From Corallococcus macrosporus DSM 14697 (lineage in GTDB: Bacteria > Myxococcota > Myxococcia > Myxococcales > Myxococcaceae), in assembly GCF_002305895.1 (NCBI RefSeq), contig NZ_CP022203.1, positions 6,234,001-6,298,000 on the forward strand: a stretch of 64,000 nt of DNA, in the 5' to 3' direction. The position numbers were made by a program, and so were the translations under genes. Positions 1 to 64,000 of this stretch are shown piece after piece. Numbering within the stretch: position 1 is the first letter of the stretch; every line of letters starts with the position of its first letter. The notes beneath the pieces are model-generated. The model had not been told where the DNA came from and made no database searches. It saw only the letters and a program-made list of their open reading frames with translations.

Positions 1-1
1 G

Positions 2-1693
2 CTGGACGCCATCTACAAGAAGTACTCGGACATCGCGATGCTGTCGAAGTTCTCTGGCGGCATCGGCGTGGCGTACCACCGGGTGCGCGCGCGCGGCTCG
101 CTCATCAAGTCCACCAACGGGCACTCCAACGGCATCGTCCCCTGGCTGAAGACGCTGGACGCCTCCGTGGCGGCGGTGAACCAGGGTGGCAAGCGCAAGG
201 GCGCGTGCTGCGTGTACCTGGAGACGTGGCACGCGGACATCGAGGACTTCCTGGAGCTGCGTGAGAACACCGGCGACGACGCGCGCCGCACGCACAACCT
301 GAACCTGGCCAACTGGGTGCCGGACCTCTTCATGAAGCGCGTGGAGGCGGACGGCGACTGGAGCCTGTTCGACCCGAAGGCCGTCCCCCACTTCACGGAC
401 CTGTACGGTGACGCCTTCGAGCGGGCCTACGCGAAGGCCGAGGCGGACGGCCTGGCCATGCGCAAGGTGAAGGCGCGTGACCTCTACGCCCGGATGATGA
501 AGAGCCTGGCGCAGACGGGCAACGGCTGGATGACCTTCAAGGACATCAGCAACCGCAAGAGCAACCAGACGGGCAAGGACGGCAACGTCATCCACCTGTC
601 CAACCTGTGCACCGAAATCCTGGAGGTGACGAGCCAGGGTGAGACGGCGGTGTGCAACCTGGGCTCGCTGAACCTGAGCCGGATGCTGGTGGACGGGAAG
701 TTCGACTTCGAGCGGCTGCGCGCCAACGCCCAGCTCGCGATGCGGCAGCTCGACCGCGTCATCGACCTGAACTACTACCCCATCCCCGCGGCGGCCTCGT
801 CCAACAAGCGCTGGCGCCCGGTGGGCCTGGGCCTGATGGGCCTCCAGGACGTCTTCTTCCAGCTCAAGCTGGCCTTCGACTCCGCGGAGGCGCGCGCGCT
901 GTCCAAGAAGATCTCGGAGGAGATCTACTTCGCGGCGCTGACCACCTCCTGCGAGCTGGCCGAGCAGTACGGCGCGCACGCGTCCTTCCCGGAGACGCGG
1001 GCGGCCCGGGGCGAGCTCCAGTTCGACCACTGGGGCGTGGTGCCCGAGGACACGGCGCGCTGGGACGCGCTGCGCCAGCGCATCATGAAGCACGGCCTGC
1101 GCAACTCGCTGATGATCGCCATTGCCCCCACGGCGACGATTGCGTCCATCGTGGGCTGCTACGAGTGCATCGAGCCGCAGGTGTCCAACCTGTTCAAGCG
1201 CGAGACGCTGTCGGGTGACTTCCTCCAGGTGAACCGCTACCTGGTGCGCGACCTCCAGGCGCTGGGGCTGTGGAACGAGAACACCCGCAACCGCATCAAG
1301 ATGGCGGAGGGCAGCGTGCAGGACCTCACGGAGCTGCCGGAGCACCTGCGCGCGGTGTACCGCACGGCGTGGGAGCTGCCGATGCGCTCGCTGCTGGACA
1401 TGGGCGCGGACCGCGGGGCGTTCATCGACCAGAGCCAGTCGCTGAACCTCTTCGTGGAGACGCCGAACATCGGGAAGCTGTCCTCGATGTACTTCTACGC
1501 GTGGCAGAAGGGCCTGAAGACTACCTACTACCTGCGCTCGCGTCCGGCGACGCGGATTGCCAAGGCGACGGTGGGTGCGGGTGGCGGCGCCAGCGTGGCG
1601 CAGGCGGCCCCTGCCCCGGTGGCGAAGGCGACCGAGGCCGAGGCGGTGGCCTGCTCGCTGGAGAACCCCGAGGCGTGCGAGGCCTGCCAGTAG
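2..1693 (+). CDS. nrdA: Ribonucleoside-diphosphate reductase, alpha (catalytic) subunit, 5' end outside window
   Basis: Large subunit of ribonucleotide reductase, which makes deoxyribonucleotides from ribonucleotides using the radical held by NrdB. The frame is open from base 2, so the first part of the gene lies before the window; 563 codons are visible. Family motifs can be read: NLCTEI, then CNLGSLNLS with an active-site cysteine, the APTATIASIVGCYECIEP segment, and a C-terminal tail EACEACQ, whose cysteine pair fits the shuttle thiols that re-reduce the active site. A short alanine/proline-rich linker precedes that tail, as is usual for a mobile arm. nrdB follows 75 bases downstream on the same strand, so the two are probably co-transcribed. 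Identification is secure; the missing N-terminus means an ATP-cone cannot be checked. Confidence 0.95.
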   Translation: MDAIYKKYSDIAMLSKFSGGIGVAYHRVRARGSLIKSTNGHSNGIVPWLKTLDASVAAVNQGGKRKGACCVYLETWHADIEDFLELRENTGDDARRTHNLNLANWVPDLFMKRVEADGDWSLFDPKAVPHFTDLYGDAFERAYAKAEADGLAMRKVKARDLYARMMKSLAQTGNGWMTFKDISNRKSNQTGKDGNVIHLSNLCTEILEVTSQGETAVCNLGSLNLSRMLVDGKFDFERLRANAQLAMRQLDRVIDLNYYPIPAAASSNKRWRPVGLGLMGLQDVFFQLKLAFDSAEARALSKKISEEIYFAALTTSCELAEQYGAHASFPETRAARGELQFDHWGVVPEDTARWDALRQRIMKHGLRNSLMIAIAPTATIASIVGCYECIEPQVSNLFKRETLSGDFLQVNRYLVRDLQALGLWNENTRNRIKMAEGSVQDLTELPEHLRAVYRTAWELPMRSLLDMGADRGAFIDQSQSLNLFVETPNIGKLSSMYFYAWQKGLKTTYYLRSRPATRIAKATVGAGGGASVAQAAPAPVAKATEAEAVACSLENPEACEACQ

Positions 1694-1768
1694 GTCTGGG
1701 ACGTTGACGGTTTCGCCGTAGGAAGAACGACTGAGACACCGCGCCGCAGCGCGAGGAGCACGGAAGCA

Positions 1769-2779
1769 ATGCTGTTGAACCCTGGGCTGAATCTCACGCT
1801 GCGCCCGATGGCGTATCCGCAGTTCTTCGAGATGTACCGGAACGCCATCAAGAACACCTGGACCGTGGAGGAGGTGGACTTCTCCACGGACCTGGTGGAC
1901 CTGCGCTCGAAGATGACGGACGCGGAGCGGCACCTCATCCACCGGCTGGTGGCGTTCTTCGCGACGGGCGACAGCATCGTCGGCAACAACCTGGTGCTGA
2001 ACCTCTACAAGCACCTGAACGCGCCCGAGGCGCGGATGTACCTGTCGCGCCAGCTCTATGAAGAGGCGCTGCACGTCCAGTTCTACCTGACGCTGCTGGA
2101 CACGTACGTGCCGGACCCGGCGGAGCGGGCGAAGGCCTTCGCGGCCATCGACAACATCCCCTCCATCCAGCGCAAGGCGCGGTTCTGCATGAAGTGGATG
2201 GACAGCATCCAGGGCCTGGACACGCTGCAGACAAAGGCGCACCGGCGGCAGTTCCTGCTGAACCTCATCTGCTTCGCGGGCTGCATTGAAGGCCTCTTCT
2301 TCTTCGCGGCCTTCGCCTACGTGTACTTCCTGCGCAGCAAGGGCCTGTTGAACGGCCTGGCGGCGGGCACCAACTGGGTGTTCCGGGACGAGAGCGCGCA
2401 TATGGCCTTCGCCTTCGAGTCCATCCAGGTGGCGCGCAAGGAGGAGCCGGACCTCTTCGACGCGCAGATGGAGCGCGACGTGGTGGCCATGCTCCGCGAG
2501 GCCGTGGACTGCGAGACGCAGTTCGCCCAGGACCTCCTGAGCGGCGGCGTCATGGGCCTGTCCGTGCAGGACATGCGAGGCTACCTGGAGTACGTGGCGG
2601 ACCAGCGGCTCCAGATGCTGGGCATGTCGCCCGTGTTCGGCACGAAGAACCCGCTGCACTTCATGGACCTGCAGGACGTGCAGGAGCTCACGAACTTCTT
2701 CGAGCGCCGCGTGTCGTCGTACCAGGTGGCCGTGGGTGTGGGTGCGGCGACCGACGTGGTTCTCGACGCGGCGTTCTGA
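1769..2779 (+). CDS. nrdB: Ribonucleoside-diphosphate reductase, beta (radical) subunit
   Basis: Small subunit that builds the diiron centre and radical used by NrdA. The 336-residue length is slightly short of the usual 340-380. Metal-ligand motifs are visible: the segment YEEALHVQFY aligns with the E-x2-H-x3-Y motif in which the histidine binds iron and the tyrosine carries the radical, and DESAHMAF supplies the late Glu/His ligands. The conserved Tyr is kept, so this looks like a tyrosyl-radical (class Ia-type) enzyme and not a Phe-substituted class Ic one. The start is the ATG after the segment GAGGAGCACGGAAGCA. It ends 95 bases before a gene of clearly different base composition, which marks the edge of the conserved block. 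Confidence 0.95.
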   Translation: MLLNPGLNLTLRPMAYPQFFEMYRNAIKNTWTVEEVDFSTDLVDLRSKMTDAERHLIHRLVAFFATGDSIVGNNLVLNLYKHLNAPEARMYLSRQLYEEALHVQFYLTLLDTYVPDPAERAKAFAAIDNIPSIQRKARFCMKWMDSIQGLDTLQTKAHRRQFLLNLICFAGCIEGLFFFAAFAYVYFLRSKGLLNGLAAGTNWVFRDESAHMAFAFESIQVARKEEPDLFDAQMERDVVAMLREAVDCETQFAQDLLSGGVMGLSVQDMRGYLEYVADQRLQMLGMSPVFGTKNPLHFMDLQDVQELTNFFERRVSSYQVAVGVGAATDVVLDAAF

Positions 2780-3567
2780 GCGGCAGCGTCACTCTTCGTG
2801 GACTAAAAGGCCCACAGACTCGGCACGACTTCTCACACCAAATCCACAATTGCCCAAATCCCAAAGGAAACCCCATGGAACGGTGCTTTGTCATACAGCC
2901 ATTCGATCGAGGCAAGTTCGACAAGCGATATGGGGATACCTATGAGCCTGCCATTAAAGCTTCTGGGCTACTCCCCTACCGAGTCGACCGCGACCCCTAT
3001 GTCACAATCCCCATAGAAGAAATTGAAAAGAACATCCGGGAGAGCCGGGTCTGCCTTGCCGACATAACAACCGACAATCCAAATGTCTGGTACGAAGTAG
3101 GATTCGCAATAGCATCACGAAAAGACGTCGTCCTGATCTGCTCCTCGGAAAGGGAAGGCAAGTTCCCGTTCGACATCCAGCACCGCTTAGTCCTGAAATA
3201 CGGCACGGACTCCGCAAGCGACTGGACGCAACTAAAAGAATCAATCACAGATCGACTACGCGCCATCCTAACGCTTCAAGCCAAAACCGAAACCATCGCA
3301 GAAATGTCTCCAGTCCGTACAACCGAAGGACTGACTCCACACGAAATCGCGGCACTGGTCGTCGTAGCCGAATCGTGCCTGATGCTCGACGCCAGTATTT
3401 CTGATTGGCGTTTCAAGCAAGGAATGAACAACGCGGGGTTCACAGATTTAGCAGCCAGCGTAAGTCTAAGATGCTTAGACCGAAAGCAGCTTGTCACCTG
3501 CAAAAGAGATGAGGATGAAAACGGAGCCCCCTTCATCCGAATTTCTTTGACCAAAGCAGGGGAATCT

Positions 3568-5121
3568 GGGTGTGGCTCCCATACTGATCATGCTGCGCGC
3601 CGTACCTCGGCCCTCTGCGGCGCAAGCGTGAGGTTCATGGCCGCGTCCCACCGTTCCGAGAGCACCAGGGCGCGCAAGTCCAGGATGTGCTGGCCGGACG
3701 CCTCCCTCCAGCGGGCGCCAGGGCGCTTCATGCGCAGGGAGACGAGAGACTTGCAGGTAGCCTCCACGTTGCCGCTGCCAATGGGAAGTCCCCGTGCGCG
3801 CGCCTCGGCATAGTGCATTCGCTCGCCGTGGTTCTCCAGGTAGGTGAGGGCCTCGTGCACCGGTTTGCCGTCACCGAGGACGACATGCCGCTTGCCGCTG
3901 GCGTGCAACGCCATGGCAATGGCCCACGCCGCCCCGGGCGTGTTGAGCAGGGACAGCTTCCATTTCTCACGCAGCGCGGAGGCCGTCTCTTCTCCAGCCA
4001 CCACGCGAGCCGCAGCCCCGAGCTTCTCCATCAGGTGCCAGAAGTCCACCAGACGCACCGGCTTCTTGGCCGCCGGGGCATGGGTGGCCAGCGCCTCGTC
4101 CAGCAAGGCGTGCAACTCAGGGGCACCGTCGGTGAGGACGGCGACGTACAGGCCGCGCCGCCTGGAAACCAGGGCCTGGACGTCGCGGGCCAGGCGTTCT
4201 GCCACCTCTCGGGCCTCGCCCCGTGGCATCCGTCCGTAGCGGATGGTGCCCAGGGCTTCGCCGTGGGCATCATGGAAGGTGAGGCAGGCGGCGTAGGCCA
4301 TGCGCCAGACGACGTCCACCGGGCGCGTGGGGGCGCCCTTGCGAGGGCGGCCCACCGGCCGCTTCTTCGGCTCCTCCATCGGCACGGCCACCCTGTCCAT
4401 GCTGACGCTCACGCCGCGGGTGCCTCGGGGCACTCGCATCTCCTGGGCCAGCACCACCTCCACCCGAGACCGCTGGCCGCCGTACAGCGCTCCCACCTCA
4501 TGCCCCACCCGCTCGAACGAGGCTCGGCAGTAGGGCAGCACGCCCATCTGGCGCGCCGTCGCTTCCGCCTCTCTCGAGGTCCCCCGGGCCAGCAGGTACG
4601 CCATGGGCACTGCCGCCTCGGGCATCCACCCATCGGCCACGCACCCAGCGCGCAGGCTGACGGTGTCCACCGTGGGCCCGTTTCTCACCCCTACCTGTCG
4701 ATAGAGGCTTCGCTCTACTTCGACAGGCCCTTGCCGCGTCTTGTACGTCGCCGTGTACCGGCCGACCCGGGAGTGGAGCTGGCCTGCGAGTTGGAGACGG
4801 GGGGCGTCGACGTCGTAGCCTTGAAGCAACCTCCGCTTCGCATCGCACTGCAACGCCGCGGCCGCCTCATCAATGGCCTTCAACGCGCCTTCCGGGTCCA
4901 CTTCCCCGAAGCTTTTCCCCGCCGCGCCCTCCTGCCGCAGCTTCGCCTCCATGACTTTGAGCAACTTCGCGACTTCCTCGGGTACCTCAAGCATCACCTT
5001 CGACACGCGCACACCTCCGTCGAGATAACCCACCCGAAGGCTCGCACCTTGCCGATGAACAGGCTCGCGACCGCTCGATGGCTTGTTAGCTCACCCAGCG
5101 CTCAGGATCGGATCCAGACCC
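3568..5121 (-). mobile_element. ISKra4-family insertion sequence with 8-bp target duplication
   Basis: A 1554-bp element. Its ends are imperfect inverted repeats: GGGTGTGGCTCCCATACTGA on the left against GGGTCTGGATCCGATCCTGA read inward from the right. The 8-base direct repeat GGGAATCT flanks it at 3560-3567 and 5122-5129. It holds one transposase gene on the minus strand. Removing it together with one repeat copy restores the host gene in frame, which fixes the boundaries to the base. Confidence 0.9.
3588..5006 (-). CDS. ISKra4-family transposase
   Basis: A DDE transposase of 472 residues from the GTG at 5006, chosen because GGAGG lies 7 bases upstream; the frame itself is open further up to 5033. 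The three acidic positions can be read as SMDRVAVP, VLTDGAPELH and GSGNVEATCKSL. The last segment, with RMKRPGARWR following, is typical of the ISKra4 group. The gene runs nearly to the left end of the element, stopping 20 bases inside it. It appears intact, so the element may still be mobile. Confidence 0.9.
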   Translation of the reverse strand: MSKVMLEVPEEVAKLLKVMEAKLRQEGAAGKSFGEVDPEGALKAIDEAAAALQCDAKRRLLQGYDVDAPRLQLAGQLHSRVGRYTATYKTRQGPVEVERSLYRQVGVRNGPTVDTVSLRAGCVADGWMPEAAVPMAYLLARGTSREAEATARQMGVLPYCRASFERVGHEVGALYGGQRSRVEVVLAQEMRVPRGTRGVSVSMDRVAVPMEEPKKRPVGRPRKGAPTRPVDVVWRMAYAACLTFHDAHGEALGTIRYGRMPRGEAREVAERLARDVQALVSRRRGLYVAVLTDGAPELHALLDEALATHAPAAKKPVRLVDFWHLMEKLGAAARVVAGEETASALREKWKLSLLNTPGAAWAIAMALHASGKRHVVLGDGKPVHEALTYLENHGERMHYAEARARGLPIGSGNVEATCKSLVSLRMKRPGARWREASGQHILDLRALVLSERWDAAMNLTLAPQRAEVRRAA

Positions 5122-5339
5122 GGGAATCTTGGCTCATCGACAATCAGTCCAAATTCGACATGAAACTCACCCGCCCCCCCAACACCCACTCGGCGGACGA
5201 CGAGATTCCCTTCTAATTCGAGCAGCAATAGGCTTAAACCAAGGATCGTGATTCTCGAACGGCTCCCCCCTCTCTGCCAACGTGAGTGAGACAGTTCGTA
5301 CCCGGCAGTTTAGTGTGCAGGGCGACCCAGGCAGGGACG

Positions 5340-5747
5340 ATGAGCGCAGTGATGGAAGAGGCTCGGGTCAGGGAGACCGAGGTGGTGGAGAAGGCCAGGC
5401 GCCGAGGTTTCACGGCGGAGTACAAGCTGCGGGTGCTGGCGGAGGCAGAGCGCTGCACGAAGCCCGGTGAAGTCGGAGCGCTGCTGCGCCGGGAAGGACT
5501 GTACTCGTCGCTGCTGAGCGCGTGGCGGCGCCAGCGCGATGCCGGAGAGCTGTCGGCCAACAGCCCGAAGAAGCGCGGCCCGCCGGCGAAGGTGCCCGAC
5601 ACGAGCGCCCGGCGCGTGGCCGAGCTGGAGAAGCAGCTGGCCCAGGCCCAGGTGCGCCTCAAGCGCGCCGAGGCGCTGCTGGACCTCCAAAAAAAAGTTT
5701 CGGAAATCCTGGGCGTGGAACTGCCCAAGCCCGACGAGGAGCCCTGA
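5340..5747 (+). CDS. IS3-family transposase OrfA (helix-turn-helix subunit)
   Basis: A 135-residue protein from the ATG at 5340, preceded by GGCAGGGACG. It has the basic helix-turn-helix region typical of OrfA (FTAEYKLRVLAEAERC, then LLRREGLYSSLLSAWRRQ) and a C-terminal leucine-zipper-like coiled coil (ARRVAELEKQLAQAQVRLKR). A run of eight A residues at 5689-5696 followed by G lies inside the coding region and would allow a -1 ribosomal slip into the orfB frame. The stop TGA at 5745 overlaps the orfB ATG at 5747. Confidence 0.88.
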   Translation: MSAVMEEARVRETEVVEKARRRGFTAEYKLRVLAEAERCTKPGEVGALLRREGLYSSLLSAWRRQRDAGELSANSPKKRGPPAKVPDTSARRVAELEKQLAQAQVRLKRAEALLDLQKKVSEILGVELPKPDEEP

Positions 5748-6751
5748 TGGCCGTGGCGCTGGAGGCCGTCGACGCCCTGGGCGTGGCGCCGGTGTGCAAG
5801 GCCCTGGGCCTGCCGCGCGCCACCTTCTACCGGCAGGCCCAGCCCCGACACGGGCCGGTGCACAGGCCCAGCCCACCCAGGGCTCTCCCGCCGGAGCAAC
5901 GGGCCGAGGTGCTCTCGGTGCTGCACGAGCCGAGATTCGTGGATGCCGCGCCCGCGGAAGTCTACGCGCAGCTCCTCGATGAGGGCCGCTACCTGTGCTC
6001 GGAGCGCACCATGTACCGGGTGCTCGCTGAGAATCAGCAGGTGCGCGAGCGCCGCGACCAGCTGCGCCACCCCAACCACCCGGCGCCCCAGTTGCACGCG
6101 ACGAAGCCCAATGAACTCTGGAGCTGGGACATAACGAAGCTGCACGGCCCGTCGAAGTGGACGTACTTCTACCTCTACGTCGTCCTGGACGTCTTCAGCC
6201 GCTACGTCGTCGGGTGGATGGTGGCCCACCGCGAGTCGGCCACCCTGGCCAAGAAGCTGTTGGCGGCAACCTGCGAGCGCCAGGGCGTGGCGCCCGGCCA
6301 GTTGACGATTCACGCCGACCGAGGCTCCTCCATGACGTCCAAGCCGGTGGCCTTGCTGATGGCCGACCTGGGTGTGACGAAGACGCACTCGCGGCCCTAC
6401 GTCTCCAACGACAACCCCTTCAGCGAGGCCCACTTCAAGACGATGAAGTACCAGCCCGACTTTCCCGAAGGCTTCGGCTGCCTCCAGGACGCTCGCGGCC
6501 ACTGCGGTGACTTCTTCGGCTGGTACAACAACGAGCACCACCACGGTGGCCTCGGCCTGCTGACGCCCTATGACGTGCACCACGGCCTGGCTGCCGAGCG
6601 TCTCGCGGCCCGGCGCGCGGTGCTCGCCGCGGCCTACGCCGCTCACCCCGAGCGCTTCCCTCGCGGTGCACCCACGCCGAAGGCCCCGCCCACCATCGTC
6701 TGGATAAACGACCCCGCTCGGCGCTCCTCCTCACTGGAGGCTGCTCAGTAA
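5747..6751 (+). CDS. IS3-family transposase OrfB (DDE integrase-core)
   Basis: A 334-residue rve-type integrase core. The acidic triad is seen as WSWDITKLHG, HADRGSSMTSKPV and NDNPFSEAHFKTMKYQP, with the D-D-35-E spacing and the trailing Lys expected of the family. The HTH_21-like N-terminal region includes YAQLLDEGRYLCSERTMYRVL. The frame is -1 relative to orfA and is open across the A-run upstream, so an OrfAB fusion by frameshift is likely as in other IS3 members; translation from its own ATG, which overlaps the orfA stop, would give OrfB alone. It appears intact. Confidence 0.92.
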   Translation: MAVALEAVDALGVAPVCKALGLPRATFYRQAQPRHGPVHRPSPPRALPPEQRAEVLSVLHEPRFVDAAPAEVYAQLLDEGRYLCSERTMYRVLAENQQVRERRDQLRHPNHPAPQLHATKPNELWSWDITKLHGPSKWTYFYLYVVLDVFSRYVVGWMVAHRESATLAKKLLAATCERQGVAPGQLTIHADRGSSMTSKPVALLMADLGVTKTHSRPYVSNDNPFSEAHFKTMKYQPDFPEGFGCLQDARGHCGDFFGWYNNEHHHGGLGLLTPYDVHHGLAAERLAARRAVLAAAYAAHPERFPRGAPTPKAPPTIVWINDPARRSSSLEAAQ

Positions 6752-6874
6752 TTTCTCGAACTCACTGTCTCACTTGCGTTGACAGGTTCCGCGGGCCGCG
6801 AGCGCTCGGGGCCCCTCCGCCACCGCACCGAGTGGGAGCGCGCCGAACAGCTGCCGCGCCCCAAGCTGCCGCGC

Positions 6875-7237
6875 TCACCTGGCCATCGAGCGCCAGCCGC
6901 GGGCGGCGTCCCCCAGGCGCGTCCAGTCGCTCGTCCGCCGTCGCACCTCGTCCGCCCTCAGGCCGCACAGGGTCCACAGCGCCAGCGCGAAGGCAATCGC
7001 CTCCCCGCTGAAGTGCTTACGTGGAGAGACGGACGGCGGCACCACGCGCATCACCGCGCCACAGGGATGGCAGCGGTAGCGGCGACAGAGCACCTCCCGG
7101 CATTCCGGCGCCCCGTCCGGAGTCGGCGGGTTGCGCTGCTGGCGCTCGACGAGCCCATGCCCATGGAGGCCCAGCCCACCGCCTTCGTAGGCCCCGCGCC
7201 CACACGCCACGCAGCGCTTCGGCCGGCCCTCGTCCAC
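6875..7237 (-). pseudogene. Truncated zinc-ribbon protein (DUF6431-like, probably transposon-derived)
   Basis: The frame reads MDEGRPKRCVACGRG..., then RYRCHPCGAVMRVVP, giving two CxxC pairs that would form a zinc ribbon, followed by a hydrophobic helix (GEAIAFALALWTLCGL) and ADEVRRRTSDW. Proteins like this (I recall DUF6431) are common in myxobacterial mobile-element debris and normally continue into a helix-turn-helix segment. Here the frame stops soon after GWRSMAR, about 90 bases from the IS3 element, so the C-terminal part is missing. The same frame stays open upstream of the GTG at 7237 (VVRFEGDVKNWPPS), so the true start is uncertain. The family assignment is from memory. Confidence 0.5.
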
Positions 7238-7633
7238 CGAGGGCGGCCAGTTCTTGACGTCGCCCTCGAAACGGACGACTCCTCGGGTGTCCCGGTTCTC
7301 TTTCCGCAGGGTTCCCGGGGCCCGCGTGGAGGGTGTTCCCGCACCCTCTGCGCACCTTTCTCCCCGTCCTCCTGACCGCCTGCTACCTCATCGGGCGTGG
7401 CGCTCCAGTTTCTCGCTGACGATGGGCGAGCGGCGTGACCCCATCACGCAGCCGGCTCGAACTCGGGCCGCGAGCCCTCATCCAGGGTGCTCGTCAACAG
7501 GATCCGAGCGCATTGAGGCGTACGACCACCACAACTGAGTCATGGGTTGTCAGAAGAGGGAATGAGCGGCGGAGGCCTAGGCGGGCAGGCCCTAGTTGCA
7601 TCGGCCGAGACCCGCCCCACTCATGAAGCAGGG
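7238..7633. other. Non-coding or decayed stretch between two element remnants
   Basis: No convincing gene is seen. The left part is the upstream extension of the zinc-ribbon frame. From about 7577 the sequence resembles the stretch near 23045 and belongs to the leader of an IS701-like remnant. GC-rich throughout; no promoter or hairpin stands out. Confidence 0.5.
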
Positions 7634-7801
7634 ATGGACTGCTTCATGAACGCCGCTGCGGTGCAGCCACTTGAAAGATGCTTTCAGCAAATCGGCGAGG
7701 AGGGCCAGCGAAGAGCGTTCGCCCTCAACGCGCTGGGCCTGATGGGAAGGAAGCGCGCAAAATCATGGAGCCCACCGCAACCCAGGCAAGTCCAGACCTA
7801 A
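7634..7801 (+). pseudogene. Remnant of an IS701-type transposase N-terminus, frameshifted
   Basis: The frame starts MDCFMNAAAVQPLERCFQQIGEE and continues RAFALNALGLMG, matching the start of IS4/IS701-type transposases (the RLERYxxxIGEVLG ... YALGLL pattern, from family knowledge). After GLMG the homology shifts to the next frame (KEARKIMEPTATQA, matching a typical RKSMEPIAARA), so a frameshift is present, and the catalytic part is absent. The adjoining leader (7577 onward) is a diverged copy of the sequence at 23045-23160. The remnant ends immediately before the SIR2-like gene. Confidence 0.6.
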
Positions 7802-9721
7802 AGCGGCTGAACTGAGCGCATTTGTGCAGAGGGAACGTCATGATGAAACCAGACTGGAGGTGGGTCGCGCCGCGACTCGCTTCGCTCTACCACCGAGGTC
7901 TTCTAGTCCCCTTCATCGGCGCGGGATTGTCACGCCCAGCGTGCCCAGGCTGGGGGGGGTTAATCACGCGACTGGAAGCCGCCGCAGCCACCGGCGCGGG
8001 CACCGGGGAAGACCCCCTTTCCCTCATCCGTCGCGCGAACAAGACGGTCCTCGCGCTCCGCCATCGCGGACAGGGCGCGCTCGAGAAAGCCGTCCGCGAG
8101 GCGCTCACCACGACTCCCGTGACGATCCCGGAGAGCGCCACATGCCTTGCGGACATCTGGTGGCCGCTAGTCATCACCACCAACTACGACAACCTCTATC
8201 CCTCCAGCGTTTCCTCAAGGTGGAAGATTCGACCGCTCGTGCTCGGACGATCCCCCATGCATTGCTTCCAGGTGGGCCGTGTCCTGCGTGAGCCCCTTGC
8301 CCCAGCGCTTTGGGCCATCCAGGGATATCTGGACACGCCGTGCGATGAACATTTCGATTTCCAAAACCAGTTGGCATCGGAGCTGGTCGTGGGCCACGAG
8401 GAGTACCGTCGGGTGACGCATCGGGAGCCGCATTTCCGGCGCGCCTTCGCAGAGATATACCGTAACAGGAGCCTGTTGTTCGTAGGCTCAGGGCTGCAGG
8501 ATCAGTATCTCCTCGATCTCTTCTCCGAGATCCGCGAGTTTTATGGTCCTAACGGTCACTTGCACTTCGCATTCGCCCCCGAGGGCGAATTGGACGTGGA
8601 CTTTCTCCTGCGCGAATTTCAGGTTGCCGTTGTCGAGTATTCAGTGCCCAGCAATAATCCGACGGACCACTCGAATCGCCATCGGCATCTGCGAGAACTC
8701 AAGCATGCCATCGATGTTGCTCCATCGCCCAGCCGCTGGGATTACCAAGTCGCCCGTCCATCCAGAGACAGCGTCGCATGTTTCTCGGTAGAGCACTGAG
8801 CCGTCCCCTCATTCGAATCAAATGAAGCCGAATGCCTCGCGGAAGACGGCCTGCTCGCGGATGAGTTCGGCGAATTTCTCCATGAGGGGGCGGAGCCACT
8901 CCTCTCGCATGTTGGCGAGGGCGCCGTAGTAGATGATGCCTTGCCGAAAGAGAGAGTACTCGCGCGTCTTACGGGTGTCGGCGCGGAACTTCCTGTCGAG
9001 CCCCGTCGCTTCGCCCGCAGCGCCGAGCAGCGTCAGCAGTGCCATGGCGAAGGCGGACAGCAGCAACAGTCTGTCGCGGCGCTCACAGGTGCCGATAGCG
9101 ATGGCGGACAGGCCCATGCCGAAGCGCAAGTCCTTGATGTCCCGGTGCGTCTCCTCGCAGGTGAAGCGACGTCCGTAGGCCTTCACCAACTCGGTGGCAG
9201 TGGCTTCCTTGCTGCTGGCCGCCAGAAACCAGGCCTCTTTCATTCCCTTCTGGTGCACGCAGACGACGGCACCCACGCCGAAACGGGCCTGGGTGACGCG
9301 CGCTCCGCGCAGCAACTTCGGACGGCCCGTCGGGGGCACCCACTCCTTCGCCTTGTGCACCTCCCCTCCGGCACTTTCGACGTGCACGACGCCACGAAAG
9401 CGAATGACGTAGCCGAAGCTGAGTCTGTCCAGCAATTCATACAGGGCGACGTCTCCGAATCCTCGGTCCGCGAGCACCGTCACCTCCACGTCGGAGGGCA
9501 GCACCTGGTGCAACCGCTCCAGCAACGCGTCCTCATGGGCATTGCGCTGCCCGGCCAACTCGCTCTTGGGCACCGTCTTCCACAGCAACGGCGTGGCGCG
9601 GCCGTGGCGGGTGACAAGCTGGATGGCGACCGTGGTGTGGTCGTCCGACTCGAAGTCCGTCCGTATCCGCTGCACGAGCCCCGTCTGGAGGGGATGAGCC
9701 GGAGCGCGCAAGGTGGCGCGC

Positions 9722-10057
9722 ATGGCGAATGCGGAGCTGTGGAAGAAGCGAGTGGAGGAGTGGCGCACCAGTGGGCTGAGCGCGGAGGAGTACTGCCGTG
9801 GGAAGGAGTTCACGCCCAGCCCGCTGTACCGGTGGTCGAGTCGGCTGGCGAAGGCGGGGCGTGGAGAAGCGGAGGCGGCGGTGCCGCTGGTGAGGCTGGT
9901 TACTTCCCCGGCCCGCGAGGAAGCCGCACCTGGTGCAGGACTCGTCGTCATTGAGGCGCACGGGGCGCGGGTGCTGGTGCCCGCGGGGGCGGACGTGGCG
10001 ACGGTAGGCGTGGCGCTGGCGGCGCTGGGTACGGCGAGCCGGGGCGGGCCGCGATGA
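9722..10057 (+). CDS. tnpA: IS66 accessory protein TnpA (helix-turn-helix)
   Basis: A 111-residue protein from the ATG at 9722 (AAGG lies 8 bases upstream; a GTG at 9713 is an alternative). The N-terminal segment KKRVEEWRTSGLSAEEYCRGKEF followed by LYRWSSRL is the helix-turn-helix seen in IS66 first-frame proteins. The C-terminal part is low-complexity (Ala/Gly/Val). Its stop overlaps the tnpB start by 4 bases (ATGA), implying coupled translation. Confidence 0.85.
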   Translation: MANAELWKKRVEEWRTSGLSAEEYCRGKEFTPSPLYRWSSRLAKAGRGEAEAAVPLVRLVTSPAREEAAPGAGLVVIEAHGARVLVPAGADVATVGVALAALGTASRGGPR

Positions 10058-10395
10058 TTCCGCACGGCGTCGAAATCTTCCTGGGCCTGGAGCCGATTGA
10101 CTTGCGCTGGGGCTTCGAGCGGCTGTCTGGGTTGGTGGAGGAGAGGCTGGGACGCAAGCCTCGCAGCGGCGCCCTCTTCGTCTTCTTCGGCAAGCGGCGC
10201 ACGGCGCTGAAGGTACTCTTCTACGACGGCACGGGGCTGTGCCTCTTCTACAAGCGGCTGGACACCGGCTGCTTCCAGGTGCCGCGAGGGTTGGAGGAAG
10301 GCGCTACCAGCCTGGCGGTGGAGGAGCACGTGCTGGAGGAGTTGCTGGACGGGCTGCGCGTGGAGGCGCCCAGGCGGGGCCCTCGCCCACATTGA
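10054..10395 (+). CDS. tnpB: IS66 accessory protein TnpB (IS66 Orf2-like)
   Basis: A 113-residue protein with the family's opening MIPHGVEIFLGLEPIDLR and the conserved GALFVFFGKRRTALKVLFYDGTG segment. IS66 elements need this protein, but its biochemical role is not settled. It overlaps tnpA by 4 bases and is followed 35 bases later by tnpC. Confidence 0.92.
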   Translation: MIPHGVEIFLGLEPIDLRWGFERLSGLVEERLGRKPRSGALFVFFGKRRTALKVLFYDGTGLCLFYKRLDTGCFQVPRGLEEGATSLAVEEHVLEELLDGLRVEAPRRGPRPH

Positions 10396-10430
10396 GAGGA
10401 GCCAGGCGCACCACCGCGCGGGGGCACCAG

Positions 10431-12170
10431 GTGGGTGTCGACAGCGCGGTGGTGAGTGGTTACAAGGCCGCGGTGTCCACGCACGAGTCTCCCATTTCCG
10501 CGCAGGCGCGCATCGCCGAGCTCGAGGCGCTGTTGAGCGCCGAGAGGCAGCGCGCCGCGCAGTTGGAGAGGGAGCGGGACGTGCTGAAAGCCTCGCACGA
10601 GAGGCTGCGGCTGGAGTTGGAGTTACTCAAGCGCCGCCTCTTCATGGCCAAGGCGGAGCGGGTGGACACCCAGCAGTTGGAGTTGGAATTCGCCCAGAAG
10701 CTGCGCGCCCTGGAAGAGGTGGCCGGCACACTGGGCATGGCCTCGGCGGAGGCGTCAGGCGGCGCGGGGGCGAAGCAGAAGTCCAAGCCCAAGGGCCGGC
10801 GGGACTTGAAGAGTCTGCCGCTGGAAGAGAGGCGGGTGGTGATTGCGGACCCTCTCTTCGACGAGCTGGTGGCCCAGGGGAAGGCGGAGAAAATCGGCTT
10901 CGAGGAGAGCTGCAAGCTGGCCTGGCAGCGCGGCGGTATGCGGCGCCTCGTCATCGCCCGGGTGAAGTACCGCACGGTGGGGGCCGACGGGGAGGCCACG
11001 CTGGCCTCGGCCATGGCGCCCAAGGAAGTCTTCTTCCGCTGCCTGGCGGCGCCCTCGCTGCTGGCCCACCTGGCCACCGAGAAGTACTGCGACGGGCTGC
11101 CGTTGTTCCGCATGGAGAAGCGCCTGGCCCGCGACGGCGTGGCGGTGGACAGGGGGACGATGGCGCGGTGGCTGGAGGACATGGGCGCCACCCTGGGCAC
11201 CACCGTGGTGGCCGCCATGCGCGAGGAGGCGCTGGCCACCGCCTTCTGCATCGCCACCGACGCCACGGGCGTGGCGGTGCAGCCGGCCCCCGCCGAGGGG
11301 CCTCGCCAGGCGTGCCGACGCGGCCACTACTTCGTCCAGGTAGTCGACAGGGACGCCGTCTTCTTCGAGTACACGCCGAAGGAGACGAGCGCCGCGGTGC
11401 TGGAGCTCTTCAAGGGCTTCAAGGGCTACGTGCAGGCCGACGCCAAGAGCGTCTACAACGCCCTCTTCCGTCCCGCCGAGGACGCGCCCGCTGACGGCGA
11501 GGAGGGGGTGTGTCAGGAGGTGGCGTGCTGGGCGCACTGCCGCCGGGGCTTCTGGGAGGCGGCGACGGCCAAGGACGTCATCGCCAGGGAGGGGCTGGCG
11601 CGCATCAGTCGCCTCTTCCAGTTGGAAGCGACATGGAGGGACAAGCCCCCGGAGGAGATTCACCGGCTGAGGCATGCCCACCTGCGTGCGCACGTGGACG
11701 CCTTCTTCGTCTGGGCCCAGGAGGAGTACGAGAAGGTGCGGGAGCAGCGCGGCCTCTTGCGCCGGGCCCTCGGCTACGCCGTGCGCCAGCGCGAGGCGCT
11801 GCGCTGCTTCCTCGACGACGGACGGCTGCTGCTTGAGAACAACCGCTCCGAGAGAGAATTGAGAAGGATTGCCGTCGGACGCAAGGCCTGGCTCTTCGTC
11901 GGGAGCGATGACCATGCCGAGCGCGCCGGCCACCTCTTCACCCTCATCGCCACCGCGCGACTGCACGGACTCGAGCCCGAGACCTACCTGCGCGACATCC
12001 TGCGCGTGCTGGCCCACTGGCCCCACCAGCGCTACCTCGAGCTCGCTCCCAAGTACTGGGCCGCTACGCGCGCTCGCCTCCTCCCCTCCGAACTCGACGC
12101 CGAGGTGGGCGAACTCACCGTCCCGGCGCCGGTTGCGGCCTCGCCCGAAGAGCAGTCGTCGCCGCGCTGA
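10431..12170 (+). CDS. tnpC: IS66-family transposase TnpC
   Basis: A 579-residue protein from the GTG at 10431; the frame is open further upstream but overlaps tnpB there, and GTG at 10452 is another candidate. Residues about 20-90 form a coiled coil (ARIAELEALLSAERQ...). The DDE core is visible as ATDATGVAV, YVQADAKSVYN and LLENNRSERELRRI, and the C-terminal IS66 segment (YLRDILRVLAHWP) closes the protein. No CxxC zinc-binding motif is apparent in the linker. It appears intact. Confidence 0.92.
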   Translation: MGVDSAVVSGYKAAVSTHESPISAQARIAELEALLSAERQRAAQLERERDVLKASHERLRLELELLKRRLFMAKAERVDTQQLELEFAQKLRALEEVAGTLGMASAEASGGAGAKQKSKPKGRRDLKSLPLEERRVVIADPLFDELVAQGKAEKIGFEESCKLAWQRGGMRRLVIARVKYRTVGADGEATLASAMAPKEVFFRCLAAPSLLAHLATEKYCDGLPLFRMEKRLARDGVAVDRGTMARWLEDMGATLGTTVVAAMREEALATAFCIATDATGVAVQPAPAEGPRQACRRGHYFVQVVDRDAVFFEYTPKETSAAVLELFKGFKGYVQADAKSVYNALFRPAEDAPADGEEGVCQEVACWAHCRRGFWEAATAKDVIAREGLARISRLFQLEATWRDKPPEEIHRLRHAHLRAHVDAFFVWAQEEYEKVREQRGLLRRALGYAVRQREALRCFLDDGRLLLENNRSERELRRIAVGRKAWLFVGSDDHAERAGHLFTLIATARLHGLEPETYLRDILRVLAHWPHQRYLELAPKYWAATRARLLPSELDAEVGELTVPAPVAASPEEQSSPR

Positions 12171-12865
12171 AAGCGTCCCATTCACGCCGCCAGCATGCGG
12201 CGTCCGTCCGGCCTACGGAAGACGGGGCTCGTGCAGCGCATACGTCCGTCCAGTCAATGGTGACTGTCACCGCTTTGCGCTCGGCCACCACGAAGGGCAC
12301 CCACTGCGCGAACAGTCGCCACACGTCGACGCCAGAGTTGGACAGCAGTCGGTCCACCTGCTTGATGGCGTGCTTGCCTTCCAACCCCCGCGCCTGGGAG
12401 AGCGCCAGTCCGATGGCCCTCACCGAGAGGCTGGCGGCGTGCACGGCGCCCAAGGTGGCATTGGACAGCGACAGCACACGCTTGGCATGGGTGTCCGGGC
12501 CGACGGCTTCCTCAATGAACCGATGCACCTCGGCGTGCGTTATGGATTTCGACATGCTCCGCACGATGCAGGACAACCTCTGGCGCCGAAAAGCGCGCGC
12601 CTCACTGCCGCTTCCCGCGCTGCTCCGGCACCAGCCAACCGCTGGGGACGGCCCTTGACGCTCGGCTCAAATGAGGGGACGACTCAGGGTAGAGCAGTCA
12701 CCCCTGCCCAATAGTCTGGAGGCACGGGGCTGCTTGGCGGTGAGCGCTGGTGGTGAGTTGAGTCACGGGCTCCTGTATCTCAGCCCTACCATCCAGGCAC
12801 TCGTTGCCAGCTACGCGCCCGATGGCACCTACAGAAGGTTGCCGGGGCGGCATGTAGCCCGCTAC

Positions 12866-14307
12866 CATCCGCGTCCGTTTAACGCGGTGAGGAAAAGCAG
12901 AGCAGAATCAGAGAGATAGGTGCAGCCGAGCAGGCAGGGCCCGTCGAAACGGAGGGACGAGGACCATTCTCCCGGCATGAAGAATACTCCGAGAGCGAAG
13001 GTGGCTGAGGGACTCCGGGCACTGGTGTCGGCCGAGGACATTCTGGAGGCGGCGCGGCGGTTGGGTGCGTTGCAGCGCCAGCGCAAGGTGGACCTGGTGG
13101 CGCTGGTGGAGTCCACCGTGGCCGCGGTGACGCCGCTGCCCGGCACGCAGACAACGGCCTTCGCCAACTACATCGCGCTCACCGGACAGAAGCTGTCACC
13201 CAGCGCCTTCTTCGAGCGCTTCAACCACGCCTTTGGGCTGTTGATGTGTGAGGTGGCCGGCCGGGCCGTGCAGGCCGTGCGCGAGGCCATCGGCGAGGAC
13301 AAGCCCTTCAATGAACTGGGAGCCTTGCTGGAAGAATTCTCAGACGTGCAGGTGGCCGACTCCACCTGCCAACTGCTGCGGCGACTGGCGGCTGACTGGG
13401 CCCCCTCCACCAGCCAGGCACGGCCAGCGTCCTTCAAATGGCACGCGCTGGTATCGCTGCGAGACGAGTTGCCGGTGGCGGACGGAGTGACGCCCCAGCG
13501 CACCCAGGACACGCGCGCATTGCCCGAAGAGGCGCTGGCGCCCGGCACGCTCACCTTCATGGACTTGGGGTACACAGACACCGGCCGCTTCCTTGATGCG
13601 ATTGAGGCCGGAGCCCATTTCCTGGTGCGGCTGAAGGCCCAGCATGACCCGAAGGTGCTGCGGGTGCACGTGGGCAAGGGCGAGCGCGTGCGGGCCCGGG
13701 GCATGCGCCTGACGGATGCGCTACTGCAGGGCGTGCTGCGTGAGGAGGGCGGCGTCATCGACGTGGACGTGCAACTGGAGAAGCAGGGGCGCACGGCCTC
13801 GGCGCGGGTGGTGGCCGTGCAAGGGCCAGAGGGTGAGCGGCGCTGGTATCTGACGACGGTAGGCCGCGACGTGTTGACAGCCCTGGAGGTGGCCGAGGCC
13901 TACCGTCTGCGCTGGAGGGTGGAACTTCTCTTCAAAGCCCTCAAATCCGGTGTGGGACTGACGGCGCTGCGCGCCACGCGGCCTGGCGCGGTGCTCTCGT
14001 TGGTGTACGCCAAGGTGATTGCCCTGGCCCTCTCGCGCCTGCTGGAACTGTCGATGCAGCAGAAGGCAGGCGAGTCGGGTCAGCAGCATGCGACGGGGCG
14101 GCTCGCGCTGGTGCTGGCGTTGACCCGCTGCGCCCCACTGCTGCTGTCGCATGCGATGATGAGCCGGGGCGTAACCCTGGAGCAATTGGAGGAGCGCATC
14201 CTCCTCATCGCGGAGGTGACCGCTCGTTCACGCCAGCAGCGCCGCGAGCGTGAACGACGCAAGCGGGAGGCTTCCCTCGGGAGCGGCCGCTAAACCGGAA
14301 GCGGATG
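12866..14307 (+). mobile_element. IS4-type insertion sequence B
   Basis: A 1442-bp element that begins CATCCGCGTCCGTTTAACGC and ends in GCGGATG; the right end read inward is CATCCGCTTCCGGTTTAGC. The 10-base target duplication AGCCCGCTAC is at 12856-12865 and 14308-14317, inside the SIR2 gene. It is a different element from IS4-type A: the termini and transposase are unrelated at sequence level. Confidence 0.9.
12977..14293 (+). CDS. IS4-family transposase of element B
   Basis: A 438-residue protein from the ATG at 12977; the open frame extends to a GTG at 12920 but the upstream part lacks features. The acidic residues are in VQVADSTC and FMDLGYTDTGRF, and the IS4 signature Y-x2-R-x3-E-x6-K is complete in YRLRWRVELLFKALK. 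The C-terminus is strongly basic (QQRRERERRKREA). It appears intact, so this copy may be mobile. Confidence 0.92.
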   Translation: MKNTPRAKVAEGLRALVSAEDILEAARRLGALQRQRKVDLVALVESTVAAVTPLPGTQTTAFANYIALTGQKLSPSAFFERFNHAFGLLMCEVAGRAVQAVREAIGEDKPFNELGALLEEFSDVQVADSTCQLLRRLAADWAPSTSQARPASFKWHALVSLRDELPVADGVTPQRTQDTRALPEEALAPGTLTFMDLGYTDTGRFLDAIEAGAHFLVRLKAQHDPKVLRVHVGKGERVRARGMRLTDALLQGVLREEGGVIDVDVQLEKQGRTASARVVAVQGPEGERRWYLTTVGRDVLTALEVAEAYRLRWRVELLFKALKSGVGLTALRATRPGAVLSLVYAKVIALALSRLLELSMQQKAGESGQQHATGRLALVLALTRCAPLLLSHAMMSRGVTLEQLEERILLIAEVTARSRQQRRERERRKREASLGSGR

Positions 14308-15378
14308 AGCCCGCTACAGCGGCCGTCCCATCTTCGCCGTCGTTGCGCGGGAAGGAAGACCTTCCGCCAGGAAACTCGCGATTGATGGGGAGCGCACCCT
14401 GGCAGCGGTGTACTGGGCGACGCGGGAACTCTTGGTTCACGTACAGCAAGCCGGATTCACCACATTGCATGCCCAGTTGTTCGCCAGCGGCCCGGACTTG
14501 CATGGCAACGATGCGCTACCGCCCTTCCGACCAGTTCACGCACTGGCCGAAATGGCCAGCGCATTTGGCGACTCTGTGCGCGCCACAAGGTCGGCAGGCG
14601 ACCTCCGCATGGTAGTTCATGTAGTAGACCCAAGCGTCTATGCCGAGTTGCGCAGGGGACGCTTCTACCTGCCCGAGTTCCTAGGCTGCGAGGACTTGCG
14701 CATCTGGGTTTCCATTGAGATGGAGGGTGGACCGCCTAGTTACCACCACCTCCATATCCCGGCGTTTGAGTTCTCGGGATCCCATCCCTCCACGACGGGG
14801 TCGCCCGTCCGCATCAAGGACGTTGCTCAGCTGTTCCACGGTCGTGTCCCTATAAGTGTGTAGATGGTGATGAGGGACGAGCGGGAAAGAGGGAAGCTCC
14901 TCGGTGAAACCAACCGAGACGGTCTCCCCCTGGCAGGGGAGCCGAGGAGTTCCCTGACGTGGACGATACCGAGTTCGAATCCCCCGCGCACGAAGAGGTG
15001 CAGGCCGACCTGCGGGCGCTGTTTCGAGGCGCCATTCGGATGACGCTGGAGGCGCTGCTGGAGGAAGAGGTCCGGGAGTTGGTGGGGGCTGGCCGGTGGC
15101 AGCGGATGGTGGGCCGGGCGGACGTGCGCAACGGCAGCTACCTGCGCACGTTGGTGACGACGGCGGGGGCCGTGGACGTGGCGGTGCCGCGCACCCGGCA
15201 CAGCGGCAGCGCGGGGGACGTGCTGGGCTGTCGTAGCTCGGCGTAACAGGTCCTCCGGAGTTCGGCGAACCCGGTCGGGGTGAGTTCGGCCAAACCGGTC
15301 CGCACCGGTTCGGCCAAACCGGTCCCCCGGGCCTCGTGCCGACAGGCCACGCTGGCTTCCCAAGGAAAGGGAAGTGGC

Positions 15379-16968
15379 GTGAGTAACCGGAGAGTGGAGA
15401 TGGACCGGCTGCAGGAATTGGTGCGGTTGCACCGCCTGGGCACACCCGCGCGGCAAGTGGCCCGGGTGCTGCGAATGGGCGTGGACGTGGAGCGCAACTA
15501 CCGCCGCGTGCTGGAGGCGGCGGGGCTGCTGCGGGGCGATGTGCAGGTGCTGCCCGAACTCGAGGTGCTCAAGGCCGCGGTGCTGGTGGCGCGGCCCGCG
15601 GCCCCGCCAGCGCCTCAGCAGACGTCCAGCCTGGAGGCGCACCGAGCCCAAGTGGAATCGTGGGTGGCCAAAGGCCTGCAGCCGCAGGCCATCTTCACCC
15701 GGCTGCAGATGGAGGCAGGGGTGCCGGTAGGCAGCCTCTCGGCCGTCAAACGCCTGGTGGGCAGCGTGCGTCGGGCGCAGGGCGTGAGTGAAGAGGACGT
15801 CGCCATCCCCGTGGAGACGGCCCCGGGCGAGGTGGCGCAGGTGGACTTCGGTGAAGTGGGCCGGCTGTACGACGCGGACACGGGGACGCTGCGGCGCGCC
15901 TGGGTGTTCGTCATGGTGCTCGGCTACAGCCGCCACCTCTTCGCCACGCTGGTGTTCGACCAGCGCGTGGAGACGTGGCTGCGCTGCCACGAGGCCGCCT
16001 TCGCGTACTTCGGCGGGGTGCCCCGCTGCGTGGTGCCCGACAACCTCAAGGCGGCGGTGGTACGCGCGGCCTTCGGGGTGGACGGGGAGAGGGCCCTGCA
16101 ACGCAGCTACCGCGCGCTGGCGCGTCACTACGGCTTCATCGTCGACCCGGCCCCACCTCGCGCCCCCGAGAAGAAGGGCAAGGTGGAGGCGGGCGTGCGC
16201 TATGTGAAGGGCAACTTCTTCGCCGGGCGGGCCGGGGAGGACGCGCGCGAGTGCGAGGCCGCCCTGCAGCGCTGGCTGCGGGACGTGGCGTCGGTGCGCG
16301 TGCACGGCACGACGGGGCGCCAGCCGCGCCTCCTCTTCCAGCAGGCCGAGGCCGCGGCGCTGCGTGCGCTGCCGGCGGCCGCGTGGGCGCCCGAGGTGTG
16401 GCACGAGGCCCGCGTGCACAGAGACGCCCACGTCATGTACGGCCGACGGCTGTACTCGGTGCCCTGGCGCCTCATCGGCCAGCGCGTCTGGCTGTGCGTC
16501 ACCGCCCACGACGTGCGCGTGTACGCCCAGGACGAGCGCGTGGCCACCCACCCGCTGCGCGGCGAGGGCCACCGCAGCACCGTGGAGGCCCACCTGCCCG
16601 AGGCGCGCGCGGCCCTGCGCCACCGCAGTCGCGGCCACTGGGAGGCGCGGGCGGCCCGGCTGGGCCCTCACACCGAGGCGTACGTGCGCGCCGTCTTCGA
16701 CGCCGATGACGTCCTCAGCCAGCTGCGCTGCGTGCAGGCCATGGTGGTGCACCTGGAGGGCTTCCCGCGAGAGCGGGCCGATGCCGCGTGCCGCCGGGCG
16801 CTGCACTTCGGCAACCTGCGCTACCAGGGCCTCAAGGACATCCTGCGCCGAGGCCTGGACTTGCAGCCGTTGCCCCAGGACGGGCACCTGGCCATCGCCA
16901 CGCCCGCCGCCACTGCTGCGCCGCCGGCTCCCCGCTACGCGCGCGACGTGCGCACGCTGCTGCGTTAG
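15379..16968 (+). CDS. istA: IS21-family transposase IstA
   Basis: A 529-residue protein from the GTG at 15379, chosen because AAGGAAAGGGAAG precedes it; the frame opens at 15280 within the terminal repeats. It has an N-terminal helix-turn-helix (RLHRLGTPARQVARVLRMG) and an integrase-type DDE core: AQVDFGEVG, CVVPDNLKAAVV and GKVEAGVRYVKGNFF. The C-terminal region matches the length of the family. It is intact, and istB starts 53 bases downstream. Confidence 0.93.
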   Translation: MSNRRVEMDRLQELVRLHRLGTPARQVARVLRMGVDVERNYRRVLEAAGLLRGDVQVLPELEVLKAAVLVARPAAPPAPQQTSSLEAHRAQVESWVAKGLQPQAIFTRLQMEAGVPVGSLSAVKRLVGSVRRAQGVSEEDVAIPVETAPGEVAQVDFGEVGRLYDADTGTLRRAWVFVMVLGYSRHLFATLVFDQRVETWLRCHEAAFAYFGGVPRCVVPDNLKAAVVRAAFGVDGERALQRSYRALARHYGFIVDPAPPRAPEKKGKVEAGVRYVKGNFFAGRAGEDARECEAALQRWLRDVASVRVHGTTGRQPRLLFQQAEAAALRALPAAAWAPEVWHEARVHRDAHVMYGRRLYSVPWRLIGQRVWLCVTAHDVRVYAQDERVATHPLRGEGHRSTVEAHLPEARAALRHRSRGHWEARAARLGPHTEAYVRAVFDADDVLSQLRCVQAMVVHLEGFPRERADAACRRALHFGNLRYQGLKDILRRGLDLQPLPQDGHLAIATPAATAAPPAPRYARDVRTLLR

Positions 16969-17200
16969 CGCCCCCCTCGCTGTCCCCGCAGTCCCACCCC
17001 GCTCAAGGAGTGTCCCCCCGCATGAGTACCTATGACGAGCTCGTCCCCGTGCTGAAGAAGCTGCGCCTGTCCGGGCTGCTGCAGTCCCTCGAGGTGCGCT
17101 GCCGGGAGGCGGCCGACGCCAACTTGTGTATGCGCTGCACGAGCCCCGTCTTCCGTAGGCCGGACGGACGCCGCATGCTGGCGGCGTGAATGGGACGCTT

Positions 17201-18940
17201 TCAGCGCGGCGACGACTGCTCTTCGGGCGAGGCCGCAACCGGCGCCGGGACGGTGAGTTCGCCCACCTCGGCGTCGAGTTCGGAGGGGAGGAGGCGAGCG
17301 CGCGTAGCGGCCCAGTACTTGGGAGCGAGCTCGAGGTAGCGCTGGTGGGGCCAGTGGGCCAGCACGCGCAGGATGTCGCGCAGGTAGGTCTCGGGCTCGA
17401 GTCCGTGCAGTCGCGCGGTGGCGATGAGGGTGAAGAGGTGGCCGGCGCGCTCGGCATGGTCATCGCTCCCGACGAAGAGCCAGGCCTTGCGTCCGACGGC
17501 AATCCTTCTCAATTCTCTCTCGGAGCGGTTGTTCTCAAGCAGCAGCCGTCCGTCGTCGAGGAAGCAGCGCAGCGCCTCGCGCTGGCGCACGGCGTAGCCG
17601 AGGGCCCGGCGCAAGAGGCCGCGCTGCTCCCGCACCTTCTCGTACTCCTCCTGGGCCCAGACGAAGAAGGCGTCCACGTGCGCACGCAGGTGGGCATGCC
17701 TCAGCCGGTGAATCTCCTCCGGGGGCTTGTCCCTCCATGTCGCTTCCAACTGGAAGAGGCGACTGATGCGCGCCAGCCCCTCCCTGGCGATGACGTCCTT
17801 GGCCGTCGCCGCCTCCCAGAAGCCCCGGCGGCAGTGCGCCCAGCACGCCACCTCCTGACACACCCCCTCCTCGCCGTCAGCGGGCGCGTCCTCGGCGGGA
17901 CGGAAGAGGGCGTTGTAGACGCTCTTGGCGTCGGCCTGCACGTAGCCCTTGAAACCCTTGAAGAGCTCCAGCACCGCGGCGCTCGTCTCCTTCGGCGTGT
18001 ACTCGAAGAAGACGGCGTCCCTGTCGACTACCTGGACGAAGTAGTGGCCGCGTCGGCACGCCTGACGCGGCCCCTCGGTGGGGGCCGGCTGCACCGCCAC
18101 GCCCGTGGCGTCGGTGGCGATGCAGAAGGCGGTGGCCAGGGCCTCCTCGCGCATGGCGGCCACCACTGTGGTGCCCAGGGTGGCGCCCATGTCCTCCAGC
18201 CACCGCGCCATCGTCCCCCTGTCCACCGCCACGCCGTCGCGGGCCAGGCGCTTCTCCATGCGGAACAACGGCAGCCCGTCGCAGTACTTCTCGGTGGCCA
18301 GGTGGGCCAGCAGCGAGGGCGCCGCCAGGCAGCGGAAGAAGACTTCCTTGGGCGCCATGGCCGAGGCCAGCGTGGCCTCCCCGTCGGCCCCCACCGTGCG
18401 GTACTTCACCCGGGCGATGACGAGGCGCCGCATACCGCCGCGCTGCCAGGCCAGCTTGCAGCTCTCCTCGAAGCCGATTTTCTCCGCCTTCCCCTGGGCC
18501 ACCAGCTCGTCGAAGAGAGGGTCCGCAATCACCACCCGCCTCTCTTCCAGCGGCAGACTCTTCAAGTCCCGCCGGCCCTTGGGCTTGGACTTCTGCTTCG
18601 CCCCCGCGCCGCCTGACGCCTCCGCCGAGGCCATGCCCAGTGTGCCGGCCACCTCTTCCAGGGCGCGCAGCTTCTGGGCGAATTCCAACTCCAACTGCTG
18701 GGTGTCCACCCGCTCCGCCTTGGCCATGAAGAGGCGGCGCTTGAGTAACTCCAACTCCAGCCGCAGCCTCTCGTGCGAGGCTTTCAGCACGTCCCGCTCC
18801 CTCTCCAACTGCGCGGCGCGCTGCCTCTCGGCGCTCAACAGCGCCTCGAGCTCGGCGATGCGCGCCTGCGCGGAAATGGGAGACTCGTGCGTGGACACCG
18901 CGGCCTTGTAACCACTCACCACCGCGCTGTCGACACCCAC
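17201..18940 (-). CDS. tnpC: IS66-family transposase TnpC, copy B
   Basis: The same 579-residue transposase as in copy A, with the DDE segments ATDATGVAV, YVQADAKSVYN and ENNRSERELRRI intact. At least one substitution (Ala to Thr in the VQPAP.EG loop) separates the two copies. The start (GTG at 18940) is set by correspondence with copy A. Confidence 0.92.
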   Translation of the reverse strand: MGVDSAVVSGYKAAVSTHESPISAQARIAELEALLSAERQRAAQLERERDVLKASHERLRLELELLKRRLFMAKAERVDTQQLELEFAQKLRALEEVAGTLGMASAEASGGAGAKQKSKPKGRRDLKSLPLEERRVVIADPLFDELVAQGKAEKIGFEESCKLAWQRGGMRRLVIARVKYRTVGADGEATLASAMAPKEVFFRCLAAPSLLAHLATEKYCDGLPLFRMEKRLARDGVAVDRGTMARWLEDMGATLGTTVVAAMREEALATAFCIATDATGVAVQPAPTEGPRQACRRGHYFVQVVDRDAVFFEYTPKETSAAVLELFKGFKGYVQADAKSVYNALFRPAEDAPADGEEGVCQEVACWAHCRRGFWEAATAKDVIAREGLARISRLFQLEATWRDKPPEEIHRLRHAHLRAHVDAFFVWAQEEYEKVREQRGLLRRALGYAVRQREALRCFLDDGRLLLENNRSERELRRIAVGRKAWLFVGSDDHAERAGHLFTLIATARLHGLEPETYLRDILRVLAHWPHQRYLELAPKYWAATRARLLPSELDAEVGELTVPAPVAASPEEQSSPR

Positions 18941-18975
18941 CTGGTGCCCCCGCGCGGTGGTGCGCCTGGCTCCTC

Positions 18976-19317
18976 TCAATGTGGGCGAGGGCCGCGCCTG
19001 GGCGCCTCCACGCGCAGCCCGTCCAGCAACTCCTCCAGCACGTGCTCCTCCACCGCCAGGCTGGTAGCGCCTTCCTCCAACCCTCGCGGCACCTGGAAGC
19101 AGCCGGTGTCCAGCCGCTTGTAGAAGAGGCACAGCCCCGTGCCGTCGTAGAAGAGTACCTTCAGCGCCGTGCGCCGCTTGCCGAAGAAGACGAAGAGGGC
19201 GCCGCTGCGAGGCTTGCGTCCCAGCCTCTCCTCCACCAACCCAGACAGCCGCTCGAAGCCCCAGCGCAAGTCAATCGGCTCCAGGCCCAGGAAGATTTCG
19301 ACGCCGTGCGGAATCAT
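18976..19317 (-). CDS. tnpB: IS66 accessory protein TnpB, copy B
   Basis: Identical 113-residue product to copy A (MIPHGVEIFLGLEPIDLR...). It overlaps the upstream tnpA copy by 4 bases, preserving the coupled arrangement. Confidence 0.92.
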   Translation of the reverse strand: MIPHGVEIFLGLEPIDLRWGFERLSGLVEERLGRKPRSGALFVFFGKRRTALKVLFYDGTGLCLFYKRLDTGCFQVPRGLEEGATSLAVEEHVLEELLDGLRVEAPRRGPRPH

Positions 19318-19649
19318 CGCGGCCCGCCCCGGCTCGCCGTACCCAGCGCCGCCAGCGCCACGCCTACCGTCGCCACGTCCGCCCCCGCGGGCACCAGCAC
19401 CCGCGCCCCGTGCGCCTCAATGACGACGAGTCCTGCACCAGGTGCGGCTTCCTCGCGGGCCGGGGAAGTAACCAGCCTCACCAGCGGCACCGCCGCCTCC
19501 GCTTCTCCACGCCCCGCCTTCGCCAGCCGACTCGACCACCGGTACAGCGGGCTGGGCGTGAACTCCTTCCCACGGCAGTACTCCTCCGCGCTCAGCCCAC
19601 TGGTGCGCCACTCCTCCACTCGCTTCTTCCACAGCTCCGCATTCGCCAT
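19314..19649 (-). CDS. tnpA: IS66 accessory protein TnpA, copy B
   Basis: The same 111-residue helix-turn-helix protein as in copy A, with no difference seen in the translated product. First gene of the element, with its start near the right inverted repeat. Confidence 0.85.
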   Translation of the reverse strand: MANAELWKKRVEEWRTSGLSAEEYCRGKEFTPSPLYRWSSRLAKAGRGEAEAAVPLVRLVTSPAREEAAPGAGLVVIEAHGARVLVPAGADVATVGVALAALGTASRGGPR

Positions 19650-21721
19650 GCGCGCCACCTTGCGCGCTCCGGCTCATCCCCTCCAGACGGGGCTCGTGCA
19701 GCGGATACCAACTTGTCGCTGACGGAATTCCTCTACCGACTGCTGGCCGACGAGGTGGAGCGGCGCGACGGCAAGCAGTTGGACGTGCGCCTGCGCCGTG
19801 CCGCCTTCGAGCGGCCCAGCACCCTGGAGGACTTCGACTTCTCCTTCAACACCTCCGTCCCGCGCGCCAAGGTGCTGGAGTTGGGCACCTGCACCTTTGT
19901 CGAGCGGCACGAGAACGTGCTCGTGGTGGGCCCGGCGGGCGTCGGCAAGAGTCACCTCGCCCAGGCGCTGGGACAGCGAGCTTGCCGCGCCGGCCACGCC
20001 GTCCTCTACGTGAGCGCCCACGACATGCTCACGCAGTTGCGCGCCTCACGCGCCGACAACAGCTACGAGCGGCGCCTCCTGCGCTTCACCACGCCAGCCC
20101 TGCTCATCATCGACGACCTCGGACTGCGGCCCCTCACGGGTGAGGAGGGTGTCGACCTGTACGAGATTATCCGTCGTCGCTACGAGCGTGCGGCCACTTG
20201 CATCACCTCCAATCGCGCCCTGGAGGAGTGGCCTCCGCTGTTTGGTGACGCACTGCTGGCCAGCGCCGCCATGGACCGACTGCTGCACCACTCCCATGTC
20301 CTCACCATCGAGGGTGACAGCTACCGCAACCCACCGCTCGCCAAGCGCACCCGAGCACCGCGCGCGGCCCACGCTGACACCGCCGCACGCTGACACCTGG
20401 CGGAGCCCCTGCCGGACCGGTTTGGCCGAACCCGCGCGGCCCACTCCGTCGCGATTCCTGGGCGCTTCACGTCCGGACCTGATTGGCCGAACCGAACAGC
20501 GACCTGATTGGCCGAGCCTTGACACTGGGCCGCTACAAGCGGCGCACTGGGGAACTCGACGAGGCGATTACCAGCGCCTACGTGCAGGGCGTCTCCACGA
20601 GGAAAATGGGCAAGGTGACGCGTGCCCTCATGGGGGAGGCCGTCTCGCGCTCGACGGTGAGCCGGGTGACGAGGACGCTGGAGGAGAAGGTGGAGGCGCT
20701 GCGTACCCAGCCCCTTACCCAAGCCATCCCCTACCTGTACCTGGATGCCACCTTCCTCGACGCCAGGTGGGCGCGCACGGTGCAGAACGTCTCCGCCCTG
20801 GTAGCCTACGGTGTGGGCGAGGATGGGCACCGGCACCTGCTGGCGGTGACGCTGGGTGGCAGCGAGTCGGCGGACTCCTGGCTGGACTTGCTGCGCCAGT
20901 TGCTAGAGCGAGGGCTGCGAGGCGTGCGGCTCGTCATCGCCGACGGACACGCGGGACTGGCCGCCGCGGCCCGCCAGGCCCTGCCGGAGGCGCGGCTGCA
21001 GCGCTGCACCGTGCACCTCACCCGGAACGTGCTCGCCAAGGCGCCCTGGAGGCTGCGTGGGCGCCTGGGCAAGGAGACGTCGGCCGTCTTCGAGGCCCCC
21101 AGCCTTGAGGACGCCAGGAAGCGGCTGGAGGCCCTTGAAGAGGGGCTGGGACGCCACCTGCCAGAGGCCATGGAGTGCCTGCGCGAGGGCTTCGCCGCCG
21201 CCACCTGCTTCTTCGCCTTCCCCAAGGCCCACTGGAAGCGCCTACGCAGCACCAACGGCCTGGAGCGCCTCCACGGCGAGGTGAAGCGCCGCATCCGCGG
21301 CGTCGGTGCCTTCCCGGACCGCGCCAGCGCCCTGCGCCTCATCATCGCCGTCGCACTTGAAGTCACCGGCGTTTGGGATGACCGCCGATACCTCGACATG
21401 TCCCTGCTGAAATCAACCCCTGACACCGCCGCTGCATGATGCCGCCGAGGAGCCTTCCTCCCCCGAACCCCCTCCGAACCAACTACACAGGATTCGGGAC
21501 TTGACCCTGTTCCACATCCCCGAGGGCTGGACAGTAGACGTCTGGCCATCGCCGCGGCTGGGCTGGTCACCGGGGCCGCTCAAGACCCTAGGAAATACAG
21601 AGGTGGTCTTCGCGGCCGTGGCCGGAAGCACAGTGCGCTTCATGGCGCCTGGAACTCCTCGCAATTGAGAAGTGCACGGCGCCGTGTCACACCTTGACTA
21701 ACTCAACTGCGTCAGAGGTAA

Positions 21722-23014
21722 GGGCCTGTCGGGATATTAGTTAGCCGAATAGGGGAATGGTCGAGCAACCGAGCATGTTGGCCGGGCATGGACGCGGAAA
21801 AGGCCGTGGCGGAGCGCTACCAGGCACTCCGGGACGTCATGGATGAGCGGGTGACGCGCCGCTGGGCAGGCGCCGAGGCGCTCGCGCTGGGACGAGGCGG
21901 CGTCACAGCGGTCGCCCGGGCGACGGGACTGGCGCGCATGACGGTGCGCGCGGGGCGCGACGAGGTGAGCGGGAAGAGGCCTGAAGGAGCGCTGGTGCGG
22001 GTGCGGCGCAAGGGCGCTGGGCGCCCGCCAGTGGAGGTGGCCCAGCCGGGGCTGACCGAAACCCTGGAGTCGCTGGTGGACCCGGTGACTCGGGGCGACC
22101 CGGAGTCGCCGCTGCGCTGGACGTGCAAGAGCACGAGGATGCTGGCTGCGGCGTTGGAGAAGCACGGCTACAAAGTGAGCCCCCAGAAGGTGGGCGAGTT
22201 GCTCAAGAGCCAGGGCTACAGCTTGCAGGCAATCTCCAAGTCGTTGGAGGGAGAGTCGCACCCGGACCGCAACGCCCAGTTCGAGCACATCAACGCTCAG
22301 GTGCAGGAGTTCCAGGCTCGGGGACAGCCCGCCGTTTCGGTGGACACGAAGAAGAAGGAGTTGGTGGGGGAGTTCAAGAATGGAGGCCGTGAATGGCAGC
22401 CGGCGGGGGCGCCGGTGCTGAGCCTGACGCATGACTTCCCAGACACAGCGGTGGGCAAGGCGATTCCCTACGGTGTGTACGACATCGGGGACAACAGCGC
22501 CTGGGTGTCGGTGGGGGTGGACCACGACACGCCCGTCTTCGCCGTCAACAGCCTCGGCGCGTGGTGGCGCAAAATGGGCCATGCGCGCTACCCCGAGGCG
22601 AAGGAACTCCTGGTGACGGCGGACTCGGGCGGCAGCAACAGCGCGCGAATCCGGGTCTGGAAGGCCGAGCTGCAGCGGCTGGCGGACGCGACGGGGCTTT
22701 GCATCAGCGTCTGTCATTTCCCGCCCGGTACGAGCAAGTGGAACAAGGTGGAGCATCGCCTCTTCAGCCACATCAGTCTGAATTGGAGAGGCCGCCCCCT
22801 GGAGGACTACGAGACGGTGGTGAACCTCATCGGCACCACGACCAACACCAAGGGCTTGAAGGTGAAAGCACGGCTGGACCGACGGCGCTACCGCACAGGA
22901 GTCAGCGTCTCTCCGGAGGCCATGCACGAACTCCACCTCGTCCGCGCTACCTTCCATGGTGACTGGAACTACGTCCTCAAGCCCCGAATGGATAATTAAT
23001 TTCTGATCAGGCCC
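21722..23014 (+). mobile_element. ISAzo13-type insertion sequence
   Basis: Bounded by imperfect inverted repeats: GGGCCTGTCGGGATATTAGT on the left and GGGCCTGATCAGAAATTAAT read inward from the right. About 1293 bp with one transposase gene. I did not find a clear target duplication, and the outer base at each end is uncertain. It lies 53 bases after the end of the SIR2 gene. Confidence 0.75.
21788..22999 (+). CDS. ISAzo13-family transposase
   Basis: A 403-residue protein starting MDAEKAVAERYQALRDVMDERV. It has an N-terminal helix-turn-helix (GGVTAVARATGLARMTVRAG), then KSTRMLAAALEKHGYKVSP, and a DDE core: VSVDTKKKELVGEFKNGG, LLVTADSGGSNSARIR and SKWNKVEHRLFSHIS. These segments are characteristic of ISAzo13-type transposases. 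It ends MDN, 15 bases from the right end of the element. It appears intact. Confidence 0.9.
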   Translation: MDAEKAVAERYQALRDVMDERVTRRWAGAEALALGRGGVTAVARATGLARMTVRAGRDEVSGKRPEGALVRVRRKGAGRPPVEVAQPGLTETLESLVDPVTRGDPESPLRWTCKSTRMLAAALEKHGYKVSPQKVGELLKSQGYSLQAISKSLEGESHPDRNAQFEHINAQVQEFQARGQPAVSVDTKKKELVGEFKNGGREWQPAGAPVLSLTHDFPDTAVGKAIPYGVYDIGDNSAWVSVGVDHDTPVFAVNSLGAWWRKMGHARYPEAKELLVTADSGGSNSARIRVWKAELQRLADATGLCISVCHFPPGTSKWNKVEHRLFSHISLNWRGRPLEDYETVVNLIGTTTNTKGLKVKARLDRRRYRTGVSVSPEAMHELHLVRATFHGDWNYVLKPRMDN

Positions 23015-23101
23015 CAAGTCGCAGGTGAAGCGTGCGACAGAGAACTGGGCGGGCGGGCCTTGGTTGCATCGGCCGCTACCCGCCCCACTCATAAAGCAGG
23101 G

Positions 23102-23190
23102 ATGGACTCCTTTATGAACGCCGCCGCGGTACAGCGGATTGAGAGGTGTTCCCAGTAAATCGGTGAGGTACTGGGCGAGGGGGCTTCTAT
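23102..23190 (+). pseudogene. Second remnant of the IS701-type transposase N-terminus
   Basis: Reads MDSFMNAAAVQRIERCSQ, then an in-frame TAA, then IGEVLGE. It is the same start as the remnant at 7634 (MDCFMNAAAVQPLERCFQQIGEE), and the leaders match too (GTTGCATCGGCC ... CCCGCCCCACTCAT). The stop codon and absence of the remaining transposase mark it as a decayed fragment. Nothing further is recognisable to about 23398. Confidence 0.6.
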
Positions 23191-23398
23191 CACCGCGCCA
23201 CGATCTGCGTGGTTGATCGCCGCCTCCTCGCGCTCCGTACAGCACTTCCACCGGAGAAGGAGGCAGTGGCTACTGGCTGAAGCGCGGCGTCTCCATCAAC
23301 AGCTACTTTGCGCCGCATCGGTCCCTGTCCACTCTGCCGACGCCGCGTAGGCTCCCAAGATCGGCCTCTGGGAACTTCGCGAAGTTGTGCAAGTAACA

Positions 23399-23815
23399 TC
23401 AGGAGTCGTAAAAACACCCCTTACACAAGCCATGACAGCGGGCACGCTTCCGCCAAGCAGCGGAGACTAGAAGGTACACGTACTGCGGTCCGCCCTCGCT
23501 GTAGCTCCCACCGCCACCATTCCGAGTGTTGTGCAGTCGGCTTCGTGCCCACTTTGACCACAAATGCTCGACGAGAATAGACTCCACTCGTTTGGCAGAT
23601 ACCACGCTAGCTGTCCGATAAAGAACTATCATTTCCTCCCAGCCCGCAGACTTATGACTCCTCCAGCGGGTCTCCGGCATGGATGTAAATCCCACTTTGA
23701 GATGATAATTGTATCGTGCATGTTGCCCTACAACACGTCGAAGTGCATTCAATGCCCCTACAGCGTGCCCAGTAACCGCCCGATATGTGGGCAATGACTT
23801 TTGATAGTCAAGCAT
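23399..23815 (-). CDS. GIY-YIG-like small protein
   Basis: A 138-residue protein from the ATG at 23815, with AGGGGG 7 bases upstream. The segment YNYHLKVGFTSMPETRWRSHKSAGW followed by SAKRVESILVEHLW resembles the second half of GIY-YIG nuclease-type domains (a K-V/I-G-x-T turn, an Arg/His pair, then a helix with the catalytic Glu), and NGGGGSY...YVYLLVS resembles the closing strand of such proteins. The tail has three Cys (RCHGLCKGCFYD). The DNA is AT-richer than the conserved genes, so it is probably acquired. The function is unknown; the fold assignment is tentative. Confidence 0.5.
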   Translation of the reverse strand: MLDYQKSLPTYRAVTGHAVGALNALRRVVGQHARYNYHLKVGFTSMPETRWRSHKSAGWEEMIVLYRTASVVSAKRVESILVEHLWSKWARSRLHNTRNGGGGSYSEGGPQYVYLLVSAAWRKRARCHGLCKGCFYDS

Positions 23816-23930
23816 TGCAGTCCCCCTCGCGCACTGCGTAGAGACTATCACACTTTCGGCCCCAATGCATTGAGCCGGGCCATAAGAACTCTATGTTTTA
23901 GCCGCCATCAGCGCCCCAGCACCGAGGCTG

Positions 23931-25007
23931 TCAATGTGGCCTCCCATGTAGCCACCACATCAGCGCCCCCACTACGATCTGGCCACCGACAAACAGCGCC
24001 CCCCTCCACGGTAGGCGCACCGGCCGCCCCTGGAAGTCATCGAAGCGCACCAAGGCGAACAGGGCCCAGACCAGCGTCATCACGCCACTGAGCACGAAGC
24101 CCTTCACCGGGCTCTCCACCGGCGGGGCGAAGATGACGTGGTACAGCACCGCGGGCACCACGAAGGCCACCAACAGCACCAGCCCCCAGACGCGCGCCGC
24201 AGGCACCAACGTCGCCGCCCTGCGCATCCTCCGGGCCCGGCCCAGCTTCGGCGCCATCTCGCTCACCGGCGTCGGCTTGGGCAGTACCTTCCCCTTCCAC
24301 ACCAGGTAGTGCGTGGCCATCAGCCTCGACGCGCGCGTCAGGTTGAAGCCCTCCACCGGCGTCCCCGCCGCCATCGCGCTGCGGCAGCTCACCGCCCAGT
24401 CGATGTAGTGGTGGACCTCCTCCAGCGGCAGCTTGACGATGCTCCGAATCACCTCGCGCGCCACCACGGGCGCCAGCGGGTCCACGGACCATCCATCCGG
24501 CCCCAGCGTGCGCAGCGCCTCGTCCTCCCGCTTCGCACCGACGGGCGCGCCTTCCTCGCCCTGGGACTCCAGCTCCCACGCCATGGTGCCGACGTCGCCC
24601 ATCCACACCCGCGTGCACTTGAAGCCCGCTTCCTTCGCCAGGCTGGCCACGCGCGTCAGGAAGCCGTCCTGCTCCGCCGCCTCCGCCTCGCCTTCCACAA
24701 CGCGCGGCGCACCGAGCACCTGCACGTCAATGAGCGTCAGCGCCGGCCCGAACTGGAAGACGTCCGCGACGACGATGTCGCTCCGAGGCTGCTCCCCGAA
24801 CGACGTCCCCAGCGAGGCGTCCATCCACTGCCGGACCCTGGACCGGTCCGGGCTCCCATGAATCCAGAGGTGATTCGCGATGCCGTAGGCCATGAGTTCC
24901 TCGGCCCGGATGCCTACCAGAGACGCGGCGCCACGCTCCAGGAGGATTGGAGCCCACCCCCCTCCCGGATGCCACCCCGGGTCATGGTAGACAGGGACGC
25001 ACTGCAT
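23931..25007 (-). CDS. Unknown protein with three C-terminal membrane segments
   Basis: A 358-residue protein from the ATG at 25007 (MQCVPVYHDPGWHP); the frame is open to 25097. The first 270 residues look soluble. The C-terminal end has three hydrophobic stretches: VWGLVLLVAFVVPAVLYHVIF, VKGFVLSGVMTLVWALFALV and ALFVGGQIVVGALMWWL. I do not recognise a family. It is divergent from the gene at 25006, and the two start codons share the tetranucleotide CATG at 25005-25008, so at least one start may be misjudged or the pair is regulated together. Confidence 0.65.
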   Translation of the reverse strand: MQCVPVYHDPGWHPGGGWAPILLERGAASLVGIRAEELMAYGIANHLWIHGSPDRSRVRQWMDASLGTSFGEQPRSDIVVADVFQFGPALTLIDVQVLGAPRVVEGEAEAAEQDGFLTRVASLAKEAGFKCTRVWMGDVGTMAWELESQGEEGAPVGAKREDEALRTLGPDGWSVDPLAPVVAREVIRSIVKLPLEEVHHYIDWAVSCRSAMAAGTPVEGFNLTRASRLMATHYLVWKGKVLPKPTPVSEMAPKLGRARRMRRAATLVPAARVWGLVLLVAFVVPAVLYHVIFAPPVESPVKGFVLSGVMTLVWALFALVRFDDFQGRPVRLPWRGALFVGGQIVVGALMWWLHGRPH

Positions 25008-25656
25008 GGACCGCCTGCCCCTCCTCTTCTGGCTCTGGATGCTCTTCTTCGCCGTCAACGCCCTCTGGGCGCTGGCGCAGGCCGCCGTGGCCAGCACCCT
25101 GGGCGTCCGGCCCGTGTCCGTCGTCCTCGGCTACGGCCCCACCCTGCTCTCCGCCCGCCTGGGGAGCATCCTCTGGGCCTTCCGCCCCCTGGCGCTCGGC
25201 AGCGCGGTCAGCTTCGACGAGCCCTCCGCCGAGGGCGCCGCCGCCAGGAGCCGCCTGCTCCAGCTCGCCCCGCCCCTGCACGCCGCCGTCATCCTCCTGC
25301 CCTGGGTCCTCCAGGTCGCCATCGCCATGGCCTGCCTGGGGCCCTCGGAGGGCCTGCGCCACTTCCTGAGCGGCTTCGCCCTCCCCTTCGAGCCCTCCCT
25401 GCTCCCCGGCCGCGTGGAGCGCTTCCTGGCGCTCCTCCAGGACGGCGACCTGCTCCGCGCCTGGGGCCTGATGAGCGCCAAGCTGGCCGCCCTCAACCTC
25501 CTGCCCCTGCCCGCGCTCGCCGGAGGCACCTTCCTGCTCCTCCCGTGGCGCAAGGGCTACCCCGTCTGGGCCGGCCTGCTCGGCATCCTCGGGCTGCTGG
25601 CCGCCATCCCGTGGGCCCTCTACGTGCTCTACGTGGTCGTCAAGGCGCTCGTCTGA
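25006..25656 (+). CDS. Degenerate M50 (site-2-protease-like) membrane protein
   Basis: A 216-residue membrane protein, with AGGGA 8 bases before the ATG. The segment LGVRPVSVVLGYGPTLLSARLG... RPLALGSAVSF follows the RseP/S2P pattern GVRVexFsiGFG ... LiPLGGYVkm, and LNLLPLPALAGG matches the NLLPxPxLDGG motif. By alignment with RseP the zinc motif HExxH falls on WALAQ (Trp21, Ala22, Gln25), and the metal-binding Asp of LDG is Ala172, so no protease activity is expected. It may be a non-catalytic relative with a scaffolding or sensory role; that is inference. Confidence 0.65.
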   Translation: MDRLPLLFWLWMLFFAVNALWALAQAAVASTLGVRPVSVVLGYGPTLLSARLGSILWAFRPLALGSAVSFDEPSAEGAAARSRLLQLAPPLHAAVILLPWVLQVAIAMACLGPSEGLRHFLSGFALPFEPSLLPGRVERFLALLQDGDLLRAWGLMSAKLAALNLLPLPALAGGTFLLLPWRKGYPVWAGLLGILGLLAAIPWALYVLYVVVKALV

Positions 25657-25659
25657 TGC

Positions 25660-26295
25660 CTACGCCTGGCGCTGCAACGCCAGCCGAGCCCCCAGCACCA
25701 CGAAGACGCCGCCCGTGACGCGCTTCTGCCACGCCGCCACCCGCGGGTTGCGCCGCATCCAGCCCCCGAAGGCCCCCGCCGACGCCGCCAGCACCACCAG
25801 CCACGACGTGCCCGTGACGGAGAACATCAACCCGAGCCCCAGGAACTGGAGCCCCGTCGAGCCCGCGGACGCGTCCACGAACTGCGGCAGGAAGGCCAGG
25901 AAGAACACGGCCACCTTCGGGTTCAGCACGTTGGTGACCACGCCGTCGCGGAAGATGCGCCGCAGCCCCAGGGCCGGGAGCGCCCGCACCTCCTCGGGGG
26001 CCGCGTCCGGGGCGCGCAGCATCTGCACGCCCATCCACACCAGGTAGGCCGCTCCGCCCCACTTCACCACGGTGAAGGCCAGCGCGGACGTCGCGAGCAG
26101 CGCCGACAGGCCGAAGGCCGCCGCCGCGATGTGGAACAGGCACCCGACGAAGATGCCCAGCGCGGAGACGATGCCCGCCTTGCGCCCCTGCCCCAGGCTC
26201 CGGGCCAGCACGTACATCGTGTCCGGCCCGGGCGTCAGGATGAGCGCGAGCACCGCCAGGAGGTATGCGGTGAGGCGGGTCAAATCGAAGAGCAT
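25660..26295 (-). CDS. LysE/RhtB-family exporter
   Basis: A 211-residue protein with about six membrane segments. The family's opening is clear (AYLLAVLALILTPGPDTMYVLARSLGQGRKAG), with the TPGPD motif near residue 22, and later VVKWGGAAYLVWMGVQML and NPKVAVFFLAFLPQFVD. Members export amino acids or similar small molecules; the substrate is not deducible. It converges with the M50-like gene, leaving 3 bases between the two stops. Confidence 0.9.
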   Translation of the reverse strand: MLFDLTRLTAYLLAVLALILTPGPDTMYVLARSLGQGRKAGIVSALGIFVGCLFHIAAAAFGLSALLATSALAFTVVKWGGAAYLVWMGVQMLRAPDAAPEEVRALPALGLRRIFRDGVVTNVLNPKVAVFFLAFLPQFVDASAGSTGLQFLGLGLMFSVTGTSWLVVLAASAGAFGGWMRRNPRVAAWQKRVTGGVFVVLGARLALQRQA

Positions 26296-26384
26296 GGTGG
26301 CGACTCCAGGAGGGGCATGCCGGCCAGGCCCCGTGTCCCGTCACCGTACTCGCCGGAGCCCGCCGCGAAAAGCGACGCCCAGCC

Positions 26385-27221
26385 TCAGACGGGCGCGCGC
26401 GTCCCCGCCCGCTCGTCCGCGATTCGCGCCTCACGCTCGCGCCGCAGCGCCCGCTCGGCCTCCTCCGCGCTGATGGGCACGGAAGGACGGAACACCGTGC
26501 GGTACACCGCCGCCGCGGTGGCGCCTCCCAGGAGCGGGGCCACGATGAACAGCCAGAGCTGCCCCAGGGGCACGCTCCCCGCGAACACCGCCGGCCCCAG
26601 GCTGCGCGCCGGATTCACCGACGTGTTCGTCACCGGAATCCCCACCAGGTGGATGAGCGTCAGCACCAGGCCAATGGCCAGCCCCGCGAAGCCCACCGGC
26701 GCGCGCGCGTCCGTGGCGCCCAGCACCGTGAAGACGAGCAGGAAGGTGAGCACCACCTCGGTGAGGAAGGCCGACCCCATGCCAAAGCCGTCCGGCGAGG
26801 CGGCACCATAGCCATTGGTCGCCAGCCCCTGCGCCGCCACCGAGTAGCCCCCGGGCATGCCCCCGGCAATCAGCAGCACCACGCCCGCCGCGACGATGGC
26901 CCCCGCGCACTGCGCCACCATGTAGCCGGCCGCGTCCTTGCCCTCCATCTTCCCCGTGAGCAGGAGGCCCAGCGTCACCGCCGGATTCACATGGCAGCCG
27001 GAGATGGGCCCAATCACGTACACCATGGCCAGCAGCGACAGGCCAAACGCGAGCGCCACGCCCTGGAAGCCGATGTGGTCCCCCGCCAGCACGGCCGCCC
27101 CGACGCCGCCCAGCACCAGGACGAACGTCCCGATGAACTCGGCAACGTACTTCCGGACGGCTTCATGTTGGTGGTGCTTGCCAGCCCGAGCCAGCGCGGC
27201 CCTGTCCGTGGTTGCATCCAT
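26385..27221 (-). CDS. Aquaporin-family (MIP) channel
   Basis: A 278-residue channel with six membrane helices and both half-helix motifs: CHVNPAVTLG and SVNPARSLGPA. The Arg after the second NPA is present. The residues around the pore look more like a water channel (AqpZ type) than a glycerol facilitator, since the Asp that follows the second NPA-R in glycerol channels is Ser here. It has a charged C-terminal tail (EEAERALRREREARIADE). Single gene with its own upstream region. Confidence 0.9.
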   Translation of the reverse strand: MDATTDRAALARAGKHHQHEAVRKYVAEFIGTFVLVLGGVGAAVLAGDHIGFQGVALAFGLSLLAMVYVIGPISGCHVNPAVTLGLLLTGKMEGKDAAGYMVAQCAGAIVAAGVVLLIAGGMPGGYSVAAQGLATNGYGAASPDGFGMGSAFLTEVVLTFLLVFTVLGATDARAPVGFAGLAIGLVLTLIHLVGIPVTNTSVNPARSLGPAVFAGSVPLGQLWLFIVAPLLGGATAAAVYRTVFRPSVPISAEEAERALRREREARIADERAGTRAPV

Positions 27222-27590
27222 GGTCCGCCTCGTTTCGCGCGCCCAGACGCCACGCCTCAGCGCATTCTTCCAGGCACGCTGTCCATGAACCGGGAGACGA
27301 CAACGCGGAGCACCGCGTCACGGCCGCTGAGCGGCCCCACGTGCGCGGCCCACGGCCCTCCGCCTCCCCTGACATACACAGACACGCACGCTTTGACTTT
27401 CAGGCGCGGGCGCATGCCCCCACGAGCCCCCCTTCCAAGACACAAGGCACAGGGGGCGGTGTGCCCACGGTGAGGCCAGCGGTGATGACTGTCCGAAAGT
27501 CGCAGCCATTCCGAGGGCAAGCCCGCTCAAACAAGCTATTCGCGCTAACATTGGAAAAACGCACAACCCAATCGTGCGTTTGGAGGAAGC
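27222..27590. other. Intergenic region between aqpZ-like gene and small lipoprotein
   Basis: No gene recognised. It holds the first copy of a repeat (27355-27410) that recurs before the next lipoprotein gene, and presumably the divergent promoters. A GGAGGAAGC ribosome site stands just before the ATG at 27591. Confidence 0.5.
27369..27405 (+). repeat. Intergenic repeat, copy 1
   Basis: Begins CTGACATACACAGACACGC and continues CGCTTTGACTTTCAGGC. It agrees with 28108-28144 at 35 of 37 positions, and weaker similarity extends on both sides (CCTCCGCC before, G-rich after). It lies 186 bases before the small lipoprotein gene at 27591. Confidence 0.8.
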
Positions 27591-27863
27591 ATGAAGACGT
27601 TCGTCATCGCAGGCGCGCTTGCTGCTGGGCTCCTCTCAGGATGCGGCGGAGTCGGAGAGAACGGACTGGAGGCTGATTCGCCGAGCCTTGCCACTCGGGA
27701 AGACCGCCTCCTCTGCCTCTCGGACTTCGCCGTCAGGTATTACAGTGACGCGACCTACACCACCCAGGTCGGCTACGAAACCTGCTGGTGCGGCGGCACG
27801 CCTCAGCGTGAAGGCATCCGCACCTCGTACCGTCAAGTGCTTTGGGACAACCCCTGTCCTTGA
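27591..27863 (+). CDS. Small secreted lipoprotein (DUF6289-like)
   Basis: A 90-residue protein with a signal peptide and lipobox (LAAGLLSGCGG, Cys18). The mature part contains YYSDATYTTQVGYETCWCGG...TSYRQ, a pattern I associate with the small DUF6289 proteins of myxobacteria, with three further Cys that could form disulfides. Function unknown. It is followed by a strong hairpin at 27869-27899. Confidence 0.75.
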   Translation: MKTFVIAGALAAGLLSGCGGVGENGLEADSPSLATREDRLLCLSDFAVRYYSDATYTTQVGYETCWCGGTPQREGIRTSYRQVLWDNPCP

Positions 27864-27868
27864 CGACG

Positions 27869-27899
27869 CGGCCCGCTCCAGCGCGCCTGGAGCGGGCCG
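27869..27899 (+). terminator. Hairpin after the small lipoprotein gene
   Basis: A perfect 12-bp stem, CGGCCCGCTCCA pairing with TGGAGCGGGCCG across a 7-base loop, starting 6 bases after the stop codon. There is no T-run after it, so it may act as an RNA-end stabiliser or a weak terminator. Confidence 0.6.
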
Positions 27900-28107
27900 T
27901 AGCCCCATCGGGAAGACACCCACCGCACGCCGCCGGGCCTACCACGCTCAGGCGCCACGTCCTGGGTGCGTCAAGGCCACATGGGGCAACACGCCAACTC
28001 GAGTGAGCGAGGCGCGCACGGGCCGACGAGTCCCCTCGGGAAGCGGGGTCAGCGTCACCCACGGAACCGCGCAATCCTGGGTTTCGGGCGCCTGCCCTCC
28101 GCCGCTA

Positions 28108-28144
28108 CTGACATACACAGACACGCCCGCTTTGACATTCAGGC
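28108..28144 (+). repeat. Intergenic repeat, copy 2
   Basis: Second copy of the 37-base repeat, ending 52 bases before the start of the next small lipoprotein gene. It contains TTTGACA, but no convincing -10 follows at 16-18 bases. Confidence 0.8.
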
Positions 28145-28195
28145 TGGGGGGCGACAGCCTGGATGGGCCGTCCCCCCACCTCGAAAGGACTTGTC

Positions 28196-28465
28196 ATGAA
28201 GGCTGCAACGCTGCTGCTCGCGGTGACGACGCTGCTGTCCGCGGTTGGCTGTGGTCCGGTGGATGCGCCGGAGGCGGAAGCCGACCTGGGCCAGCGCGAG
28301 AGCGAGCTCTACAACTGCGACACGCTCAAGTACCCCTGCCCCAACGGCAGCTTCATCCGGTGTCCCTCGGGCACGCAGTCGTGCGGGATGTACACGACGT
28401 GCTCCCTCGACTGCGATGGCCTCGAGGTGCGCTGCGACTTCGCCGACCTCTGCCCGCTCATGTAG
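28196..28465 (+). CDS. Small cysteine-rich lipoprotein
   Basis: An 89-residue protein with signal peptide and lipobox (LLSAVGCGPVD). The mature domain carries six or more cysteines (NCDTLKYPCPNG, RCPSGTQSCG, CSLDCDG, RCDFADLC), suggesting a disulfide-stabilised fold. The start is the ATG behind GAAAGGA; an in-frame ATG at 28163 would misplace the signal peptide. Unknown function. Confidence 0.75.
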   Translation: MKAATLLLAVTTLLSAVGCGPVDAPEAEADLGQRESELYNCDTLKYPCPNGSFIRCPSGTQSCGMYTTCSLDCDGLEVRCDFADLCPLM

Positions 28466-28564
28466 CGACGGGCAGCGGCGTGAAGCGCCGCGGCCCGTGC
28501 CGAGCATCCCCTGAAAGCCGGTGCGGCGCCGCGCACAGCGGGCGGCGCCCACACCCGGCCGGGA

Positions 28565-29098
28565 CTACTTGTTCTTCATCACCCCGATGAAGGGGATGTT
28601 CCGGTACACCTCGCCGTAGTCGAGCCCGTAGCCGACGACGAAGAGGTCCTCGATGACGAAGCCCTTGTAGTCGATGTCCACCTTTGTCCGGGCGCGCGCG
28701 GGCTTCTCCAGCAGCGAGCACACCTTCAGGGACGCGGGGTGCCGGGCGCGCAGGTTCTCCAGCAGGAACTGCATGGTGAGCCCGGTGTCGATGATGTCCT
28801 CGATGACGAGCAGGTGCTTGCCGGCCATGGGCTTGCTGACATCCGTGGTGATGCGCACCTCGCCCGTGGACTCGGTGCCGCCCTGGTAGCTGGACACGCC
28901 CAGGAACTCCAGCTTCACCGGCAGGTCGATGTACTTCGCCAGGTCGATGGCGAAGAACGCGGAGCCCTTCAGCACGCAGATGAGCGTCAGGTCCTTGCCC
29001 GCGTAGTCACGGGTAATCTCCGCGGCGAGCTCGCGCACGCGCGCCTGCAACTTGTCCTCGGGAATCAGGACTCCGACTTCCTGCTCGTAGAACGCCAA
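28565..29098 (-). CDS. hpt: Hypoxanthine phosphoribosyltransferase
   Basis: A 177-residue purine salvage enzyme that joins PRPP with hypoxanthine or guanine. The PRPP motif reads VIEDIIDTGLTM, with LICVLKGSAFFAIDL and the substrate-loop region SSYQGGTESTGEV, and FVVGYGLDYGEVYRN near the end. It is the last gene of the tdk-upp-hpt set on the minus strand, 11 bases after upp. Confidence 0.93.
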   Translation of the reverse strand: MAFYEQEVGVLIPEDKLQARVRELAAEITRDYAGKDLTLICVLKGSAFFAIDLAKYIDLPVKLEFLGVSSYQGGTESTGEVRITTDVSKPMAGKHLLVIEDIIDTGLTMQFLLENLRARHPASLKVCSLLEKPARARTKVDIDYKGFVIEDLFVVGYGLDYGEVYRNIPFIGVMKNK

Positions 29099-29109
29099 GG
29101 ATTCCTCCG

Positions 29110-29925
29110 CTACACGTACGCGTTGTTCATGATCTCCCCGAAGCCGCCGCCTCCGGGGACGATGTACTGCCGGTCATCCAGGCCCCGCTCCTTCTCCCAG
29201 AGCGCGCCCGGCTCGGTGCCGAACACCTCCGGCGGGGACAGGCCCCGGTCCAGCCGGAGCGCGTAGATGATGACGTCCGGATGGTCCGTGGTCATCTTCC
29301 GCAGGTACTCCGGCGTGACGATGAGGTTCAGGGTGATGATGCGCCGGGGCTTGCCCGGCACCTTGTTCTTGTAGAGCGAAATCGCCGTGGACAGGCTGCC
29401 CCCCGTGGCCCCCATGGGGTCCGGGAAGAGGACGAAGGCGTCGTCCACGTCGCCGCCAATCTTCGCGCCGCCAATCTCCGAGCCCACCACCGCCTCCGCG
29501 GCGTCAATCATGCGGCTCATGATGATGTGGTCCTGGCGCACCACCGTCGGGTCCAACGTGGCGTTCATCAGGTCGTACGTCACCTGCGACGGCAGCGTGC
29601 CCGCCCGGGCGATGTTCACCGTCACCACGCGCACCTGCGGGTCGATGACCTCGCCCTGGTAGAGGCCCTGCGGCGTGGAGTCGATCATCCGCGTGGGCAG
29701 GCTGACGTTCTTCCGCGGGAACTCCGCGTTGAGCACCGTCTTCACCAGGTCCACGTACAGCGTCTCCACCAGGCGGTTGATCTGCGGCTGGATGACGCCC
29801 TTCGAACACAGCGTGGCCAACTGGGTCAGGAGAAAGGGATTTCCCACCAGGTGGACCTGAGGCCCATAGTGGTGGGTCATCTCGTTCAGCCTGAAGGGAA
29901 CGTTGGAGTACAGGGTGTCGCGCAT
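29110..29925 (-). CDS. upp: Uracil phosphoribosyltransferase
   Basis: A 271-residue enzyme making UMP from uracil and PRPP. The PRPP-binding motif is FPDPMGATGGS, and the end carries the uracil-binding signature DRQYIVPGGGGFGEIMNN. It is longer than the usual 210 residues, mainly through an N-terminal extension and the long segment before the PRPP loop. It starts 15 bases after tdk. Confidence 0.88.
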   Translation of the reverse strand: MRDTLYSNVPFRLNEMTHHYGPQVHLVGNPFLLTQLATLCSKGVIQPQINRLVETLYVDLVKTVLNAEFPRKNVSLPTRMIDSTPQGLYQGEVIDPQVRVVTVNIARAGTLPSQVTYDLMNATLDPTVVRQDHIIMSRMIDAAEAVVGSEIGGAKIGGDVDDAFVLFPDPMGATGGSLSTAISLYKNKVPGKPRRIITLNLIVTPEYLRKMTTDHPDVIIYALRLDRGLSPPEVFGTEPGALWEKERGLDDRQYIVPGGGGFGEIMNNAYV

Positions 29926-29940
29926 CCGTTCAGCTCCCGC

Positions 29941-30540
29941 TCAGTCGAACAGCTCCAGCGTCTGGGGCGGCGTGCCCTCCGCCGGCTCCGCCACGTGACA
30001 CTTGCGGCAGCGCGGCTCGTACGCGCCCGCCGCGCCCACCACCACCCGCTCACCACTGGACACGATGCGCTGGGAGCGGTTGGCCGGATTCCCACACACC
30101 ACGCAGATGGCCAGCTCCTTCGTCACGTACTCCGACACCGCCATGAGCTGCGGCATGGGTTCGAAGGGGCGCCCCTGGTAGTCCTGGTCCAGCCCCGCGC
30201 AGATGACGCGCAGGCCCTTGTTGGCCAGCGCCTCCACCACGGCGACGACTTCTGAACCGAAGAACTGCACCTCGTCGATGCCCACCACCTGCGTGTCCGG
30301 GGCGAGCCTGTAAAAAATCTCTTCAGCCCGCTCGATGGCGGTGGACATCACCTTGAGCTGGGAGTGGCTCACCACCGCGGATTCGTCGTAGCGGTTGTCG
30401 AGCCGCGGCTTGAAGACCTGCACCTTCTGCTTGCCGTAGACGGCGCGCTGGACGCGGCGGATCAGCTCCTCCGTCTTGCCGGAGAACATCGAACCGCAGA
30501 TGACCTCTATCCACCCGATATCTTTGGGGAATTGATGCAA
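29941..30540 (-). CDS. tdk: Thymidine kinase
   Basis: A 199-residue type II thymidine kinase. Walker A is VICGSMFSGKTEEL, the DEVQFF lasso region reads VGIDEVQFFG, and the structural zinc is held by CVVCGNP and CRKCH. First gene of the salvage operon, which recycles thymidine, uracil and hypoxanthine in one transcript. About 190 bases separate it from the divergent gene at 30735. Confidence 0.95.
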   Translation of the reverse strand: MHQFPKDIGWIEVICGSMFSGKTEELIRRVQRAVYGKQKVQVFKPRLDNRYDESAVVSHSQLKVMSTAIERAEEIFYRLAPDTQVVGIDEVQFFGSEVVAVVEALANKGLRVICAGLDQDYQGRPFEPMPQLMAVSEYVTKELAICVVCGNPANRSQRIVSSGERVVVGAAGAYEPRCRKCHVAEPAEGTPPQTLELFD

Positions 30541-30734
30541 GGAACGCTCACGGGCCGGGGGCGGAAGGGGCGCGGATAGTCTGCCACGACCCCAGGGGAG
30601 TCAACTTCCCGCCATGCCCGTCCCATAGCTGAATCGACCGCGGATGTCGCCCGCTTCCTCGCCTGCCCACGCGCTGCCCTCCCGGGCGTTGGCAAGGCTC
30701 TTGAAAGGCTCTGCCTTCGGACCGGCGAAGGGGG

Positions 30735-31115
30735 ATGGGCGTGGCGGCGACGATTGAACCGATGCAGGGCGGGGCGTGGGGCAACAGGGCTTCCTTCTAT
30801 CTGTCACCGGCGTCCGTGGCGCTGCTGACGCTGAACCTGCTGGACGGGCTCTTCACCCTCTTCTTCCTGCAGTTGGGTGTGGCCGAGGAGCTCAACCCCA
30901 TCATGCGGGTGGCCTACGAGCAGTCCCCGCTCTTCTTCATGTTCGCCAAGCTGGTCATCGTGAACGCGGGCCTGTGGCTCCTGTGCATCCACCGGCACCT
31001 CAACGCCAGCCGCATCGCCATCCGGTTGGGCGCGGCGGTGTATGCCGTCATCGTGGTCTACCACCTCGCGTTCCTGACCCACCTGGTCATGCACTGGCCG
31101 CAAATGCTGCCCTAG
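30735..31115 (+). CDS. Small membrane protein (DUF5658-like)
   Basis: A 126-residue protein with three to four membrane segments. The first, ALLTLNLLDGLFTLFFLQLGVAEELNPIM, fits the NxxDxxxT...G..E.NP pattern of DUF5658. The start could be 30735 or the ATG at 30762. No operon partner is apparent; function unknown. Confidence 0.7.
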   Translation: MGVAATIEPMQGGAWGNRASFYLSPASVALLTLNLLDGLFTLFFLQLGVAEELNPIMRVAYEQSPLFFMFAKLVIVNAGLWLLCIHRHLNASRIAIRLGAAVYAVIVVYHLAFLTHLVMHWPQMLP

Positions 31116-31249
31116 CCTCCACTCGCAGCGGCCGACTGTGGGTGCATTGAACAGTGGCGCGAATCTCCCTCGCGCCCGCGCTTGCATTTAGCACCCGGTA
31201 TGTCCCAGGCTTCCCTTCAGCTCCGACCTTTCGGGTTCGGGGGGGGACC

Positions 31250-31549
31250 ATGAACATCACCGACGTCCGGGTGTTTCCGGTCGAAGAGGACAAGCTCAAG
31301 GCGTACGTCACCATCACCTTGGACCACTGCTTCGTCATTCGCGATTTGAAGGTCATTCACGGCTCGACCGGGCTCTTCATCGCGATGCCAGCCAAGAAGC
31401 GGAAGGATGGGACGTACAAGGACATTGCCCACCCGCTCAACGCGGATACGCGGAGTCAAATGGAACGCGTCATCCTGATGGAGTACGAGCGACACCTTCA
31501 TCAGGCGCAAGCCGGGATGCTCGTCGCGGCACCAGCGGACCTGGACTAA
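31250..31549 (+). CDS. spoVG: SpoVG-family RNA/DNA-binding regulator
   Basis: A 99-residue protein with the full SpoVG core: MNITDVRVFPV, LKAYVTITLDHCFVIRDLKVI, GLFIAMPAKKRKDGTYKDIAHPLN. In Firmicutes and Borrelia these proteins bind nucleic acid and adjust sporulation, division or virulence; the role in this lineage is not known to me. The ATG follows a run of seven G. prs begins 48 bases downstream. Confidence 0.93.
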   Translation: MNITDVRVFPVEEDKLKAYVTITLDHCFVIRDLKVIHGSTGLFIAMPAKKRKDGTYKDIAHPLNADTRSQMERVILMEYERHLHQAQAGMLVAAPADLD

Positions 31550-31596
31550 CGACTTCTTTCCTTCCGTCCGCGTCCAGGTTAGTCAGCGGCCCCACC

Positions 31597-32547
31597 ATGC
31601 AGCCGCGTGACTTCAAGGTGTTCGCCGGGAACTCGAATCCCGGCCTGGCGCATCGCATCTGCGAGTACCTCAAGCGCCCTCTGGGCAAGGCGGAGGTCGG
31701 CCGGTTCTCTGACGGGGAGATACACGTCGAGATCGGCGAGAACGTCCGCGGCCACGACGTCTTCGTCCTCCAGTCGACCTGCCCGCCGGCGAACGACCAC
31801 CTGATGGAGCTGCTCATCATGTGTGACGCGCTCAAGCGGGCGAGCGCCGGCTCCATCACCGCCGTCATCCCGTACTACGGGTATGCCCGTCAGGACCGGA
31901 AGGTGGCCCCGCGCACGCCGATCACGGCGAAGCTCATCGCGGACCTGCTGGAGTCCGCGGGCGCCCAGCGCGTGGTGTCCATGGACATGCACGCGGGGCA
32001 GATCCAGGGCTTCTTCAACATCCCGTCCGACCACCTCTACGGCTCGCCGGTGTTCCTGGAGGACCTGCGCAAGCGCTTCCCGGAGTCGCAGGAGCTGGTC
32101 ATCGTGTCGCCGGACGCCGGCGGCGTGGAGCGCGCCCGCGCGTACTCCAAGCGGCTGAACACGGGCCTGGCCATCATCGACAAGCGCCGCCCCCGCCCCA
32201 ACGCGTCCGAGGTGATGAACCTCATCGGTGACGTGAGCGGCAAGGACGCGGTGCTGGTGGACGACATGGTGGACACGGCCGGCACGCTCGCCCAGGCCGC
32301 CGCGGCGCTGAAGGCCAAGGGCGCCCGCCGGGTGGTGGCCTACGCCGTCCACCCCATCCTGTCCGGCCCGGCCATCCAGCGCATCCAGGACTCGGTGCTG
32401 GAGGAGGTCGTCTTCACGGACACCGTGCCGCTGTCCCCCGCGGCGCAGGCCTGCACGAAGATCCGCACGCTCACCACCGAGCGCCTCTTCGGCGAGGCCA
32501 TCGCCCGCATCCACCGCGCCGACTCGCTCAGCACGCTGTTCGTCTGA
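31597..32547 (+). CDS. prs: Ribose-phosphate pyrophosphokinase
   Basis: A 316-residue enzyme making PRPP from ribose-5-phosphate and ATP, the substrate of the hpt and upp products encoded nearby. Motifs: RFSDGEIHVEIGENVRG, PYYGYARQDRK, VSMDMHAGQIQGFF, and the PRPP loop VLVDDMVDTAGTL. Length is typical. rplY follows on the same strand. Confidence 0.96.
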   Translation: MQPRDFKVFAGNSNPGLAHRICEYLKRPLGKAEVGRFSDGEIHVEIGENVRGHDVFVLQSTCPPANDHLMELLIMCDALKRASAGSITAVIPYYGYARQDRKVAPRTPITAKLIADLLESAGAQRVVSMDMHAGQIQGFFNIPSDHLYGSPVFLEDLRKRFPESQELVIVSPDAGGVERARAYSKRLNTGLAIIDKRRPRPNASEVMNLIGDVSGKDAVLVDDMVDTAGTLAQAAAALKAKGARRVVAYAVHPILSGPAIQRIQDSVLEEVVFTDTVPLSPAAQACTKIRTLTTERLFGEAIARIHRADSLSTLFV

Positions 32548-32719
32548 GCCGGCGCCCGCCTGCCCGCCGGGTGGCTTGACTCCAGGCCCTCCGGCTGGCA
32601 TGTGCACGCTCTTCCAGCGGTGGCCTCCCAAGGCGCCGTCTTCGGGGCCCACCAACGGGGTGGGATGCCGAGGGCGCCAAGGCCGCCGCTGGCACCCGCA
32701 GTCCCCATCAGAGGATTCC

Positions 32720-33379
32720 ATGTCCGTCGATACCCGCACCCTCGAGGCGAAGCCGCGTGAAGGTTCTGGCAAGGGCGTTGCCCGCCGCCTGCGCGCGCAG
32801 GGCCTGATCCCCGCCGTGGTCTACGGCAAGCACCTGGAGAAGCCGGTGCACCTGTCCGTGGACCCCAAGGCGGTCCGCCAGGCCATCAACACCCCGCACA
32901 AGTTCAACACCCTCATCAACATCAAGGTGGAGGGCGGTGACCGCCAGGTGCTCCTGAAGGACTACCAGATGGAGCCCGTCACCCGCGCCATCCTGCACGC
33001 GGACTTCCTGGACGTGCGCCCCAACGAGCAGGTCAAGGTCAACGTGCCGCTGGTGCTCACCGGCCGCGCGCAGGGCGTGGCGGACGGCGGTCTGCTCACC
33101 CAGGCCCGCCGTGAGATCGAGGTCTGGTCGCTGCCCGCCTCCATCCCCGAGCGCATCGAGGTGGACGTGACGCCGATGAAGATCACCGAGGTGCTCCACA
33201 TCAACGATGTGAAGCTGCCCGAGGGCGTGTCGGTGAAGACGAACGTCAACTACACCCTGGCCGTCATCAGCGCGCCCGAGGCCGCGGAGGCGGGTCCGGC
33301 GGCGGCGGCCGCGGCGGCGGCTCCGGCCAAGGACGCGAAGGCGGCCGCGGCCCCCGCGAAGGCGGCGGCGAAGAAGTAG
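32720..33379 (+). CDS. rplY: 50S ribosomal protein L25/Ctc, long form
   Basis: A 219-residue member of the CTC branch: an N-terminal L25 domain (EAKPREGSGKGVARRLRAQGLIPAVVYG) that binds 5S rRNA, followed by a C-terminal TL5-type beta domain and an Ala/Lys-rich tail. The order prs-rplY-pth is widely conserved. Confidence 0.94.
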   Translation: MSVDTRTLEAKPREGSGKGVARRLRAQGLIPAVVYGKHLEKPVHLSVDPKAVRQAINTPHKFNTLINIKVEGGDRQVLLKDYQMEPVTRAILHADFLDVRPNEQVKVNVPLVLTGRAQGVADGGLLTQARREIEVWSLPASIPERIEVDVTPMKITEVLHINDVKLPEGVSVKTNVNYTLAVISAPEAAEAGPAAAAAAAAPAKDAKAAAAPAKAAAKK

Positions 33380-33460
33380 GCTGTCGTCACCCGCTGTCTT
33401 CCTGGAGCGGGGCTGGCCCGGTAGGGGGCTGGCCCCGTTTCTCGTTTCGGGAGCCACGTC

Positions 33461-34036
33461 ATGAAGCTCATCGTCGGGCTGGGCAATCCGGGGCGCGAGT
33501 ACGAGCGGCACCGGCACAACATCGGGTTCATGGTGGTGGAGGCGCTGCTGTCGCGCGCGCGCGCGGCGCTGAACCAGGAGAAGTTCGCCGCCAAGGTCGG
33601 CCAGGGCACCCTGGGGGGCGAGCGCGTCCTCTTCCTGGAGCCCCAGACGTTCATGAACCTGTCGGGCCGCTCCGTCGGCGAGGCGGCGCGCTTCTACAAG
33701 GTGCCGGTGGCGGACGTGCTCGTCATCCACGACGAGCTGGACCTGCCCCTGGGTCGGCTGCAGCTCAAGGCCGGCGGCGGCAGCGGCGGCCACAACGGCC
33801 TCAAGAGCATCGTCTCCAGCCTGGGCGACGAGGGCTTCATCCGCCTGCGCTTCGGCATTGGCAAGCCGGAGGGCCCCAACGCCCGCGAGCGCGTGTCCGG
33901 CTACGTCCTGTCCAACTTCGACGACGGCGAGCGCCGGGAGCTGGACGCGCTCATCGACCGGGCCATGGACATGACGGAGCTGTGGCTTCGCGAGGGGCTG
34001 TCGGTGGCCATGAACCGGTTCAACCGGAAGGCCTGA
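33461..34036 (+). CDS. pth: Peptidyl-tRNA hydrolase
   Basis: A 191-residue enzyme that frees tRNA from dropped-off peptidyl-tRNA. The opening [25 protein letters not shown] contains the catalytic His and the conserved Asn, and [27 protein letters not shown] holds the conserved Asp and the GHNG loop. Length matches the family. Confidence 0.96.
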
Positions 34037-34078
34037 GGCGCCGGGCCCCACGGGCGGGCGGCCAGGGCCTCCGGCCGC

Positions 34079-34107
34079 TTGACTTGACGGGGGGGCCCCC
34101 ATAGAAG
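34079..34107 (+). promoter_or_regulatory. Probable vegetative promoter of the rpsF operon
   Basis: TTGACT, a 17-base spacer, then TAGAAG. It leaves a leader of about 185 bases before rpsF, long enough for the autoregulatory leader structures known for S6/S18 operons, although I could not confirm such a structure by eye. Confidence 0.5.
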
Positions 34108-34299
34108 GCCCGTTCCCTCATCGGGGATTGCCCGGTGGGATGTTCTTTTCCAGCTTCCCGTGTTGGTACACGGGACGTAGCGCGAAGGTGACGGGCGCGC
34201 GGTTACCCGTCCCCGGCGGTTGGGCCACCTGGCCTGCTGACCGTTTCCCCGCTCTCTGGATTCACCGGAGGGCACTCGACCCCAAGGGGAGAGAAAACA

Positions 34300-34779
34300 A
34301 TGGCTGAGACGCAGGCCGCGACGCGGCTTCGTGAGTACGAGACCATCTTCCTGGTCAAGCCGGACCTGACGGACGACAACGTGGACAAGCTCAAGGAGCG
34401 CGTCCGCGGCATCGTTTCCCGTGAGGGTGGCAAGGTCATCCGCTTCACGGTGTGGGGCAAGAAGAAGACCCTGTTCCCCGTGGAGAAGCAGCCCCGCGCC
34501 ATCTACGTGCACACCCACTTCCTGGGCGGCGCGAAGCTGGTGGCGGAAATCGAGCGCAACCTGCGCAACCTGGACGAGGTCACCCGGTACATCTCCGTGA
34601 AGCTCGCGGACGAGGTGGACCCCGAGACGCGTCCGGTGCTCGAGGACGTGAAGCTGGCCGGCGACGTGGAGGAGGCCCGTCCGGGTGCTCCCGCGGAGCG
34701 CGAGGGTGGCTTCCGCGCCGAGGGCGCCGAGGAGCAGAGCGGCGGCGACTCCGAGGAGGAGTCGACCGAGGAGGCCTGA
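34300..34779 (+). CDS. rpsF: 30S ribosomal protein S6, with acidic C-terminal extension
   Basis: 159 residues. The S6 domain spans roughly residues 8-105 (LREYETIFLVKPDLTDDNVDKL ... GGKVIRFTVWGKKKT ... YVHTHFLGG). An extra tail of about 50 residues, rich in Glu and Gly (AEGAEEQSGGDSEEESTEEA), recalls the glutamate tail that RimK adds to S6 in some bacteria, but here it is gene-encoded. A GGGGAGAGAAAACA ribosome site precedes the ATG. Confidence 0.96.
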   Translation: MAETQAATRLREYETIFLVKPDLTDDNVDKLKERVRGIVSREGGKVIRFTVWGKKKTLFPVEKQPRAIYVHTHFLGGAKLVAEIERNLRNLDEVTRYISVKLADEVDPETRPVLEDVKLAGDVEEARPGAPAEREGGFRAEGAEEQSGGDSEEESTEEA

Positions 34780-34830
34780 GAGGCTTCTGGGTCAATTCGC
34801 TAGAGACCATTCCAGGATACGAGAACGCTC

Positions 34831-35220
34831 ATGAGCAACGGAACGGATAGCAAGACGGCCTCTGCCCCCCCCGCCCGCAGCGGTGGTGGCTTCGGCGGTG
34901 GTGGTGCGCGCGGTGGTGGTGACCGGGGTGACCGCGGGGGTGATCGCGGCGACCGCGGCGGCGGGCTGGGCGGTGACGACGACAAGCGCGGTGGTGGCCG
35001 CGGCTTTGGCCGCAAGAAGGTCTGCCGCTTCTGCGCGGAGAAGAACGCGTCGGTGGACTTCAAGGACCAGGCGACGCTGAAGTACTTCGTGACCGAGCGC
35101 GGCAAGATCATCCCCCGCCGCATCTCCGGCAACTGCGCCAAGCACCAGCGCGAGGTGGCGGTGGCCATCAAGCGCGCCCGTGGCATCGCGCTCCTCCCCT
35201 ACAACGCGGTGGTCGGCTAG
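34831..35220 (+). CDS. rpsR: 30S ribosomal protein S18, with Gly/Arg/Asp-rich N-terminal extension
   Basis: 129 residues, where 75-90 is usual. The S18 core starts near residue 55 ([18 protein letters not shown] ... [27 protein letters not shown]) and keeps zinc-type cysteines (CRFC and a later C). The first 50 residues are disordered-looking, rich in GGG and RGD repeats. It lies between rpsF and rplI as expected. Confidence 0.95.
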
Positions 35221-35247
35221 TCCGCCGGTCCGCACAGGAGACTGAAC

Positions 35248-35691
35248 ATGAAGGTCATTCTGCGTGAGGACATCGAGAACCTGGGCAAGTCCGGGGAGCT
35301 CGTCACCGTGAAGGACGGCTACGGCCGCAACTTCCTCCTGCCCCGCAAGAAGGCGGTGCTGGCCAGCGAGCAGAACCTGCGCCAGCTTGAGCATGAGAAG
35401 GCGGTCATCGCCGCTCGGAACGCCAAGCTGAAGGGCGCGGCCGAGGAGCAGGCGAAGAAGATTGGCGCCATCAAGGTCAGCATCAAGCGCCGCGTGGGCG
35501 AGCAGGACAAGCTGTTCGGCTCCGTCACGGCGCTGGACATCGCGGAGGCGGTCGCCGCCGAGGGTCAGAGCATCGACCGCCGCCACATCCACCTGCCCGA
35601 GCCCATCAAGGCCCTGGGCAACTACGAGGTGGAGCTGCGCCTGCACCGCGAAGTCGTCGCGAAGATCAAGCTCGAGGTCCTGCCGGAGTAA
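35248..35691 (+). CDS. rplI: 50S ribosomal protein L9
   Basis: 147 residues, typical length. N-terminal domain [36 protein letters not shown], long connecting helix (residues 41-75), then the C-terminal rRNA-binding domain ([15 protein letters not shown] ... [18 protein letters not shown]). Ends the ribosomal part of the operon and is followed by a terminator. Confidence 0.96.
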
Positions 35692-35723
35692 TCCCCCGCG
35701 CGGGCTTCACTGAAGTGAGAGAG

Positions 35724-35757
35724 GGCCGTCCGGGGCAACCCGGGCGGCCTTTTCCTT
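35724..35757 (+). terminator. Rho-independent terminator after rplI
   Basis: Stem GGCCGTCCGGG with CCCGGGCGGCC (one G-U pair), loop GCAA, then TTTTCCTTT. It separates the ribosomal genes from dnaB, which must therefore have its own promoter. Confidence 0.85.
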
Positions 35758-35896
35758 TGCGCCCCGCTCAGCGCGCGCCGCCACACCGGGCGTGAAGCGC
35801 CCCCACGCCCCGAGACGGGGACGGGCGTCATCGCTACAGGCCTGTGGCAGCAAAATTGGGTTGTGTCAGCCCTGCCTGTAGAGTGGGCGAGCCGCC

Positions 35897-37264
35897 ATGG
35901 AGAATGTCCACGAGTTCAGAGAGAGTCGGAAGGTCCACGAGGACCTCGCCGCGGAGCGCGCCGTGCTGGGCGCCGTGCTGGCGGACAACACGCTGATCGC
36001 CGCGGTGGGCGAGGTCGTCCACCCCGAGGACTTCTCCAGCCCCGCGCACGCCCAGATTTTCGAGGCGATGCTGAAGCTCGACGGCCAGTCGAGGCAGGTG
36101 GACCACCTGACGCTGGCCGAGGAGCTGAAGGTGTTGGGCCACCTGGTGTCGGTGGGCGGTCCGGCCTACCTGATGCGCCTGGATCAGGTCGTGCCCATCG
36201 CGACCAACGCGGTCCAGTACGCGAAGATCGTCAAGGACCAGGCCATCCGTCGCCGCCTGGCCCAGGCGGGCAAGGAGATTCAGGACCTCGCCAGCCAGGA
36301 GACGGGCGAGCTGGAGGTGCTGCTCGACGAGGCCGAGCGCAAGGTGTTCCTCCTCGCGGAGAAGAAGCGCGAGGGTGACCTGCGGCCGGTCAGCGAGCTG
36401 ATGGAGCACACGCTCGACCTGCTCGACAAGATGAAGGCCGCGGCCACGGGCATCACGGGCCTGTCCACCGGCTACATCGACCTGGACAACCAGCTCACCG
36501 GCCTGCACGCCGGCGAGCTCATCATCCTCGCGGCGCGTCCTGGCATCGGCAAGACGTCCTTCGCGATGAACATCGCGGTGCACGCGGCGCTGAAGGAGAA
36601 CAAGGCCGTCGGCATCTTCAGCCTCGAAATGCCCGCCGACCAGCTGCTGATGCGTCTGCTGGCCTCCACCGCGCGCGTGGACATGAAGAAGCTGCGCGGC
36701 GGCCGGCTGACGCCGCACGACGAGGAGAAGTTCCAGGAGATGGCGGGCGCGCTCTACAACGCACCCATCTACATCGACGACTCGGGCGGCCTGTCCCCGT
36801 TCGACCTGCGCGCCAAGGCCCGCCGCGTGAAGCAGCGCGACCCGCGCCTGTCGCTCATCGTCATCGACTACCTCCAGCTCATGCACCAGAAGGGCAAGGT
36901 GGAGAGCCGCCAGCTCGAGGTCGCCGAAATCTCCCGCGCCTTGAAGCAGCTCGCCAAGGAGCTGGAGGTGCCCATCATCGCGCTCAGTCAGCTCAGCCGT
37001 AAGGTGGAGGACCGCAAGGACGGCAAGCCCCTGCTGTCGGACCTGCGTGAGTCCGGCTCCATCGAGCAGGACGCCGACGTGGTGATGTTCATCCACCGCG
37101 AGACGTCCGACGAGGGCCCCGACGGGCAGCCGGCGCAGCAGTCGAACACCGTCATCCCCGTGGAGCTCATCGTCGCCAAGCAGCGCAATGGCCCCATCGG
37201 CTCCATCGACCTGGTGTTCCTGGCCGAGTACACCCGCTTCGAGAGCCGGTCGCGGACGGAGTAG
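35897..37264 (+). CDS. dnaB: Replicative DNA helicase DnaB
   Basis: A 455-residue hexameric helicase. N-terminal domain DLAAERAVLGAVLADNTLI; linker; RecA-type motor with Walker A AARPGIGKTSFAMNIA, Walker B LIVIDYLQLM, and RESGSIEQDADVVMFIHR. There is no intein in this copy. Its position after rplI is conserved across many bacteria. Confidence 0.97.
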   Translation: MENVHEFRESRKVHEDLAAERAVLGAVLADNTLIAAVGEVVHPEDFSSPAHAQIFEAMLKLDGQSRQVDHLTLAEELKVLGHLVSVGGPAYLMRLDQVVPIATNAVQYAKIVKDQAIRRRLAQAGKEIQDLASQETGELEVLLDEAERKVFLLAEKKREGDLRPVSELMEHTLDLLDKMKAAATGITGLSTGYIDLDNQLTGLHAGELIILAARPGIGKTSFAMNIAVHAALKENKAVGIFSLEMPADQLLMRLLASTARVDMKKLRGGRLTPHDEEKFQEMAGALYNAPIYIDDSGGLSPFDLRAKARRVKQRDPRLSLIVIDYLQLMHQKGKVESRQLEVAEISRALKQLAKELEVPIIALSQLSRKVEDRKDGKPLLSDLRESGSIEQDADVVMFIHRETSDEGPDGQPAQQSNTVIPVELIVAKQRNGPIGSIDLVFLAEYTRFESRSRTE

Positions 37265-37322
37265 CGGCGCTCGCGCCAACGCGCGCGGCGCGCACCACCA
37301 GCGCGGGCAGCCTGGCGCCGCC

Positions 37323-38063
37323 CTACTCCGTGCCGGTCCGCAGGTAGCGCACCACCAGCGCGCGGGCCGAGCGCACCGCTGCCTCCAGCGCGCGACCCCG
37401 CCCCAGCTCCGTGGCCAGCGCGGACGCCAGCCGGCACCCGGTGCCCCGGCGTCCAGGCGCGCGCGCCAGCCGCCGCCCCTGCAGCACCCGCACGCGCTCC
37501 GGCGTGGCCAGCACGTCCGCCAGCCCCTGCGCGTCCGGCAGGTGCCCGCCCTTCACCAGCACCGCGCCAAAGCCGTGCCGCGCCAGGGCCTCGGCGGCCT
37601 CGGCGGCCTCGGCCACCGTGCGCGCAACGGGCCGCCCCAGCAGCCAGCCTGCTTCATCCAGGTTCGGCGTGAGCACCACGCGAGGCCCGGCCAGGGACAG
37701 GTAGGCCCGCGCGGACAGGCGCGTCAGCGGCTCGCCCCGCGAGGTGCGCACCACCGGGTCCACCACCCACCACGCGCCCGTCCCCTCCAGCGCGTTCCGC
37801 GCGGCCACGAGCTGCGCGCGGGCGGGCACCATGCCGCACTTCACCGCGTGCACCGGCCCCAGCTCGCGCGCGGCGGCCACCTGCGCGGACAACACCCGCG
37901 GCGGCGAGGCCGTCCAGGTGAAGGTGCGCACCCCCTGCGCCGTCTGCGCGGTGGGCACCGCCACCGGCTGCCCTCGCAAAGCGCGCACCGCCGCGACGTC
38001 CGCCAGGAGCCCCGCCCGTCCCGTGGGCTCCAGCCCCGCCAGCAGGAGGACGCGAGCGCTCAC
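37323..38063 (-). CDS. thiD: Hydroxymethylpyrimidine/phosphomethylpyrimidine kinase-like protein
   Basis: A 246-residue ribokinase-fold protein from the GTG at 38063, which overlaps the upstream amidotransferase stop by 4 bases. Family features: a weakly kept N-terminal GGAGIxAD region (GLEPTGRAGLLADVAA), VKCGMVP, PRVVLTPNLDEAGWLLG, AVLVKGGHL and the anion-hole RRGTGCRLASALA. The substrate-binding start is more divergent than in typical ThiD. Context with thiE supports a thiamine-pyrimidine role. Confidence 0.75.
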   Translation of the reverse strand: MSARVLLLAGLEPTGRAGLLADVAAVRALRGQPVAVPTAQTAQGVRTFTWTASPPRVLSAQVAAARELGPVHAVKCGMVPARAQLVAARNALEGTGAWWVVDPVVRTSRGEPLTRLSARAYLSLAGPRVVLTPNLDEAGWLLGRPVARTVAEAAEAAEALARHGFGAVLVKGGHLPDAQGLADVLATPERVRVLQGRRLARAPGRRGTGCRLASALATELGRGRALEAAVRSARALVVRYLRTGTE

Positions 38064-38824
38064 CGGCGGTGCTCGCGCGCCTTCTGCACGAACGCCTTGT
38101 AGAGCCCCACGTGCACCGGGATGCTCGTGGCCATGTACTCGGGGTGCCACTGCACGCCCACGGCGAAGGCGTGCACGGTGGACTCGATGGCCTCCACCAC
38201 GCCATCCGGCGCCACCGCGGTAATCGTCACGTCCTTGCCCACGCCGCGCACCGACTGGTGGTGGGTGGAGTTGACCATCAACTGGCCGTGCCCCACCGCC
38301 TCCGCCAGCAGCGTGCCGCTCTTCACGTCCACCGGGTGCTGCGGGTGGGTGCGGTCCTGCTTCTGCTCGTGCTCGCGGGCGCCCTCCACCTCGCGGCCGA
38401 TGTCCTGGTACAGCGTGCCGCCCAGGATGACGTTGAGGAGCTGCATGCCGCCGCAGATGCCCAGCACCGGGAGGTTGCGCTTGAGCGCGCCGCGCATGAG
38501 CGCCGCCTCGAAGGCGGTGCGGCCCTCCTTCAGCGCCCCCAGGCCTTCGCGCGCCTCCTCGCCGTACGCAGACGGAGGAATGTCGAACGCGCCCCCCGTG
38601 ACGAGCACCCCGGACACGCGGTCCAGATAGGACTCCACGCAGGCCGACTCCTCCGAATACGGCAGCACGAATGGCAGCCCGCCGGCGCGAAGGACGGCGT
38701 CCGCGTACGGCACCTTCAGCTCGTAGCGGGCAAAGGGCTGGTCTCCAGCCGGACTCCAATCCGGGGTGATGCCGATGTTGGGGCGGCGCGGCGCCGACCC
38801 GTGGTGACGTGGATGGTTGTTCAT
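38060..38824 (-). CDS. Class I glutamine amidotransferase-like hydrolase (peptidase C26, PuuD-like)
   Basis: A 254-residue protein with the catalytic triad visible: nucleophile elbow VLGICGGMQLLNV (Cys), and VGVQWHPEYM (His and Glu). The opening RPNIGITPDWS and ALMRGALKRNLPVLGI fit gamma-glutamyl-GABA hydrolases. It is sandwiched between thiE (20 bases upstream) and thiD (4-base overlap), so it likely serves the same pathway or a linked salvage step; no such partner in thiamine synthesis is known to me. Confidence 0.85.
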   Translation of the reverse strand: MNNHPRHHGSAPRRPNIGITPDWSPAGDQPFARYELKVPYADAVLRAGGLPFVLPYSEESACVESYLDRVSGVLVTGGAFDIPPSAYGEEAREGLGALKEGRTAFEAALMRGALKRNLPVLGICGGMQLLNVILGGTLYQDIGREVEGAREHEQKQDRTHPQHPVDVKSGTLLAEAVGHGQLMVNSTHHQSVRGVGKDVTITAVAPDGVVEAIESTVHAFAVGVQWHPEYMATSIPVHVGLYKAFVQKAREHRR

Positions 38825-38844
38825 GGAGGCTCCTGGCTTCGAGG

Positions 38845-39501
38845 CTATGCCCCGGAGCGCCCCTGTTCAAACGCGGTGGCGAGCTGTCTCACACGCTCGG
38901 TGATATCCGCGGCGAGCAGCGCGTCAGACACCACCGCCGCGCACCGCGCCCCGGCCGCCGCGACGCTCGCGATGTTCCCCAGCCCCACCCCACCAATCCC
39001 CACCACCGGCAGCGGGCTTTCACGCACCACCGCCGCGAAGGCCTCCAGGCCCAGCACCGGCGCGGGCACCTGCTTCGTCGCCGTGGGGAAGACGGGCCCC
39101 AGGCCCACGTAGTCCGCCCCCGCCGCCCGCGCCGCCCGCGCGCCCGCCCCGTCCCGCACCGTGACGCCCAGCAGACGGCCAGGCCCCAGCAGCGCGCGCG
39201 CGTCCTCGGCGGGCAGGTCCTCGTCGCCCACGTGCACCCCGTGCGCGTCCGCCAGCAGCGCCAGGTCCACCCGGTCATTCACCAGGCACAGCGCGCCCTC
39301 CTGGCGGCACAGCGCCACCACCTGCCGCGCGGCGGCCAGCGCCTCGCGGACCGGGGTGCGTTTCATGCGCAGTTGAACCACCCGCGCCCCACCGGCCACC
39401 AGGCGAGCCGCCTTGTCCACCAGTGAAAGCTCCGGGCGGATGGAGTCGTCGCACAGCAGGTAGGGACCGCGGGGAAGGTGCGGGCGGGATGGTGCGTTCA
39501 T
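38845..39501 (-). CDS. thiE: Thiamine-phosphate synthase
   Basis: A 218-residue TIM-barrel enzyme joining the pyrimidine and thiazole halves of thiamine. Motifs: GARVVQLRMKRTPVREAL, CLVNDRVDLALLADAHGVHVGDEDLP, LLGVTVRD, DYVGLGPVFPTATK and PLPVVGIGGVGLGNI. First gene of the thiE/amidotransferase/thiD operon. Confidence 0.92.
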   Translation of the reverse strand: MNAPSRPHLPRGPYLLCDDSIRPELSLVDKAARLVAGGARVVQLRMKRTPVREALAAARQVVALCRQEGALCLVNDRVDLALLADAHGVHVGDEDLPAEDARALLGPGRLLGVTVRDGAGARAARAAGADYVGLGPVFPTATKQVPAPVLGLEAFAAVVRESPLPVVGIGGVGLGNIASVAAAGARCAAVVSDALLAADITERVRQLATAFEQGRSGA

Positions 39502-39527
39502 CGGCTCTGGAAGGCGGGACGGCGGCG

Positions 39528-39553
39528 TTGACAGATGGCCACCCTGCTATAAG
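39528..39553 (+). promoter_or_regulatory. Candidate promoter of the acidic protein/DUF1844 operon
   Basis: A perfect TTGACA and TATAAG are separated by only 14 bases, shorter than the normal 16-18. The position, 41 bases before the ATG, suits a promoter. Confidence 0.4.
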
Positions 39554-39593
39554 GTGCCGCGCTGTTTTCCAAGCAATTCTGAGGATTTGAACC

Positions 39594-39998
39594 ATGGCGG
39601 ATTCGGCGGACCCGAAGTACCTCGATAAGCGCACCGTGGAGCGGTACGTGCGCTCTGGCCAGCTCGACGAGTCGGCGTACGAGCGCCACCTCCAGGGGCT
39701 GCCCGACGTGGCGGAGAAGGCCGTGCCGATCGAGACGCTGATGCTCGATGACGCCGACGATTTCGACGACGAGGACGACGACTTCGACGACGAGGACGAG
39801 GACACGTCCGACGACGAGGCCACGCTGGCCGCCGCGAACGCGGATGACAGCGACGACGCCGACGACAGCGACGACGACGCGGATGACAGCGACGACGCCG
39901 ACGACAGCGACGCCGCCACGGCCGGCAGCGACGCCGCCGCGGACGACAGCGCCAGCGACAAGCCCGCCAGCGACGACGAAGGGCCGGCCTCCGCATGA
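39594..39998 (+). CDS. Highly acidic repeat protein of unknown function
   Basis: 134 residues. The first 50 look folded (DPKYLDKRTVERYVRSGQLDESAYERHLQGLPD); the rest is Asp/Ser/Ala-rich and almost without basic residues. A 39-base unit at 39841 recurs at 39880, encoding DDSDDADDSDDDA. The stop overlaps the next ATG by 4 bases, so it is translationally coupled to the DUF1844 gene. Confidence 0.75.
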   Translation: MADSADPKYLDKRTVERYVRSGQLDESAYERHLQGLPDVAEKAVPIETLMLDDADDFDDEDDDFDDEDEDTSDDEATLAAANADDSDDADDSDDDADDSDDADDSDAATAGSDAAADDSASDKPASDDEGPASA

Positions 39999-40309
39999 GC
40001 TCCGCGGACGAGAAGCGCGGCGAGACCTTCGTGATGCGGGGGGAAGCGCGCTCCGCGTCCGAGGAGTCGATTTCCTTCAGCACCTTCATCGTGGGGCTGG
40101 GCACCGCGGTGCTCATCCACCTGGGCGGTGCGCCCAATCCGGAGACGGGTCAGACGACGAAGGACCTGCCGCTGGCCCGGCAGAACCTGGACCTCTTGTC
40201 CATGCTGCGCGTGAAGACGCGGGGCAACCTCACGGAGGAGGAGGAGAAGCTCTTTGACGGGCTGCTCGCCGACCTCCGCCTGCGCTTCGTGGAGGCGACC
40301 AAGCGGTGA
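39995..40309 (+). CDS. DUF1844-family protein
   Basis: 104 residues with the family core SFSTFIVGLGTAVLIHLGG ... LPLARQNLDLLSMLRVKTRGNLTEEEEKLFDGLLADLRLRF. Family function is unknown. It overlaps both neighbours by 4 bases, forming a tightly coupled three-gene unit. Confidence 0.88.
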   Translation: MSSADEKRGETFVMRGEARSASEESISFSTFIVGLGTAVLIHLGGAPNPETGQTTKDLPLARQNLDLLSMLRVKTRGNLTEEEEKLFDGLLADLRLRFVEATKR

Positions 40310-40947
40310 AGCGTCCCGGAAGGAAGGGCCTGCCTGGCGGCATCCGCTTCGCCGCCATCGTGGGCCTGGTGTTCTCCATGCTCACGGGCTGGTCGTCGCT
40401 GCTCGAGGCCGTGGAGATGGCGAACTTCTACGAGGCGCGCTCGCTCCGGATGGAGCAGGAGCTGCCTCGCCTCCCCGGCGCCCCGCCGCTCGACGCGAAG
40501 GTCTTCGAGGTCTACTACGCCGCGCTGGAGCCCATGCGGGAGCCCCGCGCGGTGCTGCTGGGCCTGCTGGCCGTGGCCTGCGCCTTCGTCAGCGTGTCCG
40601 CGGCGCGCCTGCTGAGCCCGGAGAAGCTGCCTCGCGACGCCATGCGCCGGGTCCTGGGCCGCGCGGCCATCATCGCCGCGGTGCTGCGCACCATCGACGG
40701 CGCGCAGATGGCGGTGGCCAAGCAGCGCCTGTTCGCCGCGCTGGCCGAGCCGGTGAGCAAGATGCCCGAGTGGCCGCCGGACGTCACCGTCGAGGCCTCG
40801 CGTGAAATCCTCGGCGCCATGGGCGCGGGCAGCGCCATCTTCGGCACCGCCGTGGTGGCGGGCACCTTCGTGCTCCTGGGGCAGTACTTCCGCAGCCAGC
40901 GCGTCCGCGACGCCGTGGCCGTGCAGGACGGCCCCCAGGAGCAGTAG
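40306..40947 (+). CDS. Membrane protein of unknown function
   Basis: A 213-residue protein from the GTG at 40306. Hydrophobic stretches near residues 12-35 (IRFAAIVGLVFSMLTGW), 85-105 (AVLLGLLAVACAFVSVSAA) and 170-190 (SAIFGTAVVAGTFVLLGQYF). No family recognised. Third gene of the coupled unit. Confidence 0.7.
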   Translation: MKRPGRKGLPGGIRFAAIVGLVFSMLTGWSSLLEAVEMANFYEARSLRMEQELPRLPGAPPLDAKVFEVYYAALEPMREPRAVLLGLLAVACAFVSVSAARLLSPEKLPRDAMRRVLGRAAIIAAVLRTIDGAQMAVAKQRLFAALAEPVSKMPEWPPDVTVEASREILGAMGAGSAIFGTAVVAGTFVLLGQYFRSQRVRDAVAVQDGPQEQ

Positions 40948-40950
40948 CCC

Positions 40951-41607
40951 TCAGAGGGCGTCGGACTCCGGGAGCGCCGCCTGGCAGGTCGGCAGCAGCG
41001 CTTCCAGGATGGCGGCGCCCTCCGCGTCCCGGTCCTCCAGCGCCAGCTCGTGGCCAGGCGCCACGCGCGGCAGCCGCAGCAGCGCCTTGCGCGTCAGGCC
41101 GAACACGTAGGCCAGGTGGCCCATGGGCCAGCGCTCCTGCATGTACTTGAAGGCCGCGTCGTCCATCTCGTCCAGCGGCACCGGGAGCTCCACGTCCTCG
41201 TAGACGACGCGCTCACCGCCCACGCGCCGGCCGTTGCCGTACGCGATGACCTGCTCGCCTTCGTCTGGATCATAGACGTAGGCCTGGACCGTGACGTTCG
41301 CCGCCCGGGAGAGCAGCCGGGGGAGCGCATGGTGGGCCGCGTACCAGTGCGCCCCCTGCCGTCCCACCGTGAAGGGCCCCACGTACGCCAGGCGGACCAC
41401 CTTGCGGCGCCGGTTGACGGACACCTGCAGCCCCGTCGCGCCCATCGCGCCGTCCAGCGCCAGCGCTTCACGCGCCAGCCGGAGCAGCTCCAGGCCGCTG
41501 AAGCTCTCGAGTCGTAGGAGATATCCGCCGTGTGCTTGCAGTGTCTGCCCCCCAGGGGATTGGGCGCCGCCTATACCCGGCATCATACCCGCTGGCAACT
41601 CCGGCAC
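40951..41607 (-). CDS. Unknown protein
   Basis: A soluble-looking protein of up to 218 residues; the start may be the ATG at 41586 (MMPGIGGAQSPGG). It contains GGYLLRLESFSGLELLRLAREALALDG and YEDVELPVPLDEMDDAAFKYMQERWPMG. I do not recognise it. It faces the upstream operon and is divergent from clpB. Confidence 0.6.
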   Translation of the reverse strand: MPELPAGMMPGIGGAQSPGGQTLQAHGGYLLRLESFSGLELLRLAREALALDGAMGATGLQVSVNRRRKVVRLAYVGPFTVGRQGAHWYAAHHALPRLLSRAANVTVQAYVYDPDEGEQVIAYGNGRRVGGERVVYEDVELPVPLDEMDDAAFKYMQERWPMGHLAYVFGLTRKALLRLPRVAPGHELALEDRDAEGAAILEALLPTCQAALPESDAL

Positions 41608-41714
41608 CGTGAAAAGCCAGCGGTTACCAGGACCCCAAACAATTTCAGGCCGAGCGAAAACGTCGCGCCACGCGCGTTGCTTGCCAAGGGGTGTCCGGCT
41701 CTTACGTTGGAGAC

Positions 41715-44339
<2,625 letters not shown>

Positions 44340-44366
44340 GGCCTGGCGCCCACGACGGAGGCCCGG

Positions 44367-44391
44367 CCCGGCGTCATGGCTTGACGCCGGG
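44367..44391 (+). terminator. Hairpin after clpB
   Basis: Stem CCCGGCGTCA / TGACGCCGGG with a 5-base loop, 27 bases after the clpB stop. No T-tract follows. Confidence 0.6.
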
Positions 44392-44418
44392 CCTCGCTCC
44401 GCGAGAAGAGCCCCGCCC

Positions 44419-45102
44419 ATGAAGCCCTGGGAGACGCTGGAGCGCGCAGAGGTCCCGGACGTCGGTGAAATCACCCTGGTCCGCCGCGGGGACGAGTACG
44501 TCTTCCGCGTGCGGGGCCAGACGCTGATGTCCAGCCGGCAGCACTGCTCCGAGGACGCGCTGGCGGAGGCCGGCTGCGCGGGCCTCGAGGCGCGGAGCGG
44601 CGTCCGGGTGCTCGTGGGCGGGCTGGGCTTTGGCTACACCACCCGCGCGGTGCTGGACCGGCTGGGGCCAGATGCCCGCGTCACCGTGGCGGAGCTGCTC
44701 CCGGTGGTGGTGACGTGGAACCGGGGGGTGCTCGCGCCGCTGGCGGGGGCGCCGCTGGAGGATGCGCGCGTCACCGTGGTGGAGGCCGACGTGGGCAGGC
44801 ACATGGCCCGCGTGGCGGGGACCTACGACGCCATCCTGCTGGACGTGGACAACGGCCCCACCGCCCTCACCCACCCCGACAACCACGGCCTCTATGGGCG
44901 CGTGGGGCTGGCACACGCCGTCCAGGCGCTGCGGCCAGGAGGCGTACTGGGCGTGTGGAGCGCCGGGCCCTCCCCCGCCTTCGAGCGCCGCATGGAGCAG
45001 GCGGGCTTCACCGTCCAGGTGCTGCACCCGGCGGCCCACGGCACCAAGGGGACGCGCCACACCCTGTTCATGGGCAAGCGGAGGCCCCAGGGGCGGCGTT
45101 AG
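44419..45102 (+). CDS. Spermidine-synthase-like methyltransferase-fold protein
   Basis: A 227-residue protein with the nucleotide-binding strand [21 protein letters not shown], then [11 protein letters not shown] (acidic ribose-binding residue) and [20 protein letters not shown]. This matches small spermidine-synthase relatives lacking the N-terminal beta domain. The substrate is unknown. The LLM gene starts 11 bases later, so the two are probably one transcript. Confidence 0.8.
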
Positions 45103-45112
45103 TAGGGGCCCC

Positions 45113-46114
45113 ATGATTCCTTTTTCCGTCCTCGACCTCTCCCCCGTCACCCAGGGCTCCACCGCGGCCGACGCGCTCCGGAACACGCTGGACCTGGCGC
45201 GGCGCGCGGAGGACTGGGGCTACAAGCGCTTCTGGCTGGCCGAGCACCACAACATGACGGGCATCGCCAGCGCGGCGACGTCCGTCGTCATCGGCTACGT
45301 GGCCGGCGGCACCCAGCGCATCCGCGTGGGCTCCGGCGGCGTGATGCTGCCCAACCACGCGCCGCTGGTCATCGCGGAGCAGTTCGGCACGCTGGAGACG
45401 CTCTACCCGGGGCGCATCGACCTGGGGCTCGGCCGGGCGCCGGGCACGGACATGCTGACGGCGCGCGCCCTGCGGCGAGACCTGGCCGCGAGCGCGGAGA
45501 CCTTTCCCCAGGACGTGGTGGAGCTGAAGTCCTACTTCGAGCCCACCGAGCCGGGGCAGCTCATCCAGGCGGTGCCGGGCGCGGGGCTGCGGGTGCCCAT
45601 CTGGCTGCTCGGCTCCAGCCTGTTCAGCGCGCAGCTCGCGGCGATGCTGGGCATGCCGTTCGCCTTCGCGTCCCACTTCGCGCCGGATGCCCTGCTTCCG
45701 GCGCTGGACATCTACCGGGAGCGGTTCAAGCCGTCCGAGTCGCTCGACAAGCCCTACGCCATGGCGTGCGTGAATGTCTTCGCGGCGGACACGGACCGGG
45801 AGGCGCGGCGGCTCTTCACCTCCGTGCAGCAGCAGTTCGTCCGCCTGCGCCGGGGCACGCCGGGGCAGCTCCCGCCGCCGGTCGACGACATCGACTCGGT
45901 GGCCTCGCCCCTGGACCGCGCGAGCGCCGACCACGCGCTGAAGTACTCCATCATCGGCGCGCCCGACACCGTTCAGCAGGGGCTCGCGGACTTCATCCGG
46001 CTGACGCGGGTGGACGAGCTCATGGTGACGGGCATGGTCTACGACTTCGACGCGCGGCTGCGCTCCTTCGAGCTGACCGCGCAGGCCCACGCGCGGCTCG
46101 CCGCGGAGCCGTGA
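45113..46114 (+). CDS. Luciferase-like (LLM class) flavin-dependent oxidoreductase
   Basis: A 333-residue TIM-barrel protein of the LLM class; [76 protein letters not shown] and [13 protein letters not shown] are hallmark segments. It likely uses reduced FMN to oxygenate an unknown compound. Confidence 0.9.
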
Positions 46115-46299
46115 GCGCACCGCTCGGACGTGTAGCGCCGATGGGCACAGCCAGCCCCCGCCTGTAACGAGCGGCGCCACACCCCGGCGCGCACCGCCTC
46201 GCCGCTCCAGAGGGAACGCACGCCGCGGCCTGAGTGGCGTGAACGGTGCACTGCGGCCTGGGTGCAACACCCCACCCCAACTGCACCGAGGTTGACACC

Positions 46300-47127
46300 A
46301 TGGAGATGAAGATGGCGAGCCGTCTGCTGGCGGTCGCGATGCTGAGCGTCGCGGCGGGCTGTCAGGGAGATGAGGCGCAGGACTCCGCGAACATGGCCGT
46401 CGCCGAGGCGGACGCGAAGAGCGGCTGCGTGACGCGCTTCGACGGCGTCACCCACTGCCCCACGGGCGCGGCGGAGCTGAAGTCCACGGAGGCCGGCATC
46501 AGCGTCTCCGGGCTGCGGGACGCGAAGTCGGACGGCGTGGCCAGCCGCTTCCAGCGCGCGGCGTCGTGGTCCCAGACGACGGGCATCCACTTCGGCGACA
46601 ACCGCGGGAGCCTGAACCTGGCCGCGCGCTCCGGCGACCAGGTGGTCAGCACCCTGCAGGTCAGCGCGGGCCGCGAGCCGGGCTCGGTGCAGGTGACGCC
46701 GAACTTCACGGGCGCGCCGGGCGGCTCGAGCTACCGGATGAACGTCTACCGCGACGGCCAGTTGCAGGGCTCGACGACGAACCCCGCCGCGCAGATGATC
46801 ATCTTCTACAACTGGTGGGACTTCATCCGGTACCTCGTCGCGCACGCGGACTTCTTCCAGATTGACATCATCATCTGGAAGAACGGCGTGGCCCAGATGG
46901 CGGAGCCGTCCAACGTGGGCGCCTGCGGGTGGCGGCTGCGCGCGGACGACCGCGACTTCACCGTCCAGCTCGCGGACGGCACCACCGTCAGCGGTGACGA
47001 GGTGGAGTTCATCGAGGAGATCGAGAGCGGCCACTACCCGTACAACCTCTTCACGGGGATTGACGTGAACGCCTCCGCCAAGGAGTTCACCATCCTCGGC
47101 GAGACGATTGTCGCGGGCAGCAAGTAG
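46300..47127 (+). CDS. Lipoprotein of unknown function
   Basis: A 275-residue protein, start 46300 (46306 and 46312 are alternatives). Lipobox VAMLSVAAGCQGDE. The mature part is beta-rich (QVSAGREPGSVQVTPNFTG, SSYRMNVYRDGQLQGS) with an aromatic stretch IIFYNWWDFIRYLVAHADFF. No family recognised; two tandem hairpins follow the stop. Confidence 0.7.
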   Translation: MEMKMASRLLAVAMLSVAAGCQGDEAQDSANMAVAEADAKSGCVTRFDGVTHCPTGAAELKSTEAGISVSGLRDAKSDGVASRFQRAASWSQTTGIHFGDNRGSLNLAARSGDQVVSTLQVSAGREPGSVQVTPNFTGAPGGSSYRMNVYRDGQLQGSTTNPAAQMIIFYNWWDFIRYLVAHADFFQIDIIIWKNGVAQMAEPSNVGACGWRLRADDRDFTVQLADGTTVSGDEVEFIEEIESGHYPYNLFTGIDVNASAKEFTILGETIVAGSK

Positions 47128-47133
47128 GCTGCG

Positions 47134-47189
47134 TTGCCCGCGCCACGCGCGGGCAATGTCCCCGGGCAGGGCCATGGTCCTGCCCGGGG
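47134..47189 (+). terminator. Two tandem hairpins after the lipoprotein gene
   Basis: First: TTGCCCGCG / CGCGGGCAA with a 5-base loop (47134-47156). Second: CCCCGGGCAGG / CCTGCCCGGGG with an 8-base loop (47160-47189), followed by CCTTCC. Both stems are perfect. Likely a transcription stop or RNA-end stabiliser. Confidence 0.65.
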
Positions 47190-47235
47190 CCTTCCATGTG
47201 GTCTGTTCCAACCCGGGTCTTCTGGAGTCTCTTCG

Positions 47236-48624
47236 ATGAAAGGGCGGCTGTTCCTCCTGGGTCTCTGTGCCGGAGTCCTCGTGCTCGTCGCGCTGTGGGC
47301 GGACACGACGCGGCTTCCACCGCCGCTCGAGCTGGGGGAGCTCGCGGCCAGGCTGGAGCCCGGGGAGGAGCTGTCCGGCGGAGCGACCACCGTGCCGGAC
47401 CCGGGGCGGAACGCCTTCGGGCGCTCGCCCATGAACCTGGCGCGCGCCCGCTGGCCCGGATTCCACGCCGGCAAGCGCATCTTCGACCGCGACTGGACCG
47501 ACGTGGAGGGCCCCGTCCAGGTGGGGCCGCTGTTCAACGCGGCCTCCTGCATGACGTGCCACGTGAAGGACGGCCGCGGCCGGCCTCCGGCGTCGCCGGC
47601 AGAGACGCCCGTCTCGCTGGCGTTCCAGCTCACCGCGCCGGAGGGCCAGGGGCCCCATCCCCGCTACGGCGTCCAGCTCGACGTGCGGCACGTGGCGGGG
47701 ACGGCCGCGGAGGGCACCGTGGAGGTCCGCTATGACGAGGTGTCCGGCAGGTTCTCCTCGGGGGAGTCCTATGCGCTGCTCCGGCCGCGCTACACCTTCG
47801 CCGCGCTGACGAAGGGGCCGCTCGAAGACGGCGTCCGCTTCTCGCCTCGCGTCGCGCCGGTGAACTTCGGGCTGGGGCTCCTGGAGGCGATTCCCGAGGC
47901 GGCGCTCCTGGCCCACGAGGACCCGGACGACCGGGACCAGGACGGCATCTCCGGCCGGGCCAACCGGGTGCTGGACGTGGAGCAGGGCCAGCCGCGGCTG
48001 GGCCGCTTCGGGTGGAAGGCCAACCAGCCCACGCTCCGGCAGCAGGTCGCCCACGCGCTGGTGGCGGACATGGGGCTGACCACGACGCTGTATCCCCGTG
48101 AGCAGGGGCATGACGCGCGGGGCGCCGCCGACGCGCCCGAGGTGAGCCCCCAGGAGCTGGACTCGCTCCTCTTCTACACGCGGCTGGTGGCCCCTCCGAA
48201 GCGGCGGGACTGGAGCGCACCCGCCACGCTCCGCGGCAAGGCGGTGTTCGCGGCCATCGGGTGTGGCGGCTGCCACCTGACCACGCCCTTCGAGACGGAG
48301 GAGGTGCCCGGCTTCCCGGAGCTGTCCCACCAGAAGCTCTACCCGTACACGGACCTGCTGCTGCACGACCTGGGCGAAGGGCTCGCGGATGGGCGTCCGG
48401 ACGGGCTCGCCACCGGCCAGGAGTGGCGCACCCCACCGCTCTGGGGCATCGGGCTGGTGAAGGTCGTGAACGGCCACACCCGCTTCCTGCACGACGGGCG
48501 CGCGCGCGACCTGGAGGAGGCCGTGCTGTGGCATGGCGGCGAGGCCGCCCCCGCCCAGGAGCGCTACACGCGCCTGCCCCTGGCGGACCGCCAGGCCCTG
48601 CTCACGTTCCTCGAATCGCTCTGA
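47236..48624 (+). CDS. Di-heme oxidoreductase family (DUF1111) protein
   Basis: A 462-residue exported protein with an N-terminal hydrophobic anchor (RLFLLGLCAGVLVLVALWA). Two c-type heme sites: AASCMTCHVKDGRG and AIGCGGCHLTTPF. The body matches thiol-oxidoreductase/DHOR proteins (VGPLFNAASC, RFGWKANQPTLRQQVAHAL, TPPLWGIGLVKVVNGHTRFLHDGRA). Electron partner and substrate unknown; cell-envelope location. Confidence 0.88.
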   Translation: MKGRLFLLGLCAGVLVLVALWADTTRLPPPLELGELAARLEPGEELSGGATTVPDPGRNAFGRSPMNLARARWPGFHAGKRIFDRDWTDVEGPVQVGPLFNAASCMTCHVKDGRGRPPASPAETPVSLAFQLTAPEGQGPHPRYGVQLDVRHVAGTAAEGTVEVRYDEVSGRFSSGESYALLRPRYTFAALTKGPLEDGVRFSPRVAPVNFGLGLLEAIPEAALLAHEDPDDRDQDGISGRANRVLDVEQGQPRLGRFGWKANQPTLRQQVAHALVADMGLTTTLYPREQGHDARGAADAPEVSPQELDSLLFYTRLVAPPKRRDWSAPATLRGKAVFAAIGCGGCHLTTPFETEEVPGFPELSHQKLYPYTDLLLHDLGEGLADGRPDGLATGQEWRTPPLWGIGLVKVVNGHTRFLHDGRARDLEEAVLWHGGEAAPAQERYTRLPLADRQALLTFLESL

Positions 48625-48641
48625 GCGCCCCGCGCCTCGCG

Positions 48642-49970
48642 TCAGGAGGCCGCGACACCGGGAGCGTCGCGGTCCCCGGCGGGACGTCGCATCGGCTGGG
48701 CCTTTCCGTAGGTGAGCGAGCGCCACAGCCACTCCGCCGGGCCGAAGCGGAAGCGGGACAACCACAGGTGGCTGAACACCACCTGCGCCGCGAAGACGAG
48801 GCCGCTGATGACCACGATGCGTGACGGCGGCAGCTTGCCGATGAAGCCCAGCCCCCAGCCGTCATAAATCCAGATGCTCACCGCGGACTGCGTCAGGTAG
48901 TTCGTCAGCGCCATGCGGCCCACCGGCGTCAGGACGCCCAGCCAGCGGCGCCAGCGCTCGCGCTGGAAGAGCAGCGCGAAGGCCGCCACGTAGGCCGCGC
49001 CCATGGCGATGTAGCCCGGCTCCTGGAGGCTGTTGAGGAGCATCATCCAGGGCCCCTGCGGATCCCACTCCAGCACGCCGGCCTTGCGCAGCCGGTACAG
49101 CACCAGCCCGCTGCCATTGAGGACCAGGCCCACCCCCAGCCCCCAGGCCAGAATCCGGCGCAGCAGCGCGCGGTGGCGCGCCACGTCCTGCAGCAGGAGC
49201 AGCCGCCCCGCCAGCAGGCCCAACAGGAAGCGCCCCAGGATGAGGCTCATCCAGAGCACGCGCCGGAAGCCTCCGCCCATGTTCTCCAGGAAGAAGCGCG
49301 CGTTGCCCGCCTGCGCCGTCCAGAACGACTCGCTCGACAGCGCCACCAGGGTGTCGGCCTTCAAGGCCAGGTCCTTGGCCCGGCTGGCCTTCGCCGCCTC
49401 GGCCGCGGCCTCCGCGCCGTGCAGCAGGACGGGCGTGTAGCGGATGACGGCGGGGACCAGGAACGGCATCACCGTGACGAGCCCCAACGCCCAGAACAGC
49501 ACCGTGCGGTTGGCGCGCGCCCGGAAGGCCATCAGCAGGAAGCCCACCATCGCGTAGGTGTGGAGGATGTCCCCCGTCCACAACAGGAGGGCATGCGCCA
49601 GGCCGATGCCGAAGAGCACCAGCAGCCGCCGGCTGTAGAGCGGCACCGCGGAGTCGCCTCGCGCCTCCGCCCGGGCGAGCTGGATGGAGAAGCCCAGGCC
49701 GAAGAGGAACGAGAAGATGGAGACGAACTTCTGCGTCACGAAGAGCTGGTAGACGGCGCCCACCACCTGCTCCAGCAGGGGCACCGACAGCGCGGAGACT
49801 GCCTCGGGCGACATGAACGCCCGGCCGCTGAGCCACATGAGGCTGTTGGAGACGAAGACGCCCCACAGCGCGAAGCCCCGGAGGGCGTCCAGCAACACGA
49901 CGCGCTCGGAGGCCTCCACCGGGCGCGCGCCGGAAGCGGTGCTCGCTGAAAGCGGACGCGATTCAGACAT
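48642..49970 (-). CDS. DUF418-family membrane protein (YeiB-like)
   Basis: A 442-residue polytopic protein from the ATG at 49970. Start segment VVLLDALRGFALWGVFVSNS and QKFVSIFSFLFGLGFSIQLARAEARG match the DUF418/YeiB group; the C-terminal part VGRMALTNYLTQSAVSIWIYDGWGLG carries the DUF418 signature. Proposed transporters, substrate unknown. It converges with the di-heme gene. Confidence 0.9.
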   Translation of the reverse strand: MSESRPLSASTASGARPVEASERVVLLDALRGFALWGVFVSNSLMWLSGRAFMSPEAVSALSVPLLEQVVGAVYQLFVTQKFVSIFSFLFGLGFSIQLARAEARGDSAVPLYSRRLLVLFGIGLAHALLLWTGDILHTYAMVGFLLMAFRARANRTVLFWALGLVTVMPFLVPAVIRYTPVLLHGAEAAAEAAKASRAKDLALKADTLVALSSESFWTAQAGNARFFLENMGGGFRRVLWMSLILGRFLLGLLAGRLLLLQDVARHRALLRRILAWGLGVGLVLNGSGLVLYRLRKAGVLEWDPQGPWMMLLNSLQEPGYIAMGAAYVAAFALLFQRERWRRWLGVLTPVGRMALTNYLTQSAVSIWIYDGWGLGFIGKLPPSRIVVISGLVFAAQVVFSHLWLSRFRFGPAEWLWRSLTYGKAQPMRRPAGDRDAPGVAAS

Positions 49971-50111
49971 GCCCGCAGCAGACGCGCGCCGCCGCCTTGC
50001 CGTCAATCCCACCCAAGCCCGGATGGCGGGACCCGCGGGCCTGTCCCCTCCTGGCGCGGCGGGTGTGCTGTAGTGCCACCCCGCTCCCCCCGTCGGACAG
50101 GAGTCCGCCCC

Positions 50112-51425
50112 GTGAAGATTTCGCACCTGCTGGCCCTGCTGCTCACCTCCCTGGCCGTCCCTGGCGGCCCCGCGCTCGCCGCGGAGACGCCTCCCGTCCT
50201 GGGCGGTCTCGACGCGCTCTACCCCGGGCTCGACGCGCTCTACCGCGACCTGCACCAGACGCCGGAGCTGTCCAACCAGGAGACGAGGACGGCGGCGAAG
50301 CTGGCCGAGCGCCTGCGCAAGCTCGGCTTCGAGGTGACCTCCAAGGTGGGCGGAAACGGCGTGGTGGCGCTGCTGCGCAACGGCCCGGGGCCCACGGTGA
50401 TGCTGCGCGCGGACATGGACGCGCTGCCCGTGGAGGAGAAGACGGGCCTGCCCTATGCGAGCAAGCAGAAGGCGAAGGACGCCACGGGCACGGCCACCTC
50501 GGTCATGCACGCGTGCGGGCATGACGTGCACATGACGTCATTGCTTGGGACGGCCACGCTCCTGGCCCGGTCGAAGGACCGGTGGCGCGGCACGTTGCTG
50601 CTGATTGGCCAGCCGGCCGAGGAGGTGGGCGCGGGCGCCCGGCAGATGCTCCAGGACGGCCTCTTCAAGCGCTTCCCCAAGCCGGACTTCGCGGTGGCGC
50701 TCCACGTCAACACCGCCGCGGCGGGCACGGTGGAGTTCACCCCCGGCTATGCCATGGCGAGCGTGGACAGCGTTGAAGTCACCCTGCACGGCAAGGGCGG
50801 GCACGGCGCCTACCCCCACACCACCGTGGACCCGGTGGTGATGGCCGCGCGCGTCGTGCTGTCGCTCCAGACGCTCGTCAGCCGGGAGAAGAACCCGCTG
50901 GAGCCCGCGGTGGTGACGGTGGGCGCCATCCACGGCGGCACCAAGCACAACATCATCCCCGACGAGGTGAAGCTCCACCTCACGGTGCGCTCGTACAAGC
51001 CCGAGGTCCGCAAGGCGCTGCTGGACGGCATCGAGCGCATCGCCAAGGCGGAGGCCCTGGCCTCTGGCGCGCCCCGCCCGCCCGAGGTCGCCATCACCGA
51101 AGGCACCCCTTCCACCTTCAACGACCCCGCGCTCACCCGGCGGCTGGTGGGCGCGGTGTCCCGCGTCCTGGGCGAGCGGAACCTCCAGGAGGCGCCGCCC
51201 GTCATGGGTGGCGAGGACTTCTCCGAGTACGGGCGGGCGGGCGTACCCGCGGTGATGCTCTGGCTCGGCTCCACCGAGCCACGCCAGTACGCCAAGGCCA
51301 AGGCCGAGGGCACGCCGCTGCCCTCGATGCACTCGCCCCTCTTCGCGCCGGACCGCGAGCGCACGCTGCGTACGGGGGTCACCACGCTGACCACCGCGGC
51401 CCTGGAGCTGCTCGGCAAGCCGTGA
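50112..51425 (+). CDS. Exported M20-family amidohydrolase
   Basis: A 437-residue protein from the GTG at 50112, which places a clean signal peptide (ISHLLALLLTSLAVPGGPALAA) at the N-terminus. Zinc-site motifs of the M20D amidohydrolases: MLRADMDALPV, MHACGHDVHMTSLLG, GQPAEEVGAGARQML, ALHVN, and the dimerisation domain region GHGAYPH. Substrate probably an N-acyl amino acid or hippurate-like compound; outside the cytoplasm. Confidence 0.9.
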   Translation: MKISHLLALLLTSLAVPGGPALAAETPPVLGGLDALYPGLDALYRDLHQTPELSNQETRTAAKLAERLRKLGFEVTSKVGGNGVVALLRNGPGPTVMLRADMDALPVEEKTGLPYASKQKAKDATGTATSVMHACGHDVHMTSLLGTATLLARSKDRWRGTLLLIGQPAEEVGAGARQMLQDGLFKRFPKPDFAVALHVNTAAAGTVEFTPGYAMASVDSVEVTLHGKGGHGAYPHTTVDPVVMAARVVLSLQTLVSREKNPLEPAVVTVGAIHGGTKHNIIPDEVKLHLTVRSYKPEVRKALLDGIERIAKAEALASGAPRPPEVAITEGTPSTFNDPALTRRLVGAVSRVLGERNLQEAPPVMGGEDFSEYGRAGVPAVMLWLGSTEPRQYAKAKAEGTPLPSMHSPLFAPDRERTLRTGVTTLTTAALELLGKP

Positions 51426-51457
51426 AGGACGGGGCCGCGCGAGGCGCGCGCGCTGAT

Positions 51458-51487
51458 TTGACTCGGAGGAATACGAAACCGTAGACA
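51458..51487 (+). promoter_or_regulatory. Probable promoter of the MYXO-CTERM lipoprotein gene
   Basis: TTGACT, 18-base spacer, TAGACA, ending 33 bases before the TTG start at 51521. Confidence 0.45.
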
Positions 51488-51520
51488 GGCCGCCTCTCGC
51501 ATCGCGACAGGAAGTCCTCC

Positions 51521-53755
51521 TTGCTCAATCGCAATCGTTCCCTGCTTGCCCTGCTGGGGGCTTCGCTGTGGTGGGCCGCCGGCTGCCAGTCGAACGCCTT
51601 CGTCGGTCATGAAGGCACCGTTCGCAGCGGCACCTCCGTCCTCCTGAACCTTCACGTCTACGCAGGTCCGGGTGGGGACACGGCCCGTGACGGACAGCTC
51701 GTGTCCTGCATCGCCCTGCCCCAGGGCTGGCAGGCGCCTGGCGGCAGCTACACCTATGCCGGTTCGGCGGCCACCGCCGGGCAACCCGGCGGGACGGAGC
51801 TCTCCGCCGAGGCCCAGGCCGCCTGGCCGGTCAACGACGCCTCCTGGCACTGCCTGGTGTCGGAGCGCGTGACGACGCTGGCGCAGGAGGAGGCCATCGC
51901 GACCGCGCAGCTCTCGCTCCCCGTGCCCGCCGTGGCCCAGGGGGCGTACCGGGTGCGCTACCAGAGCGGCTTCCGCGACGTGACGCCCCCGGACAGCGGT
52001 GAGCAGGCGCCCTACCAGGCCACGGACTTCTCGGGACGGCTGGAGCGCCAGCTCCACGTCAACGTGGAGCCCGCCACCACCTTCGACCACTGGGAGGCGG
52101 GCGTCTCCACCGGCGTCTCGCTGAAGCCCGCCGCGACGCGCGCCTGGTACGGCAACGGGAACTTCCTGGCGGCGACCCGCGGGCAGGCGGAGGTGCTGCG
52201 CTCCACGGACGGACGCCAGTGGGCGGGCTTCGTTCCCGTGATGGAGGGGACCACGTCGCCGCTCACGGTGGAGCGGCTCGTCGCCTTCCAGCGCAAGTGG
52301 TTCGGCGTGGCGAACGGGACCCTCGTCGTCTCGTCCGACAACGCGCACACCTGGGCCACCGCCTACCAGGACCCGCCGCCCGAGGGCGAAACGCAGGGGC
52401 GGCGCTTCCTGGAGCTCGCGCTCAGCGGCAACCGGATGGTGGCGGTGGGCACCTCGGGCCTCATCGCCAGCTCCACGGACGGGGCGACGTGGACCGACGA
52501 GAGCATTGAAGGCGCCTATGACATCGCGACGCTGGTGCCCGGCCAGAACAGCTTCCTCGCCGTGGCCTACCCGTTCGCTGGCGCCCCCTCCGACACACCC
52601 TTCCTGGTGCGCCCCCGGAGCACCGGGGCGGGCTGGGAGCTGTTCCAACCCGCGAGCCTGAAGGGGCTCGTCATCGCCGGGCTCACCGGCGGCAATGGCC
52701 GCTTCCTCGCGTTCGTCCAGCCGCAGCAAGCCCTCCCGCCCCCGCCCCTGGCGCCCCAGGCCGAGGAACCGGCGAGCGGCTTCTTCCTCTCCGAGGACCT
52801 GGGCGGCACCTGGACGCGCGTGGAGAGCCTCCAGGTCCCCGCCGACGCGCCAGCGCCCGTCCCGCTCATGGCCTTCGTCGACCAGAGCTTCGTCGTGAGC
52901 TGGACGGTGGTGCCGCCCGAGAGCACGGAGCTTCTGCCCGCGTTCGAGCTGCACGTGTCGGCGGATGGCCGCGAGTGGACGTCGCACCCGACGGGCGCGG
53001 GCGGCGCCTATCACTCCGCGTCCTTCGCCTCGGGTGACACCTCGGTGGTCGCGGTGAGCGAGCACCGCCTCCTGGTGGCGACGCGCCGGCCCTGGCCACT
53101 CCCGGAGCTCCTCACGGAGACGCTGCCGCCGTTCCGGGTGGGCATGGCCGCCAACGTGGCGCTGAGCACGCGCGGCTCCGGCACGCTGACCTTCGAGCTG
53201 GAGGGCACGCTGCCCTCGGGCCTGACGTTCGACTCCGCCACCGGCACCTTCACGGGCACGCCGGCGCAGGCGGGCAGCTCCGCCGTCACCGTGCGCGTTC
53301 GCGACGCGCGCGGCGGCGTGGCGACGCGCACGTACAGCGTGGACGTGACGGGCTCGTTGAGCATCGACAGCAACCCGCTTGCCTCCGCGACGCAGGGCAG
53401 CGCGTACGAGGCGCGCTTCACCGTCCAGGGCGGCCGGGCCCCGTATACGTGGAGCCTGGCCGGCGGCACCGTGCCCGGTGGCCTGACGATTCAGCAGCGG
53501 GACGGCGCCTATGTGCTGAGCGGCATCCCGACGGCCAGCGGCACCTTCCCGCTGACGGTGCGGGTGACGGACTCGGCGAACCAGACGGCGGAGCGGAGCG
53601 TGTCGCTACAAATCGCGCCCACGCCTCCGCCCACGCCTGACGAGGGCGACAAGCCCGGCGGCTGCGGTTGCAGCGGCGGCGGCGCGGGCGTCCAGGCCCT
53701 GGGGCTGGCCGCGCTGGCCCTGCTCGGCCGCGCCCGCCGGAAGCGCCAGGCGTGA
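51521..53755 (+). CDS. Large surface lipoprotein with Ig-like domains and MYXO-CTERM-type tail
   Basis: A 744-residue protein starting at TTG (AGGAAG lies upstream). Lipobox SLWWAAGCQSN near residue 22. Central part resembles a photosystem-stability/sialidase-type propeller (ILRSTDGRQW-like repeats: EVLRSTDGRQWAGF, VVSSDNAHTWATA, IASSTDGATWTDE). Residues about 540-720 hold two putative Ig (He_PIG) domains (GTLPSGLTFDSATGTFTGTP, GGTVPGGLTIQQRDGAYVLSG). The end GGCGCSGGGAGVQALGLAALALLGRARRKR is a MYXO-CTERM sorting signal: Cys motif, hydrophobic helix, basic end. Confidence 0.85.
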   Translation: MLNRNRSLLALLGASLWWAAGCQSNAFVGHEGTVRSGTSVLLNLHVYAGPGGDTARDGQLVSCIALPQGWQAPGGSYTYAGSAATAGQPGGTELSAEAQAAWPVNDASWHCLVSERVTTLAQEEAIATAQLSLPVPAVAQGAYRVRYQSGFRDVTPPDSGEQAPYQATDFSGRLERQLHVNVEPATTFDHWEAGVSTGVSLKPAATRAWYGNGNFLAATRGQAEVLRSTDGRQWAGFVPVMEGTTSPLTVERLVAFQRKWFGVANGTLVVSSDNAHTWATAYQDPPPEGETQGRRFLELALSGNRMVAVGTSGLIASSTDGATWTDESIEGAYDIATLVPGQNSFLAVAYPFAGAPSDTPFLVRPRSTGAGWELFQPASLKGLVIAGLTGGNGRFLAFVQPQQALPPPPLAPQAEEPASGFFLSEDLGGTWTRVESLQVPADAPAPVPLMAFVDQSFVVSWTVVPPESTELLPAFELHVSADGREWTSHPTGAGGAYHSASFASGDTSVVAVSEHRLLVATRRPWPLPELLTETLPPFRVGMAANVALSTRGSGTLTFELEGTLPSGLTFDSATGTFTGTPAQAGSSAVTVRVRDARGGVATRTYSVDVTGSLSIDSNPLASATQGSAYEARFTVQGGRAPYTWSLAGGTVPGGLTIQQRDGAYVLSGIPTASGTFPLTVRVTDSANQTAERSVSLQIAPTPPPTPDEGDKPGGCGCSGGGAGVQALGLAALALLGRARRKRQA

Positions 53756-53761
53756 AGGCAA

Positions 53762-53802
53762 GGCCCTGATGTCCCCTGCCCACGCGGGGCGGCGTCAGGG
53801 CC
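53762..53802. terminator. Bidirectional-type hairpin between convergent genes
   Basis: Outer arms GGCCCTGA / TCAGGGCC enclose a second small hairpin (CCCCTGCCCACGCGGGG). Located between the lipoprotein stop and the stop of the minus-strand sigma factor gene. Confidence 0.55.
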
Positions 53803-53857
53803 TCCTGCTTCGCCAGCATCCGGGCCCGTGGGCCGGCCCGCGCTCCCACGCGGGCCG

Positions 53858-54409
53858 TCAGTTGCCCAGGCGCTCCAGCAGCCAGCCTCGGACGTAGGCC
53901 CAGTCACGCTTCACGGTGACGGGCGACACGCCCAGCACCGCGGCGGTGTCCATCAAGTCCAGGCCCACGAAGTAGCGCAGCTCCAGCATGCGCGCGAGCC
54001 GCGGCTGGAAGGTGTCCAGCTCCGAGAGCGCCCGGTCCAGCTCCAGCACCTCCAGGCTCAGGCCCGCCGGGACATCCGCCTCCGCGTCCCCCAGGCTCAC
54101 CCGCTCCAGCCCGGCCTCGCGAATCTGGGCCCGGCGCAAGCGCGCCCGGTCCACCATCACCCGTCGCATGGCCTGCGCCGCGGCGCCGAAGTAGTGACGC
54201 CGCGCCTCCAGCGGCGCCCCCGCGCCGAAGAGGCGAAGCCACGCCTCCTTCACCAACACCGCGGGTTGCAGTGACGGAGGCGAGCCCTCGTCGCTCGCGG
54301 CGCGCTGCGCCATCTCCCGCAGCTCCTGGTAGGCCGCCGCCATCAACGCCTCTCGTGCGCCCTGCTCACCCCGGCGCGCGTGGTCCAGCAGCTCTGTCAG
54401 CTCCGACAT
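53858..54409 (-). CDS. ECF-type RNA polymerase sigma factor
   Basis: A 183-residue sigma factor from the ATG at 54409 (54421 is an alternative). Region 2: YQELREMAQRAASDE ... VLVKEAWLRLFGAG ... RHYFGAAAQAMRRVMVDRARLRRA, typical of the Sigma70_ECF (PF07638) branch. Region 4 helix-turn-helix: VGLDLMDTAAVLGVSPVTVKRDWAYVRGWL. No anti-sigma gene is adjacent; the large lipoprotein faces it. Confidence 0.88.
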   Translation of the reverse strand: MSELTELLDHARRGEQGAREALMAAAYQELREMAQRAASDEGSPPSLQPAVLVKEAWLRLFGAGAPLEARRHYFGAAAQAMRRVMVDRARLRRAQIREAGLERVSLGDAEADVPAGLSLEVLELDRALSELDTFQPRLARMLELRYFVGLDLMDTAAVLGVSPVTVKRDWAYVRGWLLERLGN

Positions 54410-54681
54410 GCCCACATTCACCTCCAGGCCAGACGGGTTCGCCGCCCCCTCACAGAGAAACTACGCCCTCAACGAGAAATCTTGGAAAACTGGGGCTGAT
54501 ACCCCTCACCGCGCAACGATTGCCCCGGCGAGGAGGGTGGGAAGGCGACAATCTCCTACCCATGAGGCAGCCCTGAATGGGCCGCCAGCGGTGGGGCTCG
54601 CGCCGCGGGTAGAATCACGGCTTCGCCCTCCAGTGACTCCGCGCGGCACATGGAGCGCGCGGGCCTCGGGCGCCCCAGGGC

Positions 54682-55104
54682 TCAGCCGCCCAGTGACAGC
54701 AGCCGCTCCACCGCCGCGCGCACGTCGCGCAGCAGCGCCGGGTCCGTCACGGCGACGAAGATGGTGTCATCCCCCGCCACTGTCCCCGCGAGCCCTGGCA
54801 GGTCCCGCTCCTTGTCCAGCGCCAGCGCGAGCACCGGCGCGAAGCCCGGCGCCGTCCGAATCACCAGCAGGTTGGGCGGCGCCTCCAGGATGGTGACGCG
54901 CGGCCGCTCCGGGACCACCGAGGGCGGCGCGGGCGCGCGCTGATAGCGCCCCCCCACCTTCAGGATGCCCAGCTTCTTCAGCCGCCGCGACAACGTCGAC
55001 TGGCTCGGCGCCTGACCCTCCGCCTCCAGGAGCTGCTGCAACACGGCCTGATCGCCGATCTCCCGCTCGCCGATGAGCCGGAGGATGGCCTCGTCCAGAT
55101 TCAT
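54682..55104 (-). CDS. argR: Arginine repressor
   Basis: A 140-residue protein from the ATG at 55104. N-terminal winged helix (EAILRLIGEREIGDQAVLQQLLEAEGQAPSQSTLSRRLKKLG) binds ARG boxes; C-terminal domain (GTVAGDDTIFVAV...RDVRAAVERLL) forms the hexamer and binds arginine. Divergent from the arginine operon with the operators in between, so it probably controls both directions. Confidence 0.92.
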   Translation of the reverse strand: MNLDEAILRLIGEREIGDQAVLQQLLEAEGQAPSQSTLSRRLKKLGILKVGGRYQRAPAPPSVVPERPRVTILEAPPNLLVIRTAPGFAPVLALALDKERDLPGLAGTVAGDDTIFVAVTDPALLRDVRAAVERLLSLGG

Positions 55105-55114
55105 TCCCACCAAC

Positions 55115-55258
55115 ATGCATGCTCGTGAATATTCATGCAAGCGCATGCATGCGCCTGTTGCGAATAATCCGCTTGCGCGGCGCGTCTTTCTGCATAATAT
55201 CCGCCGCCTTTTCGCGGCGATGCACGCATTTTCACGCATATTCATCACGAATATGCAG
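55115..55258. promoter_or_regulatory. ArgR operator region (ARG boxes) between argR and the arginine operon
   Basis: An AT-rich stretch in otherwise GC-rich DNA. Best box: TCGTGAATATTCATGCAA (55123-55140), matching the known TGAATxxxxATTCA-type ARG-box half-sites. Another palindrome is GCATATTC-atcac-GAATATGC (55236-55256), and there are partial copies near 55160 (TTGCGAATAATCC) and 55191 (TGCATAATATCC). Arginine-dependent repression is expected. Confidence 0.75.
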
Positions 55259-55285
55259 CCCGGAGCCGCTGGGGAGGACAGGCCC

Positions 55286-56293
55286 ATGAAGCACGTCACG
55301 CACATCAAGGATCTGGGGCCGGAGGGCGTGGAGGCGGTGCTCGCGCAGGCGGCCGCGTGGAAGCAGAAGGGTCCGGAGGGCGCGCTCTTCGCCAACACGC
55401 TGCTGGGCATGGTGTTCTTCAACCCGTCGCTGCGCACCCGCACCTCGTTCGAGGCCGTCATGCTGCGCGGGGGTGGCAACGCCATCATCCTGGACGTGGG
55501 CGCGGGCGTCTGGAAGCTGGAGCACCGCGAGGGCGCGGTGATGAACGCGGACCGGGCCGAGCACCTCAAGGAGGCCGCGCCCGTGCTGTCCCGCTTCGTG
55601 GACCTGCTGGGCGTGCGCACCTTCTCGCAGGGCGGCGGTGACGAGGAGGACGAGCTGGATCCTGTCATCAACGCGTTCCGCAAGTGGTCCACCGTGCCGG
55701 TGGTGAGCATGGAGTCCGCGCGCGAGCACCCCTGCCAGGGCCTGGCGGACGTGCTGACGCTGCGCGAGACGTTCGGCGGCACGAAGAAGCTGCCGGTGAC
55801 GCTGACGTGGGCGCCGCACATCAAGCCGCTGCCCAAGGCCGTGCCCAACTCCTTCCTGCTGAGCGCGGCGGCGGCGGGCTGCGAGGTCCGCGTGGCCCAT
55901 CCTCCCGGGTTCGACCTGCACCCGGCCGTGCGCGCCGAGGCGGAGGCGTACGCCCGGGCCACGGGCGGCAGCATCACGTATACGCACGACCAGGACGAGG
56001 CCCTGGCCGGCAGCCGCGCCGTCTACGCCAAGTCGTGGGGTCCCACGGCCGCGGCGGCCTTCTCCCCCAACGACGTCACCGCGCTGCTCGCGTCCTACTC
56101 CGGCTGGATGCCCACGCGCCTGACGATGTCGCGCGCGGCGAAGGACGCGGCCTTCCTCCACTGCCTGCCCGTGCGCCGGAACGTGGAGGTGGCCGATGAG
56201 GTCCTGGACCACCCGAGCAGCCGCGTCGTAGACGAGGCCAGCAACCGCTACCACGTCCAGCGCGCGCTCCTGCACTGGATGCGCTCGCGCTGA
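55286..56293 (+). CDS. argF': N-acetylornithine carbamoyltransferase
   Basis: A 335-residue transcarbamylase from the ATG at 55286 (GGGGAGGACA upstream). The carbamoyl-phosphate loop reads VFFNPSLRTRTSFE, the form seen in Xanthomonas acetylornithine transcarbamylase, with ESAREHPCQGLAD, YAKSWG and HCLPVRRNVEVADEVLD following the same enzyme. So it should use N-acetylornithine and make N-acetylcitrulline, not ornithine to citrulline. An N-succinylornithine preference cannot be excluded. First gene of the arginine operon. Confidence 0.88.
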   Translation: MKHVTHIKDLGPEGVEAVLAQAAAWKQKGPEGALFANTLLGMVFFNPSLRTRTSFEAVMLRGGGNAIILDVGAGVWKLEHREGAVMNADRAEHLKEAAPVLSRFVDLLGVRTFSQGGGDEEDELDPVINAFRKWSTVPVVSMESAREHPCQGLADVLTLRETFGGTKKLPVTLTWAPHIKPLPKAVPNSFLLSAAAAGCEVRVAHPPGFDLHPAVRAEAEAYARATGGSITYTHDQDEALAGSRAVYAKSWGPTAAAAFSPNDVTALLASYSGWMPTRLTMSRAAKDAAFLHCLPVRRNVEVADEVLDHPSSRVVDEASNRYHVQRALLHWMRSR

Positions 56294-56337
56294 GCGGTCC
56301 CTCCGGCATTCCTCCCTTCCTGACTTCGAGGTCTCAC

Positions 56338-57264
56338 GTGCCCCTTTCGCCCGACCCCTACTCCGCGCTTCGCAACGCGGCGAAGTACGTGCAGCAGTTC
56401 CGCCGCAAGACGTTCGTGGTGAAGCTCGGCGGCGCCATGCTGAGCGACCCGCGCCTGCGCCGCGCCGCCTGCGAGCAGATCGCCCTGCTGTGGACCTTCT
56501 CCATCCGCCCCGTCGTGGTGCACGGCGGCGGCCCGGAGCTGGACACGCTGTGTGACGCCCTCCACCTGCCGGTGGAGAAGGTGGCGGGCCGCCGCGTCAC
56601 CTCCGCGCCCGTGCTGGACGCGGCGAAGATGGTGCTCGCGGGCAAGCTGCACACGGACCTGCTGGCGGACCTCCAGGCGGCGGGCGTGCCCGCGGTGGGC
56701 CTGAGCGGCGTGGACGCCGGCCTCATCAAGGCGCGCAAGCGCCCGCCCGTGATGGTGACGGAGGCAGGCGCCACCGAGGGCAGGCTGGTGGACTACGGCC
56801 TGGTGGGCGACATCGAGCAGGTGGACACCCGCGTGGTGGAGCACCTGCGCTCGGCGGACTACGTGCCCGTCATCGCCCCGCTGTCGGGCGGCGCGGACGG
56901 CGCCGTGTACAACACCAACGCGGACACCGTGGCCGCGGCGCTCGCGGTGGCGCTGTCCGCCGAGAAGCTCTTCTTCCTGGTCCAGGTCCCGGGCCTGCTG
57001 AAGAACGTGAGCGACCCGTCGTCGCTCGTCACGCTGGCCAACCTCACGGACCTGGCCACCATGGAGAGCACCGGCGCCATCTCCGGCGGCATGAAGCCCA
57101 AGGCGCACGCCATCCGGCACGCGCTGGTGGGCGGCGTGGGCAGCGTGCACCTCGTCAGCGGCGTGCAGCCCAACGCGCTCCTGGAGGAGGTCTTCACCAA
57201 CGAGGGCAGCGGCACCATGGTCGTGCGGGAGAACGCCAACAAGCCCGCCGGGGCGGTGGGATGA
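56338..57264 (+). CDS. argB: Acetylglutamate kinase
   Basis: A 308-residue kinase from a GTG start. Family motifs: FVVKLGGAML, RPVVVHGGGPELDTL, GLSGVDAGLIKA, VYNTNADTVAAALAVAL and GAISGGMKPK. There is no fused GNAT (acetyltransferase) domain, unlike the bifunctional synthase-kinase of Xanthomonas. It overlaps the next start by 4 bases. Confidence 0.94.
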   Translation: MPLSPDPYSALRNAAKYVQQFRRKTFVVKLGGAMLSDPRLRRAACEQIALLWTFSIRPVVVHGGGPELDTLCDALHLPVEKVAGRRVTSAPVLDAAKMVLAGKLHTDLLADLQAAGVPAVGLSGVDAGLIKARKRPPVMVTEAGATEGRLVDYGLVGDIEQVDTRVVEHLRSADYVPVIAPLSGGADGAVYNTNADTVAAALAVALSAEKLFFLVQVPGLLKNVSDPSSLVTLANLTDLATMESTGAISGGMKPKAHAIRHALVGGVGSVHLVSGVQPNALLEEVFTNEGSGTMVVRENANKPAGAVG

Positions 57265-58322
57265 AGGCGGCGGAGCTGCTCCAGGCGCTGGTGGCCATCC
57301 CCAGCGTGTCGGGTGACGAGGGCCGCATCGCGGACACCGTGTCCGGGTGGGCGGAGGGCTGGGGCGCGCGCGTCCAGCGGCAGGGCCACAACGTGTGGTT
57401 CTCCGTGGGGAGCGGGCCGCGCCGGCTGCTCGTCAACTCGCACCTGGACACGGTGAAGCCGTGCGCCGGGTGGACGTACGAGCCCCACGCGCCCGTGTGG
57501 CGCGAGGACCGCCTGTACGGCCTGGGCAGCAACGACGCCAAGGGCTGCGTGACGGGCATGCTGCTCGCCGCCAAGGCCCTGCTCACCGAAGGTCCGCCCG
57601 CGGACGCCGAGGTGGTGTTCGCCTTCACCGCGGAGGAGGAGACGGGAGGTCAGGGCCTGGGCACCCTGCTGCCGGCGCTGGGGCCGCTGGACGCCGCCAT
57701 CGTCGGCGAGCCCACCAGCCTCAAGCCCTGCACCGCCCAGCGCGGCATGCTGCTGCTGCGCTGCACCGCGCACGGCAAGAGCGCGCACGTGGCGCACGCG
57801 CACACGACGGAGGCCGTCAACGCCATCCACCTTGCGGCGGCGGACATCGCGGTGCTGGCCGGGCTGCGCTTCGCGCCCCACCCGCTCCTGGGCGAGGCCC
57901 GGGCGCAGGTGACGCAGGTGTCGGGGGGCCTTGCGCGCAACCAGGTGCCGGACCGGTGCGAGTTCTTCGTGGACCTGCGCACCACGCCGGGCATGGAGCA
58001 CGCGCTGGTGGCGCGGCAGGTGGCCGCCGCGCTGAAGAGCGAGGTGAAGGTCCACTCGGAGCGCTACCTGCCGAAGGCGACGCCTTCGGAGCAGCCCATC
58101 GTCCGCGCGGCGGTGGCCGCCTCCGGCGCGCAGCCGGTGGGCTCCAGCACGGCGTCGGACTGGGCCTTCCTGGGGGACCTCCCCGCGGTGAAGGTGGGCC
58201 CGGGCGACACGCTGCGCAGCCACCTGGCGGACGAGTTCATCACCCGCGCGGAGCTGGAAGCCGGCGCCGCCTTCTACACGCAGCTCGTTCGGGGTTACTT
58301 CGAGGAGGTGGCGCGTGGCTGA
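57261..58322 (+). CDS. argE: M20-family N-acetylcitrulline/N-acetylornithine deacetylase
   Basis: A 353-residue zinc hydrolase. Metal-site motifs: LLVNSHLDTVKP (His, Asp), GLGSNDAKG, and AFTAEEETGGQGLG (catalytic Glu); dimer domain GKSAHVAHAHTTEAVNA. In an operon with an acetylornithine carbamoyltransferase it most likely removes the acetyl group from N-acetylcitrulline. It overlaps argB by 4 and argH by 8 bases. Confidence 0.88.
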   Translation: MKAAELLQALVAIPSVSGDEGRIADTVSGWAEGWGARVQRQGHNVWFSVGSGPRRLLVNSHLDTVKPCAGWTYEPHAPVWREDRLYGLGSNDAKGCVTGMLLAAKALLTEGPPADAEVVFAFTAEEETGGQGLGTLLPALGPLDAAIVGEPTSLKPCTAQRGMLLLRCTAHGKSAHVAHAHTTEAVNAIHLAAADIAVLAGLRFAPHPLLGEARAQVTQVSGGLARNQVPDRCEFFVDLRTTPGMEHALVARQVAAALKSEVKVHSERYLPKATPSEQPIVRAAVAASGAQPVGSSTASDWAFLGDLPAVKVGPGDTLRSHLADEFITRAELEAGAAFYTQLVRGYFEEVARG

Positions 58323-59664
58323 GACGCTGTGGGGCAAGGGCCTTCCCCTGGACGCGGCCATCCACCGCTTCACCGTGGGCAACGACCCGGTGGTGGACCT
58401 GTCGCTGGCGCCGCATGACGCGCTCGGCTCGGCCGCGCACGCGCGGATGCTGGCGCGCGTGGGCCTGCTGAAGGACGCGGAGGCCCAGGCCCTGGTGACG
58501 GCGCTCAAGGCGCTGCACGACGAGGCCCGCGCGGGGACGTTCGTCATCCGGCCCGAGCAGGAGGACGGCCACACCGCCCTGGAGGCGGCGCTGGTGGAGC
58601 GCGTGGGCGAGCCGGGCAAGCGCATCCACCTGGGGCGCTCCCGCAACGACCAGGTGCAGCTCGCCCTGCGCCTGCTGCTGCGCGAGGAGGTGCTCACGCT
58701 GGGCGCGCGGACCGCCGAGCTAGCGGGGGCCTTCCTGGACTTCGCCCAGGCGCACGCGGACGTGGCGCTGCCGGGCTACACGCACCTGCGCCGGGCCATG
58801 CCGTCCACCTTCGGCCTGTGGGGCATGGCCTTCGCGGAGGGGCTGCTGGAGGAGCTGGAGGCGCTGCGAGGCGTGTGGGCGAGGCTGGACCGCTGCCCGC
58901 TGGGCGCGGCGGCGGGCTTCGGCGTGCCGCTGCCCATCGACCGGGAGTACGTGGCGGCGCTGCTCGGTTTCTCGCGCGTGCAGCGCAGCCCCATCGACGT
59001 GCAGAACGGACGCGGCCGTCACGAGTCCGCGGTGCTGGGCTGGGCCTGCTCGGTGGCGGGCACGCTGGAGAAGTGGCTCTGGGACGTGCAGCTCTACAGC
59101 ATGGACGAGTTCGGCTTCCTCGGGCTGCCGGACGCGTACACCACGGGCTCGTCCATCATGCCGCAGAAGAAGAACCCGGACGTGGTGGAGCTGGCGCGCG
59201 GCCGGTGCCGCGAGCTGCGCGGGCTGGCGCACCAGGTGGAGGCCATCGCCGGCGGCCTGCCCTCCAGCTACCACCGCGACTTCCAGCTCCTGAAGTCCCC
59301 CACCCTGACGGCGCTGGGCTCCACGCGCGAGCTGCTGGACGTGCTCACCCGGCTGGTGCCGGCGCTCCAGGTGAAGGCGGACGCGGCGGCGCGCGCCAGC
59401 GACGACACGCTGTACGCCGCGCACCACGCCTACGCCCTGGTGGCCCAGGGGCAGGCCTTCCGCGACGCCTACAAGCAGGTGGGCCGCGAGCTGGCGGAGG
59501 GAACGTTCCATCCAGACCGCGGCGCCCTGACGGCCACCCACCTGGGTGGCGCCGGCAACCTGGGCCTGCCCCAGGCCCGGGAGGAGCTGGCCGCCGCGCG
59601 CGCCTGGCTCGATGAGACACACCGCTCGGTGGCCGAGGCCGCCGGGCGCGTCTGGACGGTTTGA
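58315..59664 (+). CDS. argH: Argininosuccinate lyase
   Basis: A 449-residue enzyme (GTG start) splitting argininosuccinate into arginine and fumarate. Signatures: HLGRSRNDQVQLALRL and the catalytic loop TGSSIMPQKKNPDVVELARG. Length typical. Start overlaps argE. Confidence 0.95.
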   Translation: MAETLWGKGLPLDAAIHRFTVGNDPVVDLSLAPHDALGSAAHARMLARVGLLKDAEAQALVTALKALHDEARAGTFVIRPEQEDGHTALEAALVERVGEPGKRIHLGRSRNDQVQLALRLLLREEVLTLGARTAELAGAFLDFAQAHADVALPGYTHLRRAMPSTFGLWGMAFAEGLLEELEALRGVWARLDRCPLGAAAGFGVPLPIDREYVAALLGFSRVQRSPIDVQNGRGRHESAVLGWACSVAGTLEKWLWDVQLYSMDEFGFLGLPDAYTTGSSIMPQKKNPDVVELARGRCRELRGLAHQVEAIAGGLPSSYHRDFQLLKSPTLTALGSTRELLDVLTRLVPALQVKADAAARASDDTLYAAHHAYALVAQGQAFRDAYKQVGRELAEGTFHPDRGALTATHLGGAGNLGLPQAREELAAARAWLDETHRSVAEAAGRVWTV

Positions 59665-59689
59665 ACTGCTTCCCCGCGAGGAGCGAATC

Positions 59690-60880
59690 ATGAGCAACAA
59701 GAAGAACGTGGTGCTGGCCTTCTCCGGCGGACTCGACACCGCTTTCTGCACCGTCTACCTGCGCGAGCAGGGCTACGACGTCACCACCGTCACCGTGGAC
59801 ACCGGCGGCTTCCCGCCCGAGCAGTTGGAGCGCATCGCCGCGCTGGCCAGGCAGTTGGGCGCGGTGGAGCACGTGACGGTGGACGCGCGCGACACGCTCT
59901 TCCAGGGCTACCTGCGCTACCTCATCGCCGGCAACGTGCTGCGCGGCCAGGTCTACCCCCTGAGCGTGTCCGCGGAGCGGGCCTGCCAGGCGGTGGAGGT
60001 CGTCCGCGTGGCGCGCGAGAAGGGCGTCCAGGCGCTGGCGCACGGCAGCACGGGCGCGGGCAATGACCAGGTGCGCTTCGACGTGGCCTTCCGCTCGCTG
60101 GCGCCGGAGCTGGAGCTGCTCACGCCCATCCGCACGCTGTCCCTCAGCCGCCAGCAGGAGCTGTCCTACCTGGCCGAGCGCGGCGTCCACATGCCCCCGA
60201 AGCTGGGCGCCTACTCCGTCAACGAGGGCATGTGGGGCACCTCCGTGGGCGGCGCCGAGACGCTGGACTCCTGGAGGGCGCTGCCCGAGGCGGCCTTCCC
60301 CGGCGGCGAGCTGCCCGCGGACTTGAAGCCCCGCCCGCTCACCATTGGCTTCGAGAAGGGCGTCCCCGTGTCGCTGGACGGCGAGAAGCTGGGCCCCGTG
60401 AAGCTGGTGGAGGCGCTCAACGCGCTGGGGCGCACCTACGGCATCGGCCGGGGCGTGCACCTGGGGGACACGATTCTGGGCATCAAGGGCCGGGTGGGCT
60501 TCGAGGCGCCGGCGGCGCACCTGCTCGTCACGGCGCACCGCGAGCTGGAGAAGCTGGTGCTCTCCGGCAAGCAGCTCTTCTGGAAGGAGTCGATGGGCAA
60601 CCTCTACGGCTCGCTGCTGCACGAGGGCCACTTCTTCGACCCGCTGGTGAAGGACCTGGAGGCGTTCCTCACCTCGTCGCAGGAGCGCGTGACGGGTGAG
60701 GTGCGGCTGGTGCTGCACGCGCGCACCCAGGTGGTGGAGGGCGTGCGCTCGCCGCACTCGCTGATGGACGCGAAGGTGGCGACGTACGGAGAGGCCAACG
60801 TGTTGTGGAACGGCTCGGAAGCCGCGGGCTTCGCCAAGCTGTACGGCGTCGCGCAGATGCTCTCGCATCGCGCGAAGTGA
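59690..60880 (+). CDS. argG: Argininosuccinate synthase
   Basis: A 396-residue enzyme joining citrulline and aspartate with ATP. The P-loop reads VVLAFSGGLDTAFCTVYL, where most homologues have GGLDTS; HGSTGAGNDQVRFD, YSVNEGMWGTSVGG and IGFEKGVPVSL are typical. The ATG follows a GAGGAG site. Confidence 0.95.
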   Translation: MSNKKNVVLAFSGGLDTAFCTVYLREQGYDVTTVTVDTGGFPPEQLERIAALARQLGAVEHVTVDARDTLFQGYLRYLIAGNVLRGQVYPLSVSAERACQAVEVVRVAREKGVQALAHGSTGAGNDQVRFDVAFRSLAPELELLTPIRTLSLSRQQELSYLAERGVHMPPKLGAYSVNEGMWGTSVGGAETLDSWRALPEAAFPGGELPADLKPRPLTIGFEKGVPVSLDGEKLGPVKLVEALNALGRTYGIGRGVHLGDTILGIKGRVGFEAPAAHLLVTAHRELEKLVLSGKQLFWKESMGNLYGSLLHEGHFFDPLVKDLEAFLTSSQERVTGEVRLVLHARTQVVEGVRSPHSLMDAKVATYGEANVLWNGSEAAGFAKLYGVAQMLSHRAK

Positions 60881-60887
60881 GGGTGCC

Positions 60888-61949
60888 ATGAAGGTTTTCG
60901 TCGACAAGGTGGGCAGCGTCACCCGCAACCTCGGCCTGGGCCGGACGGTCCACCTCTCCTCCGAGGTGAAGGCCGAGGAAGGCGCCGTGGTGGCCGTGCG
61001 CATCCACGGAGAGAAGAGCAACTACAACCAGCTCGAGGACGTGCACGGGCGCCTGGTGACGCTGCACGCCGGTGACATCGTCGTGGGCGCGCTGGGCCAC
61101 CGCAACGCGCTGCACGGCTACGAGGGCGTGGTGCCGGCGAGCGTCACGGTGGGCGAGCGGCTGCACGTGCTCAACATGGGCGGCGTCATCGGCAAGTGCA
61201 CCTCGCACAACCACGGCGTGGGCCTGCCCTTCGAGGCGGAGGTGCTGGGCCAGGTGCTGGAGTTCCCGGAGCTGATGTCGCGCACCGGGCAGCCGGCGCA
61301 CGTGTCCTCCGGCGCGCTGAAGGGCACCGCGGCGCCGGTGAAGTGCCCCGTCGTCTACGTGGTGGGCACCTGCATGAACGCGGGCAAGACGTTCGCCGCG
61401 GCGGCCATGGTGCGCAAGCTGGCGCAGGCGGGCTTCCGCGTGGGCGGCGCCAAGCTGACGGGCGTGTCGCTGATGCGGGACACGCTGAGCATGCAGGACT
61501 CCGGCGCGGACGTGGTGATGGACTTCACGGACGCGGGCATCGTCTGCACGGGCCCCCGCACGGGCGCGCGCGTGGCGCGGGTGCTCTTCTCCGAGCTGGC
61601 GGCGGAGAACGTGGACGTCATCGTCGCGGAGACGGGCGACGGCATCATGGGCGAGTACGGCGTGCAGGGCATCCTCGCCGACCCGGAGCTCAAGAGCCTG
61701 GCGGGCGCGTGGGTGCTGTGCGCCAACGACCCGGTGGGCGCCTCCGGCGGCGTGCGCCACCTGCGCGAGGCGTACGGCATCGACGTGGACGTGGTGGCCG
61801 GCCCGGCCACGGACAACGCCGTGGGCGTGCGCTTCGTGGAGCAGGTGGTGGGCATCCCCGCCCGCAACGCCCGCGCGGACGCGGCGGCGCTGGGCGGACT
61901 CATCCTGGAAAAGCTCGCCCCCAAGCTGGGCGCGGGGAGGAAGTCATGA
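60888..61949 (+). CDS. DUF1611-family P-loop protein within the arginine operon
   Basis: A 353-residue protein. Residues 1-150 form a beta-rich domain (VAVRIHGEKSNYNQLEDVHGRLVTL, NMGGVIGKCTSHNHGVG). Residue 160 onward is a dethiobiotin-synthetase-like P-loop domain: VVGTCMNAGKTFAAAAMV, GGAKLTGVSLM, VIVAETGDGIMGEYGVQG, WVLCANDPVGASGGV. The related DgcN (DUF1611) acetylates D-glutamate from acetyl-CoA. Placed 7 bases after argG and overlapping argC by 4, it is a candidate for glutamate acetylation here; that is inference. Confidence 0.8.
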   Translation: MKVFVDKVGSVTRNLGLGRTVHLSSEVKAEEGAVVAVRIHGEKSNYNQLEDVHGRLVTLHAGDIVVGALGHRNALHGYEGVVPASVTVGERLHVLNMGGVIGKCTSHNHGVGLPFEAEVLGQVLEFPELMSRTGQPAHVSSGALKGTAAPVKCPVVYVVGTCMNAGKTFAAAAMVRKLAQAGFRVGGAKLTGVSLMRDTLSMQDSGADVVMDFTDAGIVCTGPRTGARVARVLFSELAAENVDVIVAETGDGIMGEYGVQGILADPELKSLAGAWVLCANDPVGASGGVRHLREAYGIDVDVVAGPATDNAVGVRFVEQVVGIPARNARADAAALGGLILEKLAPKLGAGRKS

Positions 61950-63013
61950 CGCAGGTCAACATCTACATCCTGGGTGCCTCCGGCTTCGGCGGCGGCGAGC
62001 TCTTGCGCATCCTCACCCACCACCCCGCGGTGGCCAGCATCCGCGCGGTGTCGCGGCACCACGCCGGCGAGCCCATCCACAAGGTGCACCCGCACCTGCG
62101 CGGCCTGGTGGAGGGCCGCTTCGAGGCGGAGCCCGACTGGAAGTGGCTGGCGGACTGCCAGCAGCCCGTCGTCTTCAGCGCGCTGGGCCACGGCGAGCTG
62201 GCCAAACAGTTCTCGGGCCTGGAGAAGCAGTGGGCGGAGGCCGGCATCGCCGAGCGCCTGCTGCTCATCGACCTGTCCTCCGACTTCCGGCTGGACCACC
62301 CGGGCCGCTACGCGGGCGCCTACGGCCGGCCCCACCCCTCCCCGGAGCTGCTGGGCACCTTCACCTACGGCCTCACCGAGTGGAAGCGTGACGCGGTGAA
62401 GACGGCGAAGCGCATCGCCAACCCGGGCTGCTTCGCCACGGCGGTGCAGCTCGCGCTGCTGCCCATCGCCTCCACGCCGGGCCTGGGGCTGCTGGCGGTG
62501 TCCGGCGTCACGGGCTCGTCCGGCTCCGGCTCGCTGCCGGGCGAGGGCACGCACCACCCGACGCGCGCGCACGACTTCCGCGCCTACAAGCCGCTGGAGC
62601 ACCAGCACGAGGCCGAGGTGGAGGTCATGCTGGTGGCCCACGGCGCGCAGCGGCACCGGCTGGCCTTCGTGCCGCACTCGGCGCCCATGGTGCGCGGCAT
62701 CTTCGCCACCGTGCAGTTCGAGTGGCCGGAGCACGGCGGCGCGGTGGTGACGGCGTCGCTGATGGAGCGCTACCGCCGCTACTACGAGGGCTCCAGGTTC
62801 GTGCGCATCGTGGAGGGCACGCCGCGCATCGCCGCGGTGGCCGGCAGCAACTTCTGCGACATCGCGGTGGCCACCAAGGGCCGCTCGGTGGCCGTCATGG
62901 CCGCGCTGGACAACCTGGTGAAGGGCATGGCCGGCCAGGCGGTGCAGAACCTCAATGTCGCCCTGGGGCTGCCGGAAGACACGGCGCTGCGCCAGGCCGC
63001 GTGCTACCCGTAG
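61946..63013 (+). CDS. argC: N-acetyl-gamma-glutamyl-phosphate reductase
   Basis: A 355-residue NADP-dependent reductase. N-terminal IYILGASGFGGGELLRIL, catalytic Cys in RIANPGCFATAVQLALLP, and SGVTGSSGSGSLPGEGTHHP. Last gene of the arginine operon; its 3' end overlaps the convergent TVP38-like gene by 62 bases. argA, argJ and argD are absent from this window. Confidence 0.93.
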   Translation: MTQVNIYILGASGFGGGELLRILTHHPAVASIRAVSRHHAGEPIHKVHPHLRGLVEGRFEAEPDWKWLADCQQPVVFSALGHGELAKQFSGLEKQWAEAGIAERLLLIDLSSDFRLDHPGRYAGAYGRPHPSPELLGTFTYGLTEWKRDAVKTAKRIANPGCFATAVQLALLPIASTPGLGLLAVSGVTGSSGSGSLPGEGTHHPTRAHDFRAYKPLEHQHEAEVEVMLVAHGAQRHRLAFVPHSAPMVRGIFATVQFEWPEHGGAVVTASLMERYRRYYEGSRFVRIVEGTPRIAAVAGSNFCDIAVATKGRSVAVMAALDNLVKGMAGQAVQNLNVALGLPEDTALRQAACYP

Positions 63014-63752
63014 GCCGCGCGCTCTCCGGGCCCGGGCGTGCGCGCCCGGGCCTGTCGCGCGAAGCGGGCGCCTCCTTCGCGAGCAGCTCCCGCATCAGCT
63101 TGCGCCCCAGCACCAGCCCGAGCAGCAGGCTCACCACCATGCCGGCGGCGGACACGGCCGTCATCCACGTCTTCCCCTGCCCCAGCGAGCTGCCGAAGAG
63201 CGCCGTCAAGAGCGTCCCGGGGAGGGTGCCCACCACGGCCCCCAGCGCCAGCGGACCATAGCGAGCGCCTGACGCGGACGCCGTCGCCAGCATCACGTCC
63301 GCGGGAATCACCGAGTTGACGCAGGCGAGGAAGCCGAGCTGGAACCCGTGCTCGCGCGCCGCGCGCTGGAACACCGGGTGCTTGTCCCCGGCCAGCCGCC
63401 GCATGGGCTTGCGGCCCAGCCTGCGCGCCAGGAAGTGGATGAGGCCGGTGGCCAGCAGCGTGCCGACGAGCGCATAGGCCGTGCCCATGGCCATGCCGAA
63501 GAGGATGCCGCCCACCGCCGTGAAGAGCTGGCCGGGCAGCAGCGTCACCGGCCGCACCGCGAGCAGCAGGATGAAGGCCACGGGCGCCAGCGCGCCCAGC
63601 GGCCGGAGCCACTCCGACAGTGTCTGTTGATCCAGGTACTGCGGCCCCAACAGGCGCAGGCCCACGAGCAGGCCCATGGAGATGCAGAGGGGCCCGATGC
63701 GCTTGAGACCCGCGCTCAGCCGTCCTCCCTTGGAGCGGGGGTGCCTGGACAT
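62952..63752 (-). CDS. TVP38/TMEM64 (VTT/DedA-like) membrane protein
   Basis: A 266-residue protein with about six membrane segments. The family signature is seen: VRPVTLLPGQLFTAVGGILFG followed by GTAYALVGTLLATGLIHFLARRLGR, and later NSVIPADVMLATASASGARYG, GAVVGTLPGTLLTALFGSSL. Probable lipid scramblase-like or envelope role. The C-terminal 40 residues are Pro/Arg-rich and overlap argC antisense. Confidence 0.88.
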   Translation of the reverse strand: MSRHPRSKGGRLSAGLKRIGPLCISMGLLVGLRLLGPQYLDQQTLSEWLRPLGALAPVAFILLLAVRPVTLLPGQLFTAVGGILFGMAMGTAYALVGTLLATGLIHFLARRLGRKPMRRLAGDKHPVFQRAAREHGFQLGFLACVNSVIPADVMLATASASGARYGPLALGAVVGTLPGTLLTALFGSSLGQGKTWMTAVSAAGMVVSLLLGLVLGRKLMRELLAKEAPASRDRPGRARPGPESARPTGSTRPGAAPCLPAAPGRH

Positions 63753-63938
63753 GGCACAAAGCTGGGAAGCCTCACGCGCGGACGCAAGAGCGAGCGAGCG
63801 CGGCGCGGGAGGCTTGCATTACGCCTCACCCTGGCATTTTGCCTCACCCACCAGGCAGGCGGGGAGCGCGTCGGCCCCGTCGTCGTTCAGCTCGATTGCG
63901 CTATGGTCCGGCGCTCTGAACCAAACAGGTAAGGGACG

Positions 63939-64000
63939 ATGCACTTCGAGTTGGCCTTCGTACTGATATTCGCCATCGCGACCGCCGTGGCCATCGCCGC
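63939..64000 (+). CDS. Start of a membrane protein, probably a cation:proton antiporter (truncated by the window end)
   Basis: Only 20 codons are visible: MHFELAFVLIFAIATAVAIA, a first transmembrane helix, behind AAGGGACG. The opening resembles CPA2-type antiporters such as KefB relatives. Not enough sequence for certainty. Confidence 0.45.
   Translation, partial: MHFELAFVLIFAIATAVAIA

Follow-up and report, generated by a model that had tools for sequence, protein, structure and literature searches.

Comparison across more than 10 phyla indicates that a mobile family of bacterial proteins, met here as a gene split by an insertion element, ends in a tail that appears to imitate the C-terminal docking peptide of its host's own SSB, a reading that is well supported by the way the tip changes from host to host. 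Its members begin with an N-glycosidase fold of the DNPH1/NDT/TIR type, continue with a MarR-type winged helix and a flexible linker, and finish in an SSB-Ct-like tip; their genes are solitary, mobile and accessory. The SSB C-terminal tip is the hub through which the proteins of replication, recombination and repair gather on single-stranded DNA. Specifically, the free C-terminal Phe and the acidic residues of the SSB-Ct (DDDIPF) dock in basic pockets of DnaG, ExoI, PriA, RecO, Pol III chi and others (PMC5872125, PMC10164576).

The window, that is the whole stretch of 64,000 nucleotides analysed here, covers positions 6234001-6298000 of an 8.97-Mb single-contig genome, the gene content of which we take to be that of a myxobacterium. 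Within it, an insertion element of 1554 bp (3568-5121) lies between two plus-strand copies of GGGAATCT (3560-3567 and 5122-5129), a target-site duplication that occurs exactly twice on the plus strand of the window, each time directly abutting the element. Imperfect inverted repeats mark the two ends of the element (GGGTGTGGCTCC / GGGTCTGGATCC), and its single gene, on the minus strand (3588-5033), encodes a 481-residue transposase scoring 242.7 bits (7.9e-72) against NF033572, above the curated cut-off of 205. Two near-identical copies and one 88% copy occur elsewhere in the same genome, and 8-bp duplications also flank both other full copies (GGAGGGGC and GTAGGAAG). The transposase score, the terminal repeats and the 8-bp duplications at three copies together place the element in the ISKra4 family, as a sequence-only reading of this DNA had proposed.

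When the flanks are joined across the empty site, they form the 259-codon frame that the same reading had predicted (231 and 28 residues plus a stop, with 29 codons past the element). The 5' part of the disrupted gene (2875-3567, plus strand) encodes residues 1-231, which, judged by the joined frame, PF05014 and a homologue model, comprise the NDT/DNPH1/TIR-like domain (about residues 1-131, with the Glu74 codon at 3094-3096) and the larger part of the winged helix. The 3' part (5130-5216, plus strand) encodes residues 232-259 and the stop in the joined frame, and homologues reach the same end. About 9-10 of these 28 residues complete the last helix of the winged helix (WLIDNQSKF), and the remainder form a variable linker and the tip DDEIPF (5196-5213, plus strand), recognized by comparison with the host SSB end DDDIPF. 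The earlier suggestion that the codons beyond the element continue the winged-helix end therefore holds for the first stretch but not for the linker and tip. Element and duplication together measure 1562 bp, which leaves a remainder of 2 modulo 3, so that the insertion shifts the frame, and the present ORF (2875-3813) reads through 231 gene residues into 81 element-encoded ones. Because the cut falls inside the last winged-helix helix, the window's copy has lost the end of that helix, the linker and the tip; with these removed and the ORF running into the element, it is probably dead and unable to dock. The tip finding thereby explains what the insertion destroyed, namely the putative docking end of the protein.

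The suspicion of horizontal transfer, first raised by codon use, is strengthened by composition and comparison alike. The split gene has a GC content of 51% (GC3 0.55), while the neighbouring nrdB reaches 65% (GC3 0.96) and the window as a whole 69%; no full-length homologue was found in the other 95 genomes of the host's taxonomic family, and synteny with relatives ends 4 nt past the nrdB stop codon. Comparison with relatives delimits a strain-specific, IS-rich island from 2785 to 21200, the right border being approximate, with similarity returning at about 21.2-23.9 kb. The sequence after nrdB varies among 26 genus relatives, and the region looks like an insertion hot spot. Most of the island consists of IS elements (ISKra4, IS3-type, IS66-like, DDE_Tnp_1, IstB/IS21). 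It also holds a SIR2_2-domain protein (7822-8799, plus strand) directly followed by transposase remnants, which PADLOC scores as LmuA-like (3e-13) and ThsA-like and which is possibly a truncated defence effector. Additionally, the first domain alone has a distant paralogue, matching at about 32% over residues 4-99 within ORFs mostly of 350-460 residues, that occurs about once in most genomes of the host family (for example at G000:C1:3673512-3673796); the mobile family is thus accompanied by a core gene of NDT/TIR-like type.

Searching 85,000 species genomes with the joined protein returned 251 relatives, the best 80 of which (L026-L105) were analysed. Most of these best 80 match residues 1-259, past the insertion point to the last residue, at 36-56% identity. 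Since homologues align through the break, the view of the joined frame as a chance reading was rejected, and so was the view that homologues stop before the insertion. The phyla represented among the best 80 include Bacteroidota, Pseudomonadota, Acidobacteriota, Bacillota, Planctomycetota, Chloroflexota, Cyanobacteriota, Latescibacterota, Fibrobacterota, Ignavibacteriota and others. The alignment sample comprises 75 intact homologues, and counts of the tip are made on 76 proteins, these and the window's joined reading. Full-length members were found neither among PLSDB plasmids nor among GenBank phages nor, in a DNA-level search, in E. coli genomes, and NCBIfam holds no model for the family. 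Frame-broken copies occur in other species (L050, L062, L067 and L084), as may be expected of a costly accessory gene, and some of them may be assembly errors; L067 and L084 retain the tip in a different reading frame.

The first domain was assigned on structural and profile grounds. In an AlphaFold2 model of the homologue L053 (mean pLDDT 88.4), residues 1-134 form a Rossmann-like domain whose nearest structural neighbour is human DNPH1 (Z 15.8, rmsd 2.2 Å over 125 residues), followed by MilB (Z 14.2) and by TIR domains including SPARTA TIR-APAZ (Z about 14); Foldseek was also run. Matches of the DNPH1/MilB/BcmB/NDT type span Z 13.5-15.8, with the nucleotide hydrolases MilB and BcmB among the best neighbours. 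A profile search against PDB sequences returned Rcl/DNPH1 at E 0.007 and the MarR-type regulator TcaR at 2e-4. PF05014 matches all 75 homologues at E<=0.1 (best 2.7e-7), with the window's own copy at 0.0026, under the Pfam gathering score; TIR_2/CAP12-TIR matches appear in only 4-5 of the 75. The nearest defence profile in PADLOC is the CBASS TIR effector (1e-7 to 1e-10), and PADLOC gave partial matches to TIR-effector models but no full-length match to a known antiphage component. Glu74 is invariant in 75 of 75 homologues, lies in a DNPNxWYExG motif that is itself invariant or nearly so, and aligns with the YELG Glu of Rcl. The near-invariant acidic residue E51 stands one position off the second catalytic acid of NDT/DNPH1 enzymes (~24 positions upstream of the Glu). 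The assignment to an NDT/TIR-like domain with a retained Glu74, made from the window alone, is thus borne out across the family.

The second domain, when modelled by itself, comes out as a winged helix of MarR/Sar type (Z about 11), in agreement with the domain order first proposed. A second look at the PDB was headed by MarR-, Sar- and PadR-like winged-helix regulators and similar folds and by no other family, which does not prove that none exists. The domain may serve for regulation or nucleic-acid sensing, as first suggested. In both AlphaFold2 models (L053 and the winged helix alone) the linker and tail have low pLDDT and are presumably disordered, and Pfam scans found no match to PF00436, the SSB OB fold, in the family proteins.

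It is the extreme C-terminus that sets the family apart. The final residue is F in 70 of the 76 members, and 64 of 76 end in PF, preceded by Ile, Leu or Val and then by two or three acidic residues, giving the form DD(E/D)(I/L/V)PF. Entropy is 0.58 bits at position -1, 0.87 at -2 and 2.0-2.9 at -3 to -6, and it reaches 3.5-3.8 bits in the linker at -7 to -22. With only the last six residues conserved, behind a variable linker, the idea that the tail is a mere winged-helix end was rejected; an acidic stretch followed by hydrophobic-Pro-Phe at a free C-terminus, after a flexible linker, is what characterizes an SSB-Ct-type peptide. The tip is missing from a few members (L040, L090) or altered at its end (L070 and L075, with a final W), so that it is not strictly essential. 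A similar end occurs in an OLD-family ATPase/TOPRIM nuclease encoded near the family gene of L031 (7139-8866, minus strand), which terminates in ILDDDLPF. Of three distant relatives of this nuclease (31-32% identical), two end in KEEDTLPF and GEDVDLPF; L237, the third, is without an SSB-like tip, and a viral-contig scan found no relatives of the nuclease.

The tip follows the host. Host SSB genes were taken as PF00436 matches in the same genomes and their C-terminal ends were compared with those of the family proteins; where a genome held several, the best-scoring copy ending in PF was taken, blind to the match. The I/L/V residue of the tip is the same in the family protein and the host SSB in 47 of 54 usable pairs, against a shuffled mean of 22 of 54 (41%; p<=5e-5). 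When shuffling was confined within Proteobacteria, Bacteroidota and the rest, the observed agreement of 87% still exceeded the expected 68% (p<=5e-5), and the rest alone gave p<=5e-5. Agreement can extend well beyond one residue: in L097 the family tail and the host SSB tail are both FSQGITDDDVPF, a 12-residue identity, and in L103 the family tail IPPYAADDDLPF shares 11 of 12 residues with the SSB tail PPPYAADDDLPF. L093 pairs GGFEEMDDSIPF with GGFDEMDDDIPF, L081 pairs VDDSLPFN with IDEELPFN, the extra N being common to both, L028 has DDDVPF in both proteins, and the window sets DDEIPF beside DDDIPF.

A tree-based test considered the 25 members for which the closest or near-closest relative belongs to a host whose SSB tip is different. 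In 22 of these 25 the tip goes with the host, a count in which reciprocal pairs such as L028/L031 enter from both sides and are not independent, and in 17 of the 22 the relative's tip differs, which makes these cases discriminating. In one case, L054, the tip goes with the relative; this Synechococcus copy is 88% identical to a Gallionella copy, which marks a recent transfer. The within-group permutation and the nearest-relative test led us to reject phylum ancestry as the only source of the agreement; shared ancestry accounts for part of it, and both tests argue against it as the whole cause. Recent copying of ssb tails at the DNA level was likewise rejected as a general cause, since codons differ: L103 shares 11 of 12 residues with its ssb but only 4 of 12 codons, which points to selection at the protein level. 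In L097, 8 of 12 codons are identical, and this tail may be an old capture of an ssb end. Host matching of this kind would give what sequence alone seldom offers, an indication of the partner pocket in the host on which selection acts. Both the host-matched tip and the adjacency to ribonucleotide reductase (RNR) genes described below had been missed by the sequence-only reading, and the tip is the decisive feature.

In the window the family gene lies 95 bp behind nrdB, on the same strand, downstream of nrdA (ORF 38-1693, its frame start near the window edge) and nrdB (1769-2779), which together span 38-2779 on the plus strand. The same arrangement, directly 3' of RNR genes on the same strand at about 4-101 bp, recurs in L029, L057, L060, L090 and L096, that is in 6 of 81 loci with the window included, and in different phyla. 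By rough estimate, based on about three RNR genes per several thousand, chance would give well under one case in 81. An alternative reading of the adjacency is an insertion hot spot after nrdB, given that the sequence there is variable in the genus and that in the window the gene is part of a strain-specific island. Across the 81 loci there is no conserved partner gene, and no neighbour is shared by more than a few. Mobile and conflict-related neighbours include cytosine (5mC) methylases, DRT/AbiP2 reverse transcriptases, AbiH, integrases, RhuM, PIN domains and restriction genes, with defence genes a minority of all neighbours. In Mu-like phages the family gene is cargo between the tail-completion and head-protease genes, as checked in L226 and L228; the cargo loci L226, L228 and L229 lie around 6001-6780, and the L229 protein is a close relative of that of L228. 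Another phage carries the gene divergently in its tail-fibre region. Among the near-full-length viral copies, 7 of 8 end in IPF or VPF after at least one Asp.

The data are compatible with a model, to which we would give slightly better than even chances, in which the family is an accessory N-glycosidase, probably anti-phage, that imitates SSB and thereby docks on the SSB-interacting machinery of its host. The tip would occupy the SSB-Ct pockets of host exonuclease I, RecJ, PriA, RecO, primase, Pol III chi and the like, which would bring the enzyme to forks and to single-stranded DNA. Once a phage hijacks replication or mishandles single-stranded DNA, the N-glycosidase would cleave a nucleotide (dNMP/dNTP or NAD+), and infection would stop; a location behind RNR genes would couple expression to dNTP supply. 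Binding to SSB-interacting proteins is indirectly supported by the host matching, the first domain is expected to cleave the N-glycosidic bond of a nucleotide or of NAD+, and the purpose is probably defence. The main rival, which we consider unlikely, is housekeeping at the fork in step with RNR: a DNPH1-like enzyme recruited by its tip would hydrolyse damaged or modified dNMPs from proofreading and resection, and co-expression with RNR would keep the dNTP pool clean. The best structural neighbours, the dNMP hydrolases DNPH1/Rcl and the nucleotide hydrolases MilB/BcmB, favour such a role, as does the release of dNMPs by the SSB partners ExoI and RecJ, and the RNR-adjacent loci in different phyla fit it equally well. 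A distribution that is patchy and mobile and extends to phage cargo genes, the 75 of 81 loci not beside RNR, and the lack of a full-length copy in the other searched genomes of the host family all speak against it.

The tip could also act in cis, held in the protein's own winged-helix or enzyme pocket so that the enzyme stays off until free host or phage SSB tails displace it, which would make the protein a sensor of single-stranded DNA and SSB. Many defence systems do respond to phage SSB (PMC13381803, PMC10732053), and fair competition with the host SSB would need a host-matched tip. We nevertheless regard this arrangement as rather improbable: the tail has low confidence in two models, one of them of the winged helix alone, although AlphaFold2 is weak evidence here, and the tip changes with the host SSB and not with the closest relative's tip, which points to a host partner. 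The resemblance of the winged helix to MarR/Sar/PadR regulators, together with the RNR neighbourhood, would suit a transcription regulator that binds an operator, uses a degenerate first domain as nucleotide sensor and controls nearby genes such as nrdAB. Such a regulator would, however, have no constant neighbour to regulate, it leaves the tip unexplained, and its active-site-type residues, Glu74 included, are invariant; we hold it to be very improbable. That the acidic PF end has nothing to do with SSB and arose by chance, or serves as a degron or solubility tail, is hardly credible. The motif is indeed short, the SSB-Ct being only six residues long, but the host matching holds also within groups, L081 shares its LPFN extension and L097 twelve residues with the host SSB, and about five of some 1170 other long ORFs of the same loci end in PF.

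The preferred reading, docking by SSB imitation, has a possible wider form, which we put forward tentatively and at somewhat less than even chances: a portable SSB-Ct mimic would serve bacterial conflict proteins in general as a docking module and, after transfer, be adjusted to the SSB of the new host, with the OLD-type nucleases (L031/L235, L236, L238) as a second class. If so, effectors that cleave nucleotides or act as nucleases would find landing sites on the SSB-interacting proteins of the host. The docking reading would describe a new route by which an enzyme of defence, competition or housekeeping, present in various phyla and borne by phages, reaches the replication machinery.

Taken singly, neither the fold nor the tip is new, but the literature and family libraries searched contain no description of their combination or of the host tracking. 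A literature search for NDT/TIR proteins with SSB tips or for SSB mimics returned nothing relevant except Deinococcus DdrB, and the literature searched held no report of a defence system wearing an SSB tip. DdrB differs from the family in being a single-stranded-DNA-annealing protein, the motif of which is reported to be dispensable for radioresistance. The family resembles DNPH1/Rcl, MilB/BcmB and the nucleoside 2'-deoxyribosyltransferases (PF05014) in the fold of its first domain, in its Pfam match and in the Glu at the catalytic position, but it has an additional winged helix, linker and SSB tip, a different N-terminal loop (CFVIQPFD), and an upstream catalytic Asp that is not clearly conserved in register. 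With the TIR effectors of Thoeris, CBASS and SPARTA it shares, by structural comparison, a probable superfamily fold, as well as a match to the CBASS TIR-effector profile and a mobile setting; unlike them, it comes without a partner sensor gene (ThsA/B, CD-NTase or pAgo) and has the SSB-Ct tip instead. Its likeness to the bacterial SSB-Ct (DDDIPF; PMC5872125, PMC10164576) lies in the sequence, in the position at the extreme C-terminus after a flexible linker and in the residue-level match to the host, whereas it lacks the OB fold of SSB and has an enzyme-type rather than a single-stranded-DNA-binding body. Finally, phage SSB is known to trigger the defence systems Hna, AbpAB, Retron-Eco8, Nhi and Hachiman (PMC13381803, PMC10732053), so that a coupling of SSB and defence has precedent; the family shares with these systems the link between SSB and antiphage activity that its proposed role would imply, but where they sense the SSB of the phage, it wears a tip like the SSB of its host.

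What the first reader, a model, noticed from the sequence alone, without database searches (positions are those of the whole stretch)
7840..21668. A 599-residue SIR2-like gene rebuilt exactly from four pieces across 13.8 kb
The gene is cut by three separate insertions with duplications GGTAGAGCA (9), AGCCCGCTAC (10) and CTGTTCCAC (9). Removing each element plus one repeat copy joins 956+169+522+153 = 1800 nt with no stop and no frameshift. The pieces lie up to 6.7 kb apart and each on its own would be annotated as an unrelated fragment. The lack of decay in the pieces means the inactivation is recent. The C-terminal 280 residues are an unassigned domain combination.
Basis: partly seen in the sequence, partly recalled or inferred. 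Interest (0 to 1): 0.9.

Follow-up and report, generated by a model that had tools for sequence, protein, structure and literature searches.

The report
SIR2-like gene shattered by nested transposons
In this bacterial chromosome (probably Myxococcus) a gene that probably once helped fight viruses has been cut into four pieces by three jumping DNA elements, two of which carry further jumping elements inside them, and an intact copy in a related bacterium shows that the pieces fit back together exactly.

Summary
Four pieces (956+169+522+153 nt) join to a 599-codon gene without a stop or frameshift. The inserts are IS4, IS4 and IS256 elements. The first holds an IS66; the IS256 holds an IS21 that holds another IS66. 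That makes six insertions, each with an exact target duplication, and removing the inner elements restores the outer transposases. Additions: (1) Full-length homologues occur in only 7 of 195 Myxococcota genomes, in varying neighbourhoods. (2) All 7 have Gln where all 38 other aligned SIR2_2 proteins have the catalytic His. (3) The C-terminal ~280 residues match no Pfam or NCBIfam model. (4) The gene lies in a 21-kb species-specific island directly after nrdB. The same site holds a Hachiman system in one sister species and a SIR2/ParA-type pair in another. (5) A second defence-like gene in the island (TIR/DRHyd-like, 259 aa) is also broken in frame, by an ISKra4-like element. Best reading: a recently dismantled defence island. 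IS inactivation is an ordinary process; the Gln-type SIR2 family with an unassigned C-terminus is the unusual part.

The parts
7840..8795 (+). SIR2-like gene, piece 1 (residues 1-318 and two bases of codon 319), holding the whole SIR2_2 match; in the present DNA this frame ends as a 319-aa ORF (...SVEH*)
   Evidence: intact orthologue
8796..12687 (-). insert 1: IS4-family element (1303 bp without its own insert), flanked by GGTAGAGCA at 8787-8795 and 12688-12696
   Evidence: NCBIfam IS4_2 3.8e-67; seven near-identical copies in the genome
9663..12243 (+). IS66 element (2581 bp) inside insert 1, duplication GTCCGTCC 9655-9662 / 12244-12251; removal restores the IS4 transposase frame
12697..12865 (+). 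SIR2-like gene, piece 2 (rest of codon 319 to residue 375)
12866..14307 (+). insert 2: second IS4-family element (1442 bp), flanked by AGCCCGCTAC at 12856-12865 and 14308-14317
   Evidence: NCBIfam IS4_1 1.9e-47; four identical copies in the genome
14318..14839 (+). SIR2-like gene, piece 3 (residues 376-549)
14840..21506 (+). insert 3: IS256-family element (1365 bp without its inserts), flanked by CTGTTCCAC at 14831-14839 and 21507-21515
   Evidence: NCBIfam IS256 8.2e-99; only near-intact copy of its kind in the genome
15229..20524 (+). IS21 element inside the IS256 (2707 bp without its insert), duplication CTGGGC 15223-15228 / 20525-20530; removal restores the IS256 transposase frame
17128..19708 (-). 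second IS66 copy (2581 bp, 7 mismatches to the first) inside the IS21 istB gene, duplication CAACTTGT 17120-17127 / 19709-19716; removal restores istB
21516..21668 (+). SIR2-like gene, piece 4 (residues 550-599 and stop)
2875..3567 (+). second broken gene: TIR/DRHyd-like 259-aa protein, piece 1 (GC 51.5% over the joined gene)
   Evidence: (PADLOC TIR effector 3.6e-7)
3568..5121 (-). 1554-bp element with a 481-aa transposase that reads like ISKra4, duplication GGGAATCT 3560-3567 / 5122-5129, ends 16/20 inverted
   Evidence: family name by sequence motif from own knowledge, no profile match run
5130..5216 (+). second broken gene, piece 2 (last 28 residues and stop, in frame with piece 1)
2785..23930 (.). 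species-specific island: homology to sister genomes stops just after nrdB (stop at 2779) and resumes near 23930

Best explanation
The locus is an accessory island, acquired at a variable site directly after nrdB, that once carried at least two intact defence-like genes: a stand-alone 599-aa SIR2-like protein and a TIR/DRHyd-like protein. Both have since been destroyed by active insertion sequences. Shown: the exact four-piece gene, its intact orthologue, the order of nesting (IS256 before IS21 before IS66; IS4 before its IS66), the hotspot, and the family-wide His-to-Gln change. Inferred: the intact protein was an antiphage protein whose SIR2-like domain binds NAD or a related nucleotide, with the C-terminal region as sensor or partner domain. 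Because the catalytic His is Gln in all members while Asn and Asp are kept, it either cleaves NAD by an altered mechanism or acts as a nucleotide-binding switch. In this strain it can no longer do either as a full protein. At most a 319-aa SIR2-only fragment could be made.
For: Joined frame and duplications. Uninterrupted 80% orthologue through all junctions. Six insertions, each with its own duplication, and restored transposase frames. Transposase families over curated cut-offs. Other full copies of the IS4, IS66 and IS21 elements 97-100% identical, showing recent activity. Island edges and variable nrdB-aquaporin interval, 2.0 to 26 kb, across the genus. The same site holds Hachiman HamA+HamB in G106 and a SIR2_2 plus AAA_31 pair in G116. 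A retron-type reverse transcriptase lies next to the G102 family member. Weak PADLOC matches to LmuA (3.4e-12) and ThsA. Patchy spread, 7 of 195 genomes. Second broken gene in the island. Gln in all 7, His in all 38 others.
Against: No functional data. The PADLOC similarity covers only the SIR2 domain. Family members have no conserved partner gene and some sit beside ordinary genes such as a P450. The hotspot also takes non-defence cargo. Loss of the catalytic His argues against a simple NADase.
Confidence: 0.72

Rival explanations
1. The first insertion left a working SIR2-only protein: the 319-aa ORF ends in the linker just past the SIR2 domain, so the strain may still make a shortened, possibly unregulated protein, and only the C-terminal part is a pseudogene.
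For: The insertion point (residue 319) falls between the SIR2_2 match (110-250) and the C-terminal region. Piece 1 shows the lowest dN/dS against the orthologue (0.17 v 0.28-0.34). The relative-rate count leans to more change on this lineage in pieces 2-4 (15 v 7) but not in piece 1 (10 v 12).
Against: The lean is not significant (p=0.13), and the SIR2 half is the better conserved half in the whole family anyway. No homologue ends there. No expression data.
Confidence: 0.15
2. The gene was never a defence gene. It is a myxobacterial nucleotide-binding pseudoenzyme with a housekeeping or developmental role that happens to travel between accessory sites.
For: Catalytic His replaced by Gln in every member. 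Family found only in one family of Myxococcota in the genomes searched. Some neighbourhoods without defence genes.
Against: Patchy presence with changing neighbourhoods, a defence-rich integration site, and the nearest named families all being defence SIR2 proteins.
Confidence: 0.22
3. Assembly artefact: repeats such as the two inverted IS66 copies led to a false joining of unrelated contigs.
For: Several elements are multicopy.
Against: The genome is one contig. Each of the six insertions has its own exact duplication, and the outer frames are restored. The four gene pieces come in order and match one orthologue.
Confidence: 0.02

Closest known systems
Thoeris ThsA (SIR2-STALD/SLOG)
   Same: N-terminal SIR2_2 domain followed by a second domain; weak PADLOC match over the SIR2 part (1.3e-6); a TIR-like gene lies in the same island
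   Different: Catalytic His is Gln; C-terminal region does not match STALD/SLOG; no ThsB next to the intact orthologue or relatives
Lamassu LmuA SIR2-type effector (PADLOC LmuA)
   Same: Best PADLOC match, 3.4e-12, over residues 179-285
   Different: No conserved neighbour gene of any kind seen; match limited to the SIR2 domain
FAM118B / KomC SIR2 proteins of known structure
   Same: Profile matches over SIR2 sub-domains (4.9e-8 and 0.0015)
   Different: FAM118B needs Asn163 and His206 for NAD processing (PMC12700824); this family keeps the Asn but has Gln for the His
Nested insertion-sequence pseudogenes of IS-rich bacteria
   Same: Stepwise insertion with target duplications, inner elements inserting into outer ones (own knowledge of the kind)
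   Different: Only in degree: six insertions in one gene, three deep, every junction still exact

Membership tests
IS-inactivated pseudogene | element ends with exact flanking target duplications | tested here: met
   9, 10, 9, 8, 8 and 6 bp duplications at six insertions
IS-inactivated pseudogene | uninterrupted homologue aligning across the insertion points | tested here: met
SIR2-like superfamily (Pfam SIR2_2) | profile match over curated cut-off | tested here: met
   58.1 bits v 24.5
Catalytic SIR2 NADase | conserved Asn in TTN(Y/F)D and catalytic His in xHG | tested here: not met
   Asn115/Asp117 kept; His replaced by Gln161 in all 7 members, while 38 of 38 other proteins have His
Thoeris ThsA | SIR2 plus STALD/SLOG domain | tested here: not met
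   C-terminal half gives no Pfam, NCBIfam or PDB sequence match; PADLOC match ends at residue 246-285. A fold comparison could not be made
Thoeris ThsA | adjacent ThsB (TIR) gene | tested here: not met
   no conserved neighbour in six genomes with an intact member; the TIR-like gene in this island is 4 kb away and has no match in the fetched neighbourhoods of the relatives
Antiphage defence gene | protects cells against phage | not testable with these tools
   only indirect context

The most novel reading that the evidence does not exclude
The intact relatives define an undescribed single-gene defence family in which a SIR2-like domain has swapped its catalytic His for Gln and is paired with an undescribed ~280-residue C-terminal domain. 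It would sense or bind NAD-derived signals, or cleave NAD by a changed mechanism. The window's strain would be a natural knockout whose defence island has been dismantled gene by gene by insertion sequences.
Probability: 0.35. Interest if true: 0.6.

Novelty: new variant of a known kind. Interest (0 to 1): 0.42.

Why it matters
It shows that gene-finders would list unrelated fragments where one gene existed, and it gives a case in which two defence-like genes of one island were lost to insertion sequences in an order that can be partly read. The Gln-for-His SIR2 family with an unassigned C-terminal domain is a concrete target for testing whether SIR2-like defence proteins can work without the catalytic histidine. 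The nrdB-aquaporin interval is a ready site to look for further myxobacterial defence genes.

Tried and rejected
Structure prediction of the orthologue gave mean pLDDT 38 and pTM 0.29 with only five rows, so no fold search was run and no fold is claimed for the C-terminal region; relatives from the whole-genome search were not handed to the predictor because its stated rule does not list them. A macro-like or SLOG-like look of residues 395-515 is an impression only; phmmer of a relative's C-terminal half against PDB chains found nothing up to E=10. A viral-contig scan, phage records and plasmid records gave no relative of the SIR2 protein. The direct repeat at 7566-7700 and 23034-23168 (81%) was considered as a boundary of a mobile unit. 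Its copies elsewhere in the genome share a start that reads like an IS701-type transposase N-terminus, so it was set aside as IS remnants (family name from own knowledge). An RNA reading of that repeat was rejected (z -1.5 and 0.0, no Rfam match above its gathering score). A tRNA attachment site was looked for and not found. Thoeris and Lamassu membership were considered and not accepted.

Full report
Observation. The first junction falls inside codon 319, so only an exact join keeps the frame. The decisive test is an intact relative. Corallococcus sp. CA053C carries an uninterrupted 599-aa gene, 80% identical over residues 1-599, with no gap at any junction. Five further homologues of about 650 aa, 28-31% identical, also run through the junctions; junction 2 lies inside one of the best conserved blocks.

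What the inserts are. Insert 1 is an IS4-family element with an IS66 inside; insert 2 is another IS4-family element; insert 3 is an IS256 holding an IS21 that holds a second IS66. Each of the six insertions has its own exact target duplication (9, 10, 9, 8, 8 and 6 bp). Removing the inner elements restores the transposases of the IS4 and IS256 elements and the istB gene of the IS21. All five elements pass NCBIfam's curated cut-offs. The nesting gives a partial order: the IS256 came before its IS21, which came before its IS66. Other copies in the same 8.97-Mb single-contig genome are identical or nearly so (IS4 insert 2: four identical copies; insert 1: seven near-identical; IS66: six full copies at 97-100%; IS21: two), so these elements moved recently. 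The IS256 has no other full-length near-identical copy; the best are a split match at 91-92% and a full-length match at 74%.

How recent. There is no stop or frameshift in 1800 nt. About 3.4-3.7% of random substitutions in this gene would make a stop, so none seen bounds the neutral change since inactivation to roughly 0.046 per site, against a synonymous distance of 0.51 to the orthologue. A relative-rate count with the distant homologues as outgroup shows no excess on this lineage (25 v 19, p=0.45; pieces 2-4 alone 15 v 7, p=0.13). 'Recent' is thus supported, with a bound but not a date. The count ignores selection on any remaining SIR2 fragment.

What the gene was. Only SIR2_2 is recognised (58.1 bits, residues 110-250), in the window gene and in all six intact relatives; the C-terminal 280 residues match no Pfam or NCBIfam model, and a relative's C-terminal half matches no PDB chain by phmmer. 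In the alignment, the Rossmann motif and the TTNYD Asn/Asp are kept, but the catalytic His of the xHG motif is Gln161 in all seven members. All 38 other SIR2_2 proteins that could be aligned, nearly all from the same order, have His. For FAM118B the equivalent His206 and Asn163 are both needed for NAD processing (PMC12700824). The change predates the inactivation, since the intact members share it. Full-length members were found in 7 of 195 Myxococcota genomes, all in one family, with changing neighbourhoods and no constant partner. No phage or plasmid record in the collections searched holds one.

Where it sits. Homology between the window and sister genomes stops just after nrdB and resumes near 23930. 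nrdB and an aquaporin gene occur in all 27 genomes of the genus searched; where both lie on one contig the interval varies from 2.0 to about 26 kb. It is therefore an integration hotspot. In G106 the same site holds a complete Hachiman pair (HamB 1292 bits, HamA 3.9e-114). In G116 it holds a canonical SIR2_2 protein (His present) in an overlapping pair with an AAA_31 ATPase. In G102 the family member, at another locus, lies next to a retron-type reverse transcriptase. Other cargo at the hotspot is not defence-related.

A second casualty. Within the same island, a 312-aa ORF at 2875 is really the start of a TIR/DRHyd-like gene (PADLOC TIR effector, 3.6e-7) cut after codon 231 by a 1554-bp element with an 8-bp duplication GGGAATCT. 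Joining 2875-3567 to 5130-5216 gives a 259-aa frame with its own stop. No relative covering that junction was found, so this join rests on the duplication, the inverted ends and the restored frame.

Mechanism and judgement. Best reading: an acquired defence island recently taken apart by active insertion sequences. Shown are the gene, the inserts, their nesting, the orthologue, the hotspot and the Gln change. The antiphage role and the nucleotide-binding role are inferred from context and domain. IS inactivation is an ordinary process, here unusually complete and exact. The SIR2 branch without catalytic His and with an unassigned C-terminus is the part a specialist would want to test.

Noticed in passing
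window 2875-3567 + 5130-5216: TIR/DRHyd-like 259-aa gene, GC 51.5%, interrupted by an ISKra4-like element with duplication GGGAATCT; the pieces join in frame.
   Followed up: yes
window 2785-23930; L072-L091, L122: nrdB-aquaporin interval is a genus-wide integration hotspot (2.0-26 kb) with Hachiman in G106 and a SIR2_2/AAA_31 pair in G116.
   Followed up: partly
L089 4459-4728 and 7989-8996 (G120): A second copy of the nrdB 3' end (last 92 residues) lies in the hotspot, as after site-specific integration into the nrdB end.
   Followed up: no
window 7566-7700 and 23034-23168: Direct repeat, 81% identical, with about ten copies in the genome; reads as left ends of an IS701-like element, the second copy itself split by an ISAzo13 at about 21727-23009.
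   Followed up: partly
L033 5789-6772: Retron-type reverse transcriptase (PADLOC RT_VIII 1.2e-92) directly downstream of the G102 member of the SIR2 family.
   Followed up: no
L080 2467-8496: RHS protein with SpvB/TcdB-type matches at the same hotspot in G110; named only.
   Followed up: no

What the first reader, a model, noticed from the sequence alone, without database searches (positions are those of the whole stretch)
60888..61949. DUF1611 protein in the arginine operon: candidate for the missing N-acetylglutamate synthase
The operon uses an N-acetylornithine carbamoyltransferase and an M20 deacetylase, so the acetyl group is lost as acetate and must be supplied afresh from acetyl-CoA. 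No argA, no argJ and no GNAT domain on ArgB are present in the operon, yet a DUF1611 protein sits between argG and argC with 7-base spacing and a 4-base overlap. A DUF1611 relative (DgcN) is known as a D-glutamate N-acetyltransferase.
Basis: inference. Interest (0 to 1): 0.75.

Follow-up and report, generated by a model that had tools for sequence, protein, structure and literature searches.

The report
Candidate missing first enzyme of arginine synthesis
A protein of unrecognised family sits in the arginine-making operon of Myxococcus and of bacteria in about nine phyla that have none of the usual enzymes for the first step, so it very probably does that step, most likely by attaching a succinyl rather than an acetyl group to glutamate.

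Summary
The gene at 60888-61949 is real and sits in an arg operon, 7 bases after argG and overlapping argC by 4. Calling it DUF1611 is loose: the window protein scores below Pfam's cut-off and has another N-terminal domain. It is a P-loop protein of the dethiobiotin-synthetase/CTP-synthase/DUF1611 fold. The function guess holds up well. Homologues in about nine phyla lie with argC in 78 of 80 loci. ArgJ is absent from all 59 Myxococcota, all 68 Acidobacteriota and all 47 cross-phylum genomes (sets overlap) that carry this family, but common in their relatives. Classical ArgA reaches its cut-off in one of about 58 carriers, short NAGS in none. In some Acidobacteriota a four-gene cluster (this gene-argC-argD-argB) is exactly the acylated half of the pathway. 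One correction: the 'N-acetylornithine' carbamoyltransferase has Ala where the acetyl-specific enzyme has Glu92. Across the family this residue is mostly A/V/P/S, reported to make the enzyme prefer N-succinylornithine; three related operons with an ArgB-fused synthase-kinase keep Glu. The likeliest reading is a new, non-GNAT N-succinyl-L-glutamate synthase (N-acetyl is the rival). No activity was measured; whether acyl-CoA or ATP plus free acid is the donor is open.

The parts
60888..61949 (+). Candidate N-acyl-L-glutamate synthase (353 aa): N-terminal beta domain (about 1-140) plus P-loop domain (about 150-345; GTCMNAGKT at 160-168, K189, D198, D215, E248-x-G-D-G)
59687..60880 (+). argG, argininosuccinate synthase (start codon chosen by alignment)
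   Evidence: TIGR00032 over cut-off
61946..63013 (+). argC, N-acyl-gamma-glutamyl-phosphate reductase; overlaps the candidate by 4 bases
   Evidence: TIGR01850 over cut-off
55286..56293 (+). argF' carbamoyltransferase, named N-acetylornithine type by NF003384; Ala at the position of Glu92 (codon 55556-55558) predicts N-succinylornithine
56338..57264 (+). argB, N-acylglutamate kinase without GNAT domain
   Evidence: TIGR00761 over cut-off
57261..58322 (+). argE-like M20 deacylase; best NCBIfam score is a DapE (succinyl-diaminopimelate desuccinylase) model, nearly tied with acetylornithine deacetylase, none over cut-off
58315..59664 (+). argH, argininosuccinate lyase, no GNAT fusion
   Evidence: TIGR00838 over cut-off
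54682..55122 (-). ArgR-type arginine repressor, divergent

Best explanation
The 353-aa protein is the first enzyme of arginine biosynthesis in these bacteria: it puts an acyl group on the amino nitrogen of L-glutamate, and the product goes to ArgB, ArgC, ArgD, the argF'-type carbamoyltransferase and the M20 deacylase. Most likely the acyl group is succinyl (N-succinyl-L-glutamate synthase), as in Bacteroides, but made by a P-loop protein instead of a GNAT. Inferred mechanism: the P-loop (GTCMNAGKT), K189 and E248/D251 hold the phosphates of the donor, most simply the 3'-phospho-ADP part of acyl-CoA, while arg-type-specific residues (such as Y46, L75, N96, Y257) bind glutamate and the acyl group. 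Shown here: gene, operon, conservation, mutual exclusion with known first-step enzymes, fold, specificity residue of the partner enzyme. Inferred: the reaction, the donor, the residue roles. My probability for 'first-step N-acylglutamate synthase of either kind' is about 0.8; the confidence given is for the succinyl version.
For: Operon conservation: 80 loci, about nine bacterial phyla by record title plus one archaeal MAG, argC present in 78 and argG in 77; Myxococcota homologues at 46-60% identity also lie in arg operons. Exclusion with ArgJ: 0 of 59 carriers against 90 of 136 other Myxococcota, 0 of 68 against 111 of 229 Acidobacteriota, 0 of 47 genomes behind the cross-phylum loci. Full-length ArgA over cut-off in 1 of 62 genomes searched (about 58 distinct carriers, three NAGS-K controls and one duplicate), short NAGS in 0 of 62. 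Other operon genes cover the remaining steps, argD included where sampled. Minimal cluster candidate-argC-argD-argB in L228-L232. Of 72 carbamoyltransferases in candidate-bearing loci, position 92 is A 45, V 11, P 7, S 1, T 4, Q 3 and one unreliable alignment, never E; E in all three loci with an ArgB-fused synthase-kinase; rule S/P/A/V = succinyl from PMC7311316. An independent paper reports that other Holophagaceae lack N-acetylglutamate synthase (PMC11561045); Geothrix and other Holophagaceae carry this gene.
Against: No activity data. No sequence-level homology to any known acyltransferase. A genuine unknown GNAT elsewhere in each genome cannot be excluded: the own-genome scan used PF00583 only, and the Bacteroides-type enzyme (BT3761) was not searched for. 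One carrier MAG (G215) also has a full ArgA on another contig. T and Q at position 92 in seven loci are not covered by the published rule. L228-L232 have no carbamoyltransferase in the cluster. Fisher p-values ignore shared ancestry; at genus level in Myxococcota it is 0 of 10 against 43 of 80 (p about 0.001).
Confidence: 0.58

Rival explanations
1. Same first step, but the product is N-acetyl-L-glutamate from acetyl-CoA; the carbamoyltransferase then uses N-acetylornithine despite Ala at position 92.
For: NCBIfam names the carbamoyltransferase N-acetylornithine type well over cut-off (446 bits, cut-off 288). Older papers list M. xanthus among organisms of the linear, acetylated pathway (PMC1865377, PMC1382215).
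Against: Position 92 is A/V/P/S in 64 of 72 candidate-bearing loci and E in none, while the three synthase-kinase operons keep E. Database names of this enzyme are known to be wrong for Bacteroides (PMC7311316).
Confidence: 0.22
2. It is a helper or regulatory P-loop ATPase of arginine synthesis (complex assembly, channelling or arginine sensing), and a still unknown GNAT elsewhere makes the N-acylglutamate.
For: MobB, CbiA and BioD-like P-loop proteins include adaptors and ATPases; there are 37 GNATs in the genome.
Against: Does not explain exclusion with ArgJ in two phyla. Where full-length genes filling operon gaps were identified they were argD. No own GNAT examined reaches a NAGS cut-off.
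Confidence: 0.13
3. It is an ATP-dependent ligase: ATP phosphorylates succinate (or acetate) and glutamate's amine attacks the acyl phosphate, much as dethiobiotin synthetase and CTP synthase activate their substrates. A mechanistic variant of the best explanation, counted within it.
For: Fold matches to CTP synthase and dethiobiotin synthetase at Z 15-17; the P-loop, a second Lys (K189, aligned with the Lys of BioD's GYKP) and E248 are invariant in 47 of 47 arg-type members and kept in paralogues.
Against: All characterised first-step enzymes use acyl-CoA or acylornithine (own knowledge); fold similarity does not show chemistry.
Confidence: 0.2
4. It acts at another step of the pathway (deacylation, transamination) or outside it.
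For: An M20 deacylase was not detected in some gammaproteobacterial operons (L080, L090, L092, L098, L109, L115).
Against: argE and argD are present beside it in many loci, and the minimal cluster contains only the acylated steps.
Confidence: 0.05

Closest known systems
BT3761 / Cabys_1732-type enzymes, probable N-succinylglutamate synthase of Bacteroides and N-acetylglutamate synthase of Caldithrix (PMC7311316)
   Same: Proposed reaction and pathway: a linear route with carbamoyl transfer on the acylated ornithine and late deacylation
   Different: BT3761 is a GNAT (own knowledge); this is a P-loop protein with a different N-terminal domain
DgcN (DUF1611), D-glutamate N-acetyltransferase
   Same: Protein of about 350 aa with a C-terminal P-loop domain of the same fold (2g0t, 2obn); reported to N-acylate glutamate (own knowledge of Yu et al. 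2023, not held; pathway role in PMC12363236)
   Different: Sequence comparison insignificant, Pfam below cut-off, other N-terminal domain, arg-operon context. Genuine DUF1611 proteins occur separately in sister Myxococcus and Corallococcus genomes, one shown beside an enolase-superfamily gene
Xanthomonas-type bifunctional NAGS-K (PMC1865377)
   Same: Serves operons with the same argF'-argE organisation; found in other Myxococcota (L146-L148)
   Different: Acyltransferase domain fused to ArgB; partner carbamoyltransferase has Glu92
Dethiobiotin synthetase, CTP synthase, MobB, CbiA/CobQ P-loop proteins
   Same: P-loop fold, Walker A, second lysine, acidic motif
   Different: Different substrates and N-terminal domain; under 20% identity

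Membership tests
DUF1611 (Pfam PF07755) | Score over Pfam gathering cut-off (25 bits) | tested here: not met
   22.4 bits over 43 of 201 positions; 5 of 35 relatives match at E<=0.001
DUF1611 (Pfam PF07755) | Profile similarity to genuine DUF1611/DgcN-like proteins along the chain | tested here: not met
   hhalign probability 1.2%, 30 columns at the P-loop only
DUF1611 (Pfam PF07755) | Same fold of the C-terminal P-loop domain | tested here: inconclusive
   2g0t Z 16.6 (rmsd 3.3, 179 aligned), 2obn Z 15.7 (rmsd 2.7, 177 aligned), tied with CTP synthase and dethiobiotin synthetase
GNAT N-acetylglutamate synthases (ArgA, S-NAGS) | GNAT (Acetyltransf_1) domain | tested here: not met
   No GNAT match in the window protein or its relatives
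ArgJ ornithine acetyltransferase | PF01960 domain | tested here: not met
   No match in the protein or the genome
First-step N-acylglutamate synthase (functional class) | Genomic role: in arg operons, fills the uncovered step, exclusive with other first-step enzymes | tested here: met
First-step N-acylglutamate synthase (functional class) | Catalyses N-acylation of L-glutamate | not testable with these tools
   needs an enzyme assay
N-succinyl (not N-acetyl) arginine pathway | Carbamoyltransferase residue 90/92 is S, P, A or V rather than E | tested here: met
   Ala in the window; 64 of 72 loci A/V/P/S, 7 T/Q, 1 unreliable, none E; position checked against PDB variants of residue 92
N-succinyl (not N-acetyl) arginine pathway | ArgB, ArgC and the deacylase prefer succinylated substrates | not testable with these tools
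   needs assays; the M20 enzyme's best score is a DapE desuccinylase model, nearly tied with acetylornithine deacetylase
P-loop NTPase fold of the BioD/CTPS kind | Walker A plus conserved second Lys and acidic motif on that fold | tested here: met

The most novel reading that the evidence does not exclude
A widespread, unrecognised family of P-loop enzymes makes N-succinyl-L-glutamate by an ATP-dependent ligase mechanism (acyl phosphate), so that the first step of arginine synthesis in many phyla uses free succinate and ATP rather than an acyl-CoA.
Probability: 0.18. Interest if true: 0.9.

Novelty: new variant of a known kind. Interest (0 to 1): 0.76.

Why it matters
It would fill a reported gap: papers (e.g. 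PMC11561045 on Holophagaceae) score such bacteria as lacking the first arginine enzyme. It would add a further, non-GNAT and non-ArgJ protein fold to the known enzymes for this step, show that the succinylated pathway extends far beyond Bacteroidetes, and correct a likely misannotation of the carbamoyltransferase. A single enzyme assay would test it directly.

Tried and rejected
Sequence search of the PDB with the protein and its profile: BioD/MobB P-loop matches and insignificant others, no known glutamate acyltransferase. N-terminal domain predicted alone (pLDDT 94.5): best Z 3.4, Foldseek nothing significant, so no clear known fold was found, which does not show that the fold is new. Considered the own-genome GNAT at L178 (genome position 2208278) as a NAGS: rejected, it passes ArsN2 and is far below the NAGS cut-offs. 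Considered that argF' operons can do without this gene: in the three examined without it, ArgB is fused to an extra C-terminal domain as in NAGS-K (L146-L148). LysW route in L228-L232: no room for LysW/LysX in the tight four-gene clusters inspected, but LysW was not searched genome-wide. Papers on DgcN, SOTCase/AOTCase specificity and M. xanthus argE are not held. Literature searches found no paper naming this family.

Full report
What is there. The ORF at 60888-61949 encodes 353 aa. It lies in argF'-argB-argE-argH-argG-ORF-argC with a divergent ArgR gene. argG ends at 60880, the ORF starts at 60888, and argC starts at 61946 inside the ORF's last codons. So the coordinates, spacing and overlap in the finding are right. 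The genome is a 9-Mb chromosome in one contig, 100% complete; its neighbours by protein identity are Myxococcus, Pyxidicoccus and Corallococcus.

What it is not. The label DUF1611 is loose: the Pfam match is 22.4 bits against a cut-off of 25 and covers only 43 residues around the P-loop. Genuine DUF1611 proteins occur in sister genomes at about 240-250 bits, and a profile comparison with them is insignificant. They match 7xrj, 2obn and 2g0t strongly, whereas the window's family profile matches none of these by sequence. The AlphaFold model (pLDDT 89.9) shows a beta-rich N-terminal domain and a P-loop domain whose closest solved folds are CTP synthase, two DUF1611 structures and dethiobiotin synthetase, all about Z 15-17. 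So it shares a fold with DUF1611 but is not a member by the tests run. The N-terminal domain alone had no clear structural match.

No other first enzyme. The own genome has no ArgJ, no ArgA over cut-off and no short NAGS over cut-off. Its 37 Acetyltransf_1 proteins were scanned together and 20 of them singly; none seen reaches a NAGS cut-off, and the nearest passes as ArsN2. GNATs detectable only by other Pfam models were not examined.

Phylogenetic test in Myxococcota. Among 195 genomes, 59 carry a clear homologue (46-100% identity) and five more have weak matches. None of the 59 has ArgJ; 90 of the other 136 do. Family f1 splits by genus: g1, g5, g6, g8, g9 have the candidate and an over-threshold argF'; most other genera have ArgJ and only sub-threshold carbamoyltransferase matches. 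Homologues from other families at 46-60% identity also sit with arg genes. By genus it is 0 of 10 against 43 of 80, Fisher p about 0.001; genome-level p-values are inflated by shared ancestry.

Other phyla. A scan of 85,000 species genomes gave 567 confirmed relatives, of which the best 80 were kept. argC lies with the gene in 78, argG in 77, and ArgJ was not detected in any locus. Record titles cover Myxococcota, Acidobacteriota, Pseudomonadota, Armatimonadota, Planctomycetota, Verrucomicrobiota, Gemmatimonadota, Elusimicrobiota and Bdellovibrionota, with one archaeal MAG. In 47 genomes behind these loci ArgJ was found in none, with the control ringing in 10 of 14. In 62 genomes (about 58 distinct carriers, three NAGS-K controls, one duplicate) a full ArgA passed cut-off once, in a planctomycete MAG on a separate contig, and a short NAGS never. 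A second sampled phylum, Acidobacteriota (297 genomes), gave 68 carriers with arg-type scores and 111 with ArgJ, overlap zero. Twelve genomes had only low-scoring paralogues; five of those have ArgJ, and the six paralogue loci examined from these genomes are not in arg operons.

Operon logic. Where the operon has an extra gene of argD size it was argD in the six cases scanned. In L228-L232 the cluster shrinks to candidate-argC-argD-argB, with nothing else between the genes in the three inspected: these are steps 2-4 plus the candidate. In three Myxococcota that have argF' but not the candidate (L146-L148), ArgB carries a C-terminal extension, the arrangement of Xanthomonas NAGS-K (PMC1865377). 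The first-step solutions thus appear as alternatives to one another.

Acetyl or succinyl. PDB variants of the Xanthomonas enzyme at residue 92 locate the specificity position; the window has Ala there. GapMind's authors state that S, P, A or V at this position cause preference for the succinylated substrate and that the Bacteroides enzyme was misannotated (PMC7311316). In 72 candidate-bearing loci the residue is A 45, V 11, P 7, S 1, T 4, Q 3 and one unreliable alignment, while the three NAGS-K loci have E. The operon therefore most likely runs on N-succinyl intermediates, and the candidate would be an N-succinylglutamate synthase. The window's deacylase scores best with a DapE desuccinylase model, but only marginally above acetylornithine deacetylase.

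Mechanism (inferred). Across 47 arg-type members the Walker A motif (G160, M163, G166, K167, T168), K189, D198, E248, D251 and G252 are invariant and D215 nearly so, and they are shared with the paralogues; Y46, L75, G77, N96, G250, G255, Y257, G287 and G313 are invariant in the arg type and mostly differ in paralogues. The shared set looks like a phosphate-binding and activating site, the specific set like part of a substrate pocket. An acyl-CoA donor is the conservative choice; an ATP-dependent ligase like BioD or CTP synthase is not excluded.

Evolution. In a tree the Myxococcaceae proteins nest among Acidobacteriota and Gammaproteobacteria, consistent with horizontal transfer of the operon replacing an ArgJ-type pathway in part of the family.

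Prior knowledge. A 2024 paper reports that other Holophagaceae lack N-acetylglutamate synthase (PMC11561045); Geothrix and its relatives carry this gene. I found no paper naming this family in the library searched, which lacks most subscription journals. That DgcN uses acetyl-CoA and D-glutamate is my own knowledge of Yu et al. 2023, not held; its pathway role is summarised in PMC12363236.

Noticed in passing
L038:2868-3842, L237:7059-7922, L238:6306-7196 (also L236, L239-L241): A paralogue group (about 30-40% identity) outside arg operons; in these three loci it lies beside or near an ABC transporter, and in two of them also beside an M14/AstE-like zinc hydrolase. Function unknown.
   Followed up: partly
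L194-L223: Genuine DUF1611 (DgcN-like) genes in many sister Myxococcus and Corallococcus genomes, shown in L210 beside an enolase-superfamily gene, but absent from the window's genome.
   Followed up: partly
L228-L232: Acidobacteriota with a four-gene cluster candidate-argC-argD-argB and no argF' nearby: how they finish the pathway was not examined.
   Followed up: partly
L065 and L132: Record titles 'Comamonas sp. KCTC 72670' and 'Klebsiella pneumoniae isolate ME-21oct19-254' look misassigned: L065 is 98% identical to the Myxococcus-type protein, and L132 groups with uncultured Pseudomonadota MAGs.
   Followed up: no
window 62952-63752 (-): ORF converging on argC that looks like a membrane protein of the TVP38/DedA kind by eye; not tested.
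   Followed up: no
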